A DNA stretch of 56,837 bases, taken from contig JALSIB010000036.1 in assembly GCA_026981855.1 (NCBI GenBank), positions 1 through 56,837 of the forward strand, written 5' to 3'. The stretch's first letter is position 1, and each line of letters opens with the position of its first letter. Below, in pieces: positions 1 to 56,837 of this stretch. Origin of the DNA: Methylothermaceae bacterium (lineage in GTDB: Bacteria; Pseudomonadota; Gammaproteobacteria; Methylococcales; Methylothermaceae). A program made the translations under genes and the position numbers. Below the pieces are notes generated by a model. It searched no databases, was not told the DNA's origin, and worked only from the letters and a program-made list of their open reading frames with translations.

Positions 1-191
1 CAATGGGTTATTGCTATACACATTTTACCCGATCAGGAACCCCGATCCTCTCGTTTTGAACCCCTTTTTATCCGTATATCAATGCCTTGCGCTGACCGCT
101 TGGGAAAATTGGGGAGACACTAGAGTGCGATACACAGCCGGGCGGAGGGGCGGAGAGCGTTCCGCTTTATGAATTGGGTCGGGGTGGCGCG

Positions 192-890
192 CTATTCGCT
201 GTCACGGGAAATGTACATTCCCACCAGACGCGGTACCAGGATGGTGAGGTACATTTGTCCGCAGATCGCTTCCAGATAGCTCAGGACGATTGCCTGACGG
301 GTCAAGGGGGAGATGTCCCCGTAGCCCAGGGTGGTCAGGGTGATGAAGCTGAAATACAGCATGGAGGCGAAGGTGGAAGTGAATCCGGCTTCCCCGGCTA
401 TCCCCTGGAACGAGTGAGGATGAATCAGCTCGATCAGGCTGAAACTGAACGCAAAACTGATGCCGATGAGCAGATAGACGCTGATGGCTCCATAGAGCAG
501 ACCCGCGGCCACTTTCTTGCGGTAAGAGAAGATATCGTGGATGAGAACCAACGAAACGTGGAGAAAGAAAATCGCTCCGGCAAGATAGGAAAGCGCGACG
601 AGCGACTCTGCAGGATGCAGATAGTCGTTGACGGTTCCGGCAATGAGCATCAGCGAGCCGGAGAAGAGGCTGACGGCCTGGTTGAGCCGGTTGTTGGAAA
701 GCACCAGCGCACCGGTCAGCATGGTGGTGATCAGAAAGAGGGTAAGGGGTAATCTGGTGATTCCATTCGTGGTCATGAGCGGATAGATTCCGATCAGAGA
801 CACCAGGGCGATGAGCAGGAGCAGGTAGTAGGTCTTGTTTGCCTGGAAAAGCCCCAGCCGGTCCTCGAAACGGATTCTTCCCTTGCGCAT
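192..890 (-). CDS. K+-channel-like ion channel protein
   Basis: This 232-residue integral membrane protein probably conducts K+ across the inner membrane. The selectivity filter TTLGYGD lies at residues 186-192, between a pore helix (about 172-185) and a last membrane segment (about 200-220). Five hydrophobic segments precede it (about 20-38, 45-64, 70-87, 97-118, 128-152). I see no arginine-rich voltage-sensor helix, and there is no RCK/TrkA-N regulatory domain at the short C-terminus. It matches the ion-channel (Ion_trans_2) family. It stands alone, 136 bases from the end of the RND efflux operon on the same strand. Function is inferred from the filter. The true conductance and its gating are unknown. 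Confidence 0.85.
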   Translation of the reverse strand: MRKGRIRFEDRLGLFQANKTYYLLLLIALVSLIGIYPLMTTNGITRLPLTLFLITTMLTGALVLSNNRLNQAVSLFSGSLMLIAGTVNDYLHPAESLVALSYLAGAIFFLHVSLVLIHDIFSYRKKVAAGLLYGAISVYLLIGISFAFSFSLIELIHPHSFQGIAGEAGFTSTFASMLYFSFITLTTLGYGDISPLTRQAIVLSYLEAICGQMYLTILVPRLVGMYISRDSE

Positions 891-1026
891 CAGTCCAGGG
901 GATTGTGCCCCCGGCTCCTTATACAGTTATGAAATATCTGCGTGCACGGGGTTATGGTCTCGAAATCCTGGCTGAAACCCCGTCCCCTGCCTGCCAAGGC
1001 CCGGGTCAGGTGGACAGGAATGTGGA

Positions 1027-2706
1027 TTACCAGTCCGGCAGGCGCCAAAGCTGTTTCCTTTTTTCCTCGGGCAGTTCCATTTGCTCGGGCCTCATCAGCC
1101 CACCCCAATTGGTGCGCTCTGCCATTTCGTGCTTGATTTCCGCGGGGATGAAATCCGCTTCCGTGCGGGTCTCCCAGCCGCCCCCAACCGCCTTGTAGAG
1201 GGCGATCAGGTTGATGGCGACGTTGCCCTTCACCTCGGTCAGGCTGTTTTGGGTGTTCAGCTGGCTGCGCTGGGAATCGAGCACCCGTTGATAGTTGACC
1301 AGACCCTCGGTGTACTGGAACAGGGACAGATCCACCGAGCGTTTGGCGGCCAGATAACTTTGCTGCAATTTTTCCTGCTCCACCCTCGCTTTGAGGAAAC
1401 CGGCGATGGCGTCTTCGGCCTCCCGGGCCGCATTGAGAACCGTGTCGCGGTATTCGGCGATCAACGCCTGGAAGCGGGCGTCCTCGACCCGCACCCGGTT
1501 GCGGATGCGGCCGAAGTTGAACACGTCCCAGCTGATGCTCGGTCCGACGAAGTACTGGAAGCTCTTGGCGCTGAAGACATTGGCCAGATTGCTGGCACCG
1601 CCGGTGGCGAAGGTCAGGGCGGCATCGCTGGCCCGCAGGTTGATCGAGCCCAGGAGCGAGAAACGGGGGTACAGATCGGCCTTGGCGATTCCGATCAAGG
1701 CGCTCTGGGTGGCCAGTTGCCGTTCTTTCAGCCGAATGTCGGGACGCCGCCGCAATAGATCGGCGGGAACACCGATGGCGACCTCGACCGGAGGCTGGGG
1801 AATTGGCTGATCCCCGGCGAGCCAGGCGTCGACGGTCCCGGGCGGCTTGCCGAGCAGGACGCTCAGGCTGTTCTTCGCCTGACGCAGCGAAGCTTGCAGC
1901 GGTGGAATGGTGGCTTCGGTGTCGCGCAGCAGACTTTCGGCCTGCAGATGGTCCAATTCGTTGATTGCGCCCCCTTCGTAGAGGGCATCGGCGATTCTCA
2001 AGGTTTTACGCTGGACTTCCAGATTTTCCCGGGCGACCCGCAGCCGCTCCTCCAGGGTACGGATCAGCACGTAGGTTCGGGCGACTTCGGCGGTCAGCGA
2101 CACCAGCACGTCGTCGAAGCCCGCGACCGTGGCGTCCAGGTTGGCCTGGCCGGCTTCGACACCGCGCCGGAATCTTCCCCAGACATCCAGTTCCCAGGCG
2201 GCGTCGAAGCCGAAGCCGGTGCTGGTGAAGCCGCGATCTATGCCTGGGCTGGTGTTGGCGGCGTGGGCGCTGATGCGTTGGCGGCTCAAATCACCGTTGA
2301 CCTGGAACAGCTGGGGAAACTGGAATCCGGTGGAGATACCGAGCTGGGCTCTGGCTTCCAGTATCCGGATGCCGGCGGCCCGGAGGGTGAGGTTCTGCTT
2401 GCGGGCCTCGTCGATCAACCGGTCGAGGGTAGGATCGCCGAAGACGTGCCACCACTCGCCCAGCTCGGCCTCGCTTCGTTTCAGGGTGGGATCCTGCTGT
2501 TCGATCCAGTCGGCTGCCGTTTGTGTCACCGGTTCCTTGTAATCGGGGCCCACCATCATGCAGCCGCTGAAGGTAAGGGCGGCCGTCGTCAGAAGTGTGG
2601 CCATCCCGATTTTCGCACCCCGCTTTTTGAGGCGATGCAGGTTGGGGAACGCATGGCGACAGCCGGTCCAATCCAGGCGCTCCCCATTTCCGTTCTTGAT
2701 CTTCAT
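1027..2706 (-). CDS. RND efflux outer membrane lipoprotein (NodT/OprM family)
   Basis: This is the outer membrane exit duct of a tripartite efflux pump, expected to form a trimeric TolC-like channel. It has 559 residues. A signal segment ends in the lipobox LTFSGC (Cys49), followed by MMVGPDYKEP, the usual start of NodT-family lipoproteins. Two repeated OEP halves follow, containing a GxPADLLRRRPDIR-type motif typical of the family. The start codon overlaps the stop of the upstream permease by four bases (ATGA), so translation is probably coupled. Met35 would give a shorter signal peptide and is an alternative start. It is the third gene of an operon ordered adaptor, permease, channel. Confidence 0.93.
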   Translation of the reverse strand: MKIKNGNGERLDWTGCRHAFPNLHRLKKRGAKIGMATLLTTAALTFSGCMMVGPDYKEPVTQTAADWIEQQDPTLKRSEAELGEWWHVFGDPTLDRLIDEARKQNLTLRAAGIRILEARAQLGISTGFQFPQLFQVNGDLSRQRISAHAANTSPGIDRGFTSTGFGFDAAWELDVWGRFRRGVEAGQANLDATVAGFDDVLVSLTAEVARTYVLIRTLEERLRVARENLEVQRKTLRIADALYEGGAINELDHLQAESLLRDTEATIPPLQASLRQAKNSLSVLLGKPPGTVDAWLAGDQPIPQPPVEVAIGVPADLLRRRPDIRLKERQLATQSALIGIAKADLYPRFSLLGSINLRASDAALTFATGGASNLANVFSAKSFQYFVGPSISWDVFNFGRIRNRVRVEDARFQALIAEYRDTVLNAAREAEDAIAGFLKARVEQEKLQQSYLAAKRSVDLSLFQYTEGLVNYQRVLDSQRSQLNTQNSLTEVKGNVAINLIALYKAVGGGWETRTEADFIPAEIKHEMAERTNWGGLMRPEQMELPEEKRKQLWRLPDW

Positions 2707-5700
2707 GGGGTCACCTCCTTTGCTTCACCCTCCTTCACCCGGTAGAAAATCGCGTAGAGTACCGGAACCACGATCAGGATCAGCACCGACGCAAGCCCCA
2801 GCCCGAAGACGATGGTGACCGCCATGGAGACGAAGAAGGCGTCGGTGAACAGGGGGATCATCCCCAGCATGGTGGTGCTCGACGACATGCTGACGGGAAT
2901 CAGGCGGCTGACGCCGGCGTTGATCACGGCCCGGAAGGGGGGTTCCCCTTTTCCGAGTTGGGCGTCCACTTCGTCGATGAGGATGATGGCGGACTTGATC
3001 AACATTCCCGACAGGCTCAATATTCCCAGCAGCGACATGAAGCCGAATGGCTGACGAAAAATCAGCAGGCCGAGGGTGACCCCGATGAGAGACAAAGGCA
3101 CGGTCAGCCAGATGATCAGGGTCTTCTTGATGGAGTTGAACAACACCAGGACGATCAACACCATCAGGCCGGCGAAGACGGGAATGGAGGTGGACAGGGC
3201 CTCGTTGGCCTTGGCCGAATCTTCCACTTCTCCGCCCCAGGCCATGTAATAACCCGGTTTGCCCTTGAGGGGCCAGAGGGCGTTATAGGTGACCGGTAGC
3301 GTATCGGCCTGCCAGCGGTCTTCAGGCACCGGCTTGCCGAGCACCGCCTCCACGTCGACGCCCAGGGCCTTTTCGATCGGCGCCTTGACCCTGGCCATCA
3401 GTTCGCCGGGAAGGTGACCGGCGCGGGGATCGGCATGGATCCGGATCATGGTGCGCCGGTCGCGGCGCCAGATGTAAGGGTTCTCGAAGGTCAACGGGAA
3501 ACCGGTGACCACCTGGCCCAGGGGAATCATTCCCTGGGCCGCCGGGCTCCAGATCGGAATGGCCGCCAGGCTGTCGAGATCGGCGCGATCCTTTTCCGGC
3601 GCCCGGGCGACGATGGGGATGAGTTCGTCACGTTCCCGATAGATACCCACAGGATACCCCTCGAAGTTGGCCCTGAGCGCCGCGGCGATATCGGGGCGTT
3701 CGATGCCGGCCCGCCGTGCCTGAGCCTCCGCCAGTTGCGGGCGCAGAACCTTGGCCGGTTCCATCCATTCGTTGCGTACCGCCTTGGCGATGGGTTCGGC
3801 ATCCAGGATGGCTTGCACTTTGTCCGCCAGGCGGCGCAGTTCCACCGGATCCTTGCCGGAGATGCGCACCTGGAACTTGCCGCCGGTGGAGGTGCCGAAC
3901 ACGAACAGCCGGACATTGACGGTGGCGTCTGGAAACAGTTCCTCCAGATCCTGTTGCGCCTGGGGGGCGAGGCCGGCGATGCGGGTGTAATCGTCCACGT
4001 CCACCAGAATCTGGCCATAGTTGGGGTACTGATTCTCCGGGCTGTAGGTCAGCAGGAAACGCCCCTGGCCACCGCCGATCTGGGTGGTCACATGAGTCAC
4101 CCCTTGCAGATCCTTGAGATAGGTCTCGGCCCGGATCAGACGGCGTTCGGTTTCCTGGATGTCGGTGCCTTCGGGGAACCAGAAATCGACATAGAACTGG
4201 GGCCGGGTGGAGTCGGGAAAGAAGCTCTTCTCGACCGCCCCGAAGCCGAGGAGGGACAGGCCGAACAGGCCGATCACCACCGCGACCATGATCCAGCGAA
4301 AACGGATGCACAGGCTCAGAAAACGCTTGTACACGCCGTAGAAACCCTGGTCGTACACGTCGCCCGGCTGGTCGTTCTGAGCGTCCTGCGGTTCGGGCTT
4401 GGGCAGGAACGTATGACACAACAGGGGGGTGCAGGTGACCGCCGTCAACCAGCTCAGACTCAGGGAGATGAGGATGACCGAGAACAGGGAGCGGCAGTAT
4501 TCGCCGGTGGAGTCGTCGGAGGTGCCGATGGCGGCGAAGGCGGTCACAGCCACGGCGGTGCCGCCGAGCATGGGCAGAGCGTTCTGGGCCACCACGGCAC
4601 AGGCGGCATCGTGGCTGGATTCCCCTTTTTTCATCCGCATGCGGATGCCGTCGGTGACGACGATGGCGTTGTCCACCAGCATCCCCAGGGCGATGATCAA
4701 GGCTCCCAGGGAGATGCGCTCCAGGGTGATGTGGTAATAGTTCATGACGATGAAGGTGGCCATGATGGTGATCAGCAGCACTGAGCCGATGATCAGGCCG
4801 CTGCGCAGCCCCATGAAGAGCAGGAGCACGCCGACGACGATGGCCACCGCCTCTATGAGGTTGGTCATGAAGCCAGTCAAGGCGGTGGTGACCGACTCGG
4901 CCTGGTTGGAGATGTCGTGGATCTCCATGCCCACCGGCCGCATCGGCTCAAGCTCCTTGAAGCGTTGTTCTAAAGACTCGGCCATGGTGATGACATTGCC
5001 ACCGGACACCGTGGAGATACCCATGGCGATGGCGGGTTTGCCGTTGTAGCGCACCAGGGCGGTGGGGGGATCCTGGTAGCCGCGGTGGATGGTGGCCACG
5101 TCCCGGAGATACACCAGGCGGCCGGTCTTGCGGCTTTTGGGAGTGATCAGCAGCTCGCCGAAATCCCGTTCGGAGAGGAACTCGCCGGCGGGATTGATGG
5201 GGATGCGTTCCGAACCGAGGGACATCCTGCCGGCATCGGCGACCAGATTCTTGCTCGCCAGCGCGGTATAGATGTTCTGCGGCGAGATGCCCAATTTGGT
5301 CATTTTGTCGCGCTGCATCTCCACATAGATGGCTTCCTTGCGCTGGCCGTACAGGATGATGCGTTTGACGTCCCTGGCCTTGAGCAATTCCCGTTGCAGC
5401 AGTTTGGCATATTCATACAGCTCTTTCGGGGCGTAGCCGTCGCCGGTGATGGCGTAGTACATTCCGTAGACATCACCGAAGTCGTCGTTGACGATGGACT
5501 TGCCGGCACCGGGCGGCAACTGGCCCTGGGCGTCGCCCACCTTGCGGCGCAATTCGTCCCAGACCTGGGGCAGGGTGGTTTTGTCGTATTGCTCCTTCAT
5601 GCTGACCTTGACCCATGACAGGCCGCGGGAGGATTTGGATTCCACCCACTGAAGCTGGCCCATCTGCTGTACCGCCTTCTCGATGACGTTGGTGACCTCC

Positions 5701-5882
5701 TCTTCCACTTCGGTCGCGGAGGCGCCCGGGTAAGGGGTGACGATCACCGCTTCCTTGATGGTGAATTCCGGATCTTCCAGGCGGCTGAGAGACTGATAGG
5801 AATGCCAGCCCACCACCACCGCCAGCACCATCATCACCCAGGTGATGAGGCGCTTGCGAATGCTCCATTCCGCCAGATTCAT
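2703..5882 (-). CDS. RND family efflux permease
   Basis: This 1059-residue inner membrane antiporter uses the proton gradient to expel compounds through the adaptor and outer membrane lipoprotein encoded beside it. The architecture is the normal RND duplication: a first membrane helix, a periplasmic porter region with a PYPGASATEVEE segment, helices 2-6, a second porter region, and helices 8-12 at the C-terminus. The helix-4 proton-relay segment reads GMLVDNAIVVTDGIRM. Thus the second aspartate of the AcrB Asp407-Asp408 pair is Asn here, as in a subset of the family. It overlaps both neighbours by four bases. Substrate cannot be read from the sequence; the AcrB-like (HAE) class is more likely than a heavy-metal pump. 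Confidence 0.93.
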   Translation of the reverse strand: MNLAEWSIRKRLITWVMMVLAVVVGWHSYQSLSRLEDPEFTIKEAVIVTPYPGASATEVEEEVTNVIEKAVQQMGQLQWVESKSSRGLSWVKVSMKEQYDKTTLPQVWDELRRKVGDAQGQLPPGAGKSIVNDDFGDVYGMYYAITGDGYAPKELYEYAKLLQRELLKARDVKRIILYGQRKEAIYVEMQRDKMTKLGISPQNIYTALASKNLVADAGRMSLGSERIPINPAGEFLSERDFGELLITPKSRKTGRLVYLRDVATIHRGYQDPPTALVRYNGKPAIAMGISTVSGGNVITMAESLEQRFKELEPMRPVGMEIHDISNQAESVTTALTGFMTNLIEAVAIVVGVLLLFMGLRSGLIIGSVLLITIMATFIVMNYYHITLERISLGALIIALGMLVDNAIVVTDGIRMRMKKGESSHDAACAVVAQNALPMLGGTAVAVTAFAAIGTSDDSTGEYCRSLFSVILISLSLSWLTAVTCTPLLCHTFLPKPEPQDAQNDQPGDVYDQGFYGVYKRFLSLCIRFRWIMVAVVIGLFGLSLLGFGAVEKSFFPDSTRPQFYVDFWFPEGTDIQETERRLIRAETYLKDLQGVTHVTTQIGGGQGRFLLTYSPENQYPNYGQILVDVDDYTRIAGLAPQAQQDLEELFPDATVNVRLFVFGTSTGGKFQVRISGKDPVELRRLADKVQAILDAEPIAKAVRNEWMEPAKVLRPQLAEAQARRAGIERPDIAAALRANFEGYPVGIYRERDELIPIVARAPEKDRADLDSLAAIPIWSPAAQGMIPLGQVVTGFPLTFENPYIWRRDRRTMIRIHADPRAGHLPGELMARVKAPIEKALGVDVEAVLGKPVPEDRWQADTLPVTYNALWPLKGKPGYYMAWGGEVEDSAKANEALSTSIPVFAGLMVLIVLVLFNSIKKTLIIWLTVPLSLIGVTLGLLIFRQPFGFMSLLGILSLSGMLIKSAIILIDEVDAQLGKGEPPFRAVINAGVSRLIPVSMSSSTTMLGMIPLFTDAFFVSMAVTIVFGLGLASVLILIVVPVLYAIFYRVKEGEAKEVTP

Positions 5883-7024
5883 GACGCCTGCCCTGTTTGT
5901 TCCCCGGCTGTCCGGTAAGGACGGACCTTCATGCCTTCCCGCAGATGTGTGACACCGCTGACGGCCAAGGTGTCGTCGGCCTTGAGCCCTTGCAGGATTT
6001 CGATATGATCGCTGCCGGTCAGGGGGCCGGTCTTGACGATGCGTTTGTGGACTTCCCGGGTTTCGGGGTCGACCACCCAGACGCAGGTGTGTCCGTCGGT
6101 ATCGGAAAACAGGGCGGCGGTGGGGATGACGATCTTGGTATTCAGTCCCTGGCCCGGCGGAAATTCGATGATCACGGTGGCGGTCATGCCGGTCAGGATG
6201 CGGATGCCTTCCGGCGCCGGCATCACCAGCACCAGCCGGTAGGTTTGGGTGGTGGGATCGGCCTGGGTGGCGAATTCCTTGATCTCCAGGGGGAATTTGC
6301 GTTCGGGATCGGAGGCGAACCGGGCGAACAGCCTGGGTTCGGTTTTGCGGACCGGCGCCGCCATCAGTTCCGGCAGATCCAGCAGCACTTCTATTGTGGA
6401 GAGATCCTGCAGATAGACGATCTTCTGTTTGGCGGTGACGAACTCGTGGTTGTCCACGTAGCGCTTGCCGATGATGCCGCTAAAGGGGGCTTTGAGGTAG
6501 GTATAGGCCAGCTGGTTTCTGGCCACGGCCACCTCGGCTTCGGCCGACTGGACGGCGGCGCGGGAGACCCCGAGCGCGGCCTTTTTCAGGTTGATTTTGG
6601 ATTCACTGACGGCGCCGGCCTCCTTCTGTCTGATCTTGACGAAGCGTCGATATTCGGCCTTGTCGTACGCCAGCTTGGCTTTTGCCTGTGCCAACCGGCC
6701 CAGTGCTTCACGCAGATTCGATTGATAGTCCATGGGATCCAGCCGGGCCACCAGTTGGCCCTTTTGCACCCTTTGACCTTCCTTGACCGGCAATTCGATC
6801 AGCAGCCCGGGGACGCGGAAGGCCAGATCGGCGCGTTTCGATGCCCGGGTTTCGCCCGACATGCGGAGGGTTTTTCCGGCCAGGATTCCACCGGCGGTGA
6901 TGAGCTTCACAGGGCGGGTGATGTCCGCTGGGGCTCGTTTCTCTTCGTCGCCGCCGCATCCGCTGAGCAGCAGAAGGGTTGCGAGGGTCGCGAAGATCAG
7001 GTTCGTCGTCCTGGAAGGGGCCAT
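5879..7024 (-). CDS. RND efflux periplasmic adaptor (membrane fusion) lipoprotein
   Basis: This 381-residue adaptor should bridge the RND permease and the outer membrane lipoprotein. A short signal ends in the lipobox LLLSGC. It is followed by a biotinyl-lipoyl half-motif (LPVKEGQRVQKGQLVARLDP), a coiled-coil hairpin, the second lipoyl half (TYLKAPFSGIIGKRYVDNHE) and beta-barrel domains. An open frame runs further upstream to 7213. I prefer the ATG at 7024 because GAGG lies about ten bases before it and the signal peptide begins there. The upstream 63 codons look non-coding. It overlaps the permease start by four bases and is the first gene of the pump operon. Confidence 0.9.
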   Translation of the reverse strand: MAPSRTTNLIFATLATLLLLSGCGGDEEKRAPADITRPVKLITAGGILAGKTLRMSGETRASKRADLAFRVPGLLIELPVKEGQRVQKGQLVARLDPMDYQSNLREALGRLAQAKAKLAYDKAEYRRFVKIRQKEAGAVSESKINLKKAALGVSRAAVQSAEAEVAVARNQLAYTYLKAPFSGIIGKRYVDNHEFVTAKQKIVYLQDLSTIEVLLDLPELMAAPVRKTEPRLFARFASDPERKFPLEIKEFATQADPTTQTYRLVLVMPAPEGIRILTGMTATVIIEFPPGQGLNTKIVIPTAALFSDTDGHTCVWVVDPETREVHKRIVKTGPLTGSDHIEILQGLKADDTLAVSGVTHLREGMKVRPYRTAGEQTGQAS

Positions 7025-7209
7025 CGGATAGATACCTCGCATGAGTTTGTCCGGGATTGGAAGATCGTTAGAATAGCAAAACCGGTCTTTCCCGTCGTGG
7101 TTTTGAGCCGATCCACAGGGCAATCGCATAAGGGGTTCGGGCGTTTGTTGAAGAAGTTCCTGTCTTTGCTTCATTTGGCGGGATGCCGGAGCAGGTGCCT
7201 TCAAAACGC

Positions 7210-8532
7210 TCACTCCAGCATCCTTTGAGCCATCCGGGCGATCTGGTGCCAGTCGTAGGTGGAAATATCCTGGGCGTGGGCCAGATTGTTGCGCAGGGAC
7301 TGGAACTGCTTGATTTCCTTTTTGGCGGAATTCTTGGAGAGAAATCCCAGGGCGGTGAACAGTTCGTCATGCTGCATCACCAGCAGTCCCTTGTCGGCGA
7401 TCTGCAGGCAATCGACCAGATCCACGTTCTGGCCCGACCGGCGCCGCTGCCGTAACAGCGCGCGGGCCGCCTCCAGGCGGGGAGGCGGTAACAGGTCTTG
7501 CCACGAGTCGCCCGGGTAATATTCCCGAACCAGATCGGTCGCCTGCATTTCGATCAGGGTCAGGATGCCGAACAGCCACATGCGCATGTAAGGCTTGTTG
7601 ACGTCGCCCCGGCTGATGAATGCCTGCACCTGTCCGAACAGGGAGACAAAACAATGATCGTGACGGGTCAGGACGTGTATGACTTCCGCGAACCCCGCAT
7701 CGGCCGCGACCACTTGATCGGCGGTGAAGGGGCGTCCCGCCATGCCGCAGGTGCCGGCCTGCCGCAACTGCCCGAGCGTGACATAACCGGTGATTTCTCC
7801 CTCCATGCGCAGGGTCGCCACTTCGAGCCGTTTTTCCTCGAGCGTCTCGATGGCCTGACGGGCCGGCGTGTCGGCATCGAAGGAGAGGCGCACGGGCTCG
7901 GCGATGTCCTTGGCGCTGAAGACCTCATTGAAATGGTGTTTGAACTGGTTCCACAGCTGACGGTTCAGTTCGCCCGTCAGGTCAGGGCCGGTCTTCACCG
8001 CCCCCTGCCGGTCGAGGCGGGCGCGGCATTTCGCCAGGGTTTTGCGCGCCCGCTTCATCAGGGTGGGGTCCGCCTTGTCCAGGACTTCGAGCAGGGCGTC
8101 CATTTCCTCCAGAAAGGTTCCGGCGAAGCGGGAATCGTGGCGGGTGATGTCCTGACAGTTGTCGATCAAATCGGCCAGCTTGATGGTCTGGGCGCGGCCG
8201 CAGGCCTGAGCCAGATGTGCCCGGTCGATGGCCTTTCTTTCGGCGCGGTTGCCGTCGCTGGGTTTGCTGACGTCGGTCAGGGCGCGCACCAAGCCGGCGA
8301 CCTCCGGGCCGAACTCACGTTCTATGTCGTCGATGGTCGCCGGTGTGTCCTCGACTGCGTCGTGGAGCCAGGCGGCGGCGATCATCGCTTCGTCGTCGGT
8401 CACGCTGGCCGTGATTCTGGCCACCTCGCTGAGGTGGTCGGTGTAGGGCTTGCCGGTGTATTTGCGGCGATGATCGATGCGTTCGTGGGCCCGGGTGGCG
8501 AAATGGATGGCGCGTTGGATCAGCTCGGACAT
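7210..8532 (-). CDS. HD-domain (MESH1/SpoT-like) protein with CBS-like region and HEPN-like C-terminus
   Basis: The 440-residue product has three parts. Residues 1-150 resemble the small-alarmone hydrolase/SpoT HD domain: KYTGKPYTDH near 24-33, the HD pair at 57-58 inside WLHDAVEDT, and TIKLADLIDN further on. Residues about 205-330 look like a CBS pair, with GYVTLGQLR and then AFISRGDVNKPYMRMWLFG. The C-terminus holds RNNLAH at 414-419, which fits the R-x4-H motif of HEPN ribonucleases. From known families one infers a nucleotide-sensing phosphohydrolase joined to a possible RNase or RNA-binding module. No synthetase (RelA) domain is present. It lies 185 bases upstream of the efflux operon on the same strand and need not be part of it. 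Confidence 0.8.
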   Translation of the reverse strand: MSELIQRAIHFATRAHERIDHRRKYTGKPYTDHLSEVARITASVTDDEAMIAAAWLHDAVEDTPATIDDIEREFGPEVAGLVRALTDVSKPSDGNRAERKAIDRAHLAQACGRAQTIKLADLIDNCQDITRHDSRFAGTFLEEMDALLEVLDKADPTLMKRARKTLAKCRARLDRQGAVKTGPDLTGELNRQLWNQFKHHFNEVFSAKDIAEPVRLSFDADTPARQAIETLEEKRLEVATLRMEGEITGYVTLGQLRQAGTCGMAGRPFTADQVVAADAGFAEVIHVLTRHDHCFVSLFGQVQAFISRGDVNKPYMRMWLFGILTLIEMQATDLVREYYPGDSWQDLLPPPRLEAARALLRQRRRSGQNVDLVDCLQIADKGLLVMQHDELFTALGFLSKNSAKKEIKQFQSLRNNLAHAQDISTYDWHQIARMAQRMLE

Positions 8533-8592
8533 GGGTGTCGTGGTTTGGTTACCGTGAAAGTTTCATTGGTGCCGGGGCAGGGGATTCGTCTC

Positions 8593-8660
8593 TCGGGACG
8601 CAGTAAGTCCGTCCATGGAGGCTCGTAAACGGCCATCCAGGCCGTTTACGCCCTCGAGCC
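8593..8660. repeat. Dispersed palindromic intergenic repeat
   Basis: The core is a perfect 11-base inverted repeat, CGTAAACGGCC at 8624-8634 and its complement at 8640-8650, around the loop ATCCA. An outer GGCTCG/CGAGCC pair sits at 8620-8625 and 8655-8660. The preceding segment, CGGGACGC followed by GTCCATGGAGGCTCG, resembles the lead-in of a dispersed repeat that I recall from several gammaproteobacterial genomes. It sits between the divergent HD-domain gene and tamA, and may act as a transcriptional or mRNA-stability barrier. Only one copy was seen in this window. Confidence 0.6.
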
Positions 8661-8876
8661 GCCCCCTCCTCGGCGGTTGATTTTTTATCTTCCGGGGCGA
8701 AACGGCAATTCATGATGGTGATGGGGATCATATCAGAACTGAATTTGGGGTTCTGCAGGTGCTGTCTTTGCAAACGGGGCGATCATCCCGGTTCGTCCCT
8801 TCTTTCCCGATCGATGACATCCGCTTGTGGATTTGGCCGTAGAATAGCGGGCAAAACAGATTGCCGCTCTCGATTC
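8661..8876. other. Divergent intergenic region upstream of tamA
   Basis: This is the tamA-proximal part of the 344-base gap between two divergent genes. A reading frame is open here in phase with tamA, but the signal peptide and an ATG at 8877 mark the real start. TAGAAT at 8840-8845 could serve as a -10 element about 30 bases before tamA, but no convincing -35 element is spaced correctly. I see no small gene. Confidence 0.4.
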
Positions 8877-10613
8877 ATGCGCTTGTTCGTCGCTCCGTTT
8901 TTGTTGTTCATCAGTGTTATCGCTGCGGCGGAGAAGACCCCGGAAATCATCATCGAAAGCACCGAGCCCAGATTGACGGCCAATATTCGCAACCATCTGA
9001 CGATCGCCAGCGAGCCTTGCAATCGCTCTTTGCTCCAGCTCCAGTGGTTCCGGTCGAGAATTCCGCGGGAAGTGGATGCCGCGGCCAGAGCGCTGGGGTA
9101 CTACCATGCGAAGATCGAGAATTTGACCCTGGATTTGAAGGAGGACTGCTGGCAGTTGAAGTTGACGGTGGAACCAGGGCCCAGGGTCCGCGTGGTTTCC
9201 GTAAAGGTTCAGATTGTGGGCCAGGCCTTGGAGGATCCTTTTTTCGATGGGATTCTTGGAGCGCTTCCGGTCAAGCCCGGCGATCCCTTGAACCACGGGG
9301 AGTACGAGAAAACCAAGCTGCTGCTCAAGAACCTGGCCCTGAAGCGCGGTTATTTCGACGCCCGTTTCAGCAAGCACGAACTCAAGGTGGACGTGCGAAA
9401 GAACCAGGCGGCGATCGATCTGGAATTCGACTCGGGGCCACGTCATTACATCGGTCCGATCACCATCGACCAGAATATACTGGATCCCGATTTCGCCTAT
9501 CGTTACGTCAACGTGGCACCGGGGGCGCCTTATTCTTCCGAGGCGGTGGCCAATTTGTACCGGCGTTTTGCCGACAGCGGCCTTTTCCGCCATATCAGGA
9601 TCGATGCGAATCCGGTCGAGGGGCCGGTTCCCGAAGTCCCGATCTCGGTTTCCCTGATTGCCAAAAAACGCCACCGCTATGCCTTCGGGGTGGGGTTCGA
9701 CACCAATACCGGTCCCCGGGCCTCGTTCAATTATCTCAATCGTTATGTCAACCGGCGGGGGCATCAATTCAAGCTGGAGCTCAGATACACGCCGGTGGAG
9801 CCCCGGGCCACCGCGACCTACACGATTCCGCTTTGGGATCCCTTGCGGGAGAGCCTGCGGTTCAACGCGGGTTACCGGAGACGGGACGTGGACAGCTTCG
9901 TTTCCGATCAGGGAACCCTGAACATCGTTTTCACCCACCTGCGCCGGGACTGGGCCGAGACCTTGTCGCTCAATCTCAGGTATGAAAGTTCCCGGGTGGG
10001 CACCGGGGAAATCATTCAGTCATTGATATGGATGCCAACCCTGGGGTGGGCGCGGAAGGAGGCCGAAGTCAAGAACAGGCTGGTTCTTCATGGCCACAAA
10101 TTCGATTTCAAATTGAGGGGCGGGGTTTCCCTGCTGGGGAACAGCGCGCATTTCCTGAGGCTCCGGATGTTCGGCCGCTATGCTTTCAGCCTGCCGTGGA
10201 AAGCGAGAATCCATCACCGCTGGGAAATCGGCGCGCTTGCCACGCCGGCTTTCGGCAAACTGACTGCCGGAAACCGGTTCTTCACCGGTGGGGACAACAG
10301 TATTCGGGGGTACAAGTATCTCAGCCTCGGACCGCTCAACGACCAGGGTGAGGTGATCGGAGGCCGGTATCTGGGTGTCGTCAGTGTGGAATACGAACAG
10401 ACGGTTTATGGTGACTGGGGCGTGGCGCTGTTCGTGGATGGCGGCAATGCCTATAACGAACTCAAGTACCTGTGGCGCGACCGGAAATTTGGCGGGGGCG
10501 TCGGTTTGCGATGGCTTTCCCCGGTGGGGCTGGTCCGCCTGGATTTCGCCGTGCCTCTGAACCACCAGTACACCGATTTTCGCATTCATTTCGCCATCGG
10601 GCCGGTGTTGTGA
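8877..10613 (+). CDS. tamA: TamA, outer membrane subunit of the translocation and assembly module
   Basis: This 578-residue BamA-superfamily protein should insert outer membrane proteins together with TamB. A signal peptide (MRLFVAPFLLFISVIAAA) is followed by about three POTRA domains. The C-terminal 16-strand barrel region contains FFTGGDNSIRGY (the conserved L6-type RGY signature) and GGVGLRWLSPVGLVRLDFA near the end. The ATG at 8877 is preferred over earlier in-frame starts because the signal peptide begins there. Its stop overlaps the GTG of tamB by four bases, so the pair is translationally coupled. Length matches E. coli TamA (577 residues). Confidence 0.92.
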   Translation: MRLFVAPFLLFISVIAAAEKTPEIIIESTEPRLTANIRNHLTIASEPCNRSLLQLQWFRSRIPREVDAAARALGYYHAKIENLTLDLKEDCWQLKLTVEPGPRVRVVSVKVQIVGQALEDPFFDGILGALPVKPGDPLNHGEYEKTKLLLKNLALKRGYFDARFSKHELKVDVRKNQAAIDLEFDSGPRHYIGPITIDQNILDPDFAYRYVNVAPGAPYSSEAVANLYRRFADSGLFRHIRIDANPVEGPVPEVPISVSLIAKKRHRYAFGVGFDTNTGPRASFNYLNRYVNRRGHQFKLELRYTPVEPRATATYTIPLWDPLRESLRFNAGYRRRDVDSFVSDQGTLNIVFTHLRRDWAETLSLNLRYESSRVGTGEIIQSLIWMPTLGWARKEAEVKNRLVLHGHKFDFKLRGGVSLLGNSAHFLRLRMFGRYAFSLPWKARIHHRWEIGALATPAFGKLTAGNRFFTGGDNSIRGYKYLSLGPLNDQGEVIGGRYLGVVSVEYEQTVYGDWGVALFVDGGNAYNELKYLWRDRKFGGGVGLRWLSPVGLVRLDFAVPLNHQYTDFRIHFAIGPVL

Positions 10614-13600
10614 AAAGGTTGCCGGCCATTGTGTTTCTGACGGTTTTTGTTCTCGTTGCCGGGCTGTCGGCGCTGCTTGGCACGGAGACGGGAACCGCTC
10701 TGCTGTTCGGATTGGCGCAACGGCTGCATCCGCCGTTGAAGGTGCGATCCACCTCGGGCACCTTGCTGGGCTCGCTGGTGATTCACGAACTGAGCTACCG
10801 GAATGAGGGGGTTTCGCTGGCTGCCGAGCGTATCTCCCTTGTATGGCGTCCGTGGGATCTGAAACAGCGGCATCTCACCATCGAACGACTGGCGCTGGCG
10901 CACCCGCGGTTCGAATGGCGGGGTGGTGAAACGGAAAGCGGGCCGGTCGTGTTGCCCGCGGTCTTCATCCCCGCCACCATCGATCTCAAGCGGCTGAGTG
11001 TGCGGGATCTGGAAGTCGTCCTGCCCGATGCCGAACCTGTCACCCTCGACCAGTTGGATCTTGCCGCCGTGCTCGAAGGAGAACATCTCGAGCTGCGTCG
11101 TATCGGGGCCGTGATGGCCCGGCTGCATGCCCAGGGAAAAGGCGTCTTGAAATTGCAGGAAAACTGGCCGCTGACCGCCAGCGTCGATTGGCTGTATCGC
11201 GCCGACCGGCCCTGGAAAGGCAGGGCGGAACTTGCCGGCGACTTGATGGACACCCTGAAACTCGAACATCGCCTCGCAGCCCCTTTTGCCGTTGCCACCC
11301 ACGGCACGGTCGGCGCCCTGTTCGAGGAACCCCGATTCGATTTGCAGGGCTCGTGGAAGGAGGCCGGCTGGCCTCTGACGGGGGACAAGGAATGGACCAG
11401 CCCCCAGGGCACTTACCGGGTTCGGGGCCGGATCGACGACTACCGGGTGGAAATCCATACCCGGCTTTCCGGTATCCACCTGCCGCCGACCGAACTGAGT
11501 CTTCGGGGAAAAGGGCGTGCCACCGGGATTTTCCTGCAGCCATTGCTTGCCGAGGGGCCCGCCGGCCATCTCGAGGCGACGGGCGAATTGCGCTGGCGTC
11601 CGAGCCTTGTCTGGAACCTGCGCTTGCAGGGAAAGGATCTCGATCCCGCACCGTTTCAGCCGCAGTGGCCGGGCGCCCTGGCGCTGACGGCCCGGACTTC
11701 CGGCCGCTTGCAACCGGAACTGGCTGTGGAAGTGGAACTGCAAAAGCTGACCGGGGTGCTGCGGGATCAGCCGATCCGGGCCACCGGCAGATTTCATTAC
11801 CGGGGAAATGTCGTGAAAGCGGAGGGGGTCGGGCTGGAATGGGCGGGGAACCGGCTTCGGGTCGATGGCGAGGGAAACGGTCGCCGTATCGACCTGGAGT
11901 TCGAGCTGGATGCGCCGCACCTGGAACGTCTCGATCCGGGGCTGAAGGGGAATGTGAGTGGAGCGGGCAAGGTGACCGGTGACCTGAACCGCCCTCATCT
12001 CGACATCCAGCTCGAGGGCAGGCGGATCGTGTGGCGGGACCGGTTGAAGATTCGAGGCATCTCCGTGACCGCCCGTGGCCATCCCGAGGATCCTGCTTCA
12101 CAAGTGGAAATCGAGCTGGATCATTTGCAGTGGGCGCGGTGGCGTTTCGATCGCCTGATGTTGTCCGGCCGCGGCGGCCTTGCCGGGCACGAGATCCTGT
12201 TCGATGCCGAGGCCCCCCAGGGAAGCGTCGAGGTTCATGTCCAGGGGGGGATTGCAAAGGATGGCAAGTCCCATTGGGAAGGGGAAATCCGGCGGTTGCC
12301 GCTGGCCCTTCTCGAGCCTGTGCTCCCCCATGCGTTGTCCGCCAGCGGGAATCTGGTCGCCCGGTTTTTCTACCGCCAATCTTCCCGGCGGCGCGAAGCG
12401 GAACTGGAGCTGGGGTTCAGCGGCGGCGCGTTTTCCACCGTCATGGCCGATGGCGAGACGTTGACCCTCCCGCTCGATCAGGGCGAAGGGGAGGTGAAGC
12501 TGGACGATCAGAACCTTTATCTTTCGTTCAATCTGCCTTTTGCCGGGTATGGTTGGGGCAAGGGTGAATTGATGACGGATCTTGAGACCCACCTGTTGAA
12601 GGGCAGGTCACGGCTGCGGATCACCCGGTTGGAGATGATTCAGGTGTTCGTGCCTCAATTGAACGAGGTGAAGGGTTCGGCGGAGGGAGAGGTGGTTCTC
12701 CTGGGGTCGTGGGAGCATCCCAAAATCCAGGGAAAACTGGCTGTCACCGATGCCAGTGCCGAGGTGCCCGCGGCCGGTCTTCGCTTGCAGGCGATTCAAT
12801 TGCAGGCGGCCACGCGCCCTGACGCCACGATCGCCTTTCAGGGGCAGGCGCTTTCCGGGCCGGGAAAGATAGCGTTGCACGGAAACGTCGCTTTGAGCCC
12901 GGAAGTTTCCCTGTCCATGCGGATCGAAGGAGATCGTTTCCTGGCCACCGATCTTCCCCGGGCGAAAGTGATCGTGTCGCCGGCATTGGATCTGACCGCC
13001 AGCAGCCAATCAGTCGAGATCCGCGGGAACATTCAGGTGCCCGAAGCCAAAATCACCCTCAAAACGTCCCTGCTGCCCGACCAGCAGCCGGATATGGTTT
13101 CCGTTTCTCCCGACGAGGTGATCGTCGGACGCCCCCAGGCCCCCCCGAAGACCCGGCTGAATGTTTCGGCCGATGTGCTTCTGACCCTGGGGGACGAGGT
13201 GTTTTTCAAGGGATATGGGGTCGACAGCCAGCTTCGGGGGGAGTTGAGACTGCGGAGCTGGAAGGATATGCCCAAGGCGGAAGGGGTGGTCGAAGTGCTC
13301 AAGGGAACCTTCGCCGCCTATGGGCAGAAGCTGCATATCACCAAGGGGGAAATCATTTTCAGCGGTCCCGTGGACAATCCCGCCCTGGACATTGAAGTGG
13401 AGCGGCGTTTCCGCCGGGAAAAGATCACCGTCACCCTGGAGATCAGTGGATTTGCCCAGGAGCCGGCGATTCACGTGTCAAGCGATCCTTCCATGCCGGA
13501 AGACGAAGCCCTGTCCTATCTTGTGACGGGCCGCTCGTTTCGCGGCGGGGCCGCCGCCACATCGACCGGTTCCATGGAAAAACAGCTCACCGGCGCGCTC

Positions 13601-13849
13601 AGCTCGCTTGGCGTCAGCTATCTCAAGAAGTGGGGCGTGGACGAGTACGCGGAGGTGGAATACGAGGAGGGATTCGTCATGCTGGGGCGGCACCTCACGC
13701 CCGATCTGTACGTGGGGTACGCCGTCGATGTCTTCGACGGGCTGGGCGAGGCGGTGGTCCGCTACAACCTGACCGAATATCTGACCCTCGAAGGCAGGTA
13801 CGGTGAAAGCCAAAGCGGGGATCTTTATTACACCCTCGAGACCGAGTGA
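10610..13849 (+). CDS. tamB: TamB, inner-membrane-anchored beta-helical partner of TamA
   Basis: The 1079-residue product should bridge inner and outer membranes as a long hydrophobic groove, helping outer membrane protein assembly or phospholipid traffic. The N-terminal helix (LPAIVFLTVFVLVAGLSALL) is followed by repetitive beta-rich sequence. The C-terminal DUF490 domain includes PALDIEVERRF, DEALSYLVTGR and GRHLTPDLYVGYAVD, ending YNLTEYLTLEGRYG. The start is GTG at 10610, giving a GTGA overlap with tamA. An earlier in-frame ATG at 10472 lies inside tamA and would bury the membrane anchor. It is somewhat shorter than E. coli TamB (1259 residues). Confidence 0.92.
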   Translation: MKRLPAIVFLTVFVLVAGLSALLGTETGTALLFGLAQRLHPPLKVRSTSGTLLGSLVIHELSYRNEGVSLAAERISLVWRPWDLKQRHLTIERLALAHPRFEWRGGETESGPVVLPAVFIPATIDLKRLSVRDLEVVLPDAEPVTLDQLDLAAVLEGEHLELRRIGAVMARLHAQGKGVLKLQENWPLTASVDWLYRADRPWKGRAELAGDLMDTLKLEHRLAAPFAVATHGTVGALFEEPRFDLQGSWKEAGWPLTGDKEWTSPQGTYRVRGRIDDYRVEIHTRLSGIHLPPTELSLRGKGRATGIFLQPLLAEGPAGHLEATGELRWRPSLVWNLRLQGKDLDPAPFQPQWPGALALTARTSGRLQPELAVEVELQKLTGVLRDQPIRATGRFHYRGNVVKAEGVGLEWAGNRLRVDGEGNGRRIDLEFELDAPHLERLDPGLKGNVSGAGKVTGDLNRPHLDIQLEGRRIVWRDRLKIRGISVTARGHPEDPASQVEIELDHLQWARWRFDRLMLSGRGGLAGHEILFDAEAPQGSVEVHVQGGIAKDGKSHWEGEIRRLPLALLEPVLPHALSASGNLVARFFYRQSSRRREAELELGFSGGAFSTVMADGETLTLPLDQGEGEVKLDDQNLYLSFNLPFAGYGWGKGELMTDLETHLLKGRSRLRITRLEMIQVFVPQLNEVKGSAEGEVVLLGSWEHPKIQGKLAVTDASAEVPAAGLRLQAIQLQAATRPDATIAFQGQALSGPGKIALHGNVALSPEVSLSMRIEGDRFLATDLPRAKVIVSPALDLTASSQSVEIRGNIQVPEAKITLKTSLLPDQQPDMVSVSPDEVIVGRPQAPPKTRLNVSADVLLTLGDEVFFKGYGVDSQLRGELRLRSWKDMPKAEGVVEVLKGTFAAYGQKLHITKGEIIFSGPVDNPALDIEVERRFRREKITVTLEISGFAQEPAIHVSSDPSMPEDEALSYLVTGRSFRGGAAATSTGSMEKQLTGALSSLGVSYLKKWGVDEYAEVEYEEGFVMLGRHLTPDLYVGYAVDVFDGLGEAVVRYNLTEYLTLEGRYGESQSGDLYYTLETE

Positions 13850-14015
13850 GTTCCGTGGCCCCGCTGTCTTCCCCGAAACCGGTTCGATGCCTGGATGGAA
13901 ATTCCTCGGCCAAGGCCCGTGTCAGTCTGACGGGCGTGGTTTCGAATACAGGCGCGAGGCGGCTGACGAGGGAAGCCGGAGCCACGGCAGGAAGCTTGGC
14001 CGCTTCGGGGAAAGA

Positions 14016-14717
14016 TTAGTGATTCCCCTGCTCCCGGGTGGCGGTGCGTTCCAGCTCGGCCACGAAATCCGGCGCCAGCGCGAGTGCGTTGGATAACCGC
14101 CGCAGATAGGCGCGTTCTTGATCGTTGGCCTGGTCGATGATCATGCGCGATACCAGATAAACTTCCGCCGCCGCTTCTTGCGAGTCGGTTTCGGCGGCGA
14201 TGCCCGCGGCGTCTGCGGGGGCGTTTAACTGCTCTTCGATAAACGCCAACATCTCTTCGTTCACGCCGAGGCTTTTGGCCTGCCCGGAGATTTTTTCCCG
14301 CTCCTGGTCGTCGATGTGACCGTCCGCCCTGGCGGCGGCGATCATGGCTTTGAGAAGCAGCCGGCTGCGTTTTTCCGCTTCGTCGCCGCTCAGCTTGTCG
14401 ACCGGCGTTCCGGGCTCGACGGGCTTGGTGGATTTGACGCCGTGCCAGCTCTGATAAGTTTGATAAGCCAGTCCGCCCAAAGCCGCCAAACCGCCCAGTT
14501 TCGCCGCCAGGGTGGTGAGATTGCGGCCGCTTTTGGTTCCGAGCAGCAGCGCCAGCAGACCTGCCGCGGCGGCGCCCTTGGCGGCACCTTTCAGGGCCGC
14601 TTCCCGCTCCGGGCCTTCGGCGGGGATGTCGGCTTTTTCTTCCACCCATTGCCGGCCCTTCCTGGCCCATTCCTGACCGGATTGCAGTAGTTGATCCAGA
14701 AGTTTGCTCGTTTCCAT
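14016..14717 (-). CDS. DUF533 (YebE-like, TerB-like fold) protein
   Basis: The 233-residue product matches the DUF533/YebE family. An N-terminal helical region is followed by a glycine/alanine-rich hydrophobic segment (GAAKGAAAAGLLALLLGT, then LGGLAALGGLAYQTYQSW). The C-terminal TerB-like helical domain has KAMIAAARADGHIDDQEREK, the usual acidic signature. The start is ATG at 14717 because GAGGAG sits six bases upstream. The open frame extends to 14816 without comparable support. The role is unknown; family members are inner-membrane-associated and often stress-induced. It is convergent with tamB, with about 165 bases between them. Confidence 0.87.
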   Translation of the reverse strand: METSKLLDQLLQSGQEWARKGRQWVEEKADIPAEGPEREAALKGAAKGAAAAGLLALLLGTKSGRNLTTLAAKLGGLAALGGLAYQTYQSWHGVKSTKPVEPGTPVDKLSGDEAEKRSRLLLKAMIAAARADGHIDDQEREKISGQAKSLGVNEEMLAFIEEQLNAPADAAGIAAETDSQEAAAEVYLVSRMIIDQANDQERAYLRRLSNALALAPDFVAELERTATREQGNH

Positions 14718-15149
14718 CGTGTTCTCCTCAAGTCTTTGGGTTTTTTGGAAATCCCGTGTTTTTCGAATGGATCGATGCCGGCGCGCGGCTGTCGGGTGAA
14801 CGATGGTGAACATCATGAAGCCCTCGGCGCCGGGATGGCCAGATTAACACAGGTTGTGTGACCGCTCAGCCGCTGCGGAACGATTTCCGTGCCGGCGTGG
14901 AGGCGCCGCTTCCCTTCCCCGTCCCGCGTTGCGGTGCGTTTCGCCCGGGCGTGCGAAAGAGAGCCCGCAAGGCTTTCGCTTTCGGCATACGGGCAATGGG
15001 GGACGGGTTCCGGGCTTGCTTCCCTGGCCCTGCTTTTTCGGTTTTGGGAGCGCGCGGCGCAAGCGGTGTCTGCGAAGGGGGTTGAAAGAGGCGGCGTATC
15101 TTGTTGAAATCGGCCCTGGAATGCGCGTTTAAATTCGTCCGGCATTTTC
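14718..15149. other. Divergent intergenic region, no gene seen
   Basis: This 432-base gap lies between the divergent DUF533 gene and the three-gene envelope cluster. Several short open frames cross it on both strands, but none has a ribosome site, a recognisable product or a consistent start. It must hold the promoters for both sides, and I cannot pick out convincing -35/-10 pairs. It is GC-rich with no long inverted repeat. Confidence 0.4.
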
Positions 15150-16616
15150 GTGAGCATGAAAAAATCGGGAAGCAACCGAATCCGGTGGCCGGTTTCGGTG
15201 TTCGTGGCCGTTTTTCTGTTTTTGGCCTCCGGCTGTTCAAGCATGAATCAGCATGGCGGCATGGCGACCGGCGCCGCTGTGGGAGCGGGCATCGGCGCGG
15301 CGATCGGCGCGCTCGCCTGCAAGGGGGATCCGAAATGCATCGCCATAGGGTCCGCCGCCGGCGCGGTCACGGGCATGGGGCTGGGTTACCTGTGGGATCG
15401 CCGCCAGGCCGAGCTTCGCAGGATTGCCGGGCGGCAACGGCTCAACGTCGCGATCCAGCCCGTCAGTACCTACAACGCCGGGAACAAGACGAACGGGGTG
15501 GAGGTCGCCATCCATGAGCGCGGGATGTTCGATCCCGGCTCGGCGACCCTCAATCCGTCCGCGAGGCGAAAGCTTATGGCGCTGGCCGCGGCCTACCGTG
15601 ACAGTCCGCAGCGTCTGCTCGTCATCGGGCACACCGATGCGACCGGCCCGGAGCGGGCAAATCTGAAGCTTTCCGAACGGCGGGCCAGAACGGTCGCCCT
15701 GCTGCTTGCCGGTCAGGGGATCCCCACCGGCCGGATTTTCTATCAGGGCGCGGGGGAATCCCAGCCGGTCGCGAGCAACGATACCCCCGCAGGGCGGGCA
15801 AAAAACCGGCGGGTGGAAATCGTCGAACTGGACAGTACCGAATCCATTGCCGCATACAGCCTGGAGCGCCGGTCGGACAGCCGTTATCTCGCCCATTCAA
15901 GCAGAACCGCCCGGGAAAAAGCCGGGAACCGCGGCGGGGCGAAGCGCCCCGGCAAGGCGGCCGGTTCCTCGCCCCCTTCTCCAATCGCCGCTGGTAGGCG
16001 GCGGGAGCGGAAGCCCGCGGTCGATTTCGGCGGCGGCCCGGCCCGGCGGGACATCGTCCCCATTCTGGCGGCGTTGGGCGGGCTGCGGGCGGAAACCGGC
16101 GGTTCGGGCTTTGTCATTTCCACCGCCCATGCTTCCGAATCCCCGCCGGCACTGACGCCTTGCTATCTCGACAACCCCCGGGAGGCCGGGGCGGTGAAGA
16201 ATCTTCAAAGCGGGGCCGCGCTCGATCTGTCCGCCTACCGGCAGTCCGATTATTTTCCGGGCTTGAACGGTTATCCTTTTCTGGCGAGCGCCAATGGCCA
16301 CCTGTTGGCCATCAGGGGGTTGCGGGTGCTCGATCAATCCGCTGAGGTCGTGGGCGCTCCGCAATTGCTGATCTACAGGGACTATGACTCCCGCCACGCG
16401 CAAAACGCCGACTTTCGCCTTCCCGTCTCCATCGAGACGTATCGGGGGCGGGACGGCCTTTTGCTGCGGGGGTATTTCGATCCGCGCTCGCCTGTGGAAT
16501 GTATGGATATGGTCGTCGCCCGGCGGCGGATAAAGGCAAAGGCCGGCATCCTTTATTATGATGCCGGAACCGGCCTGTACGAGAAAGAGGTTTTGTTCCG
16601 ACGAATGACGCGATAG
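15150..16616 (+). CDS. OmpA-family lipoprotein with a novel C-terminal domain
   Basis: The first gene of a three-gene cluster encodes 488 residues. A signal ends in LASGC (Cys29), indicating a lipoprotein. A glycine-zipper segment follows (about 42-56, GAAVGAGIGAAIGAL), then an OmpA peptidoglycan-binding domain at roughly 110-230 with GHTDATGPERANLKLSERRA. A basic, low-complexity linker leads to about 150 residues that I do not recognise, holding two cysteines (CYLDNP and ECMDMV). OmpA domains of this type bind peptidoglycan, so the protein probably ties the outer membrane to the wall and presents the extra domain. GTG at 15150 or ATG two codons later may start translation. The next gene begins ten bases after the stop. 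Confidence 0.85.
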   Translation: MSMKKSGSNRIRWPVSVFVAVFLFLASGCSSMNQHGGMATGAAVGAGIGAAIGALACKGDPKCIAIGSAAGAVTGMGLGYLWDRRQAELRRIAGRQRLNVAIQPVSTYNAGNKTNGVEVAIHERGMFDPGSATLNPSARRKLMALAAAYRDSPQRLLVIGHTDATGPERANLKLSERRARTVALLLAGQGIPTGRIFYQGAGESQPVASNDTPAGRAKNRRVEIVELDSTESIAAYSLERRSDSRYLAHSSRTAREKAGNRGGAKRPGKAAGSSPPSPIAAGRRRERKPAVDFGGGPARRDIVPILAALGGLRAETGGSGFVISTAHASESPPALTPCYLDNPREAGAVKNLQSGAALDLSAYRQSDYFPGLNGYPFLASANGHLLAIRGLRVLDQSAEVVGAPQLLIYRDYDSRHAQNADFRLPVSIETYRGRDGLLLRGYFDPRSPVECMDMVVARRRIKAKAGILYYDAGTGLYEKEVLFRRMTR

Positions 16617-16626
16617 GAGGGGGAGT

Positions 16627-18156
16627 GTGGACGATCTGCTTGCGTTGCTGAATGAATACAGGATCATCGTGGGCGCTCTGCTGACCGTGTTTTTGACCGC
16701 CGTGGCGCTGTGGAAGTGGTGGGACCGGGTTTCGTTCTGGTGGTTGCGGGTGATGGTGCATCTGCCGGTGATCGGCAAGATCGCCCGTCTGTCGCGCAAC
16801 CTCGATTATGACCGGCGCACGGGGTGGTTTCAGTCGGAGCAGGAGATTTGCGCCGCATTCCTGCCCTATTATGAAAGTGCCCGGCCGGATTCACGCTATT
16901 TCGACGACTGCCTGAGCTATTTACGCAAAGTGCAGGAGCTGGGGCGCAATCCGCTTTCCTTGTGGGGGTGGTTGTTGCTCGCCGTCCTGGTTTTTCTCGA
17001 GGCGCTGGGTTTCTCGTATGTCCTGGCCGGTTATACCATTCCCGGCGCCAGCGAGGCGCTGCAAGAGAAAGGGGCCCTCGCCATCGCATTTCTGATCGCC
17101 ACCATCATGGTGTTTTTCACCCACTGGGCGGGGCATGAGCTGCACCACAACACCCTGGTGAAGAAAGTCCGGACGTGGTACACCACCGGCGGCGAAACCC
17201 GCCATCCCATGGTGCCCAATACCCGGGTTTCACTGGACAACGAGCATGTGGACGATGACGAGCCGGCGTGGCGGCAGCTCCTCAACCGCCTGCCCGCCAA
17301 CGCCAGCGTGACGCCCGGTTACAAGGTCACGGGTTTGACCCTCTTCCTGATCCTCTTCATCGCTGTCGGCGCCACCTATGTTCGGGGCCAGGTGCTGGAA
17401 ACAACATTGATCGAACAGCACAATCCGGAAAACGCCGTCGATTATCCGGGCCCCTATGACGGCATCGGCGTGCCGCCGGAAATCAGGCGGGATCAGGAGA
17501 AGGTCGATGCCGAAATCAAGGAGGAGACCGAGGAAAGCGAGCGCAAGGGGGGGTGGGCGACCTTCATCATCCTGGCCATCGTTTTCGTTTTCTTGCAGAT
17601 CATCGGCATATTGACCGGAATGAAGACAGGATTCGCCGGCAAGGAGTCGGCGAAAGCCCACCGGGTGATCGGTCATTTCGGCAATGGAGACGAGTTCGTC
17701 GCGTTTCACGAGCGCAAACGCAACCGGGTCGCCCGGCTGGCGCAGATGAGCCTCGGAAAATTGCAGGGCAGGATGCTCGACCGGGCGGCCAGCGTGCATA
17801 TAGACGGCAAGGCCCACGAGCTGCTCCGGCACAGCGCGGAAAGGGATTTCCACACGTATGTGCGTGACAGGTCGAGGGCCGAGAAGCGGGCGGACGATCC
17901 GGTGACGCCCGTGGCCGGCGAGCCGGCTTCGCCCGGGGGTGATGACGGGACGGAGCCGGATGAAGCGCAAGTCCTGGAATGGATGGAGAAATTCGGTTGG
18001 GATCGGGCGCGGACCCTCCGCTTCCTCAGGGACAACATGCCGGTGAGGCCGGGCAGGCGGGCGTTGACGGAAGAGGAGGCGCTGGAGCTGTTGCTGAACT
18101 CGGCGGCGAACAGGCCGGAACCAGGCGCCGGTGAAGACAGGGGGGAAGGGGTGTGA
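16627..18156 (+). CDS. Polytopic inner membrane protein of unknown function
   Basis: I do not recognise this 509-residue protein. About five membrane segments are visible: near 12-30, 118-140, 150-172 (running into THWAGHELHHN), 236-256 and 312-334. An amphipathic acidic loop lies between segments four and five. The C-terminal third is hydrophilic and ends with a helical, UBA-like looking stretch (QVLEWMEKFGWDRARTLRFL). The GTG at 16627 has AGGAGGGG just upstream. It follows the OmpA lipoprotein by ten bases and overlaps the next gene by four, so the three proteins probably work together in the envelope. The histidine-rich HELHHN segment could bind a metal, but that is only a guess. Confidence 0.8.
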   Translation: MDDLLALLNEYRIIVGALLTVFLTAVALWKWWDRVSFWWLRVMVHLPVIGKIARLSRNLDYDRRTGWFQSEQEICAAFLPYYESARPDSRYFDDCLSYLRKVQELGRNPLSLWGWLLLAVLVFLEALGFSYVLAGYTIPGASEALQEKGALAIAFLIATIMVFFTHWAGHELHHNTLVKKVRTWYTTGGETRHPMVPNTRVSLDNEHVDDDEPAWRQLLNRLPANASVTPGYKVTGLTLFLILFIAVGATYVRGQVLETTLIEQHNPENAVDYPGPYDGIGVPPEIRRDQEKVDAEIKEETEESERKGGWATFIILAIVFVFLQIIGILTGMKTGFAGKESAKAHRVIGHFGNGDEFVAFHERKRNRVARLAQMSLGKLQGRMLDRAASVHIDGKAHELLRHSAERDFHTYVRDRSRAEKRADDPVTPVAGEPASPGGDDGTEPDEAQVLEWMEKFGWDRARTLRFLRDNMPVRPGRRALTEEEALELLLNSAANRPEPGAGEDRGEGV

Positions 18157-19019
18157 GCGGCAAGGGGGGAAGTATTGGCCGGGCGTTTATCGGATTTCTT
18201 GTCATGGCCGTTTTCTGGGGCGAGGGAAGCTCGAACGCGTTGCCCCCCGATGCGGCCAGGGACGACTTTCCTTCCTGTTACGGCTTGATCGACCGCCCGG
18301 ATCTGGCGCAGGCGCCGCCCGGGCGGGCGCTGTTCATCATCGTCGACCAGACCGTGCGGCTCGATCCGGAACTCAGGCGCGGCGTCCATTTGAAGGTTCA
18401 GCGCTTCCTCCAGCCGGGGGACCGGATTACCCTGCTGACTTTCAGCGCGAACGCCAAAGGCCGCTACGCAAGCATGCCGTTGACCGGGCGGTTGGACCCG
18501 CCGCTGGATGAAAAGGTCCGCTACCATGTCAGTGTGGCGAAACTGAAAAAATTCGACCGCTGCATGAAAAAACAATGGCGATACGTGCGCCGGACCATCG
18601 ACACCCGGCTCGAAGCCGCCTTCGGGCAGGCCGCTTCGAACCTGCCCAGAACCGAGTTGGCGGGCTCCCTCGCCCGTTTCGGTGAAACGGTGATCGCCCG
18701 CTCGCGGGCCGCTAGAAAAGTGGTTCTCCTCGTGTCCGACATGTTCGAGAATTCCGACATCGTGACTTTCTATTCCCGCGGTGCCGTCAGGCCCATCGAC
18801 ATCGATCATGCGATCGGCAGGATAAAAAGCGCGGGCCTGTACGCCGACTGGCGGGGAGCCGGTGTTTATGTCATCGGCGCGGGTTTCATCGGCGGGGGCG
18901 GGTACCGCAGTGAAAAGCTTCTGCGTAACCTGCGGCGTTTCTGGGAGGCGTACCTTCGTTTGTCCAACGCGGAACTTGCAGGATGGGGCGCTCCGGAGCT
19001 TCTGGTCGAACTGCGATAG
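18153..19019 (+). CDS. Exported VWA-like protein
   Basis: The 288-residue product begins with a hydrophobic segment (about 10-24) that looks like a signal peptide or anchor, so it is probably periplasmic. The rest resembles a von Willebrand A fold: ALFIIVDQTVR as the first strand, DRITLLTFSANAKG, a central helix, KVVLLVSDMFENSD, and GVYVIGAGF. The metal site is degenerate, because DxSxS is replaced by DQTVR. Two cysteines (in PSCYG and DRCMKK) could form a disulfide. The start GTG overlaps the previous stop by four bases. VWA proteins usually mediate protein contacts, and its partners are most likely the two genes upstream. The assignment rests on pattern, not on a search. Confidence 0.75.
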   Translation: MSGKGGSIGRAFIGFLVMAVFWGEGSSNALPPDAARDDFPSCYGLIDRPDLAQAPPGRALFIIVDQTVRLDPELRRGVHLKVQRFLQPGDRITLLTFSANAKGRYASMPLTGRLDPPLDEKVRYHVSVAKLKKFDRCMKKQWRYVRRTIDTRLEAAFGQAASNLPRTELAGSLARFGETVIARSRAARKVVLLVSDMFENSDIVTFYSRGAVRPIDIDHAIGRIKSAGLYADWRGAGVYVIGAGFIGGGGYRSEKLLRNLRRFWEAYLRLSNAELAGWGAPELLVELR

Positions 19020-19133
19020 AACTTGAGTTTTATGGTTTCCGCATATTGATGTGGAAATTTGGAAGGCGCCGGGTTACCTTGTAAGCTGCTTCCAACGGCC
19101 AGCCGGAGATCCGGCAAGGAGAGCGCGGGAACC

Positions 19134-20477
19134 ATGACCGAAATCATCCGCAGCCTGCTCAAGAATACCCGGGTTGTCGAAATCGTCGGCGATACCATTC
19201 GGGTCAGGGCTCAGGGGATCGCCTTCGGTGAAATGGCGCTGGTGGAGAATATCGACGGGGAGAAATCCCTGGCCAGGGTGGTGGATCTGGAAGGCGATCT
19301 GGTCAGTCTCCAGGTCTATGCCGGTGGCAAGGGGCTTTCCACCGACGCCACCGTCAGCTTTCTGGGGCACCCCCCTGATGTGGTGTATTCCGAGCACATC
19401 CTGGGGCGGATTTTCCGCGGCTCCGGCGAACCCATCGACAACGGCCCCGACCTTTCCATGGATCCCCGTATTCCCGTGGATGGCCCCACGGTCAATCCGG
19501 TGATGCGGGTGATGCCCAACAAGATGATCGAAACCCAGGTGCCGATGATCGATCTGTTCAATTGCCTGGTGGAGAGTCAGAAGATCCCGATCTTCTCGGT
19601 GGCGGGAGAGCCCTACAATGAACTGCTGGCCCGCATCGGTTTCCAGGCCGACGCCGATGTCCTGGTGTTCGGCGGCATGGGGCTGGTGTTCGACGACTAT
19701 CATTTCTTCCGCGCCGCCTTCGAGGAGCACGGGGTTTTCCATCGAACCGTGATGTTCGTCAACCAGGCTTCCGATCCCCTGGTGGAACGGTTGATGATTC
19801 CTGATATGGCGTTGGCGGTGGCGGAGAAGATGGCGGTGGAGGAAAACAAGCGGGTACTGGTGCTGCTCACCGACATGACCGCTTTCGCCGACGCCATGAA
19901 GGAACTGGGGGTGGCTCAGGAGCGGATTCCCGCGATCCGCGGTTACATGGGCGATCTCTATACCCAGCTGGCACGCCGCTATGAGAAGGCGTGCGATTTC
20001 AAGGGCGCCGGTTCGTTGACCATCCTGTCCGTCACCACCATGCCCGGCGGCGATGTCACCCATCCCGTGCCCGACAATACCGGCTACATCACCGAGGGGC
20101 AGTTTTATCTCCACGACGAGGTCATCGATCCTTTCGGTTCCTTGTCCCGCCTCAAGCAGCACGTGGTCGGCAAGGCCACCCGCGAGGATCACGGCCAGAT
20201 CATGAACACCATGATCCGCTTCTACTCCGGTGCGGTCGAAGCGGAAAAGAAGCAGACCATGGCCTTCGAACTGTCGGCCTTCGACGAGAAGCTGCTCAAG
20301 TTCGGGCGGTTGTTCAGAAACCGGTTCATGGATATCCGGGTGTCGCTCCCCCTGACCGAGGCACTCGACCTGTGCTGGCAGACCCTGGCCGAGTGTTTCG
20401 AGCCCGAGGAACTGCTGATGAAGCAGACCCTGATCGAAAAATATTACCCCGGGAAGGCGCCGCGGCAGGCGGGGTGA
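19134..20477 (+). CDS. atpB: V/A-type ATPase subunit B
   Basis: This 447-residue subunit forms the non-catalytic half of the A3B3 ring of a rotary V/A-type ATPase. Diagnostic segments include GRIFRGSGEPIDNGP, MIETQVPMIDLFNCLVESQKIPIFSVAGEPYNELLARIG, and LLTDMTAFADAMKE followed by RGYMGDLYTQLARRYEKA. As expected for B, there is no catalytic P-loop. ATG at 19134 is chosen because the family N-terminus begins there; GGAG lies upstream. It is the first gene of the operon, which runs B-D-I-K-E-DUF2764-A. About 115 bases separate it from the VWA gene, leaving room for a promoter. Confidence 0.94.
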   Translation: MTEIIRSLLKNTRVVEIVGDTIRVRAQGIAFGEMALVENIDGEKSLARVVDLEGDLVSLQVYAGGKGLSTDATVSFLGHPPDVVYSEHILGRIFRGSGEPIDNGPDLSMDPRIPVDGPTVNPVMRVMPNKMIETQVPMIDLFNCLVESQKIPIFSVAGEPYNELLARIGFQADADVLVFGGMGLVFDDYHFFRAAFEEHGVFHRTVMFVNQASDPLVERLMIPDMALAVAEKMAVEENKRVLVLLTDMTAFADAMKELGVAQERIPAIRGYMGDLYTQLARRYEKACDFKGAGSLTILSVTTMPGGDVTHPVPDNTGYITEGQFYLHDEVIDPFGSLSRLKQHVVGKATREDHGQIMNTMIRFYSGAVEAEKKQTMAFELSAFDEKLLKFGRLFRNRFMDIRVSLPLTEALDLCWQTLAECFEPEELLMKQTLIEKYYPGKAPRQAG

Positions 20478-20484
20478 GGCGGCG

Positions 20485-21102
20485 GTGGCGAAACTGAAAC
20501 TGTCCAAGCACGCCATGCACGCGCAGCAGGAACAGCTCAGGCTGTATCAGCGCCTGCTGCCGTCCCTGGATCTCAAGCGCCGCCAGTTGAGCGTGGAGGT
20601 GCAGAAGGCCGAAGCCGAAGCGGCCGCCATCGACGATCAGATGGCGGCGTTGCAACGGCGCATCGGCCAGGAATTGCCGATGCTGGCCGACCCCGACTTC
20701 CGCCTGAACGATTTGGTGACCCTGAAGGATTATCGGCTGGGGGAGCAAAATGTCGTCGGTGTCCGCCTGCCCCGGCTCGAGCGGCTGGAATACCAGGTGG
20801 CGGACTATTCCAGATTCGCCACCCCGCCCTGGGTGGATGTTCTGGTATCCCGGTTGAAACAGGCGATCGAGCTCAAGCTGCGGGCCGAAATCGCCACCCA
20901 ACGGGTCGGGATTCTGCGCCGGGAAGTCAGGCGGATCACCCAGCGGGTCAACCTGTTCGACAAGGTATTGATTCCCACCGCGAAGGAGAACATCAAGAAG
21001 ATCCGCATCTATCTGGACGAGGCCGAGCGCTCGGCGGTGATCATCTCGAAACTGGCCAAGCGCAAGCAGGTGGCCAGGCGGACGGGGGCGGCCGGGCGAT
21101 GA
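20485..21102 (+). CDS. atpD: V/A-type ATPase subunit D (central stalk)
   Basis: The 205-residue coiled-coil protein should be the rotor shaft linking the A3B3 head to the proteolipid ring. It starts MAKLKLSKHAM, continues with a long helix, and returns with a second helix ending in KRKQVARR. The region NLFDKVLIPTAKENIKKIRIYLDEAERSA is the usual C-terminal signature of subunit D. GTG at 20485 begins seven bases after the atpB stop. It overlaps the atpI start by four bases. Confidence 0.92.
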   Translation: MAKLKLSKHAMHAQQEQLRLYQRLLPSLDLKRRQLSVEVQKAEAEAAAIDDQMAALQRRIGQELPMLADPDFRLNDLVTLKDYRLGEQNVVGVRLPRLERLEYQVADYSRFATPPWVDVLVSRLKQAIELKLRAEIATQRVGILRREVRRITQRVNLFDKVLIPTAKENIKKIRIYLDEAERSAVIISKLAKRKQVARRTGAAGR

Positions 21103-22889
21103 GTATCGTTGCGCTCAACAAGGTGACCTTGATCGGCCTGACGGCCGACAAGGAGCCCATGCTCGAGGATCTGCAGGCGTTGGGGTGCGTGGATCTCATT
21201 CCCCTTCGGCCGGAGCGGGAGGCGGGCGAACCCCAGCCGCCCCCCGCGGGAATCGAGGAGGCGTTGAAATTCCTGCGCGACTGTCCTTCGCGCCGCCGTC
21301 ATCAGGTGCGCGATCCCCATGGTTTCGATCCGGTCGAGGTGCAGCGGAAGGTGTTGGCGGTGCGCAAGCGGCTGCTCGACCTGGAAGAGGAGCGGGATTT
21401 TCTGTTGCGGCGGTTGCGGGATCTGGCGCCCTGGGGGGATTTCGAGTTTCCCAGCCTGGAGGAAATGGGGGGGTATCGTCTGTGGTTCTATGTGGTGCCT
21501 CACGCCGATCTGCCCAGGTTCCACCGCTTGCCGTACTATCAGGAGGTGGTCAGGCGGGACAACCGGTTCAGCTATCTGGTCTTGATTTCTCCCCACGAGC
21601 CCCGGGACACGCCGCTGCCCCGGGTGCATGTCGGCAACCGGCCACGCTGGGTGCTGCAACAGCGGCTGGACGAGGTGGAGCTGGCCATCGAGGATACCCA
21701 GGCAGAGCGCGCCTGGCTCACCCGGTGGTACGAACTGCTCAAGCGCAATCTCGCCTTCCTCAGAGATCGCGCCGCACTGGCGGCGGCCGGCCGCAAGGTG
21801 CTGCATCGCCGGCCGGTGGTGGCGTTGCAGGGGTGGGCGCCGGTGGAGCGGTTGCCGGCGTTGGCGGAGCAGGCCCGGGGGCGGCGGATGGTGTTCCAGG
21901 CCGAAGCGCCCCGTCGTGACGAGAATCCCCCCACCTTGCTGCGCAATCCGCCGGCGCTGGCGGCGGGTGAGGATCTGGTCAATTTCTACATGACCCCCGG
22001 CTATCACACCTGGGATCCATCGTCGATCGTCTTCGTCTCTTTCGCCCTCTTTTTCGCCATGATCCTGGCCGATGCCGGTTATGCCGCCTTGCTGGGGACG
22101 GGATTGCTGCTGGCGTGGCGGAAACTGGGGCGTTCGCGCGCCGGGCGCCGCTACCGGCCGTTGCTGGCATCGATCGTGGCGCTGTCGGTGGGTTACGGGA
22201 TGCTGGTGGGCAGTTATTTCGGCGCTTCGCCGCCTCCAGGCTCGTTCCTGCACCGGTTCCATGTGCTCGATATGGGCGATACCAACCTGATGATGGCGAT
22301 CTCGGTGCTGATCGGCTGTCTGCATATCATTCTCGCCAGTACGATGGATGCCTTGCGCCATCCCCGTTTGCGCGATGGCCTGGCTTCCATCGGGTGGGTT
22401 CTGATCGTCGTCGCCGGCTTGCTGGTGGTGTTGGGCGAAGGTTTCGGAATCCCCCTTCCCGCGCTGCTCCCCCTCGTCTTGCTGGGGGGGGGAATGGTGC
22501 TGGTGCTGGCCTGGACCGCTCCCGGCGAGCCGCCTGTCAAGCGGTTTCTCAAGGGGCTTCTGGGGCTGACCCACATCACCGGGGCCTTTGGCGACGTGCT
22601 CAGTTATCTTCGTCTGTTCGCGCTGGGGTTGGCGAGCGGTTCCCTGGCGACCCAGTTCAACCAGATGTCGGCCACGCTGGTTGAGTCGATGCCCGGAATC
22701 GGCCTTTTGATCGCTATTTTGGTGTTGATTCTGGGCCATGGGGTGAATCTGGCGCTGGGTCTGGCCAGTGGGGTGATCCATGGCCTGCGCCTGAATGTGA
22801 TCGAGTTCTTCAAATGGGGCCTGAAGGAGGAGGGGCGGCTGTTCAATCCCCTGAGGCGGAGCGACGAACGGGGCACTGGATTTCGGTAA
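21099..22889 (+). CDS. atpI: V/A-type ATPase subunit I (membrane stator)
   Basis: The 596-residue subunit I (the a-subunit equivalent) carries the ion half-channels. The N-terminal half is soluble and coiled-coil-rich. The C-terminal half has about seven membrane segments, including IVFVSFALFFAMILADAGYA, SIVALSVGYGMLVGSYFG and FGDVLSYLRLFALGLASGSLA, the last containing the conserved LSYLRLFALGLA motif with the essential Arg. The ending HGLRLNVIEFFKWG is also typical. The ATG start overlaps the atpD stop (ATGA). At just under 600 residues it is slightly shorter than many archaeal homologues. Confidence 0.93.
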   Translation: MSIVALNKVTLIGLTADKEPMLEDLQALGCVDLIPLRPEREAGEPQPPPAGIEEALKFLRDCPSRRRHQVRDPHGFDPVEVQRKVLAVRKRLLDLEEERDFLLRRLRDLAPWGDFEFPSLEEMGGYRLWFYVVPHADLPRFHRLPYYQEVVRRDNRFSYLVLISPHEPRDTPLPRVHVGNRPRWVLQQRLDEVELAIEDTQAERAWLTRWYELLKRNLAFLRDRAALAAAGRKVLHRRPVVALQGWAPVERLPALAEQARGRRMVFQAEAPRRDENPPTLLRNPPALAAGEDLVNFYMTPGYHTWDPSSIVFVSFALFFAMILADAGYAALLGTGLLLAWRKLGRSRAGRRYRPLLASIVALSVGYGMLVGSYFGASPPPGSFLHRFHVLDMGDTNLMMAISVLIGCLHIILASTMDALRHPRLRDGLASIGWVLIVVAGLLVVLGEGFGIPLPALLPLVLLGGGMVLVLAWTAPGEPPVKRFLKGLLGLTHITGAFGDVLSYLRLFALGLASGSLATQFNQMSATLVESMPGIGLLIAILVLILGHGVNLALGLASGVIHGLRLNVIEFFKWGLKEEGRLFNPLRRSDERGTGFR

Positions 22890-22907
22890 CGCGATGAGGT
22901 TGGAATT

Positions 22908-23354
22908 ATGGATTCTCTGATCCTGACGTTGGGATGGATAGGTATCTATGCGCCGTTGGCCCTGGGAGCCATCGGCAGCATGGTGGGGTGTGCCCGGGCG
23001 GGGGTGAGTGCTTGTGGCGCCTTGCTCGAGGTCGAGGGGGGGTACGGCCGTTATATCGGCGTGGCGGCCATGCCGTCGTCGCAGAGCATCTACGGCATCG
23101 TGGTCACCATGGCGTTGCGGCGGGAGCTGAATATCGACAATTCCCCCGGTATCTTCGGCCTGGGGGTGTTGGCGGGCCTGGCGCTGATGGCCAGCGCCTT
23201 CGCTCAGGGGGATGCCTGCGCCGCCTCCATCAGCGCCTCCAAGAACAAGCTGGAGATCTTCGGGATTTCCCTCGCTCCCGCGGCGCTGGTGGAGGGGTTC
23301 GCGGTGTTCGCCTTCGTCTTCGCCCTGGTGCTTTCGGCGGGGATACCCGGATGA
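22908..23354 (+). CDS. atpK: V/A-type ATPase proteolipid subunit K, with Na+-type ligands
   Basis: The 148-residue, four-helix proteolipid forms the rotor ring. Helices are near 8-30, 53-72, 83-104 and 118-145. The ion site is readable by comparison with the Enterococcus hirae NtpK sequence as I recall it. NtpK Leu61, Thr64, Gln65, Gln110 and Glu139 correspond to Met55, Ser58, Gln59, Gln100 (in AFAQGDACAA) and Glu129 (in LVEGFAVF). Retention of both glutamines and the serine hydroxyl suggests Na+ rather than H+ binding. The stop overlaps the atpE ATG by four bases. Confidence 0.93.
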   Translation: MDSLILTLGWIGIYAPLALGAIGSMVGCARAGVSACGALLEVEGGYGRYIGVAAMPSSQSIYGIVVTMALRRELNIDNSPGIFGLGVLAGLALMASAFAQGDACAASISASKNKLEIFGISLAPAALVEGFAVFAFVFALVLSAGIPG

Positions 23355-24028
23355 GCGCGGGGGGAGCGGGCCTGGCAGCCGGTCCACAACCCAAGGGTGT
23401 CCAGGATCTGATCGACAGGATTCGGGAGGAGGGAGTCAGGCAGGCGCGGGAGGAGGCCGGACGGATCATCGACGAAGCCGAGCGCAAGGCCGCCAAAATG
23501 TTGGCCGATGCCAGGGAGGAGGCGCAGCGGCTGCGTGATCAGGCCCACGAGGAGATCGAGGCCGAACGGGTCGCCGCCATCGAGGCGCTCAAGCTGTCGG
23601 CCCGCGATACCGTTCTCCATCTCGAATCGCAGGTGTTCACCGCTTTTGAACGTTTCGTCGAAAGACTGGTCACCAAGTCCCTCTGCGACATCTGCTTTAT
23701 CCGCTCGCTGGTGCTGGTGCTGGCCGGACACGCGGTGGAGGAATTTATCGAGGACAAGGATATCCAGATACTGATTTCCGAAGCGATACTCACCGGCGAG
23801 CCCGACGAGAAATTGCGTGACATCGGCAAGGAAACCATCCTCGGCCTCTCCAGCGACATGCTGCGGGAAGGGGTGGAACTGCTTCCCGCCGATGATGTCC
23901 AGGGCGGCGCGCGGGTGCGTCTGGTGGACGACAAGCTCGAGATCGATCTGACGGACAAGGCCGTTTCCAAGTTGCTCAGCGAGCGCCTGTTACCGCGTTT
24001 CCGCGCCATTCTGGAAGGAATCGAATGA
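23351..24028 (+). CDS. atpE: V/A-type ATPase subunit E (peripheral stalk)
   Basis: The 225-residue product fits subunit E. A long charged helix (QARE..AGRIIDEAERKAAKMLADARE) forms a coiled coil, followed by a globular C-terminal domain ending LSERLLPRFRAILEG. The ATG at 23351 overlaps the atpK stop by four bases. The frame continues open upstream but only in antiphase to atpK. No separate subunit G/H gene is seen in the operon, so the partner helix of the peripheral stalk is either encoded elsewhere or absent, as in other compact bacterial V-type operons. Confidence 0.88.
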   Translation: MSAGGAGLAAGPQPKGVQDLIDRIREEGVRQAREEAGRIIDEAERKAAKMLADAREEAQRLRDQAHEEIEAERVAAIEALKLSARDTVLHLESQVFTAFERFVERLVTKSLCDICFIRSLVLVLAGHAVEEFIEDKDIQILISEAILTGEPDEKLRDIGKETILGLSSDMLREGVELLPADDVQGGARVRLVDDKLEIDLTDKAVSKLLSERLLPRFRAILEGIE

Positions 24029-24080
24029 GGCGGGAGCGGCCGCGTTTTCCCCCGGCTTGAGCGGACGGAAGCAGTAGATC

Positions 24081-24749
24081 ATGGTCAGTCGCTATTACAC
24101 GGTGCTGGGCAGCCTTCCTTATCTGCCGTATTTCGACCAGGCGGAGCGCCTGCCGCTGACGCGGTTGCGGCTGGAGCAGCGTATCGGCATGCTGGAGCAG
24201 GAAGAGACGAGACAGCTCTATCTGGCGGAGGAACTGGTGAGCCTGCGCAAGGCGGTGATGGCCCGCCGTTCCCACGACATGATGACCGGGCGCCTGCGCC
24301 AGGCCATGAGGGTGATCGTGCAGCCGGTTCTGAGGGCGTATGTCGAGGACAAGATCGATCAACAGACGGTCGTGGCCGCTTTGAGACTGCGCCATGCCGG
24401 TTGGGTCCCCGGTCGGGGAGGCGGGTCTCGTTGGGGGGTGGGGCGCCGGGTCGGCCACATAGCGGCCCATTGGGAAGAGCCCGACTTCCGGCTGGGAGCG
24501 GTGTATCCCTGGATACCCCAGGCCCATGCCTTGCTGGAGGCGGAAGACGCGCGGGGGTTGGAGCGGTTGCTGATGGATGTCAACTGGCGGGTGCTGGGAC
24601 GGCTTGCGGACCGGGAGCCGATGGGGTTCGGCGGCATCGTCGCTTTCCTGTTCAAATGGGATATTTTGAATGCCTGGCTGGCGCATAACGCGGAACGGGC
24701 CACGCAGCGATTCAGGGAATTGATGGGAGAAGTGAAACATGGGCAGTGA
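24081..24749 (+). CDS. DUF2764 protein, probable V-ATPase subunit C equivalent
   Basis: The 222-residue protein opens MVSRYYTVLGSLPYLPYFDQ, like the DUF2764 family that accompanies the compact V-type ATPases of chlamydiae and spirochaetes. It lies between atpE and atpA, the same place as in those operons. Helical content and position suggest that it takes the role of subunit C, which docks the central rotor on the proteolipid ring. This is inference. The gene overlaps atpA by eleven bases. The C-terminal part (GGIVAFLFKWDILNAWLAHN) is consistent with the all-helical C/d fold. Confidence 0.8.
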   Translation: MVSRYYTVLGSLPYLPYFDQAERLPLTRLRLEQRIGMLEQEETRQLYLAEELVSLRKAVMARRSHDMMTGRLRQAMRVIVQPVLRAYVEDKIDQQTVVAALRLRHAGWVPGRGGGSRWGVGRRVGHIAAHWEEPDFRLGAVYPWIPQAHALLEAEDARGLERLLMDVNWRVLGRLADREPMGFGGIVAFLFKWDILNAWLAHNAERATQRFRELMGEVKHGQ

Positions 24750-26553
24750 GAACAACCGGGTCGCCCGGGTGATCGGGGTCAAGGAGAGCCTGGTGCTGAT
24801 CGAAGTGGATGACGACACCCCGATCATGAAGAACGAGGTGGGGTACATTTGCCTCGGCGGGGAGCGCCTCAAATCGGAGGTGCTCAGGGTGCGGGGGCGG
24901 ACCGCCGACATGCAGGTGTTCGAGGATACCCGCGGGGTCAGGATCGGTGACCGGGTGGAACTCAGTGGCGAGATGTTGTCGGCGGTTTTGGGGCCGGGCC
25001 TGCTGGGGCAGGTGTTCGACGGGCTCCTCAACCCACTGCACGAACTGGCAGGCCGCTATGGTTTCTTTTTGCCCCGGGGGGTATCGGTGCCGCCGCTCGA
25101 CCCGGGCAAGAAATGGGTTTTCACGTCCACCGTTCGCGTCCACGACAAGATTCCTCCCGGTGGGGTGATCGGAACGGTGCCGGAAGGGCCGTTCGAACAC
25201 CGGATCATGATTCCCTTCAACGAACCGGGGGCGGTGGAGATCACCTGGATACGGGGCGGCAGTCATCCCGTCGACAGCCCCGTCTGCCGTTACCTGACCT
25301 CTTCGGGAGAGGAAAGAACCCTGACCATGCAGCAGCGCTGGCCGGTCCGCCGCCCCATCCCCGAGCCCATGATGCGGCGGGGGTTCGCCGAAAGGCTGTA
25401 CCCCCGGGAGCCGCTCACCACCGCCACCCGTATCATCGACGTCTTCTTTCCCATCGCCCAGGGAGGGACCGGCTGCATCCCGGGGCCTTTCGGCGCCGGC
25501 AAGACCGTGTTGCAGAGCCTCATCGCCCGTTACTCCAGTGTCGACATCGTGATCATCGTCGCCTGCGGGGAGCGCGCCGGCGAAGTGGTGGAGACCATCA
25601 CCGAATACCCCAACACCCCCGATCCCTGCACCGGCGGCACCTTGATGGATCGTACCGTCATCGTCTGCAACACCTCGTCGATGCCGGTCGCGGCCCGTGA
25701 GGCCTCCATCTATACCGGCATCACCCTGGGCGAGTATTTTCGCCAGATGGGCTATCACACCCTGCTGATCGCCGACTCCACCTCGCGCTGGGCCCAGGCC
25801 ATGCGCGAAACCTCGGGCCGGATGGAGGAGATCCCGGGAGAAGAAGGATTTCCCGCCTACCTCGACTCCTCGATCAAGAGCGTCTACGAGCGCGCCGGGG
25901 TATTGCGCGGCCCCCATGGCAAGACCGGATCGCTGACCATGATCGGCACCGTGTCGCCGGCGGGGGGCAATTTCGAGGAACCGGTCACTCAATCCACCCT
26001 GGGGACGGTGAAGACCTTTCTCGGACTGTCGGCCGATCGTGCCTATCGGCGCTTCTACCCCGCCATCGATCCGTTGATTTCCTGGTCGCGTTATCTCAAG
26101 CAGCTGGCCGATTGGTACCGCAAACATCTCGATCCCCATTGGGTCGAGGACGTGGAGCGGATGCAGGATTTGCTGCAGCGCGGGGATGACATCTACCAGA
26201 TCATGCAGGTGACCGGGGAGGAGGGCATCACCTTGGAGGATTTCGTGACCTGGCAGAAGGCGGTGCTGATCGATATGGTCTATCTGCAGCAGGACGCATT
26301 CGACGAGGTGGACGCCAGGATGCCGAGAGCGCGGCAATTGGCCAGTTTCCGCCTGCTCAAACACATCATCGACACCGAGTACGACTTCAAGGACAAGGAC
26401 GAGGCGCGCGAGTTCTTCATCAAACTGACCGGCCTGTACAAGAATTGGAACTACAGCCCCCAGGAGAGTCCGGAATTCGAACGCTACCGGAAGGAGATCG
26501 AGGCTCTGGTGGCCCGCCATTCCCTGACGACGGAGGAATCGCATCATGATTGA
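24739..26553 (+). CDS. atpA: V/A-type ATPase catalytic subunit A
   Basis: The 604-residue catalytic subunit carries the P-loop GPFGAGKT at about residues 249-256, the acidic VIIVACGERAGEVVE segment, and LLIADSTSRWAQAMRETSGR followed by GEEGFPAYLDS. The long non-homologous insertion typical of A subunits lies before the P-loop. It is the last ATPase gene of the operon. In compact V-type operons of chlamydiae and spirochaetes, A precedes B, so the order here is a circular permutation of that layout. It overlaps ppk2 by eight bases, coupling polyphosphate kinase synthesis to that of the ATPase. Confidence 0.95.
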   Translation: MGSENNRVARVIGVKESLVLIEVDDDTPIMKNEVGYICLGGERLKSEVLRVRGRTADMQVFEDTRGVRIGDRVELSGEMLSAVLGPGLLGQVFDGLLNPLHELAGRYGFFLPRGVSVPPLDPGKKWVFTSTVRVHDKIPPGGVIGTVPEGPFEHRIMIPFNEPGAVEITWIRGGSHPVDSPVCRYLTSSGEERTLTMQQRWPVRRPIPEPMMRRGFAERLYPREPLTTATRIIDVFFPIAQGGTGCIPGPFGAGKTVLQSLIARYSSVDIVIIVACGERAGEVVETITEYPNTPDPCTGGTLMDRTVIVCNTSSMPVAAREASIYTGITLGEYFRQMGYHTLLIADSTSRWAQAMRETSGRMEEIPGEEGFPAYLDSSIKSVYERAGVLRGPHGKTGSLTMIGTVSPAGGNFEEPVTQSTLGTVKTFLGLSADRAYRRFYPAIDPLISWSRYLKQLADWYRKHLDPHWVEDVERMQDLLQRGDDIYQIMQVTGEEGITLEDFVTWQKAVLIDMVYLQQDAFDEVDARMPRARQLASFRLLKHIIDTEYDFKDKDEAREFFIKLTGLYKNWNYSPQESPEFERYRKEIEALVARHSLTTEESHHD

Positions 26554-27448
26554 CGAGGAGCTGATCGAACGTTTCCAGGTCGAGCCCGGCAAAAAGGTTC
26601 GTCTCGAGGATTACCATACCGGTTGGGATCAGACCAGGGAACTCAGGCAACTGGGCAAGGAACTGGTCAGGGAACGGGCGGCCGAGATTCTGGAACAGAA
26701 CCGCCGCGAATTGGCCGAGGCCCAGGAGCTGCTCTACGCCGATGACCGCTATGCCCTGTTGATCGTCTTTCAGGCGATGGACGCCGCCGGCAAGGACGGC
26801 ACCATCAAGCACGTGATGTCGGGCGTCAATCCCCAGGGTTGCCAGGTGTTCAGTTTCAAGAAGCCCTCGGCCGAGGAGCTGGATCACACCTTTTTGTGGC
26901 GTTACATGAAACGGCTGCCGGAGCGGGGTCGAATCGGCATCTTCAACCGCTCCTATTTCGAGGATGTGCTGGTGGTGAAGGTCCACCCGGAGCTGCTGGA
27001 GACCCAGAAACTGCCGCCGGGAAAACGCGGCAAGGCTTTCTGGAAGGCCCGTTACCAGGACATCAACGCTTTCGAGCGTCACCTAGTCAGAAACGGCACC
27101 GTGGTGTTGAAATTCTTTCTCCATGTTTCCAAGGAGGAGCAGCGCAAGCGTTTTCTCGAGCGCCTGACCCGTCCCGACAAGCACTGGAAATTTTCCCGGG
27201 CCGATCTCCACGAACGCGGATTCTGGGACGATTACGTCGAGGCCTACCAGGACGCCATCAGCGCCACCAGCACCAAATGGGCGCCCTGGTACATCGTTCC
27301 CGCCGACAACAAATGGGCCACCCGGGCCATCGTCGCCGACATCATCGTCTCGGCCCTGAAAGGTCTGGATTTGCGCTACCCGGAGCCGAGCGAGGAAACC
27401 TTGAAGGCTCTGGAAGAGGCGCGCAGACAACTGGAAAACGAAAAATGA
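26546..27448 (+). CDS. ppk2: Polyphosphate kinase 2, class III-like
   Basis: The 300-residue enzyme should use inorganic polyphosphate to phosphorylate nucleotides. Walker A is QAMDAAGKDG, Walker B lies in GRIGIFNRSYFEDVLVVKVH, and the lid region is RPDKHWKFSRADLHER. The single-domain length and the FNRS-YFEDVLVV pattern fit class III PPK2 (Meiothermus ruber type), which can convert AMP to ADP and then ATP. Class assignment is from recalled motifs. The ATG overlaps the atpA stop by eight bases. The stop is followed at once by the remnant of a phosphoketolase gene, in a different frame. Co-expression with a rotary ATPase suggests polyphosphate as an ATP buffer for ion pumping. Confidence 0.93.
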   Translation: MIDEELIERFQVEPGKKVRLEDYHTGWDQTRELRQLGKELVRERAAEILEQNRRELAEAQELLYADDRYALLIVFQAMDAAGKDGTIKHVMSGVNPQGCQVFSFKKPSAEELDHTFLWRYMKRLPERGRIGIFNRSYFEDVLVVKVHPELLETQKLPPGKRGKAFWKARYQDINAFERHLVRNGTVVLKFFLHVSKEEQRKRFLERLTRPDKHWKFSRADLHERGFWDDYVEAYQDAISATSTKWAPWYIVPADNKWATRAIVADIIVSALKGLDLRYPEPSEETLKALEEARRQLENEK

Positions 27449-27614
27449 CCGCTTCACCCTGGCCATCGACGCCATCGACCGGCCACCGCAACTTCGGGTG
27501 GCCGGCGCCCATGTGAAGGAGAAACTACGGGACATGCAGATCGAGTGCCGCAACTATGCCTACGAGAACGGCATCGACATGCCGGAGATCGACAACTGGA
27601 CATGGCCGTATTGA
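27447..27614 (+). pseudogene. xfp: Phosphoketolase C-terminal remnant
   Basis: The gap between ppk2 and ackA holds an open frame starting immediately at the ppk2 stop codon, one base out of frame with ppk2. It reads DRFTLAIDAIDRPPQL, then GAHVKEKLRDMQIECRNYA, and ends GIDMPEIDNWTWPY before TGA. This is the extreme C-terminus of xylulose-5-phosphate/fructose-6-phosphate phosphoketolase, where DVIDR and GEDMPEIRDWxWP are highly conserved. The catalytic thiamine-binding body (about 730 residues) is gone, and there is no start codon or ribosome site. Phosphoketolase normally supplies acetyl phosphate to acetate kinase, the next gene. Confidence 0.85.
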
Positions 27615-27625
27615 GCGGCGAAAAG

Positions 27626-28831
27626 ATGGCTGATTCTCTGTCTGTTCTGGTGCTGAATTCCGGCAGCTCCTCGGTCAAGTACAAGCTGTTCGACATGGAG
27701 GATGAATCCGTGTCGGCCTCAGGACTGGTCGAGCGGATTGGTGGAGCTGAAGGGACGGCGCGCCATCGTGTCAGAAGTGAAGAGGGGATACGGGAGCTCG
27801 ACCTCAGGCAATCCTTCACCGACCACCGGCAGGCGTTTGAGCATTTGTTCAGTGTGCTTGGTAATCCGGGACTTTCCGCCATCGGTCACCGGCTCGTCCA
27901 CGGCGGCGAAAGGTTCCAGCGGCCGGTCCTGATCGACGACGAGGTGGTCGAAGCGATCCGGGCCAACATCCCCTTGGCCCCCCTGCACAACCCGCCCAAT
28001 CTGTTGGGCATCGAAATCGCCCGCGAGCTGTATTCCGGCATTCCCCAGGTGGCGGTGTTCGACACCGCTTTTCATCAGACCCTGCCCGAGGTCGCCTGGC
28101 GCTACGCTGTTCCCCAAGGATGGTATGAAAAATACCGTATCCGCCGTTATGGTTTCCACGGTACCTCCCATGCCTATGTTGCCAGAGAGGTCAGCCGTTG
28201 TCTCGGCCGCTCCCTGGAAACCCTCAACCTCATCACCCTGCATCTGGGTAATGGCGCCAGCATCACCGCCATCCGGGAGGGCCGAAGCATCGATACCTCC
28301 ATGGGGATGACGCCCCTGGAAGGGTTGATGATGGGAACCCGCAGCGGTGATCTGGACCCCTCCATCATTTTTTATCTGCAACGTGTCTGGGGCATGGACG
28401 GTCGGCAGCTGGAGCATGTTCTCAACCACGAATCCGGTCTCAAGGGGATCTGCGGCAGCAACGACATGCGCGCCATCCATGCCGCCGCCGAAGGGGGCGA
28501 TAGCCGGGCGCGGCTGGCCATCGACATGTTTTGTTATCGCCTCCGCAAATATATTGGCGCTTACCTGGCAGTGCTGGGAAAGGTGGACGCGCTGGTCTTC
28601 ACCGGCGGCATCGGGGAGAACGACGCCCGCATCCGGGCCCGTGTCTGTGACGGACTGGCGTTTTTGGATATCCGGCTGGATCCCGACGCCAATGCACAGG
28701 TGGGCCCGGCGGGCAGGCCCATCCATGCCCGCGGCAGCGAGATCGCGGTCTATGTGATTCCCACCGACGAGGAACTGGAGATCGCCCGCCAGACCCTTTC
28801 CAGGTTGAGAGAAGTCGATTCCACCGGTTGA
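27626..28831 (+). CDS. ackA: Acetate kinase
   Basis: The 401-residue enzyme interconverts acetyl phosphate plus ADP with acetate plus ATP. Family motifs are intact: VLVLNSGSSSVKYKL, GHRLVHGGE, VFDTAFHQT, YGFHGTSH, SMGMTPLEGLMMGTRSGDLDP and VFTGGIGEN. ATG at 27626 starts the family N-terminus; ATG at 27602 is possible but lies in the phosphoketolase remnant. The ribosome site is weak in both cases. The gene probably once formed an operon with phosphoketolase and is now read through from the V-ATPase/ppk2 unit or from an internal promoter. No phosphotransacetylase is seen nearby. Confidence 0.95.
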   Translation: MADSLSVLVLNSGSSSVKYKLFDMEDESVSASGLVERIGGAEGTARHRVRSEEGIRELDLRQSFTDHRQAFEHLFSVLGNPGLSAIGHRLVHGGERFQRPVLIDDEVVEAIRANIPLAPLHNPPNLLGIEIARELYSGIPQVAVFDTAFHQTLPEVAWRYAVPQGWYEKYRIRRYGFHGTSHAYVAREVSRCLGRSLETLNLITLHLGNGASITAIREGRSIDTSMGMTPLEGLMMGTRSGDLDPSIIFYLQRVWGMDGRQLEHVLNHESGLKGICGSNDMRAIHAAAEGGDSRARLAIDMFCYRLRKYIGAYLAVLGKVDALVFTGGIGENDARIRARVCDGLAFLDIRLDPDANAQVGPAGRPIHARGSEIAVYVIPTDEELEIARQTLSRLREVDSTG

Positions 28832-28856
28832 GCCGCCAGCGTCTGCTCCTGGATGC

Positions 28857-28912
28857 CTGTCATAAAACCATAATCCAGATGTAACAAGTTTGTCATAAAC
28901 GGCCACTAGGAT
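28857..28912 (+). promoter_or_regulatory. Candidate PhoB-box array with -10 element
   Basis: Seven-base half-sites occur in an 11-base register: CTGTCAT (28857), CCATAAT (28868), ATGTAAC (28879) and TTGTCAT (28890). GTCATAAA recurs exactly 33 bases apart (28859 and 28892). The E. coli Pho box is CTGTCAT, four bases, CTGTCAY, placed ten bases before the -10. Here the last half-site ends at 28896 and TAGGAT starts at 28907, also ten bases away. No -35 is needed at PhoB promoters and none is obvious. The target is the beta-helix gene at 28952. Confidence 0.72.
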
Positions 28913-28951
28913 ACGAGATCCAGTTTGATCTCATTCACAGTGGTACGTTTG

Positions 28952-30652
28952 ATGAAACACAAAAACTTGACGCATCTTTCCGCGGGGCTGGGATTGGCCC
29001 TGCTCGCGGGCACCGCCAACGCGATTTCCATCGATTCCTCCATAGACGGAATCTGGTGGGAAGGTGAGGAAAAATGGGGCCGTGGCATCATTTTGCATGT
29101 CACCGACGAGGTGACCGGCGAAAAGATGAATCCCCGCCTCATCATGGACTGGTTCACCTATGACAACAACGGCAACCAGATCTGGTTGCATGGGTCGAAG
29201 GAAATCGAGGGAAGCGGAAACGCCTTGACCCTGGATCTGGCCAGGCTCACCGGTGGACGCTTCGACGATCAGCATCGTTATGCGGATACCACCACCACCA
29301 ATTGGGGCACGGCCACCCTGACATTCGACGATTGCGGTTCCGGCAAGATCGAGTTCAGCGGCCAGGATGGCAGTGGCACTTATACCCTCATGCGCCGTAC
29401 CAAGGCCAAGGGCACCCAGTGCGTGTACGACAAGCCGTTCGAGCGTTGCCCCGATTTCGCCCAGCCCATGAGTCAGCCGGGATATTGTCTCCTTCAGGGT
29501 GAGATCAAGCAGAATGTCACCTTGACCAACAATATCACCTGGGTGCTTCAGGGCGGTGTATTCTTCGGCGGCGACAACACCGATTCGGTGACGGTCACCA
29601 TCGAGCCTGGCACCAAGATCATGGGGCAACAGGCGGCGGACTTCTTCTACGTGCGCCGGGGCTCGAAGATCAACGCGGTCGGCGCACCGGACGCCCCCAT
29701 CATCTTCACCGGACCTCTGGAGCAGACGCCCGGCGAATGGGGTGGATTGGTCATCGCCGGCAACGCGCCGGTCAATGGCTGTAACGAGGGTGTGGATCTT
29801 TGCGAACAGCAGGACGAGGCCATGCTGACGCCTTATGGCGGCAACGATCCCCATGACAACAGCGGCATCCTGAAATATGTACAGATCCGCTGGGCCGGTT
29901 ATGCCGTCAGGCCGGATCAGGAGCTGAACGGATTTACCCTGCTGGGGGTCGGCGATGGCACCCAGATCGATTATGTGGAGATCTACGAGGGGCTCGACGA
30001 CGGGATCGAATTCTTCGGCGGTACCGCCAACGCCCGGCACCTGGTGCTGGTGAACAATCACGACGACAGCCTGGACTGGGGCGGCGGCTGGACCGGCAAG
30101 GTTCAGTACGTGCTGGCCAAGCAGGCGGACAACGACGCCGATCGCTGTATCGAAGCCGACAACAACGAAACCAATTTCGACAGCCAGCCTCGCGCCAAAC
30201 CCGCCATCTCCAACTTCATGTGTCTCGGCTCGGCATCGGGCAGTCAGGGGGCGGAACTGCGCCGTGGCACCGGCGCGAACATCCACAATTCGGTGTTCGT
30301 CGGCAGCCCCAGCGCATGTATCCGCATCTCCGACGCCGCCACGTTCACCAATGCGGGAACGCCGGGCAACCTGACCGGAGAGCTGACCATCGACCACAGC
30401 TATGTCAACTGCCCCACCAATTTCAAGGACGGCAGCGGCGCGACCTTCTCGGTGGCCGACTGGTTTAACAGCCAAGCGGGCAATCACGAGGCTGATCCCC
30501 AGTTGGAAGGCTATCTGCCCAAGGACGGGTCGCCGCTCATCAGCGGTGGCGCACCGGTCACCGACGACAGCTTTTTCGATGGCGTGGATTATATCGGTCC
30601 ATTCAAAAGCAAATACGATGACTGGACGAAAGGCTGGACCATCGGGCTCTAA
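28952..30652 (+). CDS. Secreted right-handed beta-helix-type surface protein
   Basis: The 566-residue product has a clear signal peptide (MKHKNLTHLS, then GLGLALLAGTANA). Residues about 25-165 resemble the GxW...WGTATLTFDDC repeat module found in many gammaproteobacterial extracellular proteins (IDGIWWEGEEKWG, MDWFTYDNNGNQIWLHG). The remainder is repetitive, rich in Gly, Asp and Asn, and looks like a beta-helix: TVTIEPGTKIMGQ, GEWGGLVIAGNAPVNG, GLDDGIEFFGGTANARHLVLVNNHDDSLDWGGG. Six or more cysteines suggest disulfides. A TTG start at 28925 is also open, but ATG at 28952 begins the signal peptide. A PhoB-box array lies upstream, so phosphate starvation probably induces it. Its ligand is unknown; the TonB operon follows. 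Confidence 0.82.
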   Translation: MKHKNLTHLSAGLGLALLAGTANAISIDSSIDGIWWEGEEKWGRGIILHVTDEVTGEKMNPRLIMDWFTYDNNGNQIWLHGSKEIEGSGNALTLDLARLTGGRFDDQHRYADTTTTNWGTATLTFDDCGSGKIEFSGQDGSGTYTLMRRTKAKGTQCVYDKPFERCPDFAQPMSQPGYCLLQGEIKQNVTLTNNITWVLQGGVFFGGDNTDSVTVTIEPGTKIMGQQAADFFYVRRGSKINAVGAPDAPIIFTGPLEQTPGEWGGLVIAGNAPVNGCNEGVDLCEQQDEAMLTPYGGNDPHDNSGILKYVQIRWAGYAVRPDQELNGFTLLGVGDGTQIDYVEIYEGLDDGIEFFGGTANARHLVLVNNHDDSLDWGGGWTGKVQYVLAKQADNDADRCIEADNNETNFDSQPRAKPAISNFMCLGSASGSQGAELRRGTGANIHNSVFVGSPSACIRISDAATFTNAGTPGNLTGELTIDHSYVNCPTNFKDGSGATFSVADWFNSQAGNHEADPQLEGYLPKDGSPLISGGAPVTDDSFFDGVDYIGPFKSKYDDWTKGWTIGL

Positions 30653-30673
30653 GCCGTCCCGGCCTTGCTTTTT

Positions 30674-30734
30674 CGGCGCCAGGATTTGGCGCCGGCTTCA
30701 ATCGAAGGCACAGGGATGTGCCTTTCCTGTTTTT
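30674..30734 (+). terminator. Two hairpins, the second a rho-independent terminator
   Basis: The first hairpin is a perfect eight-base stem, CGGCGCCA (30674-30681) with TGGCGCCG (30687-30694), not followed by T residues. The second has stem AAGGCACA (30705-30712), loop GGGA and TGTGCCTT (30717-30724), followed by TCCTGTTTTT. The second is a standard terminator for the beta-helix gene and may only partly block entry into the TonB operon 50 bases downstream. Confidence 0.75.
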
Positions 30735-30785
30735 AAATGTGTATGAAAATCAGTCATTGATATGGATAGATTATTAGCGACCCAC

Positions 30786-31550
30786 ATGAAGCGTGTGGCT
30801 TGGTTGTTCGTTGCCCTGTTCCCCTTCGCCGGGGGTATGCCATGGGCGAATGCCGCTTCCGCCGATCTCGATGTTCTGGCGACTGAGCTGGCGCGAATAC
30901 GTGGAGAAGTGGAGCGGTTGCAACAGGATCTCGATCAGGCACGGGACCGTCGCCATCAGGCGATGGAAGCGCTGGGGGCCCAGATCAGCCAGCTGGAAGC
31001 CGAGAAAAGACGTCAGGAGCTGGCGGTCAAGCGGCTGCGGCACGAGTTGGAGAAAGTCAAGGAACATGATGCTTCCACGCAGGTGCCCGATGTGGAGTTG
31101 GTGCCGGCGCTCCAGAACGCCCTGGCTTTGCTGGAGGCGCAGGTACGGCGCAATCTGCCATTCAAGCCCACAGAACGCATGAATGCCATCGGCGCGATGA
31201 AAGCCAAGCTCGAAGCCGGGAACGTACCGGCGAAACGCCTGGCGAACGAAATTTGGGCCATGTATGAAGATGAGCTGCGTTTGACGCGGGAGAACGGCCT
31301 GTATCAACAAGTGATCCCCCTCAGCGGTTCGGCGGTGTTGGCGGATGTGGCCAAACTCGGGATGGTGCAGATGTACTACCGCGATGGCGACGGCAATTAC
31401 GGGATGTCGATCAATCGTGGGGGGGAATGGCAGTTTACCCCCTTGTCCTCGCCGGAGGATGCGCAAAGGATCGAACACCTGATGGATTCCCTCCGTAAAC
31501 AGATTCGCCAGGGTTATTTCGAACTTCCCACTTCCCCGCAAAGCAGGTGA
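30786..31550 (+). CDS. DUF3450 periplasmic coiled-coil protein of a TonB system
   Basis: The 254-residue protein has a signal peptide (KRVAWLFVALFPFAGG, then WANA) followed by a long coiled coil (about 30-100) and a globular domain containing ANEIWAMYEDELRLTRENG and VDVAKLGMVQMYYRDGDG-like sequence. It belongs to the DUF3450 family, always found with the ExbB/ExbD/TonB operon of the Vibrio TonB2 (TtpC) type. ATG at 30786 is preferred over 30762 because it gives a normal signal peptide. The stop overlaps the next GTG by four bases. It probably helps the TonB complex span or sense the periplasm. This role is inferred from synteny. Confidence 0.88.
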   Translation: MKRVAWLFVALFPFAGGMPWANAASADLDVLATELARIRGEVERLQQDLDQARDRRHQAMEALGAQISQLEAEKRRQELAVKRLRHELEKVKEHDASTQVPDVELVPALQNALALLEAQVRRNLPFKPTERMNAIGAMKAKLEAGNVPAKRLANEIWAMYEDELRLTRENGLYQQVIPLSGSAVLADVAKLGMVQMYYRDGDGNYGMSINRGGEWQFTPLSSPEDAQRIEHLMDSLRKQIRQGYFELPTSPQSR

Positions 31551-33031
31551 GCCAGATGCGAATACTGAGCATGATTTTGATGTTGTGGTTTGGGTCCGCT
31601 GTGGGGCTGGCAGCCGAAGATCGGGGGGACATGAAAACCGCGGCGCCGGCCGCCGGCAAACAAAGGCCGGAGCCTGCGCCTGCGGAAGCGGGAAAATCAC
31701 ACGCTCCCGACTCCCTGGAAGCGGCCTATAAACGGGAGTTCGCCTTCCTCGAAACCCAGAAGCGGGCGTTGACCCGGCAGCTGGCCACGATCGAGCAAAG
31801 AACCAAGCAGCAGCGGCGCACCTTGGAAAGCAAGATCGGGCGGCTGGAAAATCAGGTTTTAGACCTTTCCCTGTTGGCCGAGCGGTTGCAGGAACAGATC
31901 TCCCAGGCCGAGGCACGCCAGGAAGCTGCTCAGGAAAACGAGGCATTGCTCGACATGACATTCACCCAGGCCAAGGCCACGCTGGCGGATTACGGGGTCG
32001 AGCTGCCGGAAAGCTGGGCGGGCCTTCCCGAGACGGAAAAACTCCGGGAGATTTTCGTCCAGGCGGATCGCGCCCTGTCCAGCGGCAGCCGGTTGCGCCG
32101 CGGGCAGGGGAAGTTTTTCCTGCCTGGAGGGCAGGAGGTGAGCGGCGATCTGATCTTTCTGGGCAATATCGCTGCCTGGGGCGTCAGCGGTGAGCACGCG
32201 GGGATGTTGATACCTGCGGGGGAGGGCCGTTTCAAAATGCTGGCCCAGCCACGGGCGGACGAAACCGCCAAAGCCCTCCTGCAAGGCCGGGTACCGGCTA
32301 CCTTGCAGGCGTTCATCTTCGAATCCAGGGACAAGGCGGTGGAAATCCGCAAGGAAAAGACGTGGATGGATACCTTGAACGACGGCGGAGGCATCGCCTG
32401 GCTGATCGCCGCTTTGGGCGGGGTGGCGGTGTTTCTGATCGGCGTGCGTGCCTGGAGTCTGTTCCGCATCACCGGAAGCGGGAACGGCCTGGTGAAAAGA
32501 GTGACCCGGGTATTGCGGGAAAAGGGTGTGGAGCCGGCCTTGTCGTTGCTGGATGGAACGGATGGCGCCTACGCGGCCGTCCTGAAGGCGAGCTTGCGCC
32601 ACTTGAAAAAAGTGGAAGAAGAGTGGGAAATCGCGGTTTCCGACGCGCTGTTGCAGCAATCGGTCCGTATCGACCGGTTTTCCGGAATGATCCTGGTCAT
32701 TGCAGCCGTATCGCCGCTGTTGGGATTGTTGGGGACGGTGACCGGCATGATCGCCACCTTCGATGTCATCACGACGTTCGGTACCGGTGATCCGAAAATG
32801 TTGGCCTCGGGGATTTCCGTCGCCCTGGTGACGACCCAGGTCGGATTGATCGTCGCCATTCCTGCCCTGATGCTCGGCAATCTGCTGTCCGGGTGGGCCG
32901 AGCGGATCAAGAGCGAGCTGGAACTTGCGGCAATGGAAATCCGCGAGGTCTGGCAGGGTGAGGCGATGGATTCGCCTGCCGATGGCTGTCTCGATATTTC
33001 CCCTCAACCGGTCGCGGTCGCTGAAGCATGA
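31547..33031 (+). CDS. TtpC-like MotA/TolQ/ExbB protein with periplasmic coiled-coil domain
   Basis: The 494-residue product has a signal peptide (MILMLWFGSAVGLAA) and a coiled coil (about 60-130) with a DUF3450-like periplasmic part. A first membrane helix (WLIAALGGVAVFLIGVRAW, about 281-300) leads to a MotA/TolQ/ExbB domain whose paired helices include MILVIAAVSPLLGLLGTVTGMIATF and VALVTTQVGLIVAIPALMLGN. This is the layout of Vibrio TtpC, which stabilises or modulates TonB2-type energy transfer. The GTG start overlaps the DUF3450 stop and the stop overlaps exbB, both by four bases. Confidence 0.9.
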   Translation: MSQMRILSMILMLWFGSAVGLAAEDRGDMKTAAPAAGKQRPEPAPAEAGKSHAPDSLEAAYKREFAFLETQKRALTRQLATIEQRTKQQRRTLESKIGRLENQVLDLSLLAERLQEQISQAEARQEAAQENEALLDMTFTQAKATLADYGVELPESWAGLPETEKLREIFVQADRALSSGSRLRRGQGKFFLPGGQEVSGDLIFLGNIAAWGVSGEHAGMLIPAGEGRFKMLAQPRADETAKALLQGRVPATLQAFIFESRDKAVEIRKEKTWMDTLNDGGGIAWLIAALGGVAVFLIGVRAWSLFRITGSGNGLVKRVTRVLREKGVEPALSLLDGTDGAYAAVLKASLRHLKKVEEEWEIAVSDALLQQSVRIDRFSGMILVIAAVSPLLGLLGTVTGMIATFDVITTFGTGDPKMLASGISVALVTTQVGLIVAIPALMLGNLLSGWAERIKSELELAAMEIREVWQGEAMDSPADGCLDISPQPVAVAEA

Positions 33032-33642
33032 AAATCCACGCTGTTTGGATCCACGTCGTGGACTATCTCGAGGCGGGGGGATTCATCATGCCTCCCCTGA
33101 TGGCGGCATTGTTTTTATTGTGGTTCGCCATCGGTTACCGCTGGCTGCTGCTGCGCCGGGGAACCCGGGAACCGGTGGAGAAGTTGTGGCGGCGGGTACG
33201 CCGGGGCGAGCCGCTGGCGGGAAGCGGCATCCTGATCGATGCCGGAAGGCAGCTCGGCGAATGGGCGGCAAAAGGGGCGATTCAGCGGCAACGGGTCGAT
33301 CGCCTGTTTCAGGCGCTCAAATCCAGATTGACCCGTTTTTCAGTGTTGGCCAATACGCTGGTGGTGACCGCCCCCTTGATGGGGTTGCTGGGAACCGTCT
33401 CGGGAATGATAGAAACCTTCGACTCCCTGGCCGACATGGCCTTGTTCAGCCAGACCGGCGGAATTGCCGGCGGTATCTCGACCGCTCTGTTCACGACCCA
33501 GATGGGGCTGGCGGTCGCCATACCCGGCTATTTTCTCCTCGCGGCGCTCAAGCGCCGGCAGAAACTCCTGGAGGGGGATCTGCTGCGCTTGCAGGATTTG
33601 ATTCATGGCACCTTGAATTCGGACGACATCCCTCATGCGTAG
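33028..33642 (+). CDS. exbB: ExbB-type proton channel subunit
   Basis: The 204-residue protein is the compact, functional ExbB of the system. Helices are near 20-38 (GGFIMPPLMAALFLLWFAIGY), 104-128 (LANTLVVTAPLMGLLGTVSGMIETF) and 150-170 (ISTALFTTQMGLAVAIPGYFLL). The second and third carry the TolQ/MotA signature residues that face the ExbD aspartate. It is encoded between TtpC and ExbD with four- and eight-base overlaps. With ExbD it should form the stator that uses proton motive force to energise TonB. Confidence 0.92.
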   Translation: MKIHAVWIHVVDYLEAGGFIMPPLMAALFLLWFAIGYRWLLLRRGTREPVEKLWRRVRRGEPLAGSGILIDAGRQLGEWAAKGAIQRQRVDRLFQALKSRLTRFSVLANTLVVTAPLMGLLGTVSGMIETFDSLADMALFSQTGGIAGGISTALFTTQMGLAVAIPGYFLLAALKRRQKLLEGDLLRLQDLIHGTLNSDDIPHA

Positions 33643-34042
33643 ACTCAGGCAGAATGACAGCAACACTCAGGGCCAGGTGGACATTTCCCCCCTGATCGAC
33701 GTGGTGTTTATCTTGTTGATCTTCTTCGTGGTGACCACCACCTTCGTCAAGGATATGAACCTCGACATCAATCGTCCCAGCGCTTCCACCGCCACGGTGG
33801 CGCCGAGCAAGGCGGTGCGCCTTTATATCGATAATCAAGGCGCGGTCTACCTCGATGGTCAACCGGTTCGCCTTTGGATGGTGCAAAGCAAGGTTCGTGA
33901 CTTGTTGAAGGGCGGGGCCAAGGATGTACTGGTGGTGACCGACAGCGAGGTCCATGCCGATCGTCTGGTGGAAGTGGTGGACCAGGCGCGGTTGGCGGGG
34001 GCGAAAAACGTCGGTGTCGCGACCCGGAAAGAAGCGGGCTGA
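33635..34042 (+). CDS. exbD: ExbD-type proton channel subunit
   Basis: The 135-residue protein has one membrane helix, DISPLIDVVFILLIFFVVTTTF (about 18-40), including the essential aspartate in PLIDVVFILLIFF. A periplasmic domain ends LVEVVDQARLAGAKNVGVAT. This is the ExbD/TolR family. It overlaps exbB by eight bases and is followed after five bases by tonB. The proton-carrying Asp is intact, so the stator should be active. Confidence 0.93.
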   Translation: MRRLRQNDSNTQGQVDISPLIDVVFILLIFFVVTTTFVKDMNLDINRPSASTATVAPSKAVRLYIDNQGAVYLDGQPVRLWMVQSKVRDLLKGGAKDVLVVTDSEVHADRLVEVVDQARLAGAKNVGVATRKEAG

Positions 34043-34047
34043 GAACG

Positions 34048-34698
34048 ATGTCGGTAACGGTCGTCCGGCAGCGAAAGGAATGGCGCTTGTGGACCGGTGC
34101 CCTGACCATTGCGGCTTTCGGTACGTTGCTGGTCATGGGGGTGGTCATCGGCTTGAACGTGTGGACTTCCATGCCGGAGAAGGAGGAGGCATTGCATCCG
34201 GTGACGATGGAAGTGGTGGCGCCTCCCAAGCCCAAGCCGAAGAAGAAGGTGAAAAAAACCCGCAAGCGAATGCGCAAACAGCGGCTCAAGCCTGTTCCGA
34301 CCCCAAATCTGGGGGCGGATCTGTCCGGCATCGATTTCGGCATGCCCGATGTGGGAATGGACGGATTCGGAGTGGACGACGACCTGTTGGGGGACACCTC
34401 GGTTTCGGCCATGACCCAGGACACCGTGGACGCGCCCCCTCAGGCGGTCGTCACGGGCGGGTTTCGCTATCCTCCGGCAGCCAAGAAAAAGGGCGTGCAA
34501 GGCTATGTGGTCCTTTCCGTTCTGGTGGATGAAACAGGCGCCATCCAGGATGTCCGGCTGATCGAATCCTCTCCGCCGGAAATCTTCGACCAAAGCGCCA
34601 TGGAAGGTATCCGCCGCTGGCGTTTCAAACCTGCCCAATACCAAGGCAAGCCCGTCAAGGTATGGGTCCAGCAAAAAATCGTGTTCCGACTGGATTGA
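34048..34698 (+). CDS. tonB: TonB energy transducer
   Basis: The 216-residue protein has an N-terminal membrane anchor (TIAAFGTLLVMGVVIGLNVW, about 19-40) and a Pro/Lys-rich linker (PPKPKPKKKVKKTRKR). A Gly/Asp/Met-rich segment (about 90-130) is typical of TonB2-type proteins. The C-terminal TonB domain contains FRYPPAAKKKGVQGYVVLSVLVDETG and AMEGIRRWRFKPAQYQGKPV. It transduces proton-driven force from ExbB/ExbD to outer membrane receptors, the likely partner here being the receptor encoded two genes downstream. Its stop overlaps the next start by one base. Confidence 0.94.
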   Translation: MSVTVVRQRKEWRLWTGALTIAAFGTLLVMGVVIGLNVWTSMPEKEEALHPVTMEVVAPPKPKPKKKVKKTRKRMRKQRLKPVPTPNLGADLSGIDFGMPDVGMDGFGVDDDLLGDTSVSAMTQDTVDAPPQAVVTGGFRYPPAAKKKGVQGYVVLSVLVDETGAIQDVRLIESSPPEIFDQSAMEGIRRWRFKPAQYQGKPVKVWVQQKIVFRLD

Positions 34699-35894
34699 TG
34701 GCTATGTCTCTATGTTTTTTGACCCGCCTGGCGCGCAGGGCGGGATTGGTCATGCTTGTCCTGTCTGCGCTTTCATTGCAGGCCATCCCCGCCGACAAAC
34801 CTGCCAGCATGGAAGAGCAGCTGAACCTGGCCGCGTTGATGGTCAAGGACCACCATTACCAAAGGGTTCTGGGGTTGCTTCTTCCTTTGGTTCCGCCGGA
34901 AGAGGAGGGGGAAAAGGAAAGCGCCCGGCGCCGGCGTTACCACACGCTTCTGGCGGTCGCCTATCTGGGCCTGAAGCAATATCATCAGGCGCGCGAGCAG
35001 CTTCGCCAGGCCTTGAAGGAAGCGGGCGCGGACCCGCTTTTGTACGTGTACCTCGGTCAGGCCGAGTACAAGCTCAAAAATTATCGCGCCGCCATCGACG
35101 CGATCGGCAAGGCGGGGGCGCTGGTGGACAAATATCCGGCGCTTTATGAAATGCTCGCCCAGTCTCATTGGGCACTGAAACAGCCCGACCGGGCCTGGCG
35201 CGTGTTGGCGCGGGCGCAGCGGAAGTTTCCAGGCGATTTGCGTTACATGCGCCGTCAGGTCTTTTACCTCATCGAACGTGAGCTTTACGGCCAGGCCTCG
35301 GAACTGGGGATGCGGTATCTGTCCCTGAGCCATGGGAGCGCGAAGGACTACGCCGCCCTGGGTAACGCACTGCGCCTGGGGGGACAATTGGAAATGGCCG
35401 CCCGGGTGTTGGAGAAAGGGCGGTTGTTGTTCGCCCGTGACATCACCCTGGCCAAACTGCTCGCCCATGTCTATCTGGCCCGCGACATGCCCTTGGCGGG
35501 GGCAGCCATCATGGAGCAGGCGGCGGTTTTCGATCCCGATCTGCGAGCGGATGCGGTCGAGCTTTACCGCCGTGCCGGCCGTTATTACAAGGCGCTTTAT
35601 CTCAATCGTCTGGTCAAGGATCCGAAGACCCGTTTGCGCCAGCGGGTGGCCCTGTTGCTGGCTCTGGAGCGCTACGAGCAGGTAGTGGGCATGCGCAGGC
35701 CTTTGCTGCGGGCGGGGTTGTTGAAAGACGACGCGATTCTCTATGCCTTTGCCTACGCCGGTTTCAGGACGGGGCAGTTCGATCTTTCGCGCCGGTATCT
35801 GGGGCGGATCAAATCCCCCAGAATCTTTCGCCAGGCAGCCGAACTGCGCCGTTTGATGGACCAGTGCCAGAGTGCACCCTGGCAATGCGCATAA
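34698..35894 (+). CDS. TPR-repeat periplasmic protein of the TonB operon
   Basis: The 398-residue protein begins with a signal segment (RRAGLVMLVLSALSLQAIPA) followed by tetratricopeptide-type helix pairs, such as YHTLLAVAYLGLKQYHQAREQLRQAL, LYVYLGQAEYKLKNYRAAIDAIGKAG and LYEMLAQSHWALKQPDRAWRVL. A TPR gene sits after tonB in many DUF3450-type TonB operons. ATG at 34698 forms a TGATG junction with the tonB stop; an earlier in-frame ATG lies inside tonB and precedes the signal peptide. It probably acts as a periplasmic scaffold for the TonB complex or its receptor. Confidence 0.88.
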   Translation: MAMSLCFLTRLARRAGLVMLVLSALSLQAIPADKPASMEEQLNLAALMVKDHHYQRVLGLLLPLVPPEEEGEKESARRRRYHTLLAVAYLGLKQYHQAREQLRQALKEAGADPLLYVYLGQAEYKLKNYRAAIDAIGKAGALVDKYPALYEMLAQSHWALKQPDRAWRVLARAQRKFPGDLRYMRRQVFYLIERELYGQASELGMRYLSLSHGSAKDYAALGNALRLGGQLEMAARVLEKGRLLFARDITLAKLLAHVYLARDMPLAGAAIMEQAAVFDPDLRADAVELYRRAGRYYKALYLNRLVKDPKTRLRQRVALLLALERYEQVVGMRRPLLRAGLLKDDAILYAFAYAGFRTGQFDLSRRYLGRIKSPRIFRQAAELRRLMDQCQSAPWQCA

Positions 35895-35908
35895 CGAATG
35901 GAATGACC

Positions 35909-38900
35909 ATGCGGATCAAAATTTGCCTCTTCCTTTTTCTTTTGTTCGCCATGCCCGCGCTGGCCTCGGCTTCTGGCGCAGCGTTGCAACTGTATGTTTT
36001 CCTGGAGAATCGTCCCCTGGAGGGGGCCGGGATCGAGGTGGATGGCCGGCCGGTGGCGGTCACCAATGCCGATGGCGCGATCTGGATCGAGCTTTCCCCC
36101 GGTCCCCACCGGTTGGTGCTGAAGCGTGGGGAGCGGACCATCGCCGTGCTCGACAGGCGTTTCGAGGAGGGGGAAGACATTCAAATTCTGGTGACGGCCA
36201 ACGAACGCGGCGATCCTCCCAGAGTGATGGTGGAAAGCAGTGCTGCGGTGGCCGGGGGCGGCATGTCCACCGGGAAGAAGGTGGATGTCCAAAAGTCCGG
36301 AAGCGGCGTCCTGGAAGGAACAGTCGTGGCGGTGGAATCGAAGCGCCCCTTGGCGGGAGCCCTGGTTTATCTCAGTGGAATCGACAAACCGGTGGTGACC
36401 GATTCGAAGGGAAAATTCAGGATCGATCTGCCCGCCGGCCGTTACAGCGTGTCGGTGAGCGCCAGGGGGTTCAACATGCTCATCAAGGAGGGCGTCGAAA
36501 TCCTTCGGGAACGACCCGTCCGGCTGGCTTTCGAGATGATCCCGTCCGGGATGGAAATGCCCGCCTACGTGGTGATCGAACCGCATGTCGCCGGCAGTGT
36601 CGCCTCGGCCATCAGCGAGGAGCGTAATTCGGCCGAAGTCAGCAACGTCCTGGGGGCCGAGCAGATCAGCCGGGCCGGCGACAGCGACGTGGCGGCGGCC
36701 TTGAAAAGGGTTTCCGGGTTGACCATCGTCGGCGGGCAGTATGCCTATATCCGGGGGTTGGGGGAGCGTTATTCCAATATCCTCCTCAATGGAATCAGTG
36801 TTCCCTCGCCCAATCCGACCCGCCGGGTCGTTCCCCTGGATCTGTTTCCCTCGGCGATGCTGGACAGCATCAAGGTGGACAAGACGTATTCTTCTCCGCT
36901 GCCGGGAGAGTTTTCCGGCGGAACGATCAACCTCCGCACCCGCAGCGTGCCCGATGAATTCCTGTTCCAGCTCAGCGGCAAGATCGGATTCGTGACCGGC
37001 ACCACCTTCGACAAGGGGTTGCGTTACAAGGGGGGGGATTACGACTGGATCGGCGTCGAAGACGGTACCCGGGATCTGCCCGGTTCCATCAAGAAGGCCA
37101 TTTCCGGCGGCACCGTGCTGCGTCCCCAGACCCCCGTCGCCCCCGAGGGATTCACCCCCGAGGAAATGAAGCAGTTCGGGGAGGATCTGACCGACGTGTG
37201 GGACGTGCGCCAGGAAACGCTGCCCCCGGACGGACGGATCAGCATGGCCATGGGGGACAAGTATCACTTCGGGGATTTCAGCGTCGGTTTCTACGCTCTG
37301 GGGCGGTGGGATCAAAGCTGGGACAACAACGACGAAATCCGCCGGATGTATAGCACCAGCGGCAAGACGCTTTCCCTCACCGACGATTACAAGGTGCAAC
37401 GCACCATTCGCGACGTCAAAACCAATGCCTATTTGAACCTGGAGGCGGATTACCGCGACGACCACAAGATCTTCGGCAGGGTGATGCTGGTCCGCCAGAC
37501 CACCGACGAAGCCCGCTTTCTGGAAGGCTTCACCAACACCGAAGGGGCGAACATCCGCCGGGTGCGGTTGTGGTACCAGGAAAACGAGCTGCTCGACTGG
37601 CAGGTGGGTACCGAACACACCTTTCGGGGTTTGAACGACCTCTGGGTTCATTTCCTCTATTCCGGCGCCACCGCCAGCCTTTACGCGCCCAAGGAACGGC
37701 GCTATCGCTATGATGAAATCATGGATGGCGTCTATGAGTTTTCCCGCAAGGCGGACAACGACCAGATCATCTACAGCAACATGGACGATCAGGACGACAG
37801 CTGGCGCCTGGATGTGAAGCTGCCCTTCAATTTCTTCCAGGACCGCTTGCGGGGCAGCCTGGCCGGTGGGTATTGGCGGACCGACCGGAATCGGGATTCC
37901 TCCATCCGTCGTTTCCGTTACGTTCCTTCGGGGCCCAATTCCCGTGACCGGGAGATTCTGACCCAGCTTTCGCTGGAAGACATTCTGGTTCCCGAAAATA
38001 TCGGAAGACAGGGGTTCCAACTCAAGGAAGTGACCCGGGCCACCGACAATTATACGGCTTTTCAGAAACTCAGGGCCTACTACACCCAGCTCGATACGCT
38101 GTTTTTCGATACCCTCCGCCTCACGGGCGGGGTGCGGATCGAGGAGAACACCCAGAGCGTCACCACCTTCGAGTTGTTCAATCCCAACAACAAGCCGATC
38201 GTGGCGGGTCTGGACAGTCGCGATGCCCTGCCGGGGGTGACTTTGACCTGGTTGATCTCGGAGCGCCAGCAGCTGCGGCTGGCCTGGAGCAAAACCCTTT
38301 CCCGGCCGGACTTCCGGGAGTTGTCGCCGGCGCCTTATACCGATCCCGAAACCGATCAGGAAACCGTCGGCAACCCGAATCTGCAACAAGCCGAGATCGA
38401 CAATTACGATGCCCGTTGGGAATATTATTTCTCCACCCGGGAGAATCTCACCTTCGGCATCTTCTACAAGGAGATGACCAATCCGATCGAGAAGGTGCTG
38501 TTGCCGGGACCCGCCGGTCTCCTGCAGCTGCAAAACGCCGGGAATGCGGAATTGTACGGTCTGGAAATGGATTTCAGGAAAAATCTGGATTTCATCCATC
38601 CGTGGCTGACCGGGTTCTACGTGGGGGGGAACTACACCTACTCCATCTCCAAGCTGACCCTGTTGCCGGAGAACCTTCAAACCCTCACCAACGAAGAACG
38701 TCCCTTGCAGGGACACTCGAAGCACATCATCAACGCCCAGCTGGGCTACGACAATGCGGAATGGGGCACCCAGGCCACGTTGTTGTATAACACCTTCAGC
38801 AAACGGATTTCCCAGGTGGGTTCTCTGGGGGCGCCGGATATTTACGAGCAGCCGTTCCATCAGCTCGATTTCGTCGTCCGCCAGTCGCTGGACGAGCACT

Positions 38901-39025
38901 GGTCGGTACAGCTGAGAATGCGCAATCTGCTGGACAGCAAGGTCAAGTTCACCCAGGGAGGAGAAACGGTCCGTGAATACCGGCGGGGGCGGGAATTCGC
39001 GGTTTCGATCAATTTTGCCCTGTGA
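35909..39025 (+). CDS. TonB-dependent outer membrane receptor with N-terminal regulatory-like domains
   Basis: The product has about 1038 residues. A signal peptide (RIKICLFLFLLFAMPALASA) is followed by two carboxypeptidase-regulatory-like beta domains: NRPLEGAGIEVDGRPV with ADGAIWIELSPGPHRL, then RPLAGALVYLSG with DSKGKFRIDLPAGRYSVSV. Next come a TonB-box-like VVIEPHVAGSVASA, a plug domain (VAAALKRVSGLTIVGGQYAYIRGLGERYSNILLNG) and a 22-strand barrel. ATG at 35909 has GGA six bases upstream; 35903 is also possible. It follows the TonB operon by 14 bases, so it is probably the dedicated client. The substrate is unknown; the Pho box upstream of the locus suggests a phosphorus compound. Confidence 0.92.
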   Translation: MRIKICLFLFLLFAMPALASASGAALQLYVFLENRPLEGAGIEVDGRPVAVTNADGAIWIELSPGPHRLVLKRGERTIAVLDRRFEEGEDIQILVTANERGDPPRVMVESSAAVAGGGMSTGKKVDVQKSGSGVLEGTVVAVESKRPLAGALVYLSGIDKPVVTDSKGKFRIDLPAGRYSVSVSARGFNMLIKEGVEILRERPVRLAFEMIPSGMEMPAYVVIEPHVAGSVASAISEERNSAEVSNVLGAEQISRAGDSDVAAALKRVSGLTIVGGQYAYIRGLGERYSNILLNGISVPSPNPTRRVVPLDLFPSAMLDSIKVDKTYSSPLPGEFSGGTINLRTRSVPDEFLFQLSGKIGFVTGTTFDKGLRYKGGDYDWIGVEDGTRDLPGSIKKAISGGTVLRPQTPVAPEGFTPEEMKQFGEDLTDVWDVRQETLPPDGRISMAMGDKYHFGDFSVGFYALGRWDQSWDNNDEIRRMYSTSGKTLSLTDDYKVQRTIRDVKTNAYLNLEADYRDDHKIFGRVMLVRQTTDEARFLEGFTNTEGANIRRVRLWYQENELLDWQVGTEHTFRGLNDLWVHFLYSGATASLYAPKERRYRYDEIMDGVYEFSRKADNDQIIYSNMDDQDDSWRLDVKLPFNFFQDRLRGSLAGGYWRTDRNRDSSIRRFRYVPSGPNSRDREILTQLSLEDILVPENIGRQGFQLKEVTRATDNYTAFQKLRAYYTQLDTLFFDTLRLTGGVRIEENTQSVTTFELFNPNNKPIVAGLDSRDALPGVTLTWLISERQQLRLAWSKTLSRPDFRELSPAPYTDPETDQETVGNPNLQQAEIDNYDARWEYYFSTRENLTFGIFYKEMTNPIEKVLLPGPAGLLQLQNAGNAELYGLEMDFRKNLDFIHPWLTGFYVGGNYTYSISKLTLLPENLQTLTNEERPLQGHSKHIINAQLGYDNAEWGTQATLLYNTFSKRISQVGSLGAPDIYEQPFHQLDFVVRQSLDEHWSVQLRMRNLLDSKVKFTQGGETVREYRRGREFAVSINFAL

Positions 39026-39044
39026 GTCTGGATATGCGTCGCGT

Positions 39045-40814
39045 ATGAACCGCTGCCGGAATCCGGAAATCGGGAAAGAGTTATTTGCTCAACGTCTCAA
39101 CACACTCTTTCAGCCCATCATCGATGTGAAACAGGGCGCCTGGTTGGGATACGAGGCGCTGACGCGGGGGCCCGCCGATTCACACTGGCATATGCCCGAC
39201 CGATTGTTTCAGGCCGCAACGCAATGCGGTTGTCTGGATCGACTGGAGAAAACCTGCGTCGCGCTCGCCCTGTCCGCTTTCAGGGCCAGGTCGTTCGAGG
39301 GCCGGCTCTTCCTCAATCTGTCCTGCGACACCCTCATGAATGGAGCGAGCGACGGGCTGCTGCAGCAAATTCTGGAATTGGCCCGAATCGAAAGACTCCG
39401 GCCGAACGATATCGTCATCGAATTGACCGAGCAGCAACCTTCCTCCAGCCTGTCCCGGTTGGTAAAAAGCAGTCAGTGTTTCCGGGACGCGGGGTTTGCG
39501 CTCGCCCTGGACGACCTCGGCGAAGGGTATGCCTCCCTGAAAATCTGGTCCACCCTGAAGCCCGATTTCATCAAGATCGATCGTCATTTCATCAGCGGCA
39601 TCGACCAGGATGCCGTATTGCGCGACTTCGTGCAGGCCATGACCAACATTGCCCGTTCCATCGACTGCGAAGTCATTGCCGAAGGGGTGGAAACGGCCAG
39701 TGAGGCCAGAATCGTGACCGCCATGGGCATCCGCTATCTGCAAGGCTGGTACTTCGCCCGTCCGCGGGAGGAACCTGTCCCTGTGCCGATGCGGCTGATT
39801 CATACCACGCGGAACAGCTGTCATGAGAACGAGCATGTGCATCATCTGGTCACCAACCGGGAATGGATTGCCCCCGACACCCTGGTCAAGCATGTCGCCC
39901 GGAGATTTCATCGACAGGCCTCGCTCCAGGCGCTGGCGGTCGTCGGTCAGGATGGCACGCCCGTCGGCTTGATCAACCGTCACCTGTTACTGGAACAGCT
40001 CAGCCGCCCCTACCTGATGGATCTTTTCGCCCGCAAGCCCATCGAGACGATGCTGGATACGCGCCCCCTCGTCATCGAGGGCACGGCGCGCATGGAACAG
40101 GCCAGCCGGCTGGTGACCAGCCAGGCGAAATTGCAAATCTACGATCATTTCATCGTCACCGAAAAGGGGCGCTTTTATGGGGTCGCATCCGTCGTGGACC
40201 TGCTGAGGGCCATTACCGAATTACAGGTGAAAAGCGCGCGTCATGCCAACCCCCTGACCCTGCTTCCCGGTAACGCCCCCATTAACGATACCCTGAGAAA
40301 CCTGCTGTCGGTTGGACAACCCTTTACGGTGGTCTATGTGGATCTCGATCATTTCAAGCCCTACAACGACGAGTATGGCTATGCCTCAGGGGATCAGATG
40401 CTGCTCCTGGCCGCCGATATCTTCAAGCAACACTGTCAAGAAGCGGGTGAATTCGTCGGTCATGTCGGTGGAGACGATTTCGTTTTGATCTTTCAACATG
40501 ATCGATGGCTGGAAAAACTCAAGCTTATACTTTCCGACTTCCATGAGAGGCGCACGAATCTTTACCATCCCGAACACGTCCAGGCCGGTGGATTCCAGGG
40601 AATCGATCGCTTCGAGCAACCCCGTTTTTTCCCCTTGGTTTCCATATCCATGGCCGCGATGCCCGTGAAAGCCGGCTGTTTCGACAGCCCCCAGGCGATT
40701 TCCGCCAGCCTGTCCAGCCTCAAACAGCGGGCCAAAGAGGAAGTTGGCAGCGTCATCGTATGGAAGCCCCCAGGCGGTGAAACGATGATGTCACGCCCCT
40801 TCCCTGACCCGTAG
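39045..40814 (+). CDS. EAL-CBS-GGDEF c-di-GMP signalling protein
   Basis: The 589-residue cytoplasmic protein has an N-terminal EAL phosphodiesterase domain (about 15-250). The signature YEALTRGP and the metal and catalytic residues in IVIELTEQ, ALDDLGEGYASL, DFIKIDRHF and CEVIAEGVET are all present. A CBS pair follows (about 275-395), possibly binding nucleotides. The C-terminal GGDEF domain (about 405-575) has HVGGDDFVLIF, a GGDDF variant, and no upstream RxxD inhibitory site, so cyclase activity is doubtful while phosphodiesterase activity looks likely. ATG at 39045 lies 19 bases after the receptor stop; the frame is open earlier inside the receptor gene. Confidence 0.9.
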   Translation: MNRCRNPEIGKELFAQRLNTLFQPIIDVKQGAWLGYEALTRGPADSHWHMPDRLFQAATQCGCLDRLEKTCVALALSAFRARSFEGRLFLNLSCDTLMNGASDGLLQQILELARIERLRPNDIVIELTEQQPSSSLSRLVKSSQCFRDAGFALALDDLGEGYASLKIWSTLKPDFIKIDRHFISGIDQDAVLRDFVQAMTNIARSIDCEVIAEGVETASEARIVTAMGIRYLQGWYFARPREEPVPVPMRLIHTTRNSCHENEHVHHLVTNREWIAPDTLVKHVARRFHRQASLQALAVVGQDGTPVGLINRHLLLEQLSRPYLMDLFARKPIETMLDTRPLVIEGTARMEQASRLVTSQAKLQIYDHFIVTEKGRFYGVASVVDLLRAITELQVKSARHANPLTLLPGNAPINDTLRNLLSVGQPFTVVYVDLDHFKPYNDEYGYASGDQMLLLAADIFKQHCQEAGEFVGHVGGDDFVLIFQHDRWLEKLKLILSDFHERRTNLYHPEHVQAGGFQGIDRFEQPRFFPLVSISMAAMPVKAGCFDSPQAISASLSSLKQRAKEEVGSVIVWKPPGGETMMSRPFPDP

Positions 40815-41129
40815 CGCATCAAAGCGGCTGCCGCCATATCGCTGCGCTCCTGCAGGTTCCACCTCGGCCTCTTTTCCGGGAGAATCGGACTACCTGCCTG
40901 CTGGATTAAGGCGTTACACATTTGAATGAAGTGGGTCTGATGTTTTTTCCCCTTATGTTGACATCAGTGGCCGGATCAATGCACAGTAGTGACCCGCTTT
41001 GATGTCACTTGGGAGAGGGCGTATTACCCCGCCGCGTCGTTTCACTTTTTCCGCTTGTTTCCATGTCCGTTTGCCGAAGGCCTGTTTCGGATACGCCGGG
41101 GCTTTGAGGTTTCGGGTGAGGCTGAGGCC
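40815..41129. other. Intergenic region before the sensor kinase
   Basis: This 315-base gap holds no gene I can support. TTGACA occurs at 40958-40963, but no good -10 lies 16-18 bases further on. TGACATCA (40959-40966) and its exact inverse TGATGTCA (41000-41007) form an 8-base inverted repeat with a 33-base spacer, which could be an operator or chance. The kinase frame is open through part of the gap. Confidence 0.35.
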
Positions 41130-42974
41130 ATGAGTCTTTCCCGGCAGTTGTTTTTCATCCTGTTCGCTGTGATGGCGGTGACCGCCGCTCTGGTCGCCTT
41201 GCTGGTCACCTCCGGTGACGAGAAAACCATCTTGGGGACGCTCGGCACCATGATTAGCATTTTGGGATTCGGTACTGTGATGGTCAGGCGGATCTCCAGG
41301 CCGCTGGCGACATTGACGGTTTTGGTCAACCGTTTCGCAAGGAACGAACCCATCGATCCCCGAGACATTCCCAGGCAGGGGGCGGATGAGATTCGCCGAC
41401 TGGGAAAAGCCTTCGCCCACATGATTTCTCAGCGCCAAGTGCTCGAGGCGGAAATCAGGGAGCAGGAAGGTTTTTTGAACCGGTTGTTCGACAGTTCCCC
41501 CATTGGTTTGGCCCTGTGCGAGATGGATGGTTCCCTGGTGAAGGTCAACCCCGCCTATGCGGCTATTTTGGGGCGAACGGTGGAGGAGACGTTGCGGCTG
41601 ACCTATTGGGACATCACCCCCGAAAAATATCTTCTCCAGGAACAGGCGCAGCTCGAGTCGTTGCGGCTGCGAGGGCGTTATGGACCTTACGAAAAGGAAT
41701 ATATCCACGCCGACGGGCATCTGGTGCCGGTCCGGCTGACGGGACTGCTCGTGGAGCGGGCAGGGAAGCAGTATATCTGGTCCTTGGTGGAGGATCTTTC
41801 TACCTTCCGCCATGCGTCGATTCTGGAAAAGCGCCTGTGCCACATCTTCGAGCATTCCTACGAGGAATTCTATCTCTTCGATGGTGAAAGCATGCGCTTC
41901 CTCCAGATATCCCGGGGAGCGCTGGAAAACCTGGGATACAGTATGGAGGAAATGTGGCAACTGACGCCGCTCGATCTGAAGACCGATTACACCGCCGAGT
42001 CGTTCGCCGAATTGGTTGCCCCCATTCGCAAGGGCGAACGTCCACTGCTGATCTTCGAAACCCGGCACCGGCGCAAGGATGGCAGCTTCTATCCAGTCGA
42101 AGTCCGGCTGCAATACTCGGACGAGGGGGGAGTCGCCTTCTTTTTCGCCATCATCATGGACCTCACCGAGCGCAAGCGCAACGAAAAGGAATTGGCGGAA
42201 CATCGTCTTCATCTGGAGTCTTTGGTCGCCCGCAGGACGGCCCAGCTCGAGGCGGTCAACAGAGAGCTGGAATCGTTCTCCTATTCCGTTTCCCACGATC
42301 TCAGAGCCCCCTTGCGCGCCATCGACGGATTCAGCCTGGCGCTGATGGAAGACTATGGCCGGAAATTGGACGGTACTGCGCTGGATTTCCTCGGCCGAAT
42401 AAGACGTGGTGCACAAAACATGAGTCAGCTGATCGATGATTTGCTGCAATTGTCTAGAATCAGCAAAAGCGACTTGCAATTGCAGACCGTCGATCTGGCC
42501 ATAATGGCGACGGAAGTCTGGGCCGAACTCCAGGCGACCGACCGTCAGCGCAAGGTGAATCTGGTGCTGGGGGAAAATCTACAGGTCATGGGGGACGCGA
42601 GATTGCTGCGTATCCTGCTCACCAATCTGCTTGGCAATGCCTGGAAGTTTACCTCGGGAAAAGAGGTGGGAAGGGTGGTTTTCGACCGTCTTCAGGACCA
42701 GAAAGGGGTTTATTATATTGCCGACAATGGGGCGGGGTTCGACATGCGTTACGTGGACAAGCTCTTTGGTGCCTTCCAGCGGTTGCATCATGCTTCCGAT
42801 TTTCCGGGTACCGGCGTGGGGCTTGCTATCGTCCAGCGCATTATTTGTCGTCATGGCGGCCGGATCTGGGCCGAGGCGGAGGAGGGAGAGGGGGCCACCT
42901 TCTACTTCTCCTTGGGTGAGGGGAGGCCGCCGGCTCGTCATCGGGAACTTGGTGAGGAACGGCAGCGTGAGTGA
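41130..42974 (+). CDS. PAS-containing sensor histidine kinase
   Basis: The 614-residue kinase has two N-terminal membrane helices (LSRQLFFILFAVMAVTAALVALLVT and LGTLGTMISILGFGTVMV) with almost no periplasmic loop, then a HAMP-like region and two PAS domains (about 105-230 and 240-365). A phosphoacceptor domain carries SVSHDLRAPLR with His389, followed by the ATPase domain (NLLGNAWKF, DNGAGFD, GTGVGLAIVQRI). The His-box type resembles phytochrome-like kinases, though no chromophore domain is present. ATG at 41130 starts the first helix; the longer open frame lacks support. It overlaps the response regulator gene by eight bases. Confidence 0.9.
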   Translation: MSLSRQLFFILFAVMAVTAALVALLVTSGDEKTILGTLGTMISILGFGTVMVRRISRPLATLTVLVNRFARNEPIDPRDIPRQGADEIRRLGKAFAHMISQRQVLEAEIREQEGFLNRLFDSSPIGLALCEMDGSLVKVNPAYAAILGRTVEETLRLTYWDITPEKYLLQEQAQLESLRLRGRYGPYEKEYIHADGHLVPVRLTGLLVERAGKQYIWSLVEDLSTFRHASILEKRLCHIFEHSYEEFYLFDGESMRFLQISRGALENLGYSMEEMWQLTPLDLKTDYTAESFAELVAPIRKGERPLLIFETRHRRKDGSFYPVEVRLQYSDEGGVAFFFAIIMDLTERKRNEKELAEHRLHLESLVARRTAQLEAVNRELESFSYSVSHDLRAPLRAIDGFSLALMEDYGRKLDGTALDFLGRIRRGAQNMSQLIDDLLQLSRISKSDLQLQTVDLAIMATEVWAELQATDRQRKVNLVLGENLQVMGDARLLRILLTNLLGNAWKFTSGKEVGRVVFDRLQDQKGVYYIADNGAGFDMRYVDKLFGAFQRLHHASDFPGTGVGLAIVQRIICRHGGRIWAEAEEGEGATFYFSLGEGRPPARHRELGEERQRE

Positions 42975-43410
42975 CAAGATCGTGCTTTTGGTGGAAGACA
43001 ACCCTGATGACGAGGCACTGACACTGCGTGCCCTGGCCAGGCACGATCTGGCCGATCAGGTCGTGGTGGCGAGAGATGGTCAGGAAGCGCTGGATTTCCT
43101 GTTCGGCGAAGGGCGATACAAGGGCCGGGACGCGTCGATTCTGCCCCGCCTCATCCTGCTGGATCTGAAGCTCCCCAAGATCGATGGTCTCCAGGTATTG
43201 GAGCGTCTTCGGGCGCATCCGCCTACCCGCCGGATACCCGTCGTCATCCTGACTTCCTCCGGAGAGGCGCGGGACATGCGCCGCAGTTATGATCTGGGTG
43301 CCAACAGCTATGTTCGCAAGCCGGTGGATTTCGCCCGATTCATCGAAGCAGCACGGCACCTGGGATCGTATTGGCTGGTTCTGAACGAGGTTCCTGATGG
43401 AGAGGAATAA
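42967..43410 (+). CDS. Single-domain response regulator (Rcp1-like)
   Basis: The 147-residue receiver-only protein opens VSDKIVLLVEDNPDDEALTLRAL. Phosphoacceptor Asp66 lies in RLILLDLKLPKIDG, the conserved Thr/Ser and Lys in VILTSSGEARDMRRSYDLGANSYVRKPVDF. This is the Rcp1-type regulator that usually partners with phytochrome-like kinases. GTG at 42967 overlaps the kinase stop by eight bases. With no output domain it should relay phosphate or act by protein contact, probably to the REC-GGDEF-EAL protein next to it, which it overlaps by 14 bases. Confidence 0.9.
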   Translation: MSDKIVLLVEDNPDDEALTLRALARHDLADQVVVARDGQEALDFLFGEGRYKGRDASILPRLILLDLKLPKIDGLQVLERLRAHPPTRRIPVVILTSSGEARDMRRSYDLGANSYVRKPVDFARFIEAARHLGSYWLVLNEVPDGEE

Positions 43411-45115
43411 CCGCAGCACATTGCGTGTCCTGATCGTCGAGGATTCCGAAGACGATGCGTTGCTGCTGCTGCGGGAGCTGAAAGCCGGTGGCTACATACC
43501 GGCAATGCAGCGGGTGGACACCGCCGCCGAGATGGAATCTGCCCTCAGGGCGCGTTCCTGGGATCTGATCATTGCCGATCATAACATGCCCGGGTTCGAT
43601 TCCCGGCAGGCCCTGCAACTGGCCAGGCAGTACGACCGCAACCTCCCTTTTATTTTGGTTTCCGGTAGCGTGGGCGAAGAAGTGGCCGTGGATGCCATGA
43701 AGGCCGGAGCCAATGACTATGTGATGAAGAACAACCTGACCCGGCTCATTCCAGCCATTGAGCGTGAATTGCGCGAGGCGGAAAACCGGCGGGCCCATCA
43801 GAGGGCGGAGGAAACCATACGTCATCTGGCGTTTCACGATCACCTGACCGGTCTGGTCAACCGGGCCAAGTTCGAGCGCTTGCTTACCGAGGTTGTCAAT
43901 TCGAGTGTAAAGGGCGGGAACCACGCCCTGCTCTATCTCGATCTGGATCAGTTCAAGGTTGTCAATGACACCTGCGGACATCAGGCCGGTGATGAGCTGT
44001 TGCGACGGATAGCGCGGAAACTGCAGCAGAAGATCCGTGGCAGTGACGTGTTTGCCCGGCTGGGGGGAGACGAATTCGCGGTGTTGTTGAAGGATTGCCC
44101 GACTGAACGGGCGATCCGACTGGCGCAATCTTTGATCGAGAGTCTGAACGCTTACCGGTTCGTGTGGGGAGAAAGTGGTGTTTTCCGGGTCGGAGTGAGC
44201 ATCGGTGTGGTGCCCATTCATCCCGGAGGCAACCCCCGGATTCTGCTCAGCCTGGCCGATATGGCCTGTTACGCCGCCAAGGATCGCGGCGGCAACCGGG
44301 TGCATGTCTATGACGAAGAAGACCGGGACATCCTTCAGCGGCGGGGGGAGATGTACTGGCTGCAAAGGCTGCAGACGGCCATGTCGAATGGCGCTCTGGT
44401 ACTCTATCACCAGCGGATCGCGCCATTACAGGGAGGGGTGGGTCACTGGGAGCTGCTGCTGCGGATGCGGAGCGGTGAAAACGACCTGATCAATCCCGAT
44501 CACTTCATTCCGGCGGCGGAACGGTACAACCTCATGCCTGAAATCGACCGTTGGGTGATCGGGCAAGCCTGCAGGCAGCTTCGGCGGATGCAGGATCTGC
44601 CAGGATCGGGGCGAAACAGGGGCGGGTGTTTCATCAACCTGTCGGCCAATTCCCTCAGCGATCCCGATCTGATCGAGTTTATCCGCCAACAACTGAGAAT
44701 CCATGGCGTCGTTCCCGATTCCATCGGTTTCGAGATCACCGAAACGGCGACCGTGGCGGATTTCGAGGAGGCGCTGCGGTTGATCGAAACACTGCGCCGT
44801 CTCGGCTGCAAGGTGGCCTTGGACGACTTTGGGACGGGCATGAGTTCATTTGCCTATCTCCGTTCCCTGCCGGTGGATTACATCAAGATCGACGGCAAAT
44901 TCGTCAGCGCCATGCTTTCCAGCGAGATCGACGCGGCGATTGTGGAGGCCGTCAATGTCATCAGTCACATCGCCGGCATTCGGACCATCGCCGAATGCGT
45001 CGAAAGCCGGGAGATCCTGCGGCGCTTGATCGCCATGAAGGTGGATTACGCTCAAGGATGGGCGATAGGGCGGGCGCAGCCGGTGGAGTCGTTTTTCGCC
45101 GCTGGCGCTTCTTGA
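43397..45115 (+). CDS. REC-GGDEF-EAL response regulator
   Basis: The 572-residue protein joins a receiver domain (Asp61 in LIIADHNMPGFD) to a GGDEF domain (223-227, RLGGDEFAVL) and an EAL domain. The GGDEF domain looks fully active and has an intact inhibitory site, RGSD at 214-217, five residues upstream. The EAL signature is changed to ELL (352-354). The rest of the phosphodiesterase residues are present: GFEITETA, ALDDFGTGMSSF, DYIKIDGKF and IAECVES. The preceding kinase and receiver overlap it, so it is probably the output of a phosphorelay that sets c-di-GMP levels. Confidence 0.92.
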   Translation: MERNNRSTLRVLIVEDSEDDALLLLRELKAGGYIPAMQRVDTAAEMESALRARSWDLIIADHNMPGFDSRQALQLARQYDRNLPFILVSGSVGEEVAVDAMKAGANDYVMKNNLTRLIPAIERELREAENRRAHQRAEETIRHLAFHDHLTGLVNRAKFERLLTEVVNSSVKGGNHALLYLDLDQFKVVNDTCGHQAGDELLRRIARKLQQKIRGSDVFARLGGDEFAVLLKDCPTERAIRLAQSLIESLNAYRFVWGESGVFRVGVSIGVVPIHPGGNPRILLSLADMACYAAKDRGGNRVHVYDEEDRDILQRRGEMYWLQRLQTAMSNGALVLYHQRIAPLQGGVGHWELLLRMRSGENDLINPDHFIPAAERYNLMPEIDRWVIGQACRQLRRMQDLPGSGRNRGGCFINLSANSLSDPDLIEFIRQQLRIHGVVPDSIGFEITETATVADFEEALRLIETLRRLGCKVALDDFGTGMSSFAYLRSLPVDYIKIDGKFVSAMLSSEIDAAIVEAVNVISHIAGIRTIAECVESREILRRLIAMKVDYAQGWAIGRAQPVESFFAAGAS

Positions 45116-45276
45116 AGCCGGTTCGGATTTTTTCTCTCTGCCGCGGCTTCAGATCGATCGATGAGAAGCCGTTGGGGAACCGCCCCCCTCGGGGGGCAGT
45201 CGTTGATGACGGATCAGCGCATGAGTTGTCTGCGCTTGGGAATCAGTACCAGCCCCAAGAGGGGGGGCGGCGGGCC
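45116..45276. other. Convergent intergenic region with hairpins
   Basis: This spacer separates the convergent c-di-GMP and lip gene sets. GAAGCCG near 45115 pairs with CGGCTTC near 45144 across T-rich sequence, possibly ending the plus-strand operon. GCCCCCC (45182-45188) and GGGGGGC (45191-45197) form a tight GC hairpin. CTTGGG around 45235 pairs with CCCAAG near 45254. No coding sequence is apparent. Confidence 0.4.
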
Positions 45277-45302
45277 AAAAAAAAGAGGCCGTCCCTGGCT
45301 TC
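45277..45302 (-). terminator. Rho-independent terminator of the mre/lip superoperon
   Basis: On the minus strand GAAGCC (from 45302) pairs with GGCCTC (to 45285) around the loop AGGGAC with one mismatch, followed by eight T residues (45284-45277). It lies just beyond the PhoX-like remnant and so ends the lipA transcript. Confidence 0.65.
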
Positions 45303-45333
45303 CATGAGGGGTTGTATAGGACAGGATCAGTAA

Positions 45334-45552
45334 TCAATCGTCTTTTTCGTCACCGAATTCATGGTGGCGGTGGCGTTTCATGAACGTGGTGCGAAAGCCG
45401 GTGATGACGAGGATGTCGTCGGTGGGGTAGCCGTCCACCTGTCCGCAATCGCTGGTCGGGGGGCAGTTGTCGTCTTTACTGTGCTGAATCGCCAGGATGG
45501 CGGCCCTTCCGTCGGCGGTGAAGGCAAAGCCGGTGGGCTCGGCAGTCGCCTC
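45334..45552 (-). pseudogene. PhoX-like (DUF839) C-terminal remnant
   Basis: Directly after the lipA stop codon, and in the same frame, 72 codons are open before TGA. They read EATAEPTGFAFTADGRAAIL, then AIQHSKDDNCPPTSDCGQV, and PTDDILVITGFRTTFMKRH. The pattern EPTGFAFTxDG...IQHS...PTDDILxITGF matches, from memory, the end of PhoX/DUF839-type secreted beta-propeller phosphatases. The body (500 or more residues), start codon and export signal are missing. Two cysteines are present. Readthrough of the lipA UGA would add this tail to LipA, though I consider it a decayed gene. A terminator follows. Confidence 0.65.
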
Positions 45553-46536
45553 TCAACCGGATCGCTGCAACAATTGACGCGCCTGCTGATCGGCGTGATA
45601 GGAGGAGCGGACCAAAGGGCCTGCCGCCACCTGCTTGAACCCCATTTCCCGGGCGAGGTGGGCCAGCTGGTCGAATTCTTCCGGGGGGACGTACCGCCGG
45701 ACTGGCAGATGGTCCCGGCTCGGTTGCAGGTATTGCCCCAGGGTGAGCATGTCGCATCGGTGGCGGCGGAGGTCTTGCAGCACCGCCAGGACTTCTTCCC
45801 GCGTTTCTCCCAGCCCCAGCATCAGTCCCGATTTGCTGGCGACGCCGGGCAGTCGCGCCTTGACCGCCGCCAGCAGTCTGAGCGAGCCTTCGTAGTCGGC
45901 ACCCGGCCGGGCCTGCCGGTACAGCCTGGGGACGGTTTCCAGATTGTGATTGAAGACTTCGGGGGGGTGGGCGGCGAGAATCTCCAGCGCCCTGGCTTCC
46001 CGCTTGCGGAAGTCGGGGGTGAGGATCTCTACGAAGGTGTCGGGGGAATGGTGGCGGATGGCGGCGATGCAGGCGGCGAAATGGGCCGCGCCGCCGTCTC
46101 TGAGATCGTCGCGGTTGACCGAGGTGACGACCACATAGCGAAGGCCCAGTTCGGCGACCGCCTCGGCCAGTTGCCGGGGCTCGTCCGGGTCGGGCGGCCT
46201 CGGATGGCCGTGGGCCACGTCGCAGAAGGGGCAGCGGCGGGTGCACAGATCGCCCAGGATCATGAAGGTGGCGGTGCCGTGACCGAAGCACTCGCCCAGA
46301 TTGGGGCAGGCGGCTTCCTCGCAGACGCTCGCCAGCCGGTGCCGGCGCAGCAACCGTTTGACCCGGGTGACGTTGGGATCCGAAGACAGTTTGATTCTCA
46401 GCCAGTCGGGTTTGCGCAGGGGGGTGTCGGTGGTTTCCACTTTGACCGGTATCCGGGCCAGTTTGGCGGCGCCACGCTGGTGGGTCTGCGGCCGGCTGCG
46501 CGAGGGGGCTTTCAGTTCGTCAGCTGGGTGGCTCAT
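45553..46536 (-). CDS. lipA: Lipoyl synthase
   Basis: The 327-residue radical-SAM enzyme inserts two sulfurs into protein-bound octanoyl groups. Both iron-sulfur sites are present: the auxiliary cluster motif [12 protein letters not shown] (C-x4-C-x5-C) and the SAM cluster motif CTRRCPFC (C-x3-C-x2-C). The C-terminus carries the conserved [11 protein letters not shown], whose serine ligates the auxiliary cluster. It overlaps lipB by 17 bases. It is the last intact gene of the superoperon that begins at mreB. Confidence 0.97.
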
Positions 46537-47209
46537 AAGCGAGGTCTTCGTCGGGTAAATGATTCAGATTGGCGGAAATCGTATCGATTTGCAACTGTTC
46601 CAGCAGGCAGCCCAAAAGGGGAACCGCCACTTCATGGACCTGGACCGACACGCCCAGGTCGGCCAACCGGGTGACGGCCAGGCCCCTGAAACCGCAGGGA
46701 TCGATGAGCCGAAAGGGGGCGAGATCCAGATTCACGTTGAGGCTGAGTCCGTGGTAGCTGCGCGACTTCCTGACCCGGAGCCCCAAAGAAGCGATCTTGG
46801 CGCCGTCGACATAGACGCCGGGTGCGTCGCGGCGGGCTTCGGCCCGGATTCCGTATTGCCGCAGCAGGGCGATGGTGGCGTTTTCCAGGGCGCTGACCAG
46901 ATCGCGCACGTTCATACCGCGGCGGGCCAGATCGATCAGGGTGTAGACGATCAACTGGCCATGGCCGTGATAAGTGATCAGTCCACCCCGGTCGGTCTGG
47001 ATCAGGGGAATGGCGTTCATCTCGGCGGGTTGTGATTTGCCGCCGTTGCGGGAGCGGCCGCGCACCCCCACGGTATAGACGGGCGGATGCTCCAGCAACC
47101 AGATCTCGTCTTCGCTTCGCGGGGTTCGCGACTCGGTGAAATCCCGCATGGCGCGCCAGGTGGCGAGGTAGTCGCGGTTTCCCAGCCAGCGGAGGATGAC
47201 GGTCCTCAC
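46520..47209 (-). CDS. lipB: Lipoyl(octanoyl) transferase
   Basis: The 229-residue enzyme moves octanoyl groups from acyl carrier protein to target lipoyl domains, providing the substrate for LipA. Family segments include [20 protein letters not shown], the catalytic lysine in [22 protein letters not shown], and the catalytic cysteine in [12 protein letters not shown]. It overlaps the DUF493 gene upstream by four bases and lipA downstream by 17, so the three are tightly coupled. Confidence 0.96.
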
Positions 47210-47466
47210 AAGACCATGACGACGTCGGGGTGAGCGCGCAGATCGGTGTAGATGGCCTCGAGCTGGGCGCGGCTCTGGGCCCGGATGGTGACGGTCACTG
47301 CGCTGTATTTGCCGCCCCGGCTGGGACGGGTGGAGACGGCGCTTTCACCCAGATCCGGGGCGTGGCGGCGGACGATGGCGACCACCGCCAGCTCGAACGC
47401 CTCGGTGCCGGGGCCGAACGCCTTGACCGGCCAGTCGCAGGGAAATTCCAGGATGTCTTCGTTCAT
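47206..47466 (-). CDS. DUF493 (YbeD-like) small protein
   Basis: The 86-residue protein starts MNEDILEFPCDWPVKAFGPG and ends [18 protein letters not shown], matching the YbeD/DUF493 family. Members have an ACT-like fold and an unknown, possibly regulatory role, and are encoded next to lipB in many gammaproteobacteria. The ATG at 47466 fits both the family start and the four-base overlap with dat. A longer open frame upstream is only a shadow of dat. Confidence 0.9.
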   Translation of the reverse strand: MNEDILEFPCDWPVKAFGPGTEAFELAVVAIVRRHAPDLGESAVSTRPSRGGKYSAVTVTIRAQSRAQLEAIYTDLRAHPDVVMVL

Positions 47467-48308
47467 GGCAACCCGCGGAAGGTTCGCTTGTAAGACTGAA
47501 AGATCCGGTACATCCGCTCCCACAGCGGGCCGGGACGGCCGTCGCCGATGGGGTGTCCGTCCACTTCCACCACCGGCACCAGCTCGCGGGTGGAGCTGGT
47601 CAGCCAGATCTCTTCGGCGCTTGTCAGTGCCTCCACCGGCAGGTTCTGCTCGCGATTTTCGATGCCGTGTCCGGTCGCAAGTTCCAGCACCAGATCGCGG
47701 GTGATCCCGGGAAGCAGGTGAGGGCCCGTGGGCGGTGTCACCACGATCCCGTCGATGATGGCGAAAACGTTGCTGGCCGCCCCCTCCGTGACGTGACCGT
47801 CGCGGATCAGGATCGTTTCCTGGCACCCCCGGTCGACGGCCTGCTGGCGCAACAACACGTTGGCCAGCAGGGTGATGGCCTTGATGTGGCACCATTGCCA
47901 GCGGATGTCCCGATGGGTGATCGCCTTGGCCGGCTGGGGGATTTCATCGCTCATGGGAGTGGCCCAGGCCAGGATGGTGGGATTCGTGACGGCCGGGAAG
48001 GCGTGATCGCGCTTTCCCGCGGCCCCCCGGGTGATCTGCATATAGATCGCCTGATCCGCCTGGCCCTGGAGAAGTTCCTTCAGAATGGTTTCCCACTGGC
48101 GGGGGGAGAGGGGCGGCTCCATGCGGATGGCGCGCAGGCTGTTTTCAAGCCGTGCCAGATGTTGGTTCAGGCGAAAGGGCTTGCCGCCGTAGGCGGGGAT
48201 CACCTCGTACACCCCGTCACCGAACAGGAAACCCCGGTCCAGAGCGGAAAGCCTGACCTGACTCAGGGGCAGGAAGTCGCCATTGTGATAAGCGAGGGGG
48301 TCACTCAT
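47463..48308 (-). CDS. dat: D-amino acid aminotransferase (PLP fold type IV)
   Basis: The 281-residue class IV aminotransferase probably makes D-alanine or D-glutamate from the keto acid. The PLP lysine lies in CHIKAITLLANVLLRQQA. Other family segments are DRGFLFGDGVYEVIPAYGG, ITRGAAGKRDH and EGAASNVFAIIDG. The D-amino acid specificity rests on context (dacA, mltB and PBP2 neighbours) and general similarity. A branched-chain aminotransferase or aminodeoxychorismate lyase is the alternative. It overlaps dacA by eight bases. Confidence 0.87.
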   Translation of the reverse strand: MSDPLAYHNGDFLPLSQVRLSALDRGFLFGDGVYEVIPAYGGKPFRLNQHLARLENSLRAIRMEPPLSPRQWETILKELLQGQADQAIYMQITRGAAGKRDHAFPAVTNPTILAWATPMSDEIPQPAKAITHRDIRWQWCHIKAITLLANVLLRQQAVDRGCQETILIRDGHVTEGAASNVFAIIDGIVVTPPTGPHLLPGITRDLVLELATGHGIENREQNLPVEALTSAEEIWLTSSTRELVPVVEVDGHPIGDGRPGPLWERMYRIFQSYKRTFRGLP

Positions 48309-49473
48309 CGGGCTGATTCCTCCATTGTTCGAACAGCAGCCAGCCCTCGTCCATCACCCGCTGGAGTAGCCCTCCGACGGGCACTTCCCGCAGGGCCACG
48401 ACGGGATGCCGGAGAATGGATTTTTTGTCCAGCCGCACCCTGAGAACACCCAGTTCCTGGCCTTTTTTGACCGGCGCGGTGATCCAGGGGTCGAGATCCA
48501 CCTGGGTGGAAAGCTTGTCTTCCTGCTCCTTGGGCACCGTCACGTAGAGCGGCTCGGTGATGCCCACCGGAAGTTTTTCCGTGGCCCCTTTGTAGACACG
48601 GGCTTCCTGGAGCGGTTTGTTTGCGTCGAGGAGCTTGCGGGTGGTGAAGAAACGAAATCCGTAATTGAGCAATGCCTGGGAGGCGCTGGCCCGGGCATTC
48701 TCGCTTTCGGTACCCATGACCGTGGAAATCAGCCGCATCGGATCGCGTCTGGCCGATGCCACCAGGCAGTATCCCGCTTCCTCGGTATGACCGGTCTTGA
48801 CGCCATCGACGCTGGGGTCGCGCCACAGGAGGCGGTTACGGTTGTGCTGGGTGATGCCGTTGAAGGTGAATTCCTTGATTTTGAACCACTCGTAGTACCG
48901 GGGGAATTCCGCGATCAGGGCCTGGGTCAACAGGGCCAGGTCGTGGGCGGTGGAATAGTGCTGGGGATCGGGCAGGCCGGTGCTGTTGACGAAATGGGTA
49001 TTCTTCATCTTCAGCTGTTTGGCGTGCTGATTCATCAGCTCGGCGAAGGTGTGTTCGTCCCCGGCGATATGTTCGGCCAGGGCGATACTGGCGTCGTTGC
49101 CCGACTGGACGATGACGCCCTTGAGCAGATCCTCCACCGAGACTTTCTTGTCGACCTCGATGAACATTCTCGACCCCGGCGCCTTCCAGGCTTTCTTGCT
49201 CACCGTCACCTTGTCTTCCAGCTTCAGGCTGCCCCGTTTCAGCTCCCTGAAGACGGTGTAGACGGTCATGATCTTGGTCAGGCTGGCGGGGGGCATGCGC
49301 TCGTCGGCATGGTGTGAGGCCAACACCTTGCCGCTGTGGAAATCCATCAGAAAGTAGCTTTTGGCCGCGATCTTCGGCGGTGGCGGCGTGATGGCCCCGC
49401 CTGGCGGGGAAATCAGGCAGAGAGCAAGGATCCAGAATGCGGCGAACAGGGATTTCATCGATGTCATAACCAT
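48301..49473 (-). CDS. dacA: D-alanyl-D-alanine carboxypeptidase (PBP5/6 type)
   Basis: The 390-residue enzyme trims the terminal D-Ala from peptidoglycan pentapeptides in the periplasm. A signal peptide (SLFAAFWILALCLISPPGG) is followed by SLTK (Ser64, Lys67), SGN (in VIVQSGNDASIALAEH) and KTG (in VDGVKTGHTEEAGY), the three penicillin-binding motifs. A beta-rich C-terminal domain and an amphipathic end (LLQRVMDEGWLLFEQW) should anchor it to the membrane surface, as in PBP5. It lies nine bases downstream of rlpA. Confidence 0.95.
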   Translation of the reverse strand: MVMTSMKSLFAAFWILALCLISPPGGAITPPPPKIAAKSYFLMDFHSGKVLASHHADERMPPASLTKIMTVYTVFRELKRGSLKLEDKVTVSKKAWKAPGSRMFIEVDKKVSVEDLLKGVIVQSGNDASIALAEHIAGDEHTFAELMNQHAKQLKMKNTHFVNSTGLPDPQHYSTAHDLALLTQALIAEFPRYYEWFKIKEFTFNGITQHNRNRLLWRDPSVDGVKTGHTEEAGYCLVASARRDPMRLISTVMGTESENARASASQALLNYGFRFFTTRKLLDANKPLQEARVYKGATEKLPVGITEPLYVTVPKEQEDKLSTQVDLDPWITAPVKKGQELGVLRVRLDKKSILRHPVVALREVPVGGLLQRVMDEGWLLFEQWRNQPDE

Positions 49474-49482
49474 TGTTTCGAT

Positions 49483-50271
49483 TCAGTTGTTGTAAACGAC
49501 GGTGGGGTTGAAGCCATGCCGGCGCAGTTTCCGGGTCACGGTATCCAGTTGCTCCCGGGTTTCCAGCGGTCCGATGCGGACCCGGAACAGCCGCCGTCCG
49601 TTGCCTTGCGATGAGTGAATGACGGGCCTGGGCAGGTTGGCCCGGCTCAGGCGGGCCGACAACCGGCGGGCGTTCTGGAAGTCGCTGAAGGCGCCAAGCT
49701 GGAGAAAGGTTTCCCTGGGCAGCCGCCGTGGCCTGTCGGGCTCGATCACCCGGATCTCCACCGGTGCGGTGCCGCTGTCGCTGACGCCCAGTTTGACCGC
49801 CGCGGCATAGGAAAGATCGATGATCCGGCCCGGGTGGAAGGGGCCCCGGTCGTTGATCCTCACCACGGCCTTGCGGCCGTTCGCCAGGTTGGTGACCTGG
49901 ACGTAGCTTGGGATGGGCAGGGTCTTGTGGGCGGCGGTCATGGAGAACATGTCATAGATCTCGCCGCTGGCCGTCGCCTTGCCGTGGAACTTTTTCCCAT
50001 ACCAGGAAGCGGTTCCCCTTTGTACGAATCCTCTGCCGTCCTTCAGGACACGATAGCGTTTCCCCAGTACGACGTAGGAATCGGGGTTGGCGGTGCGGCT
50101 GCGGCGCTCGAATTTCGGCACCGGGTCCGGGATCGAGGCGATATCGAGGCCGTGATCGGGTGGCCCGTCCTCGATCCGGGAGCGGCAACCGGTGGTCAGC
50201 AGCAGGGCGGCGGCCAGCAGCAACGACGCCTGCCGGATCCTTCCCGTGGAGGTGGCGTCCTGGCGGTTCAT
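49483..50271 (-). CDS. rlpA: RlpA septal-ring lytic transglycosylase
   Basis: The 262-residue lipoprotein has a signal ending in LLTTGC, a double-psi beta-barrel domain (ASWYGKKFHGKATASGE and VVRINDRGPFHPGRIIDLS) and a C-terminal SPOR domain (FLQLGAFSDFQNARRLSARL) that binds denuded glycan strands at the septum. The catalytic-type Glu and Asp of the barrel are present (SGE, NDRGPF). ATG at 50271 starts the signal peptide and overlaps the mltB stop by four bases; the open frame upstream to 50484 is a shadow of mltB. Confidence 0.93.
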   Translation of the reverse strand: MNRQDATSTGRIRQASLLLAAALLLTTGCRSRIEDGPPDHGLDIASIPDPVPKFERRSRTANPDSYVVLGKRYRVLKDGRGFVQRGTASWYGKKFHGKATASGEIYDMFSMTAAHKTLPIPSYVQVTNLANGRKAVVRINDRGPFHPGRIIDLSYAAAVKLGVSDSGTAPVEIRVIEPDRPRRLPRETFLQLGAFSDFQNARRLSARLSRANLPRPVIHSSQGNGRRLFRVRIGPLETREQLDTVTRKLRRHGFNPTVVYNN

Positions 50272-51251
50272 TTTTCCGCCGGCTTGCCCATGCGTCGTTT
50301 GATTTCCCGGCTCAGCTGATAGACGGCCATGGCGTACAGCGGGCTGTGGTTGTAGCGGGTGATAACATAGAAATTCTCGTAGCCGAGCCACGCCTGTCGG
50401 GCGTCTTTTCCCTCCAGGGCGAAAACGCTGGCCTTGAGCGATTCGTCCTGCTTTTCCGGCAGGGTCAAGCCTTTGCGTTTCCATTCGTGCAGCGTATGGC
50501 TGGGCTTGAGCGTGCCATCGGCGAAGGCTGTGGCCGAATCCTGGAGGCGGGTGGCCACGGGTTTGCCCCGTTGCCAGCCGTGGCGGGAAAAATAGTTGGC
50601 CACGCTGGCGATGACATCACCCGGATTGCTCCAGATGTCGCGCTTTCCGTCGCCGTCGAAATCGGCCGCATAATGCCGGTAGCTCGATGGCATGAACTGT
50701 GGCCAGCCCATGGCTCCGGCATAGGAACCCCGGGGATGGCGTGGATCGAGCGCCTCCTCCCGGCTGAGGAGGAAGAACTGTTCCAGTTCCTTGCGAAAGA
50801 ACGGGGCGCGTTTGGGGTAGGCGAAGGCCAGGGTGGACAGGGCATCGAGCACCCGGAAGGAGCCGGTGCGGCTTCCGTACAGGGTTTCCACGCCCAAGAT
50901 GGCGACGATGATTTCCGGTGGCACGCCGTATTCTTCGTGCACCTTGTCCAGGATCGCCTGGTGACGCCGCCAGAAATCGACGCCTTCCCCGATCCGCCGT
51001 TCGGTCAGGAAAATTTTCCGGTATTGATGCCAGGGCTTGGCTTCGGCGGGGCGCTGGATTGCCTTGAGAATGTTTCGTTTGATTTCGGCGCCGGAAAGCG
51101 CATCCGTGAGGTAGGATGCCTCGAAACCGTGGTGCCTGACCATCTGTTCGATGAATTGCCGCGCCTGTGGGTGCTCGTCCAGTGGAAGGGCCTGGACGCA
51201 CCCGGCGGTCATCGCCATGATCGCAGCGAGAATGCGGAGGGAGGTGTTCAT
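50268..51251 (-). CDS. mltB: Lytic murein transglycosylase B
   Basis: The 327-residue enzyme cleaves the glycan backbone of peptidoglycan. The signal segment ends MTAGC (Cys18), so it is probably a lipoprotein. Catalytic Glu122 lies in ILGVETLYGSRTG. GAMGWPQFMPSSYRHYAADFDGDGKRDIW and SVANYFSRHGW are MltB-family signatures, with the DxDxDG-type metal loop present. ATG at 51251 forms a TGATG junction with rodA. A long upstream open frame is a shadow of rodA. Confidence 0.95.
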   Translation of the reverse strand: MNTSLRILAAIMAMTAGCVQALPLDEHPQARQFIEQMVRHHGFEASYLTDALSGAEIKRNILKAIQRPAEAKPWHQYRKIFLTERRIGEGVDFWRRHQAILDKVHEEYGVPPEIIVAILGVETLYGSRTGSFRVLDALSTLAFAYPKRAPFFRKELEQFFLLSREEALDPRHPRGSYAGAMGWPQFMPSSYRHYAADFDGDGKRDIWSNPGDVIASVANYFSRHGWQRGKPVATRLQDSATAFADGTLKPSHTLHEWKRKGLTLPEKQDESLKASVFALEGKDARQAWLGYENFYVITRYNHSPLYAMAVYQLSREIKRRMGKPAEK

Positions 51252-52369
51252 CAGGAAGGAACCAGTCTGCGATGAGTATAAAGGGACATCATGATACCAA
51301 AGCCCGCCATCACTGTGACCATGGAGGTGCCGCCATAGCTGACCAGGGGCAGGGGGACGCCGACTACCGGAAGCAGCCCGATGACCATGCCGACGTTGAC
51401 GAAGACATAAACGAAAAAGGTCAGTGCCAGGCCGGCGCTGAACAAACGGCTGAAGGAATCCTGGGCCTGCATCGCCATGTAGAACCCTCGGGCGATGATC
51501 GCCAGATAGAGCGCCAACAGGGTGATACCGCCCATCAGGCCGAATTCTTCGGCCCAGACGGCGAAAATGAAGTCGGTGTGGGGCTCCGGGAGGAACTCCA
51601 GGTGGGACTGGCTGCCGCCCAGCCAACCTTTTCCCCAGGGGCCGCCGGAGCCGATGGCGATCTTGGCCTGGATGGTATGGTAGCCGCGGCCCAGTGGGTC
51701 TTTCTCGGGATTCAGGAACATCAACAGGCGGTCCCGCTGGTAGTCGTGCAACAGAAACCACAATGCCGGCAGGGCGGCCAGCCCGAGGGCCGTCAGCGCT
51801 CCCAGAAGGCGCCAGGGAATTCCGGCGAAGAACAATACGGCGAACCCTGCGCTGGCCACCAGCAGGGCAGTTCCGAGGTCGGGCTGCTTGGCGATCAGCA
51901 GGGTGGGAAGAAGAATCCACAGGCCGGCGAAGGCGATGGTTTTCGGTTGGGGCGGCAGGGGGTTCTGGGACAGGTAGCGGGCCACCAGCATCGGAGTGAA
52001 GATTTTGACGAACTCCGAGGGCTGGAAGCGCACGAAGCCCAGGTCGAGCCACCTTTGCGCGCCCTTGCCGACATCCCCCAGAATCAGCACCGCAAGGAGC
52101 AGAACGATTCCCCCGGCATATAAATAAGGCGCCCAGCGGTACAGGGTGCGAGGGTGGATCTGGGCGATCCCCCCCATGACGGCGAAGGCGATTCCCAGTC
52201 TGATGCCCTGTTTGTAGACCAGCCGGATTTCAGCGTCTGCGGCGCTGTATAAAACCAGCAGGCCGACAGCGGCCAGGACGAGCAAACCCGTGAGCAGGAC
52301 GGGATCGAGATGGATGCGCTGCCACAGGCTGCGGGGGCGGGAAGATAAATGAGAGGCGCTGCTGATCAT
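51251..52369 (-). CDS. rodA: RodA, peptidoglycan glycosyltransferase of the elongasome
   Basis: The 372-residue SEDS protein polymerises glycan strands with PBP2 during elongation. About ten membrane segments are visible. SEDS-family segments include GFVRFQPSEFVKI, AKQPDLGTALLV, GSGGPWGKGWLGGSQSHLEFLPEPHTDFIFAVWAEE-type sequence and VPLPLVSYGGTSMVT. ATG at 52369 overlaps the mrdA stop by four bases; the longer open frame is a shadow of mrdA. It sits in the classical mreBCD-mrdA-rodA order. Confidence 0.96.
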   Translation of the reverse strand: MISSASHLSSRPRSLWQRIHLDPVLLTGLLVLAAVGLLVLYSAADAEIRLVYKQGIRLGIAFAVMGGIAQIHPRTLYRWAPYLYAGGIVLLLAVLILGDVGKGAQRWLDLGFVRFQPSEFVKIFTPMLVARYLSQNPLPPQPKTIAFAGLWILLPTLLIAKQPDLGTALLVASAGFAVLFFAGIPWRLLGALTALGLAALPALWFLLHDYQRDRLLMFLNPEKDPLGRGYHTIQAKIAIGSGGPWGKGWLGGSQSHLEFLPEPHTDFIFAVWAEEFGLMGGITLLALYLAIIARGFYMAMQAQDSFSRLFSAGLALTFFVYVFVNVGMVIGLLPVVGVPLPLVSYGGTSMVTVMAGFGIMMSLYTHRRLVPS

Positions 52370-54201
52370 GGTTGCTCCAGATATTTCTCGATGATCCGTC
52401 TGGCGATCGGCGCGGCCACCGAGCCGCCATGGCCGGCGTTTTCGGCGATCACCGCGATGGCGATCCGGGGCGCGTCGGCGGGCGCGAAGGCGATGAACAG
52501 GGCGTGATCGTGAAGTTTCTTGGCCAGTTTGTCCGCCCGGTACTCCTCTTCCTGTTTGACCGTGAAAACCTGGGCCGTTCCCGTCTTGCCGGCGATCTGG
52601 AAGTCGATCCCCTCGCCTATGCGGCGGGCAGTTCCGTGTGGGCTGTGGACGACGGCGACCATGGCGTCGATGATCGTCTGGAGGCGGCGGGGCGAGAGCT
52701 TGATTTTCTGCGGCGCGCCGCCGTCGCCCAGCGGGGTGGGTTGTCCCCCGCCGACGGTGTGGTCGGCCACCTTGGGGGTGATGGCGGTTCCACGGTTGGC
52801 GAGGATGGCGACGGCTCTTGCCAACTGCAATGGCGTCACCTGGAGGAATCCCTGGCCGATTCCGGTGATCACGGTTTCGCCGGGATACCAGGGTTGCCGG
52901 CGGGTGCGCCGTTTCCATTCGCGCGAAGGAAGCAGGCCGGATTTCTCGCCGGTGAGGTCGATGCCGGTTTTCCGGCCGAAGCCGAACCGGAACAGGAAAT
53001 CGTGGATTCGGTCGATGCCCATGTCGTGGGCCAGATCGTAGAAATACACGTCGCAGGATTGGACGATGGCCTTCCTGAGGTCGACCGGGCCGTGGCCCCA
53101 CTTTTTCCAGTCGCGGTAACGGTGGGAAACGCCGGGAAGCTGATAGTAGCCCGGGCAATAGGTTTCCGTATGGCCGTCGATGATCCGGTATTCGAGCCCG
53201 GCCAGGCCGATGAATGGCTTGATCGTGGAGCCCGGGGGGTAGCGGCCCCGCAGGGTGCGGTCGAACAGCGGGCGGTCCGCTGAGGCCTGCAACGCCTTGT
53301 AGTCTTCGCCGCGGATTCCGTACACGAATGCGTTGGGGTCGAAACCCGGTTTGCTGGCCAGAACCAGCACCTTGCCGGTGGATGGCTCGATCGCCACCAC
53401 GGCGCCGTTGTGTTCTCCCAGCCCCTGGTAGGCGATTTCCTGCAGGGTCACGTCCAGGTTCAGATGCAGATCGGCCCCGGGGGTGGGCGGGTTTTCCTTG
53501 AGGGTTCTCAATTCCCGCCCTCTGGCGTTGGTTTCGATTTCGGCGTAGCCGGTGTGGCCATGGAGGATCGTTTCGTAGGCGAGTTCGATGCCCACCTTGC
53601 CGACATGGGTGGTGCCCCGGTATTCGGCGACGTCCAGCCGTTTCAGTTCCCGTTCGTTGATGCTGCCCACATAACCCACGACGTGGGAAAACAAGGGGCC
53701 GTAAGGGTAATGGCGGACCAGGCGGGCGTGAATGTCCACCCCGTGGAAGAAAGGCCGCTTGACCGCGAAACGGGCCACTTCCTCGTCCGTCAGGTGCAAT
53801 TTGAGGGGCACGCTCTCGAAGCGTTTGTGGCGCTTCAGCGATTTCCTGAAGCGGCTGATCTCCTCTTCTTCGATGGGCAGGAGGGCTTGCAGCCGCTTCA
53901 AGGTTTCCTCCAGATCGCCGACCTGTTCGGGCACGATCTCGAGCGTGTAGACCGACACGTTCTCCGCCAGAATCTTGCCATGCCGGTCATAGATCAGTCC
54001 CCGTGTGGGGGGAAGAGGGGAGATCTTGACCCGGTTGTCGTGGGCGAGCATGGCGTAATACTCGTGCCCGAATACCTGGAGGTAAATCAGGCGGGCGATC
54101 AGGCCCACGGTCAACAAGCCGATGAACACCGAGGCGGCGGTGACGCGGTTGATGATCAAGCGGTTTTCGTGGGCGGCGTCTTTGAGACGGAATGGGGGCA
54201 T
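52366..54201 (-). CDS. mrdA: Penicillin-binding protein 2 (elongasome transpeptidase)
   Basis: The 611-residue class B PBP crosslinks peptidoglycan during elongation and pairs with RodA. A membrane anchor (VTAASVFIGLLTVGLIARLIYLQ) is followed by the pedestal domain (TRGLIYDRHGKILAENVSVYTLEIVPEQ). The transpeptidase motifs are STIKPF with Ser325, SCD in VQSCDVYFYD, and KTG in AGKTGTAQVF. Length and Ser position are close to E. coli PBP2 (633 residues, Ser330). The start is ATG at 54201, two bases after the mreD stop; the longer open frame is a shadow of mreD. Confidence 0.96.
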   Translation of the reverse strand: MPPFRLKDAAHENRLIINRVTAASVFIGLLTVGLIARLIYLQVFGHEYYAMLAHDNRVKISPLPPTRGLIYDRHGKILAENVSVYTLEIVPEQVGDLEETLKRLQALLPIEEEEISRFRKSLKRHKRFESVPLKLHLTDEEVARFAVKRPFFHGVDIHARLVRHYPYGPLFSHVVGYVGSINERELKRLDVAEYRGTTHVGKVGIELAYETILHGHTGYAEIETNARGRELRTLKENPPTPGADLHLNLDVTLQEIAYQGLGEHNGAVVAIEPSTGKVLVLASKPGFDPNAFVYGIRGEDYKALQASADRPLFDRTLRGRYPPGSTIKPFIGLAGLEYRIIDGHTETYCPGYYQLPGVSHRYRDWKKWGHGPVDLRKAIVQSCDVYFYDLAHDMGIDRIHDFLFRFGFGRKTGIDLTGEKSGLLPSREWKRRTRRQPWYPGETVITGIGQGFLQVTPLQLARAVAILANRGTAITPKVADHTVGGGQPTPLGDGGAPQKIKLSPRRLQTIIDAMVAVVHSPHGTARRIGEGIDFQIAGKTGTAQVFTVKQEEEYRADKLAKKLHDHALFIAFAPADAPRIAIAVIAENAGHGGSVAAPIARRIIEKYLEQP

Positions 54202-54203
54202 GG

Positions 54204-54692
54204 TCAATACGGGGTCACGGGGCGCCACCTCAGGGCGCCACAAGCCATCAGAACGAGCGGCCAGGCCAGGGTTCCCGTCACCGAGGGCAGCCAATAAGTC
54301 CAGGAGAAGGGTGGTTTGCCTTGCAGGATTTCGATGAAGAACAGGATCAGTTGTGCACTCAGGAGGAACAACAGCACGAAAGCCAGTTGTTGTACCAGGG
54401 GGAAAACCCGCAGGTAGGTATGAAAGCGGACACAGGCATAGGCGACCAAGGCGTAGATCAGTCCGTGCTGGCCCAGGAGCTGGCCGGTCGCGGCGTCGGT
54501 CAACAGGCCCGTCAGCCAGGCCAGCCCCACTCCGAAGCGTTCCGGGTGGGTCAGGCACCAATACATGGAGACCAGCAACACCCAGTCCGGGTTCAACAGC
54601 GCGATGACCTGGGGCCACGCCAGCAGCCTCAGGATCAATGCCAGGATCAGGCTGAAGGCGATGGAAAGATAGAGCCGGTTCTCAGTGCTCAT
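54204..54692 (-). CDS. mreD: Rod shape-determining protein MreD
   Basis: The 162-residue inner membrane protein has about five helices (for example LYLSIAFSLILALILRLLAWP, LAFVLLFLLSAQLILFFIEIL and PSVTGTLAWPLVLMACGALRW). The segments NPDWVLLVSMYWCLTHPER and GLLTDAATGQLLGQHGLIYALVAY are typical MreD signatures. It links MreC to the elongasome. ATG at 54692 overlaps mreC by 11 bases; an earlier in-frame start lies inside mreC. Confidence 0.93.
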   Translation of the reverse strand: MSTENRLYLSIAFSLILALILRLLAWPQVIALLNPDWVLLVSMYWCLTHPERFGVGLAWLTGLLTDAATGQLLGQHGLIYALVAYACVRFHTYLRVFPLVQQLAFVLLFLLSAQLILFFIEILQGKPPFSWTYWLPSVTGTLAWPLVLMACGALRWRPVTPY

Positions 54693-55566
54693 CGGTTGCG
54701 GGTTGATGTGAATCCTGATTCTCCGAAGGATCGAATGATTGTGCCGACTCCCGGGCCCAGGTGAGCAGGACTTCACGGATACGGTCCAAGGCGGCGCTGG
54801 GCCTGGCGGTGACCAGTGCGAACCGTTTACCGGCACGGGCCTTGACCTGCGTGATCACGGCGACAGGATAGCCTTGGGGGAAGACGCCTCCCAACCCCGA
54901 GGTCACCAGCAGGTCGCCGGCCTTGATGTCGCTGTTGTTGGGCAGGTTGGGGACTTCCAGCTCGTTCAGCCGGCCGGTGCCGACCGCGATCGCCCGCAAT
55001 CCGTTGCGATTGACCTGCACCGGAATGGCATGGCTGGGATCGGTGATCAGGAGGATTTCGGCGTTGGCGGGCGAGACCCGGATCACCTGTCCCACCACCC
55101 CGTCGATACTGAGCACGGGTTGCCCCACATGAACGCCGAAATGGGTGCCTTTGTTGACCAGAACCAGATGTTCGAAGGGTGCGAGATTGACCGAGACCAG
55201 TTCGGCCACCAGCATTTGCTCGCCCAGTTTGAAGGAGTTGTCGAGAAAGGCGCGCAACCTGTCGTTCTCCTTGCGCAGCGCTTCGTATTTCAAGGTGCGC
55301 CGCTTCAAGCGGGAGACTTCCTTGCGCAGCTGTTCGTTCTCACTTTTCAAGGTGGCGCGGGATTTCATCCCGCCGACGACGGCGCTGCCTATTTCCACCG
55401 GGGCGGCGGCCAGCCGCTGGAGGGGATAGACGGCCAGGGACAAAGCCTTGTGCAGCCAATCCGCCCGTTGTTGGTGATCGATGATCATCAGGGCCAGGGA
55501 GAACGACAGGCACAATGCCAGTCGGACGTTGAGCGAAGGGCCTCGGGCGAAGATCAGTTTTTTGAT
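54682..55566 (-). CDS. mreC: MreC, with a probable ATC start codon
   Basis: This is the periplasmic scaffold of the elongasome. Canonical starts begin only at TTG 55515, which would cut into the membrane helix. Upstream in frame the sequence reads IKKLIFARGPSLNVRLALC, aligning with E. coli MreC MKPIFSRGPSLQIRL. The Ile codon (ATC, 55566-55564) stands where the initiator Met belongs, and GGGAGG lies seven bases before it. So translation probably starts at ATC, giving 294 residues. A membrane helix, a coiled coil (about 70-105) and the beta domain (GVHVGQPVLSIDGVVGQVI, LLVTSGLGGVFPQGYPVAVI) follow. It starts 31 bases after mreB. A sequencing error at the start codon is the alternative. Confidence 0.88.
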   Translation of the reverse strand: MKKLIFARGPSLNVRLALCLSFSLALMIIDHQQRADWLHKALSLAVYPLQRLAAAPVEIGSAVVGGMKSRATLKSENEQLRKEVSRLKRRTLKYEALRKENDRLRAFLDNSFKLGEQMLVAELVSVNLAPFEHLVLVNKGTHFGVHVGQPVLSIDGVVGQVIRVSPANAEILLITDPSHAIPVQVNRNGLRAIAVGTGRLNELEVPNLPNNSDIKAGDLLVTSGLGGVFPQGYPVAVITQVKARAGKRFALVTARPSAALDRIREVLLTWARESAQSFDPSENQDSHQPATDEH

Positions 55567-55597
55567 GGGAAAACCTCCCGGGAAAAGAGCGTGGATT

Positions 55598-56698
<1,101 letters not shown>

Positions 56699-56837
56699 GC
56701 GATCCATTATCCTGGCGTCTCCCCATTTTTTCACCTGATTCCCGCCAACAAGCCACCGGATTCGTTGAAAAGGTCGTCAATGGGAGGGTCAGTGATGCCA
56801 GGAGCGGGGTGTCGCCGCCACCAGTGGTAAAAGATGG

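Follow-up and report, generated by a model that had tools for sequence, protein, structure and literature searches.

A wall anchor of the OmpA type is combined with a multi-helix membrane protein in several known envelope systems, namely Zorya ZorAB and MotAB/ExbBD/TolQR-Pal. The conserved Asp and Arg of such OmpA domains have a role in binding the cell wall. In the MotAB/ExbBD/TolQR kind, the B subunit is a single helix with a membrane Asp, and in Zorya, ZorA lies beside ZorB together with further Zor genes.

Other described assemblies add a VWA domain or a periplasmic scaffold. In the T6SS-iii of Bacteroidota, the five proteins TssNQOPR go with the contractile T6SS; according to the available part of the source, TssN crosses the inner membrane with five helices and has a cytoplasmic part, and TssR is a lipoprotein with a vWA domain (PMC10781749). 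The FtsZl1-VWA-OmpA operons, for which a putative role in membrane remodelling is given in the available excerpt, combine a VWA and an OmpA-domain protein with membrane proteins in a predicted operon (PMC2875224). In the flagellar H-ring (FlgO/FlgP/FlgT) and T-ring (MotY), a periplasmic scaffold is built from lipoproteins of the outer membrane together with one periplasmic and one peptidoglycan-binding protein, as described in the accessible portion of a 2021 review, in which the composition of the outer O-ring is given as not yet known (PMC7990780).

The window analysed here, a stretch of 56,837 nucleotides from a Methylothermaceae bacterium (contig JALSIB010000036.1), carries three genes, P1, P2 and P3 (Table 1), that a sequence-only reading had picked out as an envelope cluster. 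The ORF coordinates agree with the layout it described: all three genes are on the + strand, P1 and P2 are separated by a gap of 10 bases and P2 and P3 overlap by 4 bases. The GC content of the trio is 0.631 against 0.612 for the window, which amounts to no GC shift. No conspicuous flanking repeats are seen around it (the longest word in common is 9 bases), and no Rfam match there reaches the gathering threshold.

Table 1. Genes of the trio and their features, in positions of the window.
Feature	Position	Strand	Description
P1	15150..16616	+	OmpA lipoprotein, 488 aa, GTG start; possible alternative start ATG at 15156
P1 glycine zipper	15258..15389	+	Pfam E 5e-6, just under cut-off
P1 OmpA domain	15525..15809	+	Pfam E 6e-22; Asp161 in 28/30, Arg176 in 30/30
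P1 C-terminal domain	16107..16613	+	Conserved, no known family; Cys336/Cys449
P2	16627..18156	+	Membrane protein, 509 aa, without a family; five helices and a C-terminal tail that varies
P2 helix 2	16972..17028	+	Invariant Glu125 (codon 16999-17001), 31/31 loci
P2 helix 3	17074..17130	+	His166 in 27/31; Glu in the remaining 4
P2 helix 4	17326..17385	+	Ends with invariant Arg253, 31/31
P2 helix 5	17557..17613	+	Tail comes after
P3	18153..19019	+	VWA-like exported protein, 288 aa
P3 partial metal site	Asp65 (18345-18347), Thr67, Thr167, Asp196 (18738-18740)	+

P1 looks like a peptidoglycan-binding lipoprotein of the OmpA-like kind, as the earlier reading had it, with the domain, its conserved Asp and Arg, and a lipobox all in place. 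The lipobox Cys, residue 27 when numbered from the ATG, is present at 29 of 30 loci, L045 having a gap there, and residue +2 after it is never Asp (0/29 loci with that Cys). The protein is probably located in the outer membrane. Its first ~225 residues have the same layout as the YiaD-type glycine-zipper OmpA lipoproteins (NCBIfam NF053611, E 3e-47), with a score of 161 bits that stays under the model cut-off of 175 bits; P1 differs from these in an additional linker and C-terminal domain. That domain, the last ~170 residues, belongs to no known family and gave no convincing match in Pfam, NCBIfam or PDB sequence searches, which bears out its earlier description as unfamiliar. The best PDB sequence match, to stretches of capsid proteins (E 0.01), is weak and short and is regarded as chance. 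An A-x-A motif lies near the start of the domain, at 16125-16133.

P3 has a signal-like N-terminus, judged by eye. It gave no convincing match in Pfam, NCBIfam or PDB sequence searches, and the Pfam VWA model picks up only two of 31 relatives (E 0.017) and not the window protein. Its proposed VWA likeness was nevertheless borne out by profile-profile comparison: an alignment of 31 P3 relatives matches 14 VWA_2 sequences over 136 columns with an hhalign probability of 95.3% (E 2e-8 as a single comparison), compared with 0.5% and 0.2% for control alignments of P1 and P2. The trio P3 rows taken separately give 95.3% and the solo relatives discussed below 85.9%. Four of the five metal-site residues are kept, with Asp65, Thr/Ser67, Ser/Thr167 and Asp196 each found in 30/30 sequences. 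The full DxSxS...T...D site is absent: the second serine of DxSxS, at position 69, occurs in just 2/30 sequences, which makes P3 a divergent VWA.

Both exported proteins contain paired cysteines. P3 has exactly two, at 42 and 137, while P1 has 336 and 449 in the C-terminal domain, plus the lipobox Cys and 55/61. The pairs to which the sequence-only reading drew attention are kept across relatives, both being missing in one pair of sister loci.

P2 is the inner-membrane candidate. A crude hydropathy scan finds five hydrophobic stretches followed by a C-terminal tail of ~180 residues, in keeping with the five-helix protein with a long tail that had been described; 19 relatives show 4 to 8 peaks. 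The topology rests on hydropathy because AlphaFold models from two-sequence alignments were unusable, with a mean pLDDT of 42.9 for P2 (and 33.7 for P3). The tail is variable among copies and includes zinc ribbons in one plasmid copy. Pfam, NCBIfam and PDB sequence searches gave no convincing match for P2, those in the PDB being weak and short.

The three genes are one conserved unit. P1, P2 and P3 stand in this order on a single strand at 29 of the 31 P2 loci examined, a gene-neighbourhood check that the earlier reading had proposed; of the exceptions, one is truncated by a contig end and the other (L016) has P2 and P3 without P1. The trio is thus not a product of chance, since order and strand recur so regularly. 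P2 and P3 match an identical set of 20 records in a plasmid collection, and the 16 records with the P1 C-terminal domain all fall within these 20. Among 369 genomes of the class samples, the domain occurs in four, the same four that have the trio among the P3 matches, and it was not seen outside trio-bearing records or genomes in either collection. Independent occurrence of each gene, named at the outset as a finding that would speak against a functional set, was encountered only for P3, in a clade present in 10 of the 369 class genomes; the P1 C-terminal domain always came with the trio in the searches made. Between the trees of the three genes, pairwise distances are correlated at 0.76-0.80, with none of 2000 permutations as high, a pattern that simple co-inheritance also gives.

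The trio has hosts in two phyla, in Campylobacterota and in alpha-, beta- and gammaproteobacteria, and its occurrence is sporadic: P2 was found in 5/299, 4/151, 7/300 and 7/217 genomes of four samples. The trees of the three genes are for the most part congruent among themselves but not with taxonomy, and the single-gene trees differ in places. A copy from the same order as the window (L015) falls apart from the window copy in the combined tree and in all three single trees. The Burkholderiales copies include among them an alphaproteobacterial plasmid copy and one from the gamma class (L047), and a Campylobacterota plasmid copy is placed among gamma copies. Several deep nodes in these trees are weak. 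In a congeneric genome (G332), the DNA in common with the window is confined to 15196-19021, that is, to the trio alone. By these comparisons the trio appears to travel as a unit between distantly related bacteria. E. coli genomes gave no match to the P2-P3 DNA of Pantoea.

For 29 of the 31 loci, up to two neighbouring genes per side were surveyed, and 99 of the 110 neighbours were scanned. There is no general recurring partner among the 25 of 77 Pfam families listed for these 99; LysR regulators make up 5/99 and IS66 3/99, and LpxR is close to 2/31 loci. The same survey, among the families listed, recognised no TssO, TssP, TssQ or T6SS tail gene and no FtsZl1, kinase or GTPase, and a TssN family is absent from the 25 of 81 families listed for 19 P2 members. 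The trio is like T6SS-iii in having an inner-membrane protein of five helices that extends into the cytoplasm, a vWA domain, a lipoprotein and an envelope-associated setting, the likeness of TssN to P2 being one of description in the available part of the source. It differs in that the TssNQOPR vWA sits in the lipoprotein, with no OmpA domain mentioned in that part, and in consisting of three proteins. With the FtsZl1-VWA-OmpA operons it shares a VWA protein, an OmpA-domain protein and a membrane protein in one predicted operon; as far as the available excerpt describes them, however, those operons are built around a tubulin relative in the cytoplasm, frequently include a kinase and a GTPase, and have a mostly intact DxSxS. 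No description of the trio was found in the open-access literature by keyword and accession. As had been supposed, profile searches gave no characterised system for it, and it appears to be unnamed as a system.

A second finding that goes beyond the earlier observation, along with the mobility of the set, is that relatives of P3 lie at a flagellar locus. In 8 of the 10 genomes with the solo P3 clade, flgT lies no more than 2 kb away, and an LPP20 (flgP-type) gene adjoins solo P3 at all three loci tested. The clade is monophyletic (support 100) and branches within the trio P3 sequences (support 89, with two weak relatives as the outgroup), so that it is a related clade and not a sister group.

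That the genes of the trio are unrelated neighbours by coincidence is extremely improbable: P3 relatives do occur without adjoining P1 and P2 in 10 genomes (the upstream side of one, L061, being a contig end), but the order is held at 29/31 loci in two phyla with differing neighbours. The solo clade by flgT and LPP20 genes invites another reading, in which the trio is a flagellar accessory, an additional H-ring-like periplasmic or outer-membrane motor scaffold with P3 in the role that its solo relatives may have by flgT/flgP. The lipoprotein, periplasmic and wall-binding parts resemble those of the H- and T-rings, of 23 trio genomes 11 were tested and 9 of these have flagellin, and by eye one trio (L014) adjoins a flagellar-rod-like ORF and another (L020) a chemotaxis receptor gene. 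However, two of the 11 genomes have no flagellin match, and FlgT is absent from ten and lies ~1.3 Mb from the trio in the eleventh, so that neither flgT/flgP linkage nor restriction to flagellate hosts is seen in these 11. No recurring flagellar family appears among the neighbour families listed, six same-genus genomes have flagellin and no P2 match, and no P2-like component is named for the ring in the accessible portion of the review. This reading is unlikely.

An energised motor of the MotAB/ExbBD/TolQR-Pal type, with P2 as a proton channel and P1 as its wall anchor, would account for the invariant Glu125 within the membrane and the partner lipoprotein with an OmpA domain, a pairing also shared with Zorya ZorAB. 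It is decidedly unlikely, as P1 is a lipoprotein, unlike the B subunits with their single helix and membrane Asp, the trio adds a VWA protein, and P2 lacks MotA_ExbB similarity: Pfam finds no such match in the window P2, none is among the families listed for 19 P2 members, and hhalign against the MotA_ExbB profile (29 sequences), a comparison without a positive control, gives 0.2%. Anti-phage defence, for instance by a Zorya-like envelope-sensing module, would suit the sporadic, mobile distribution, and the P1 OmpA domain scores on the ZorB models of PADLOC, but the score is confined to that domain, and this reading is very unlikely. PADLOC has no match to P3, only a weak methyltransferase match (E 0.045) to the window P2 and one weak match (E 5e-4) among 19 P2 members; P2 has no ZorA match, and there is no Zor gene among the neighbour matches, where each family (HNH/restriction-type, Cas2 and two weak ones) was matched once among the 99. 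Nor was a copy seen in viral contigs (pattern-based scans with P3 and P2) or a P3 relative in phages (tblastn), searches that reach close relatives.

The preferred reading, to which we give a probability of about 0.6, is that the trio is a mobile operon and encodes a self-contained complex across the envelope, the complex itself being predicted. The unit, its spread, its domain types and its invariant residues are computed. From the conserved motifs of P1, its lipid would hold the protein in the outer membrane while the OmpA domain grips peptidoglycan. P2, judged by hydropathy and charge, would be an inner-membrane protein whose tail reaches into the cytoplasm, and P3 would be a periplasmic VWA adaptor, most likely linking the loops of P2 to the C-terminal domain of P1 with its putative disulfide. 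We infer topology and assembly in this way, and likewise any transfer of energy or signal: the wall-anchored scaffold would most likely pass the state of the envelope to the inner-membrane part, or draw energy from it. If only the cytoplasmic partner differs between hosts, an invariant Glu125/Arg253 with a varying P2 tail is as expected.

A bolder and tentative proposal is that the trio is a mobile plasmid-borne trans-envelope machine of a new class, in which P2, an inner-membrane protein whose intramembrane glutamate is invariant, may act via a periplasmic VWA on a wall-anchored outer-membrane lipoprotein, and that in some Gammaproteobacteria the solo VWA relatives may belong to the H-ring region as a component so far overlooked. 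A compact three-gene set that is swapped among Campylobacterota, alpha-, beta- and gammaproteobacteria would, by prediction, extend across the entire envelope. Learning its task would provide a further class of accessory envelope complexes and account for the recurrent annotation “OmpA family protein / hypothetical / hypothetical”. The solo P3 clade offers a direct way to test whether a component is still missing in the vicinity of the flagellar H-ring.

The OmpA lipoprotein (P1), the membrane protein (P2) and the exported VWA-like protein (P3) are encoded in the order P1-P2-P3 on a single strand at 29 of the 31 loci examined, which comprise all 23 genome loci (three found via P3) and 8 of 20 plasmid-collection records. 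At L091, a contig edge falls inside P2, and at L016, P2 and P3 are present but the upstream ORF differs from P1. P2 and P3 match the identical 20 plasmid-collection records, and the C-terminal domain of P1 matches 16, every one of them within these 20; the 12 records outside the 31 loci are from Pantoea (10), Paraburkholderia (one) and Caballeronia (one). An Aeromonas record of 4.9 Mb, labelled a plasmid, is probably a chromosome. P2 was found in 5/299 genomes of the phylum, 4/151 of the order, and 7/300 and 7/217 in the orders of genomes G225 and G222, each count taking in the centre genome or one already known to carry P2. The P1 C-terminal domain occurs in 4/369 genomes of the class samples, exactly those with the trio. 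Where the fetched records have any annotation (6/8), the genes are called “OmpA family protein”, “hypothetical protein” and “hypothetical protein”, with P2 once termed “zinc ribbon domain-containing protein” instead.

The window, a complete contig within a 2.75-Mb assembly, is taken to come from Methylothermaceae. In its P1 (488 aa), a lipobox and a weak glycine zipper precede an OmpA domain (E 6e-22), which a linker joins to a C-terminal domain that family searches assign to no family. In P2 (509 aa), a crude hydropathy scan picks out five hydrophobic helices and a long tail; on P2 relatives, the same scan gave 4 to 8 peaks. P3 (288 aa) looks by eye like an exported protein. Neither P2 nor P3 of the window has a significant Pfam or NCBIfam match, and scanning the two families as a whole gave only scattered matches, among them zinc ribbons in the Aliarcobacter P2 (Pfam E 2e-13) and a methanogenesis marker in a single P3 member (E 1e-5).

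Locations of the trio, its parts and neighbouring features
Feature	Location	Strand	Remarks
Trio of three genes	window 15150-19019	+	10-base gap, then 4-base overlap
P2 helices	about residues 14-32, 116-134, 150-168, 234-252, 311-329		crude hydropathy scan
A-x-A motif opening P1 C-terminal domain	window 16125-16133		where the variable linker meets the domain; by eye like a signal-peptidase site, though no hydrophobic stretch stands out
V/A-type ATPase cluster	window 19134 onward		opens about 115 bases past P3
Adjoining pair of ExbB/MotA-family matches	window 32573-33567		away from the trio
Solo P3 within 2 kb of flgT	L046, L048-L051, L054-L056
Distant P3-like exported protein	L057:8350-10373; L058:8245-10271		overlaps a conserved 421-aa gene
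LpxR (PF09982) gene	L012:5545-6606; L017:10101-11099		downstream, within roughly 1 kb of the trio, two distant genomes
Cas2-like-looking ORF	L018:4186-4467		directly after the trio in G332
Flagellar-rod-like ORF (by eye)	L014:5639-6022	opposite to trio	adjoins the trio, one Burkholderiales genome
Lineage-specific extra gene	L090:7213-8133		few-base overlap with P3 end
Lineage-specific extra gene	L023:9511-10224		few-base overlap with P1 start
Zinc-ribbon-like motifs	L019:11989-13593		in Aliarcobacter P2, Pfam E 2e-13
Zinc-ribbon-like motif (by eye)	L104:11564-13300		in gene directly after P3
Zinc-ribbon-like motif (by eye)	L092:3048-4700		ahead of P1 lipobox

The lipobox Cys27 of P1 is kept in 29/30 loci, with a gap in L045, and the +2 residue is Asp in none of the 29. 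Under the Lol sorting rule, lipoproteins with a +2 residue other than Asp go to the outer membrane, the predicted location of P1. The OmpA-domain residues Asp161 (28/30) and Arg176 (30/30) are conserved, as are Ala326 (30/30) and Ala324 (29/30) of the A-x-A motif. In P2, Gly50, Glu71, Glu125 and Arg253 are each present in 31/31 loci and His166 in 27/31. P3 matches the VWA_2 profile with 95.3% probability over 136 columns (E 2e-8 for a single comparison; controls <1%). Its partial metal site is kept throughout, with Asp65, Asp196, Thr/Ser67 and Ser/Thr167 each at 30/30, while position 69 is Ser in only 2/30. Cys336/449 of P1 and Cys42/137 of P3 are kept wherever both proteins are encoded, save at L017 and L045, where all four are missing; as sister loci in the trees, these two count as a single event. 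The pattern would fit a single disulfide in each protein.

The trio is carried amid IS elements by an Aliarcobacter (Campylobacterota) plasmid record, and by an Acidiphilium plasmid typed as conjugative, by large plasmids of Pantoea and by replicons of Burkholderiales. Between the three gene trees, distances correlate at 0.76-0.80, or 0.80-0.87 when the three most divergent loci are left out. The single-gene and combined trees, all midpoint-rooted, conflict with taxonomy, although several deep nodes are weak, with combined-tree support down to 36. L015, from the window's own order, joins Pantoea and the G222 genus in the combined tree (support 100) and Aeromonas copies in the P3 tree (87), and groups with the window in none. 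Burkholderiales fall into three separate positions in both the combined and the P2 tree; the P3 tree unites them in one group (93) together with Acidiphilium and the gamma-class copy L047. Judged from sequence, the trio is mobile across hosts.

Among 10 same-genus genomes listed, two have P2. One congener, G332, carries the trio, and shares with window 8000-21500 only 15196-19021 (86.6% identity, 3859 columns). In five congeners, including G332, the similarity to the window at the ATPase locus begins at 19129-19525; upstream nothing matches the window, TamB and DUF533 included, so the junction alone is no proof of trio insertion. The DNA upstream of the first ATPase-cluster gene differs in the five congeners. 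Genes flanking the trio vary from locus to locus. One of 99 scanned neighbours matches Cas2 models and is taken to be the ORF in G332.

The P3 class search found 18/369 genomes: four with the trio, four with weak or partial matches and 10 with solo P3, lacking P1 and P2 alongside and counting L061, which has a contig end on its upstream side. The solo P3 form a single clade (support 100). When two weak relatives serve as the outgroup, this clade lies inside trio P3 (support 89); solo P3 could have arisen from a trio, unless the root is misplaced. All 10 solo-P3 genomes have FlgT and flagellin. FlgT lies at most 2 kb away in eight and on another contig in two, and at three tested loci the neighbours are LPP20, a flgP-type gene, and FlgT by Pfam, with a PilZ protein at one. 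Solo P3 beside flgT is thus a candidate for an unrecognised flagellar-ring gene. In contrast, among the 11 of 23 trio genomes tested, including G437, which lacks P1, flagellin was found in 9/11 and FlgT in 1/11, about 1.3 Mb from the trio. P3 relatives thus occur at a flagellar-ring locus, whereas for the trio as a whole no tie to flagella emerges. The L057 and L058 genomes gave no flagellin match; their P3-like and 421-aa genes are possibly another two-gene envelope pair.

By parts, the nearest analogue is the T6SS-iii membrane complex: its TssN combines five helices with a cytoplasmic domain, and its TssR lipoprotein carries a vWA domain (PMC10781749). No T6SS genes were recognised among the genes flanking the trio, up to two per side at 29 of the 31 loci. 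FtsZl1 operons share VWA and OmpA proteins with the trio, but feature a tubulin relative (PMC2875224), and the H-ring of Vibrio is made up of FlgO, FlgP and FlgT (PMC7990780). The tested defining features of these three systems were absent from the trio. Keyword and accession searches of the open-access literature found no description of the trio. Its OmpA and VWA domains are common; as a set, it appears to be new, although a future function could still put it into a known kind.

In the proposed mechanism, P1 would be a wall-anchored outer-membrane lipoprotein, P3 a periplasmic VWA adaptor and P2 an inner-membrane protein. In P2, flanking charges are a weak hint of a helix 1 that runs outward-to-inward and of a cytoplasmic tail. 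The invariant glutamate in P2 helix 2 would be compatible with ion coupling, but no profile relation of P2 to MotA/ExbB was found (0.2%, in a comparison run without a positive control). Ion coupling is kept as a rival on this account, and the favoured reading of the trio is a predicted scaffold that would sense or transmit the state of the envelope.
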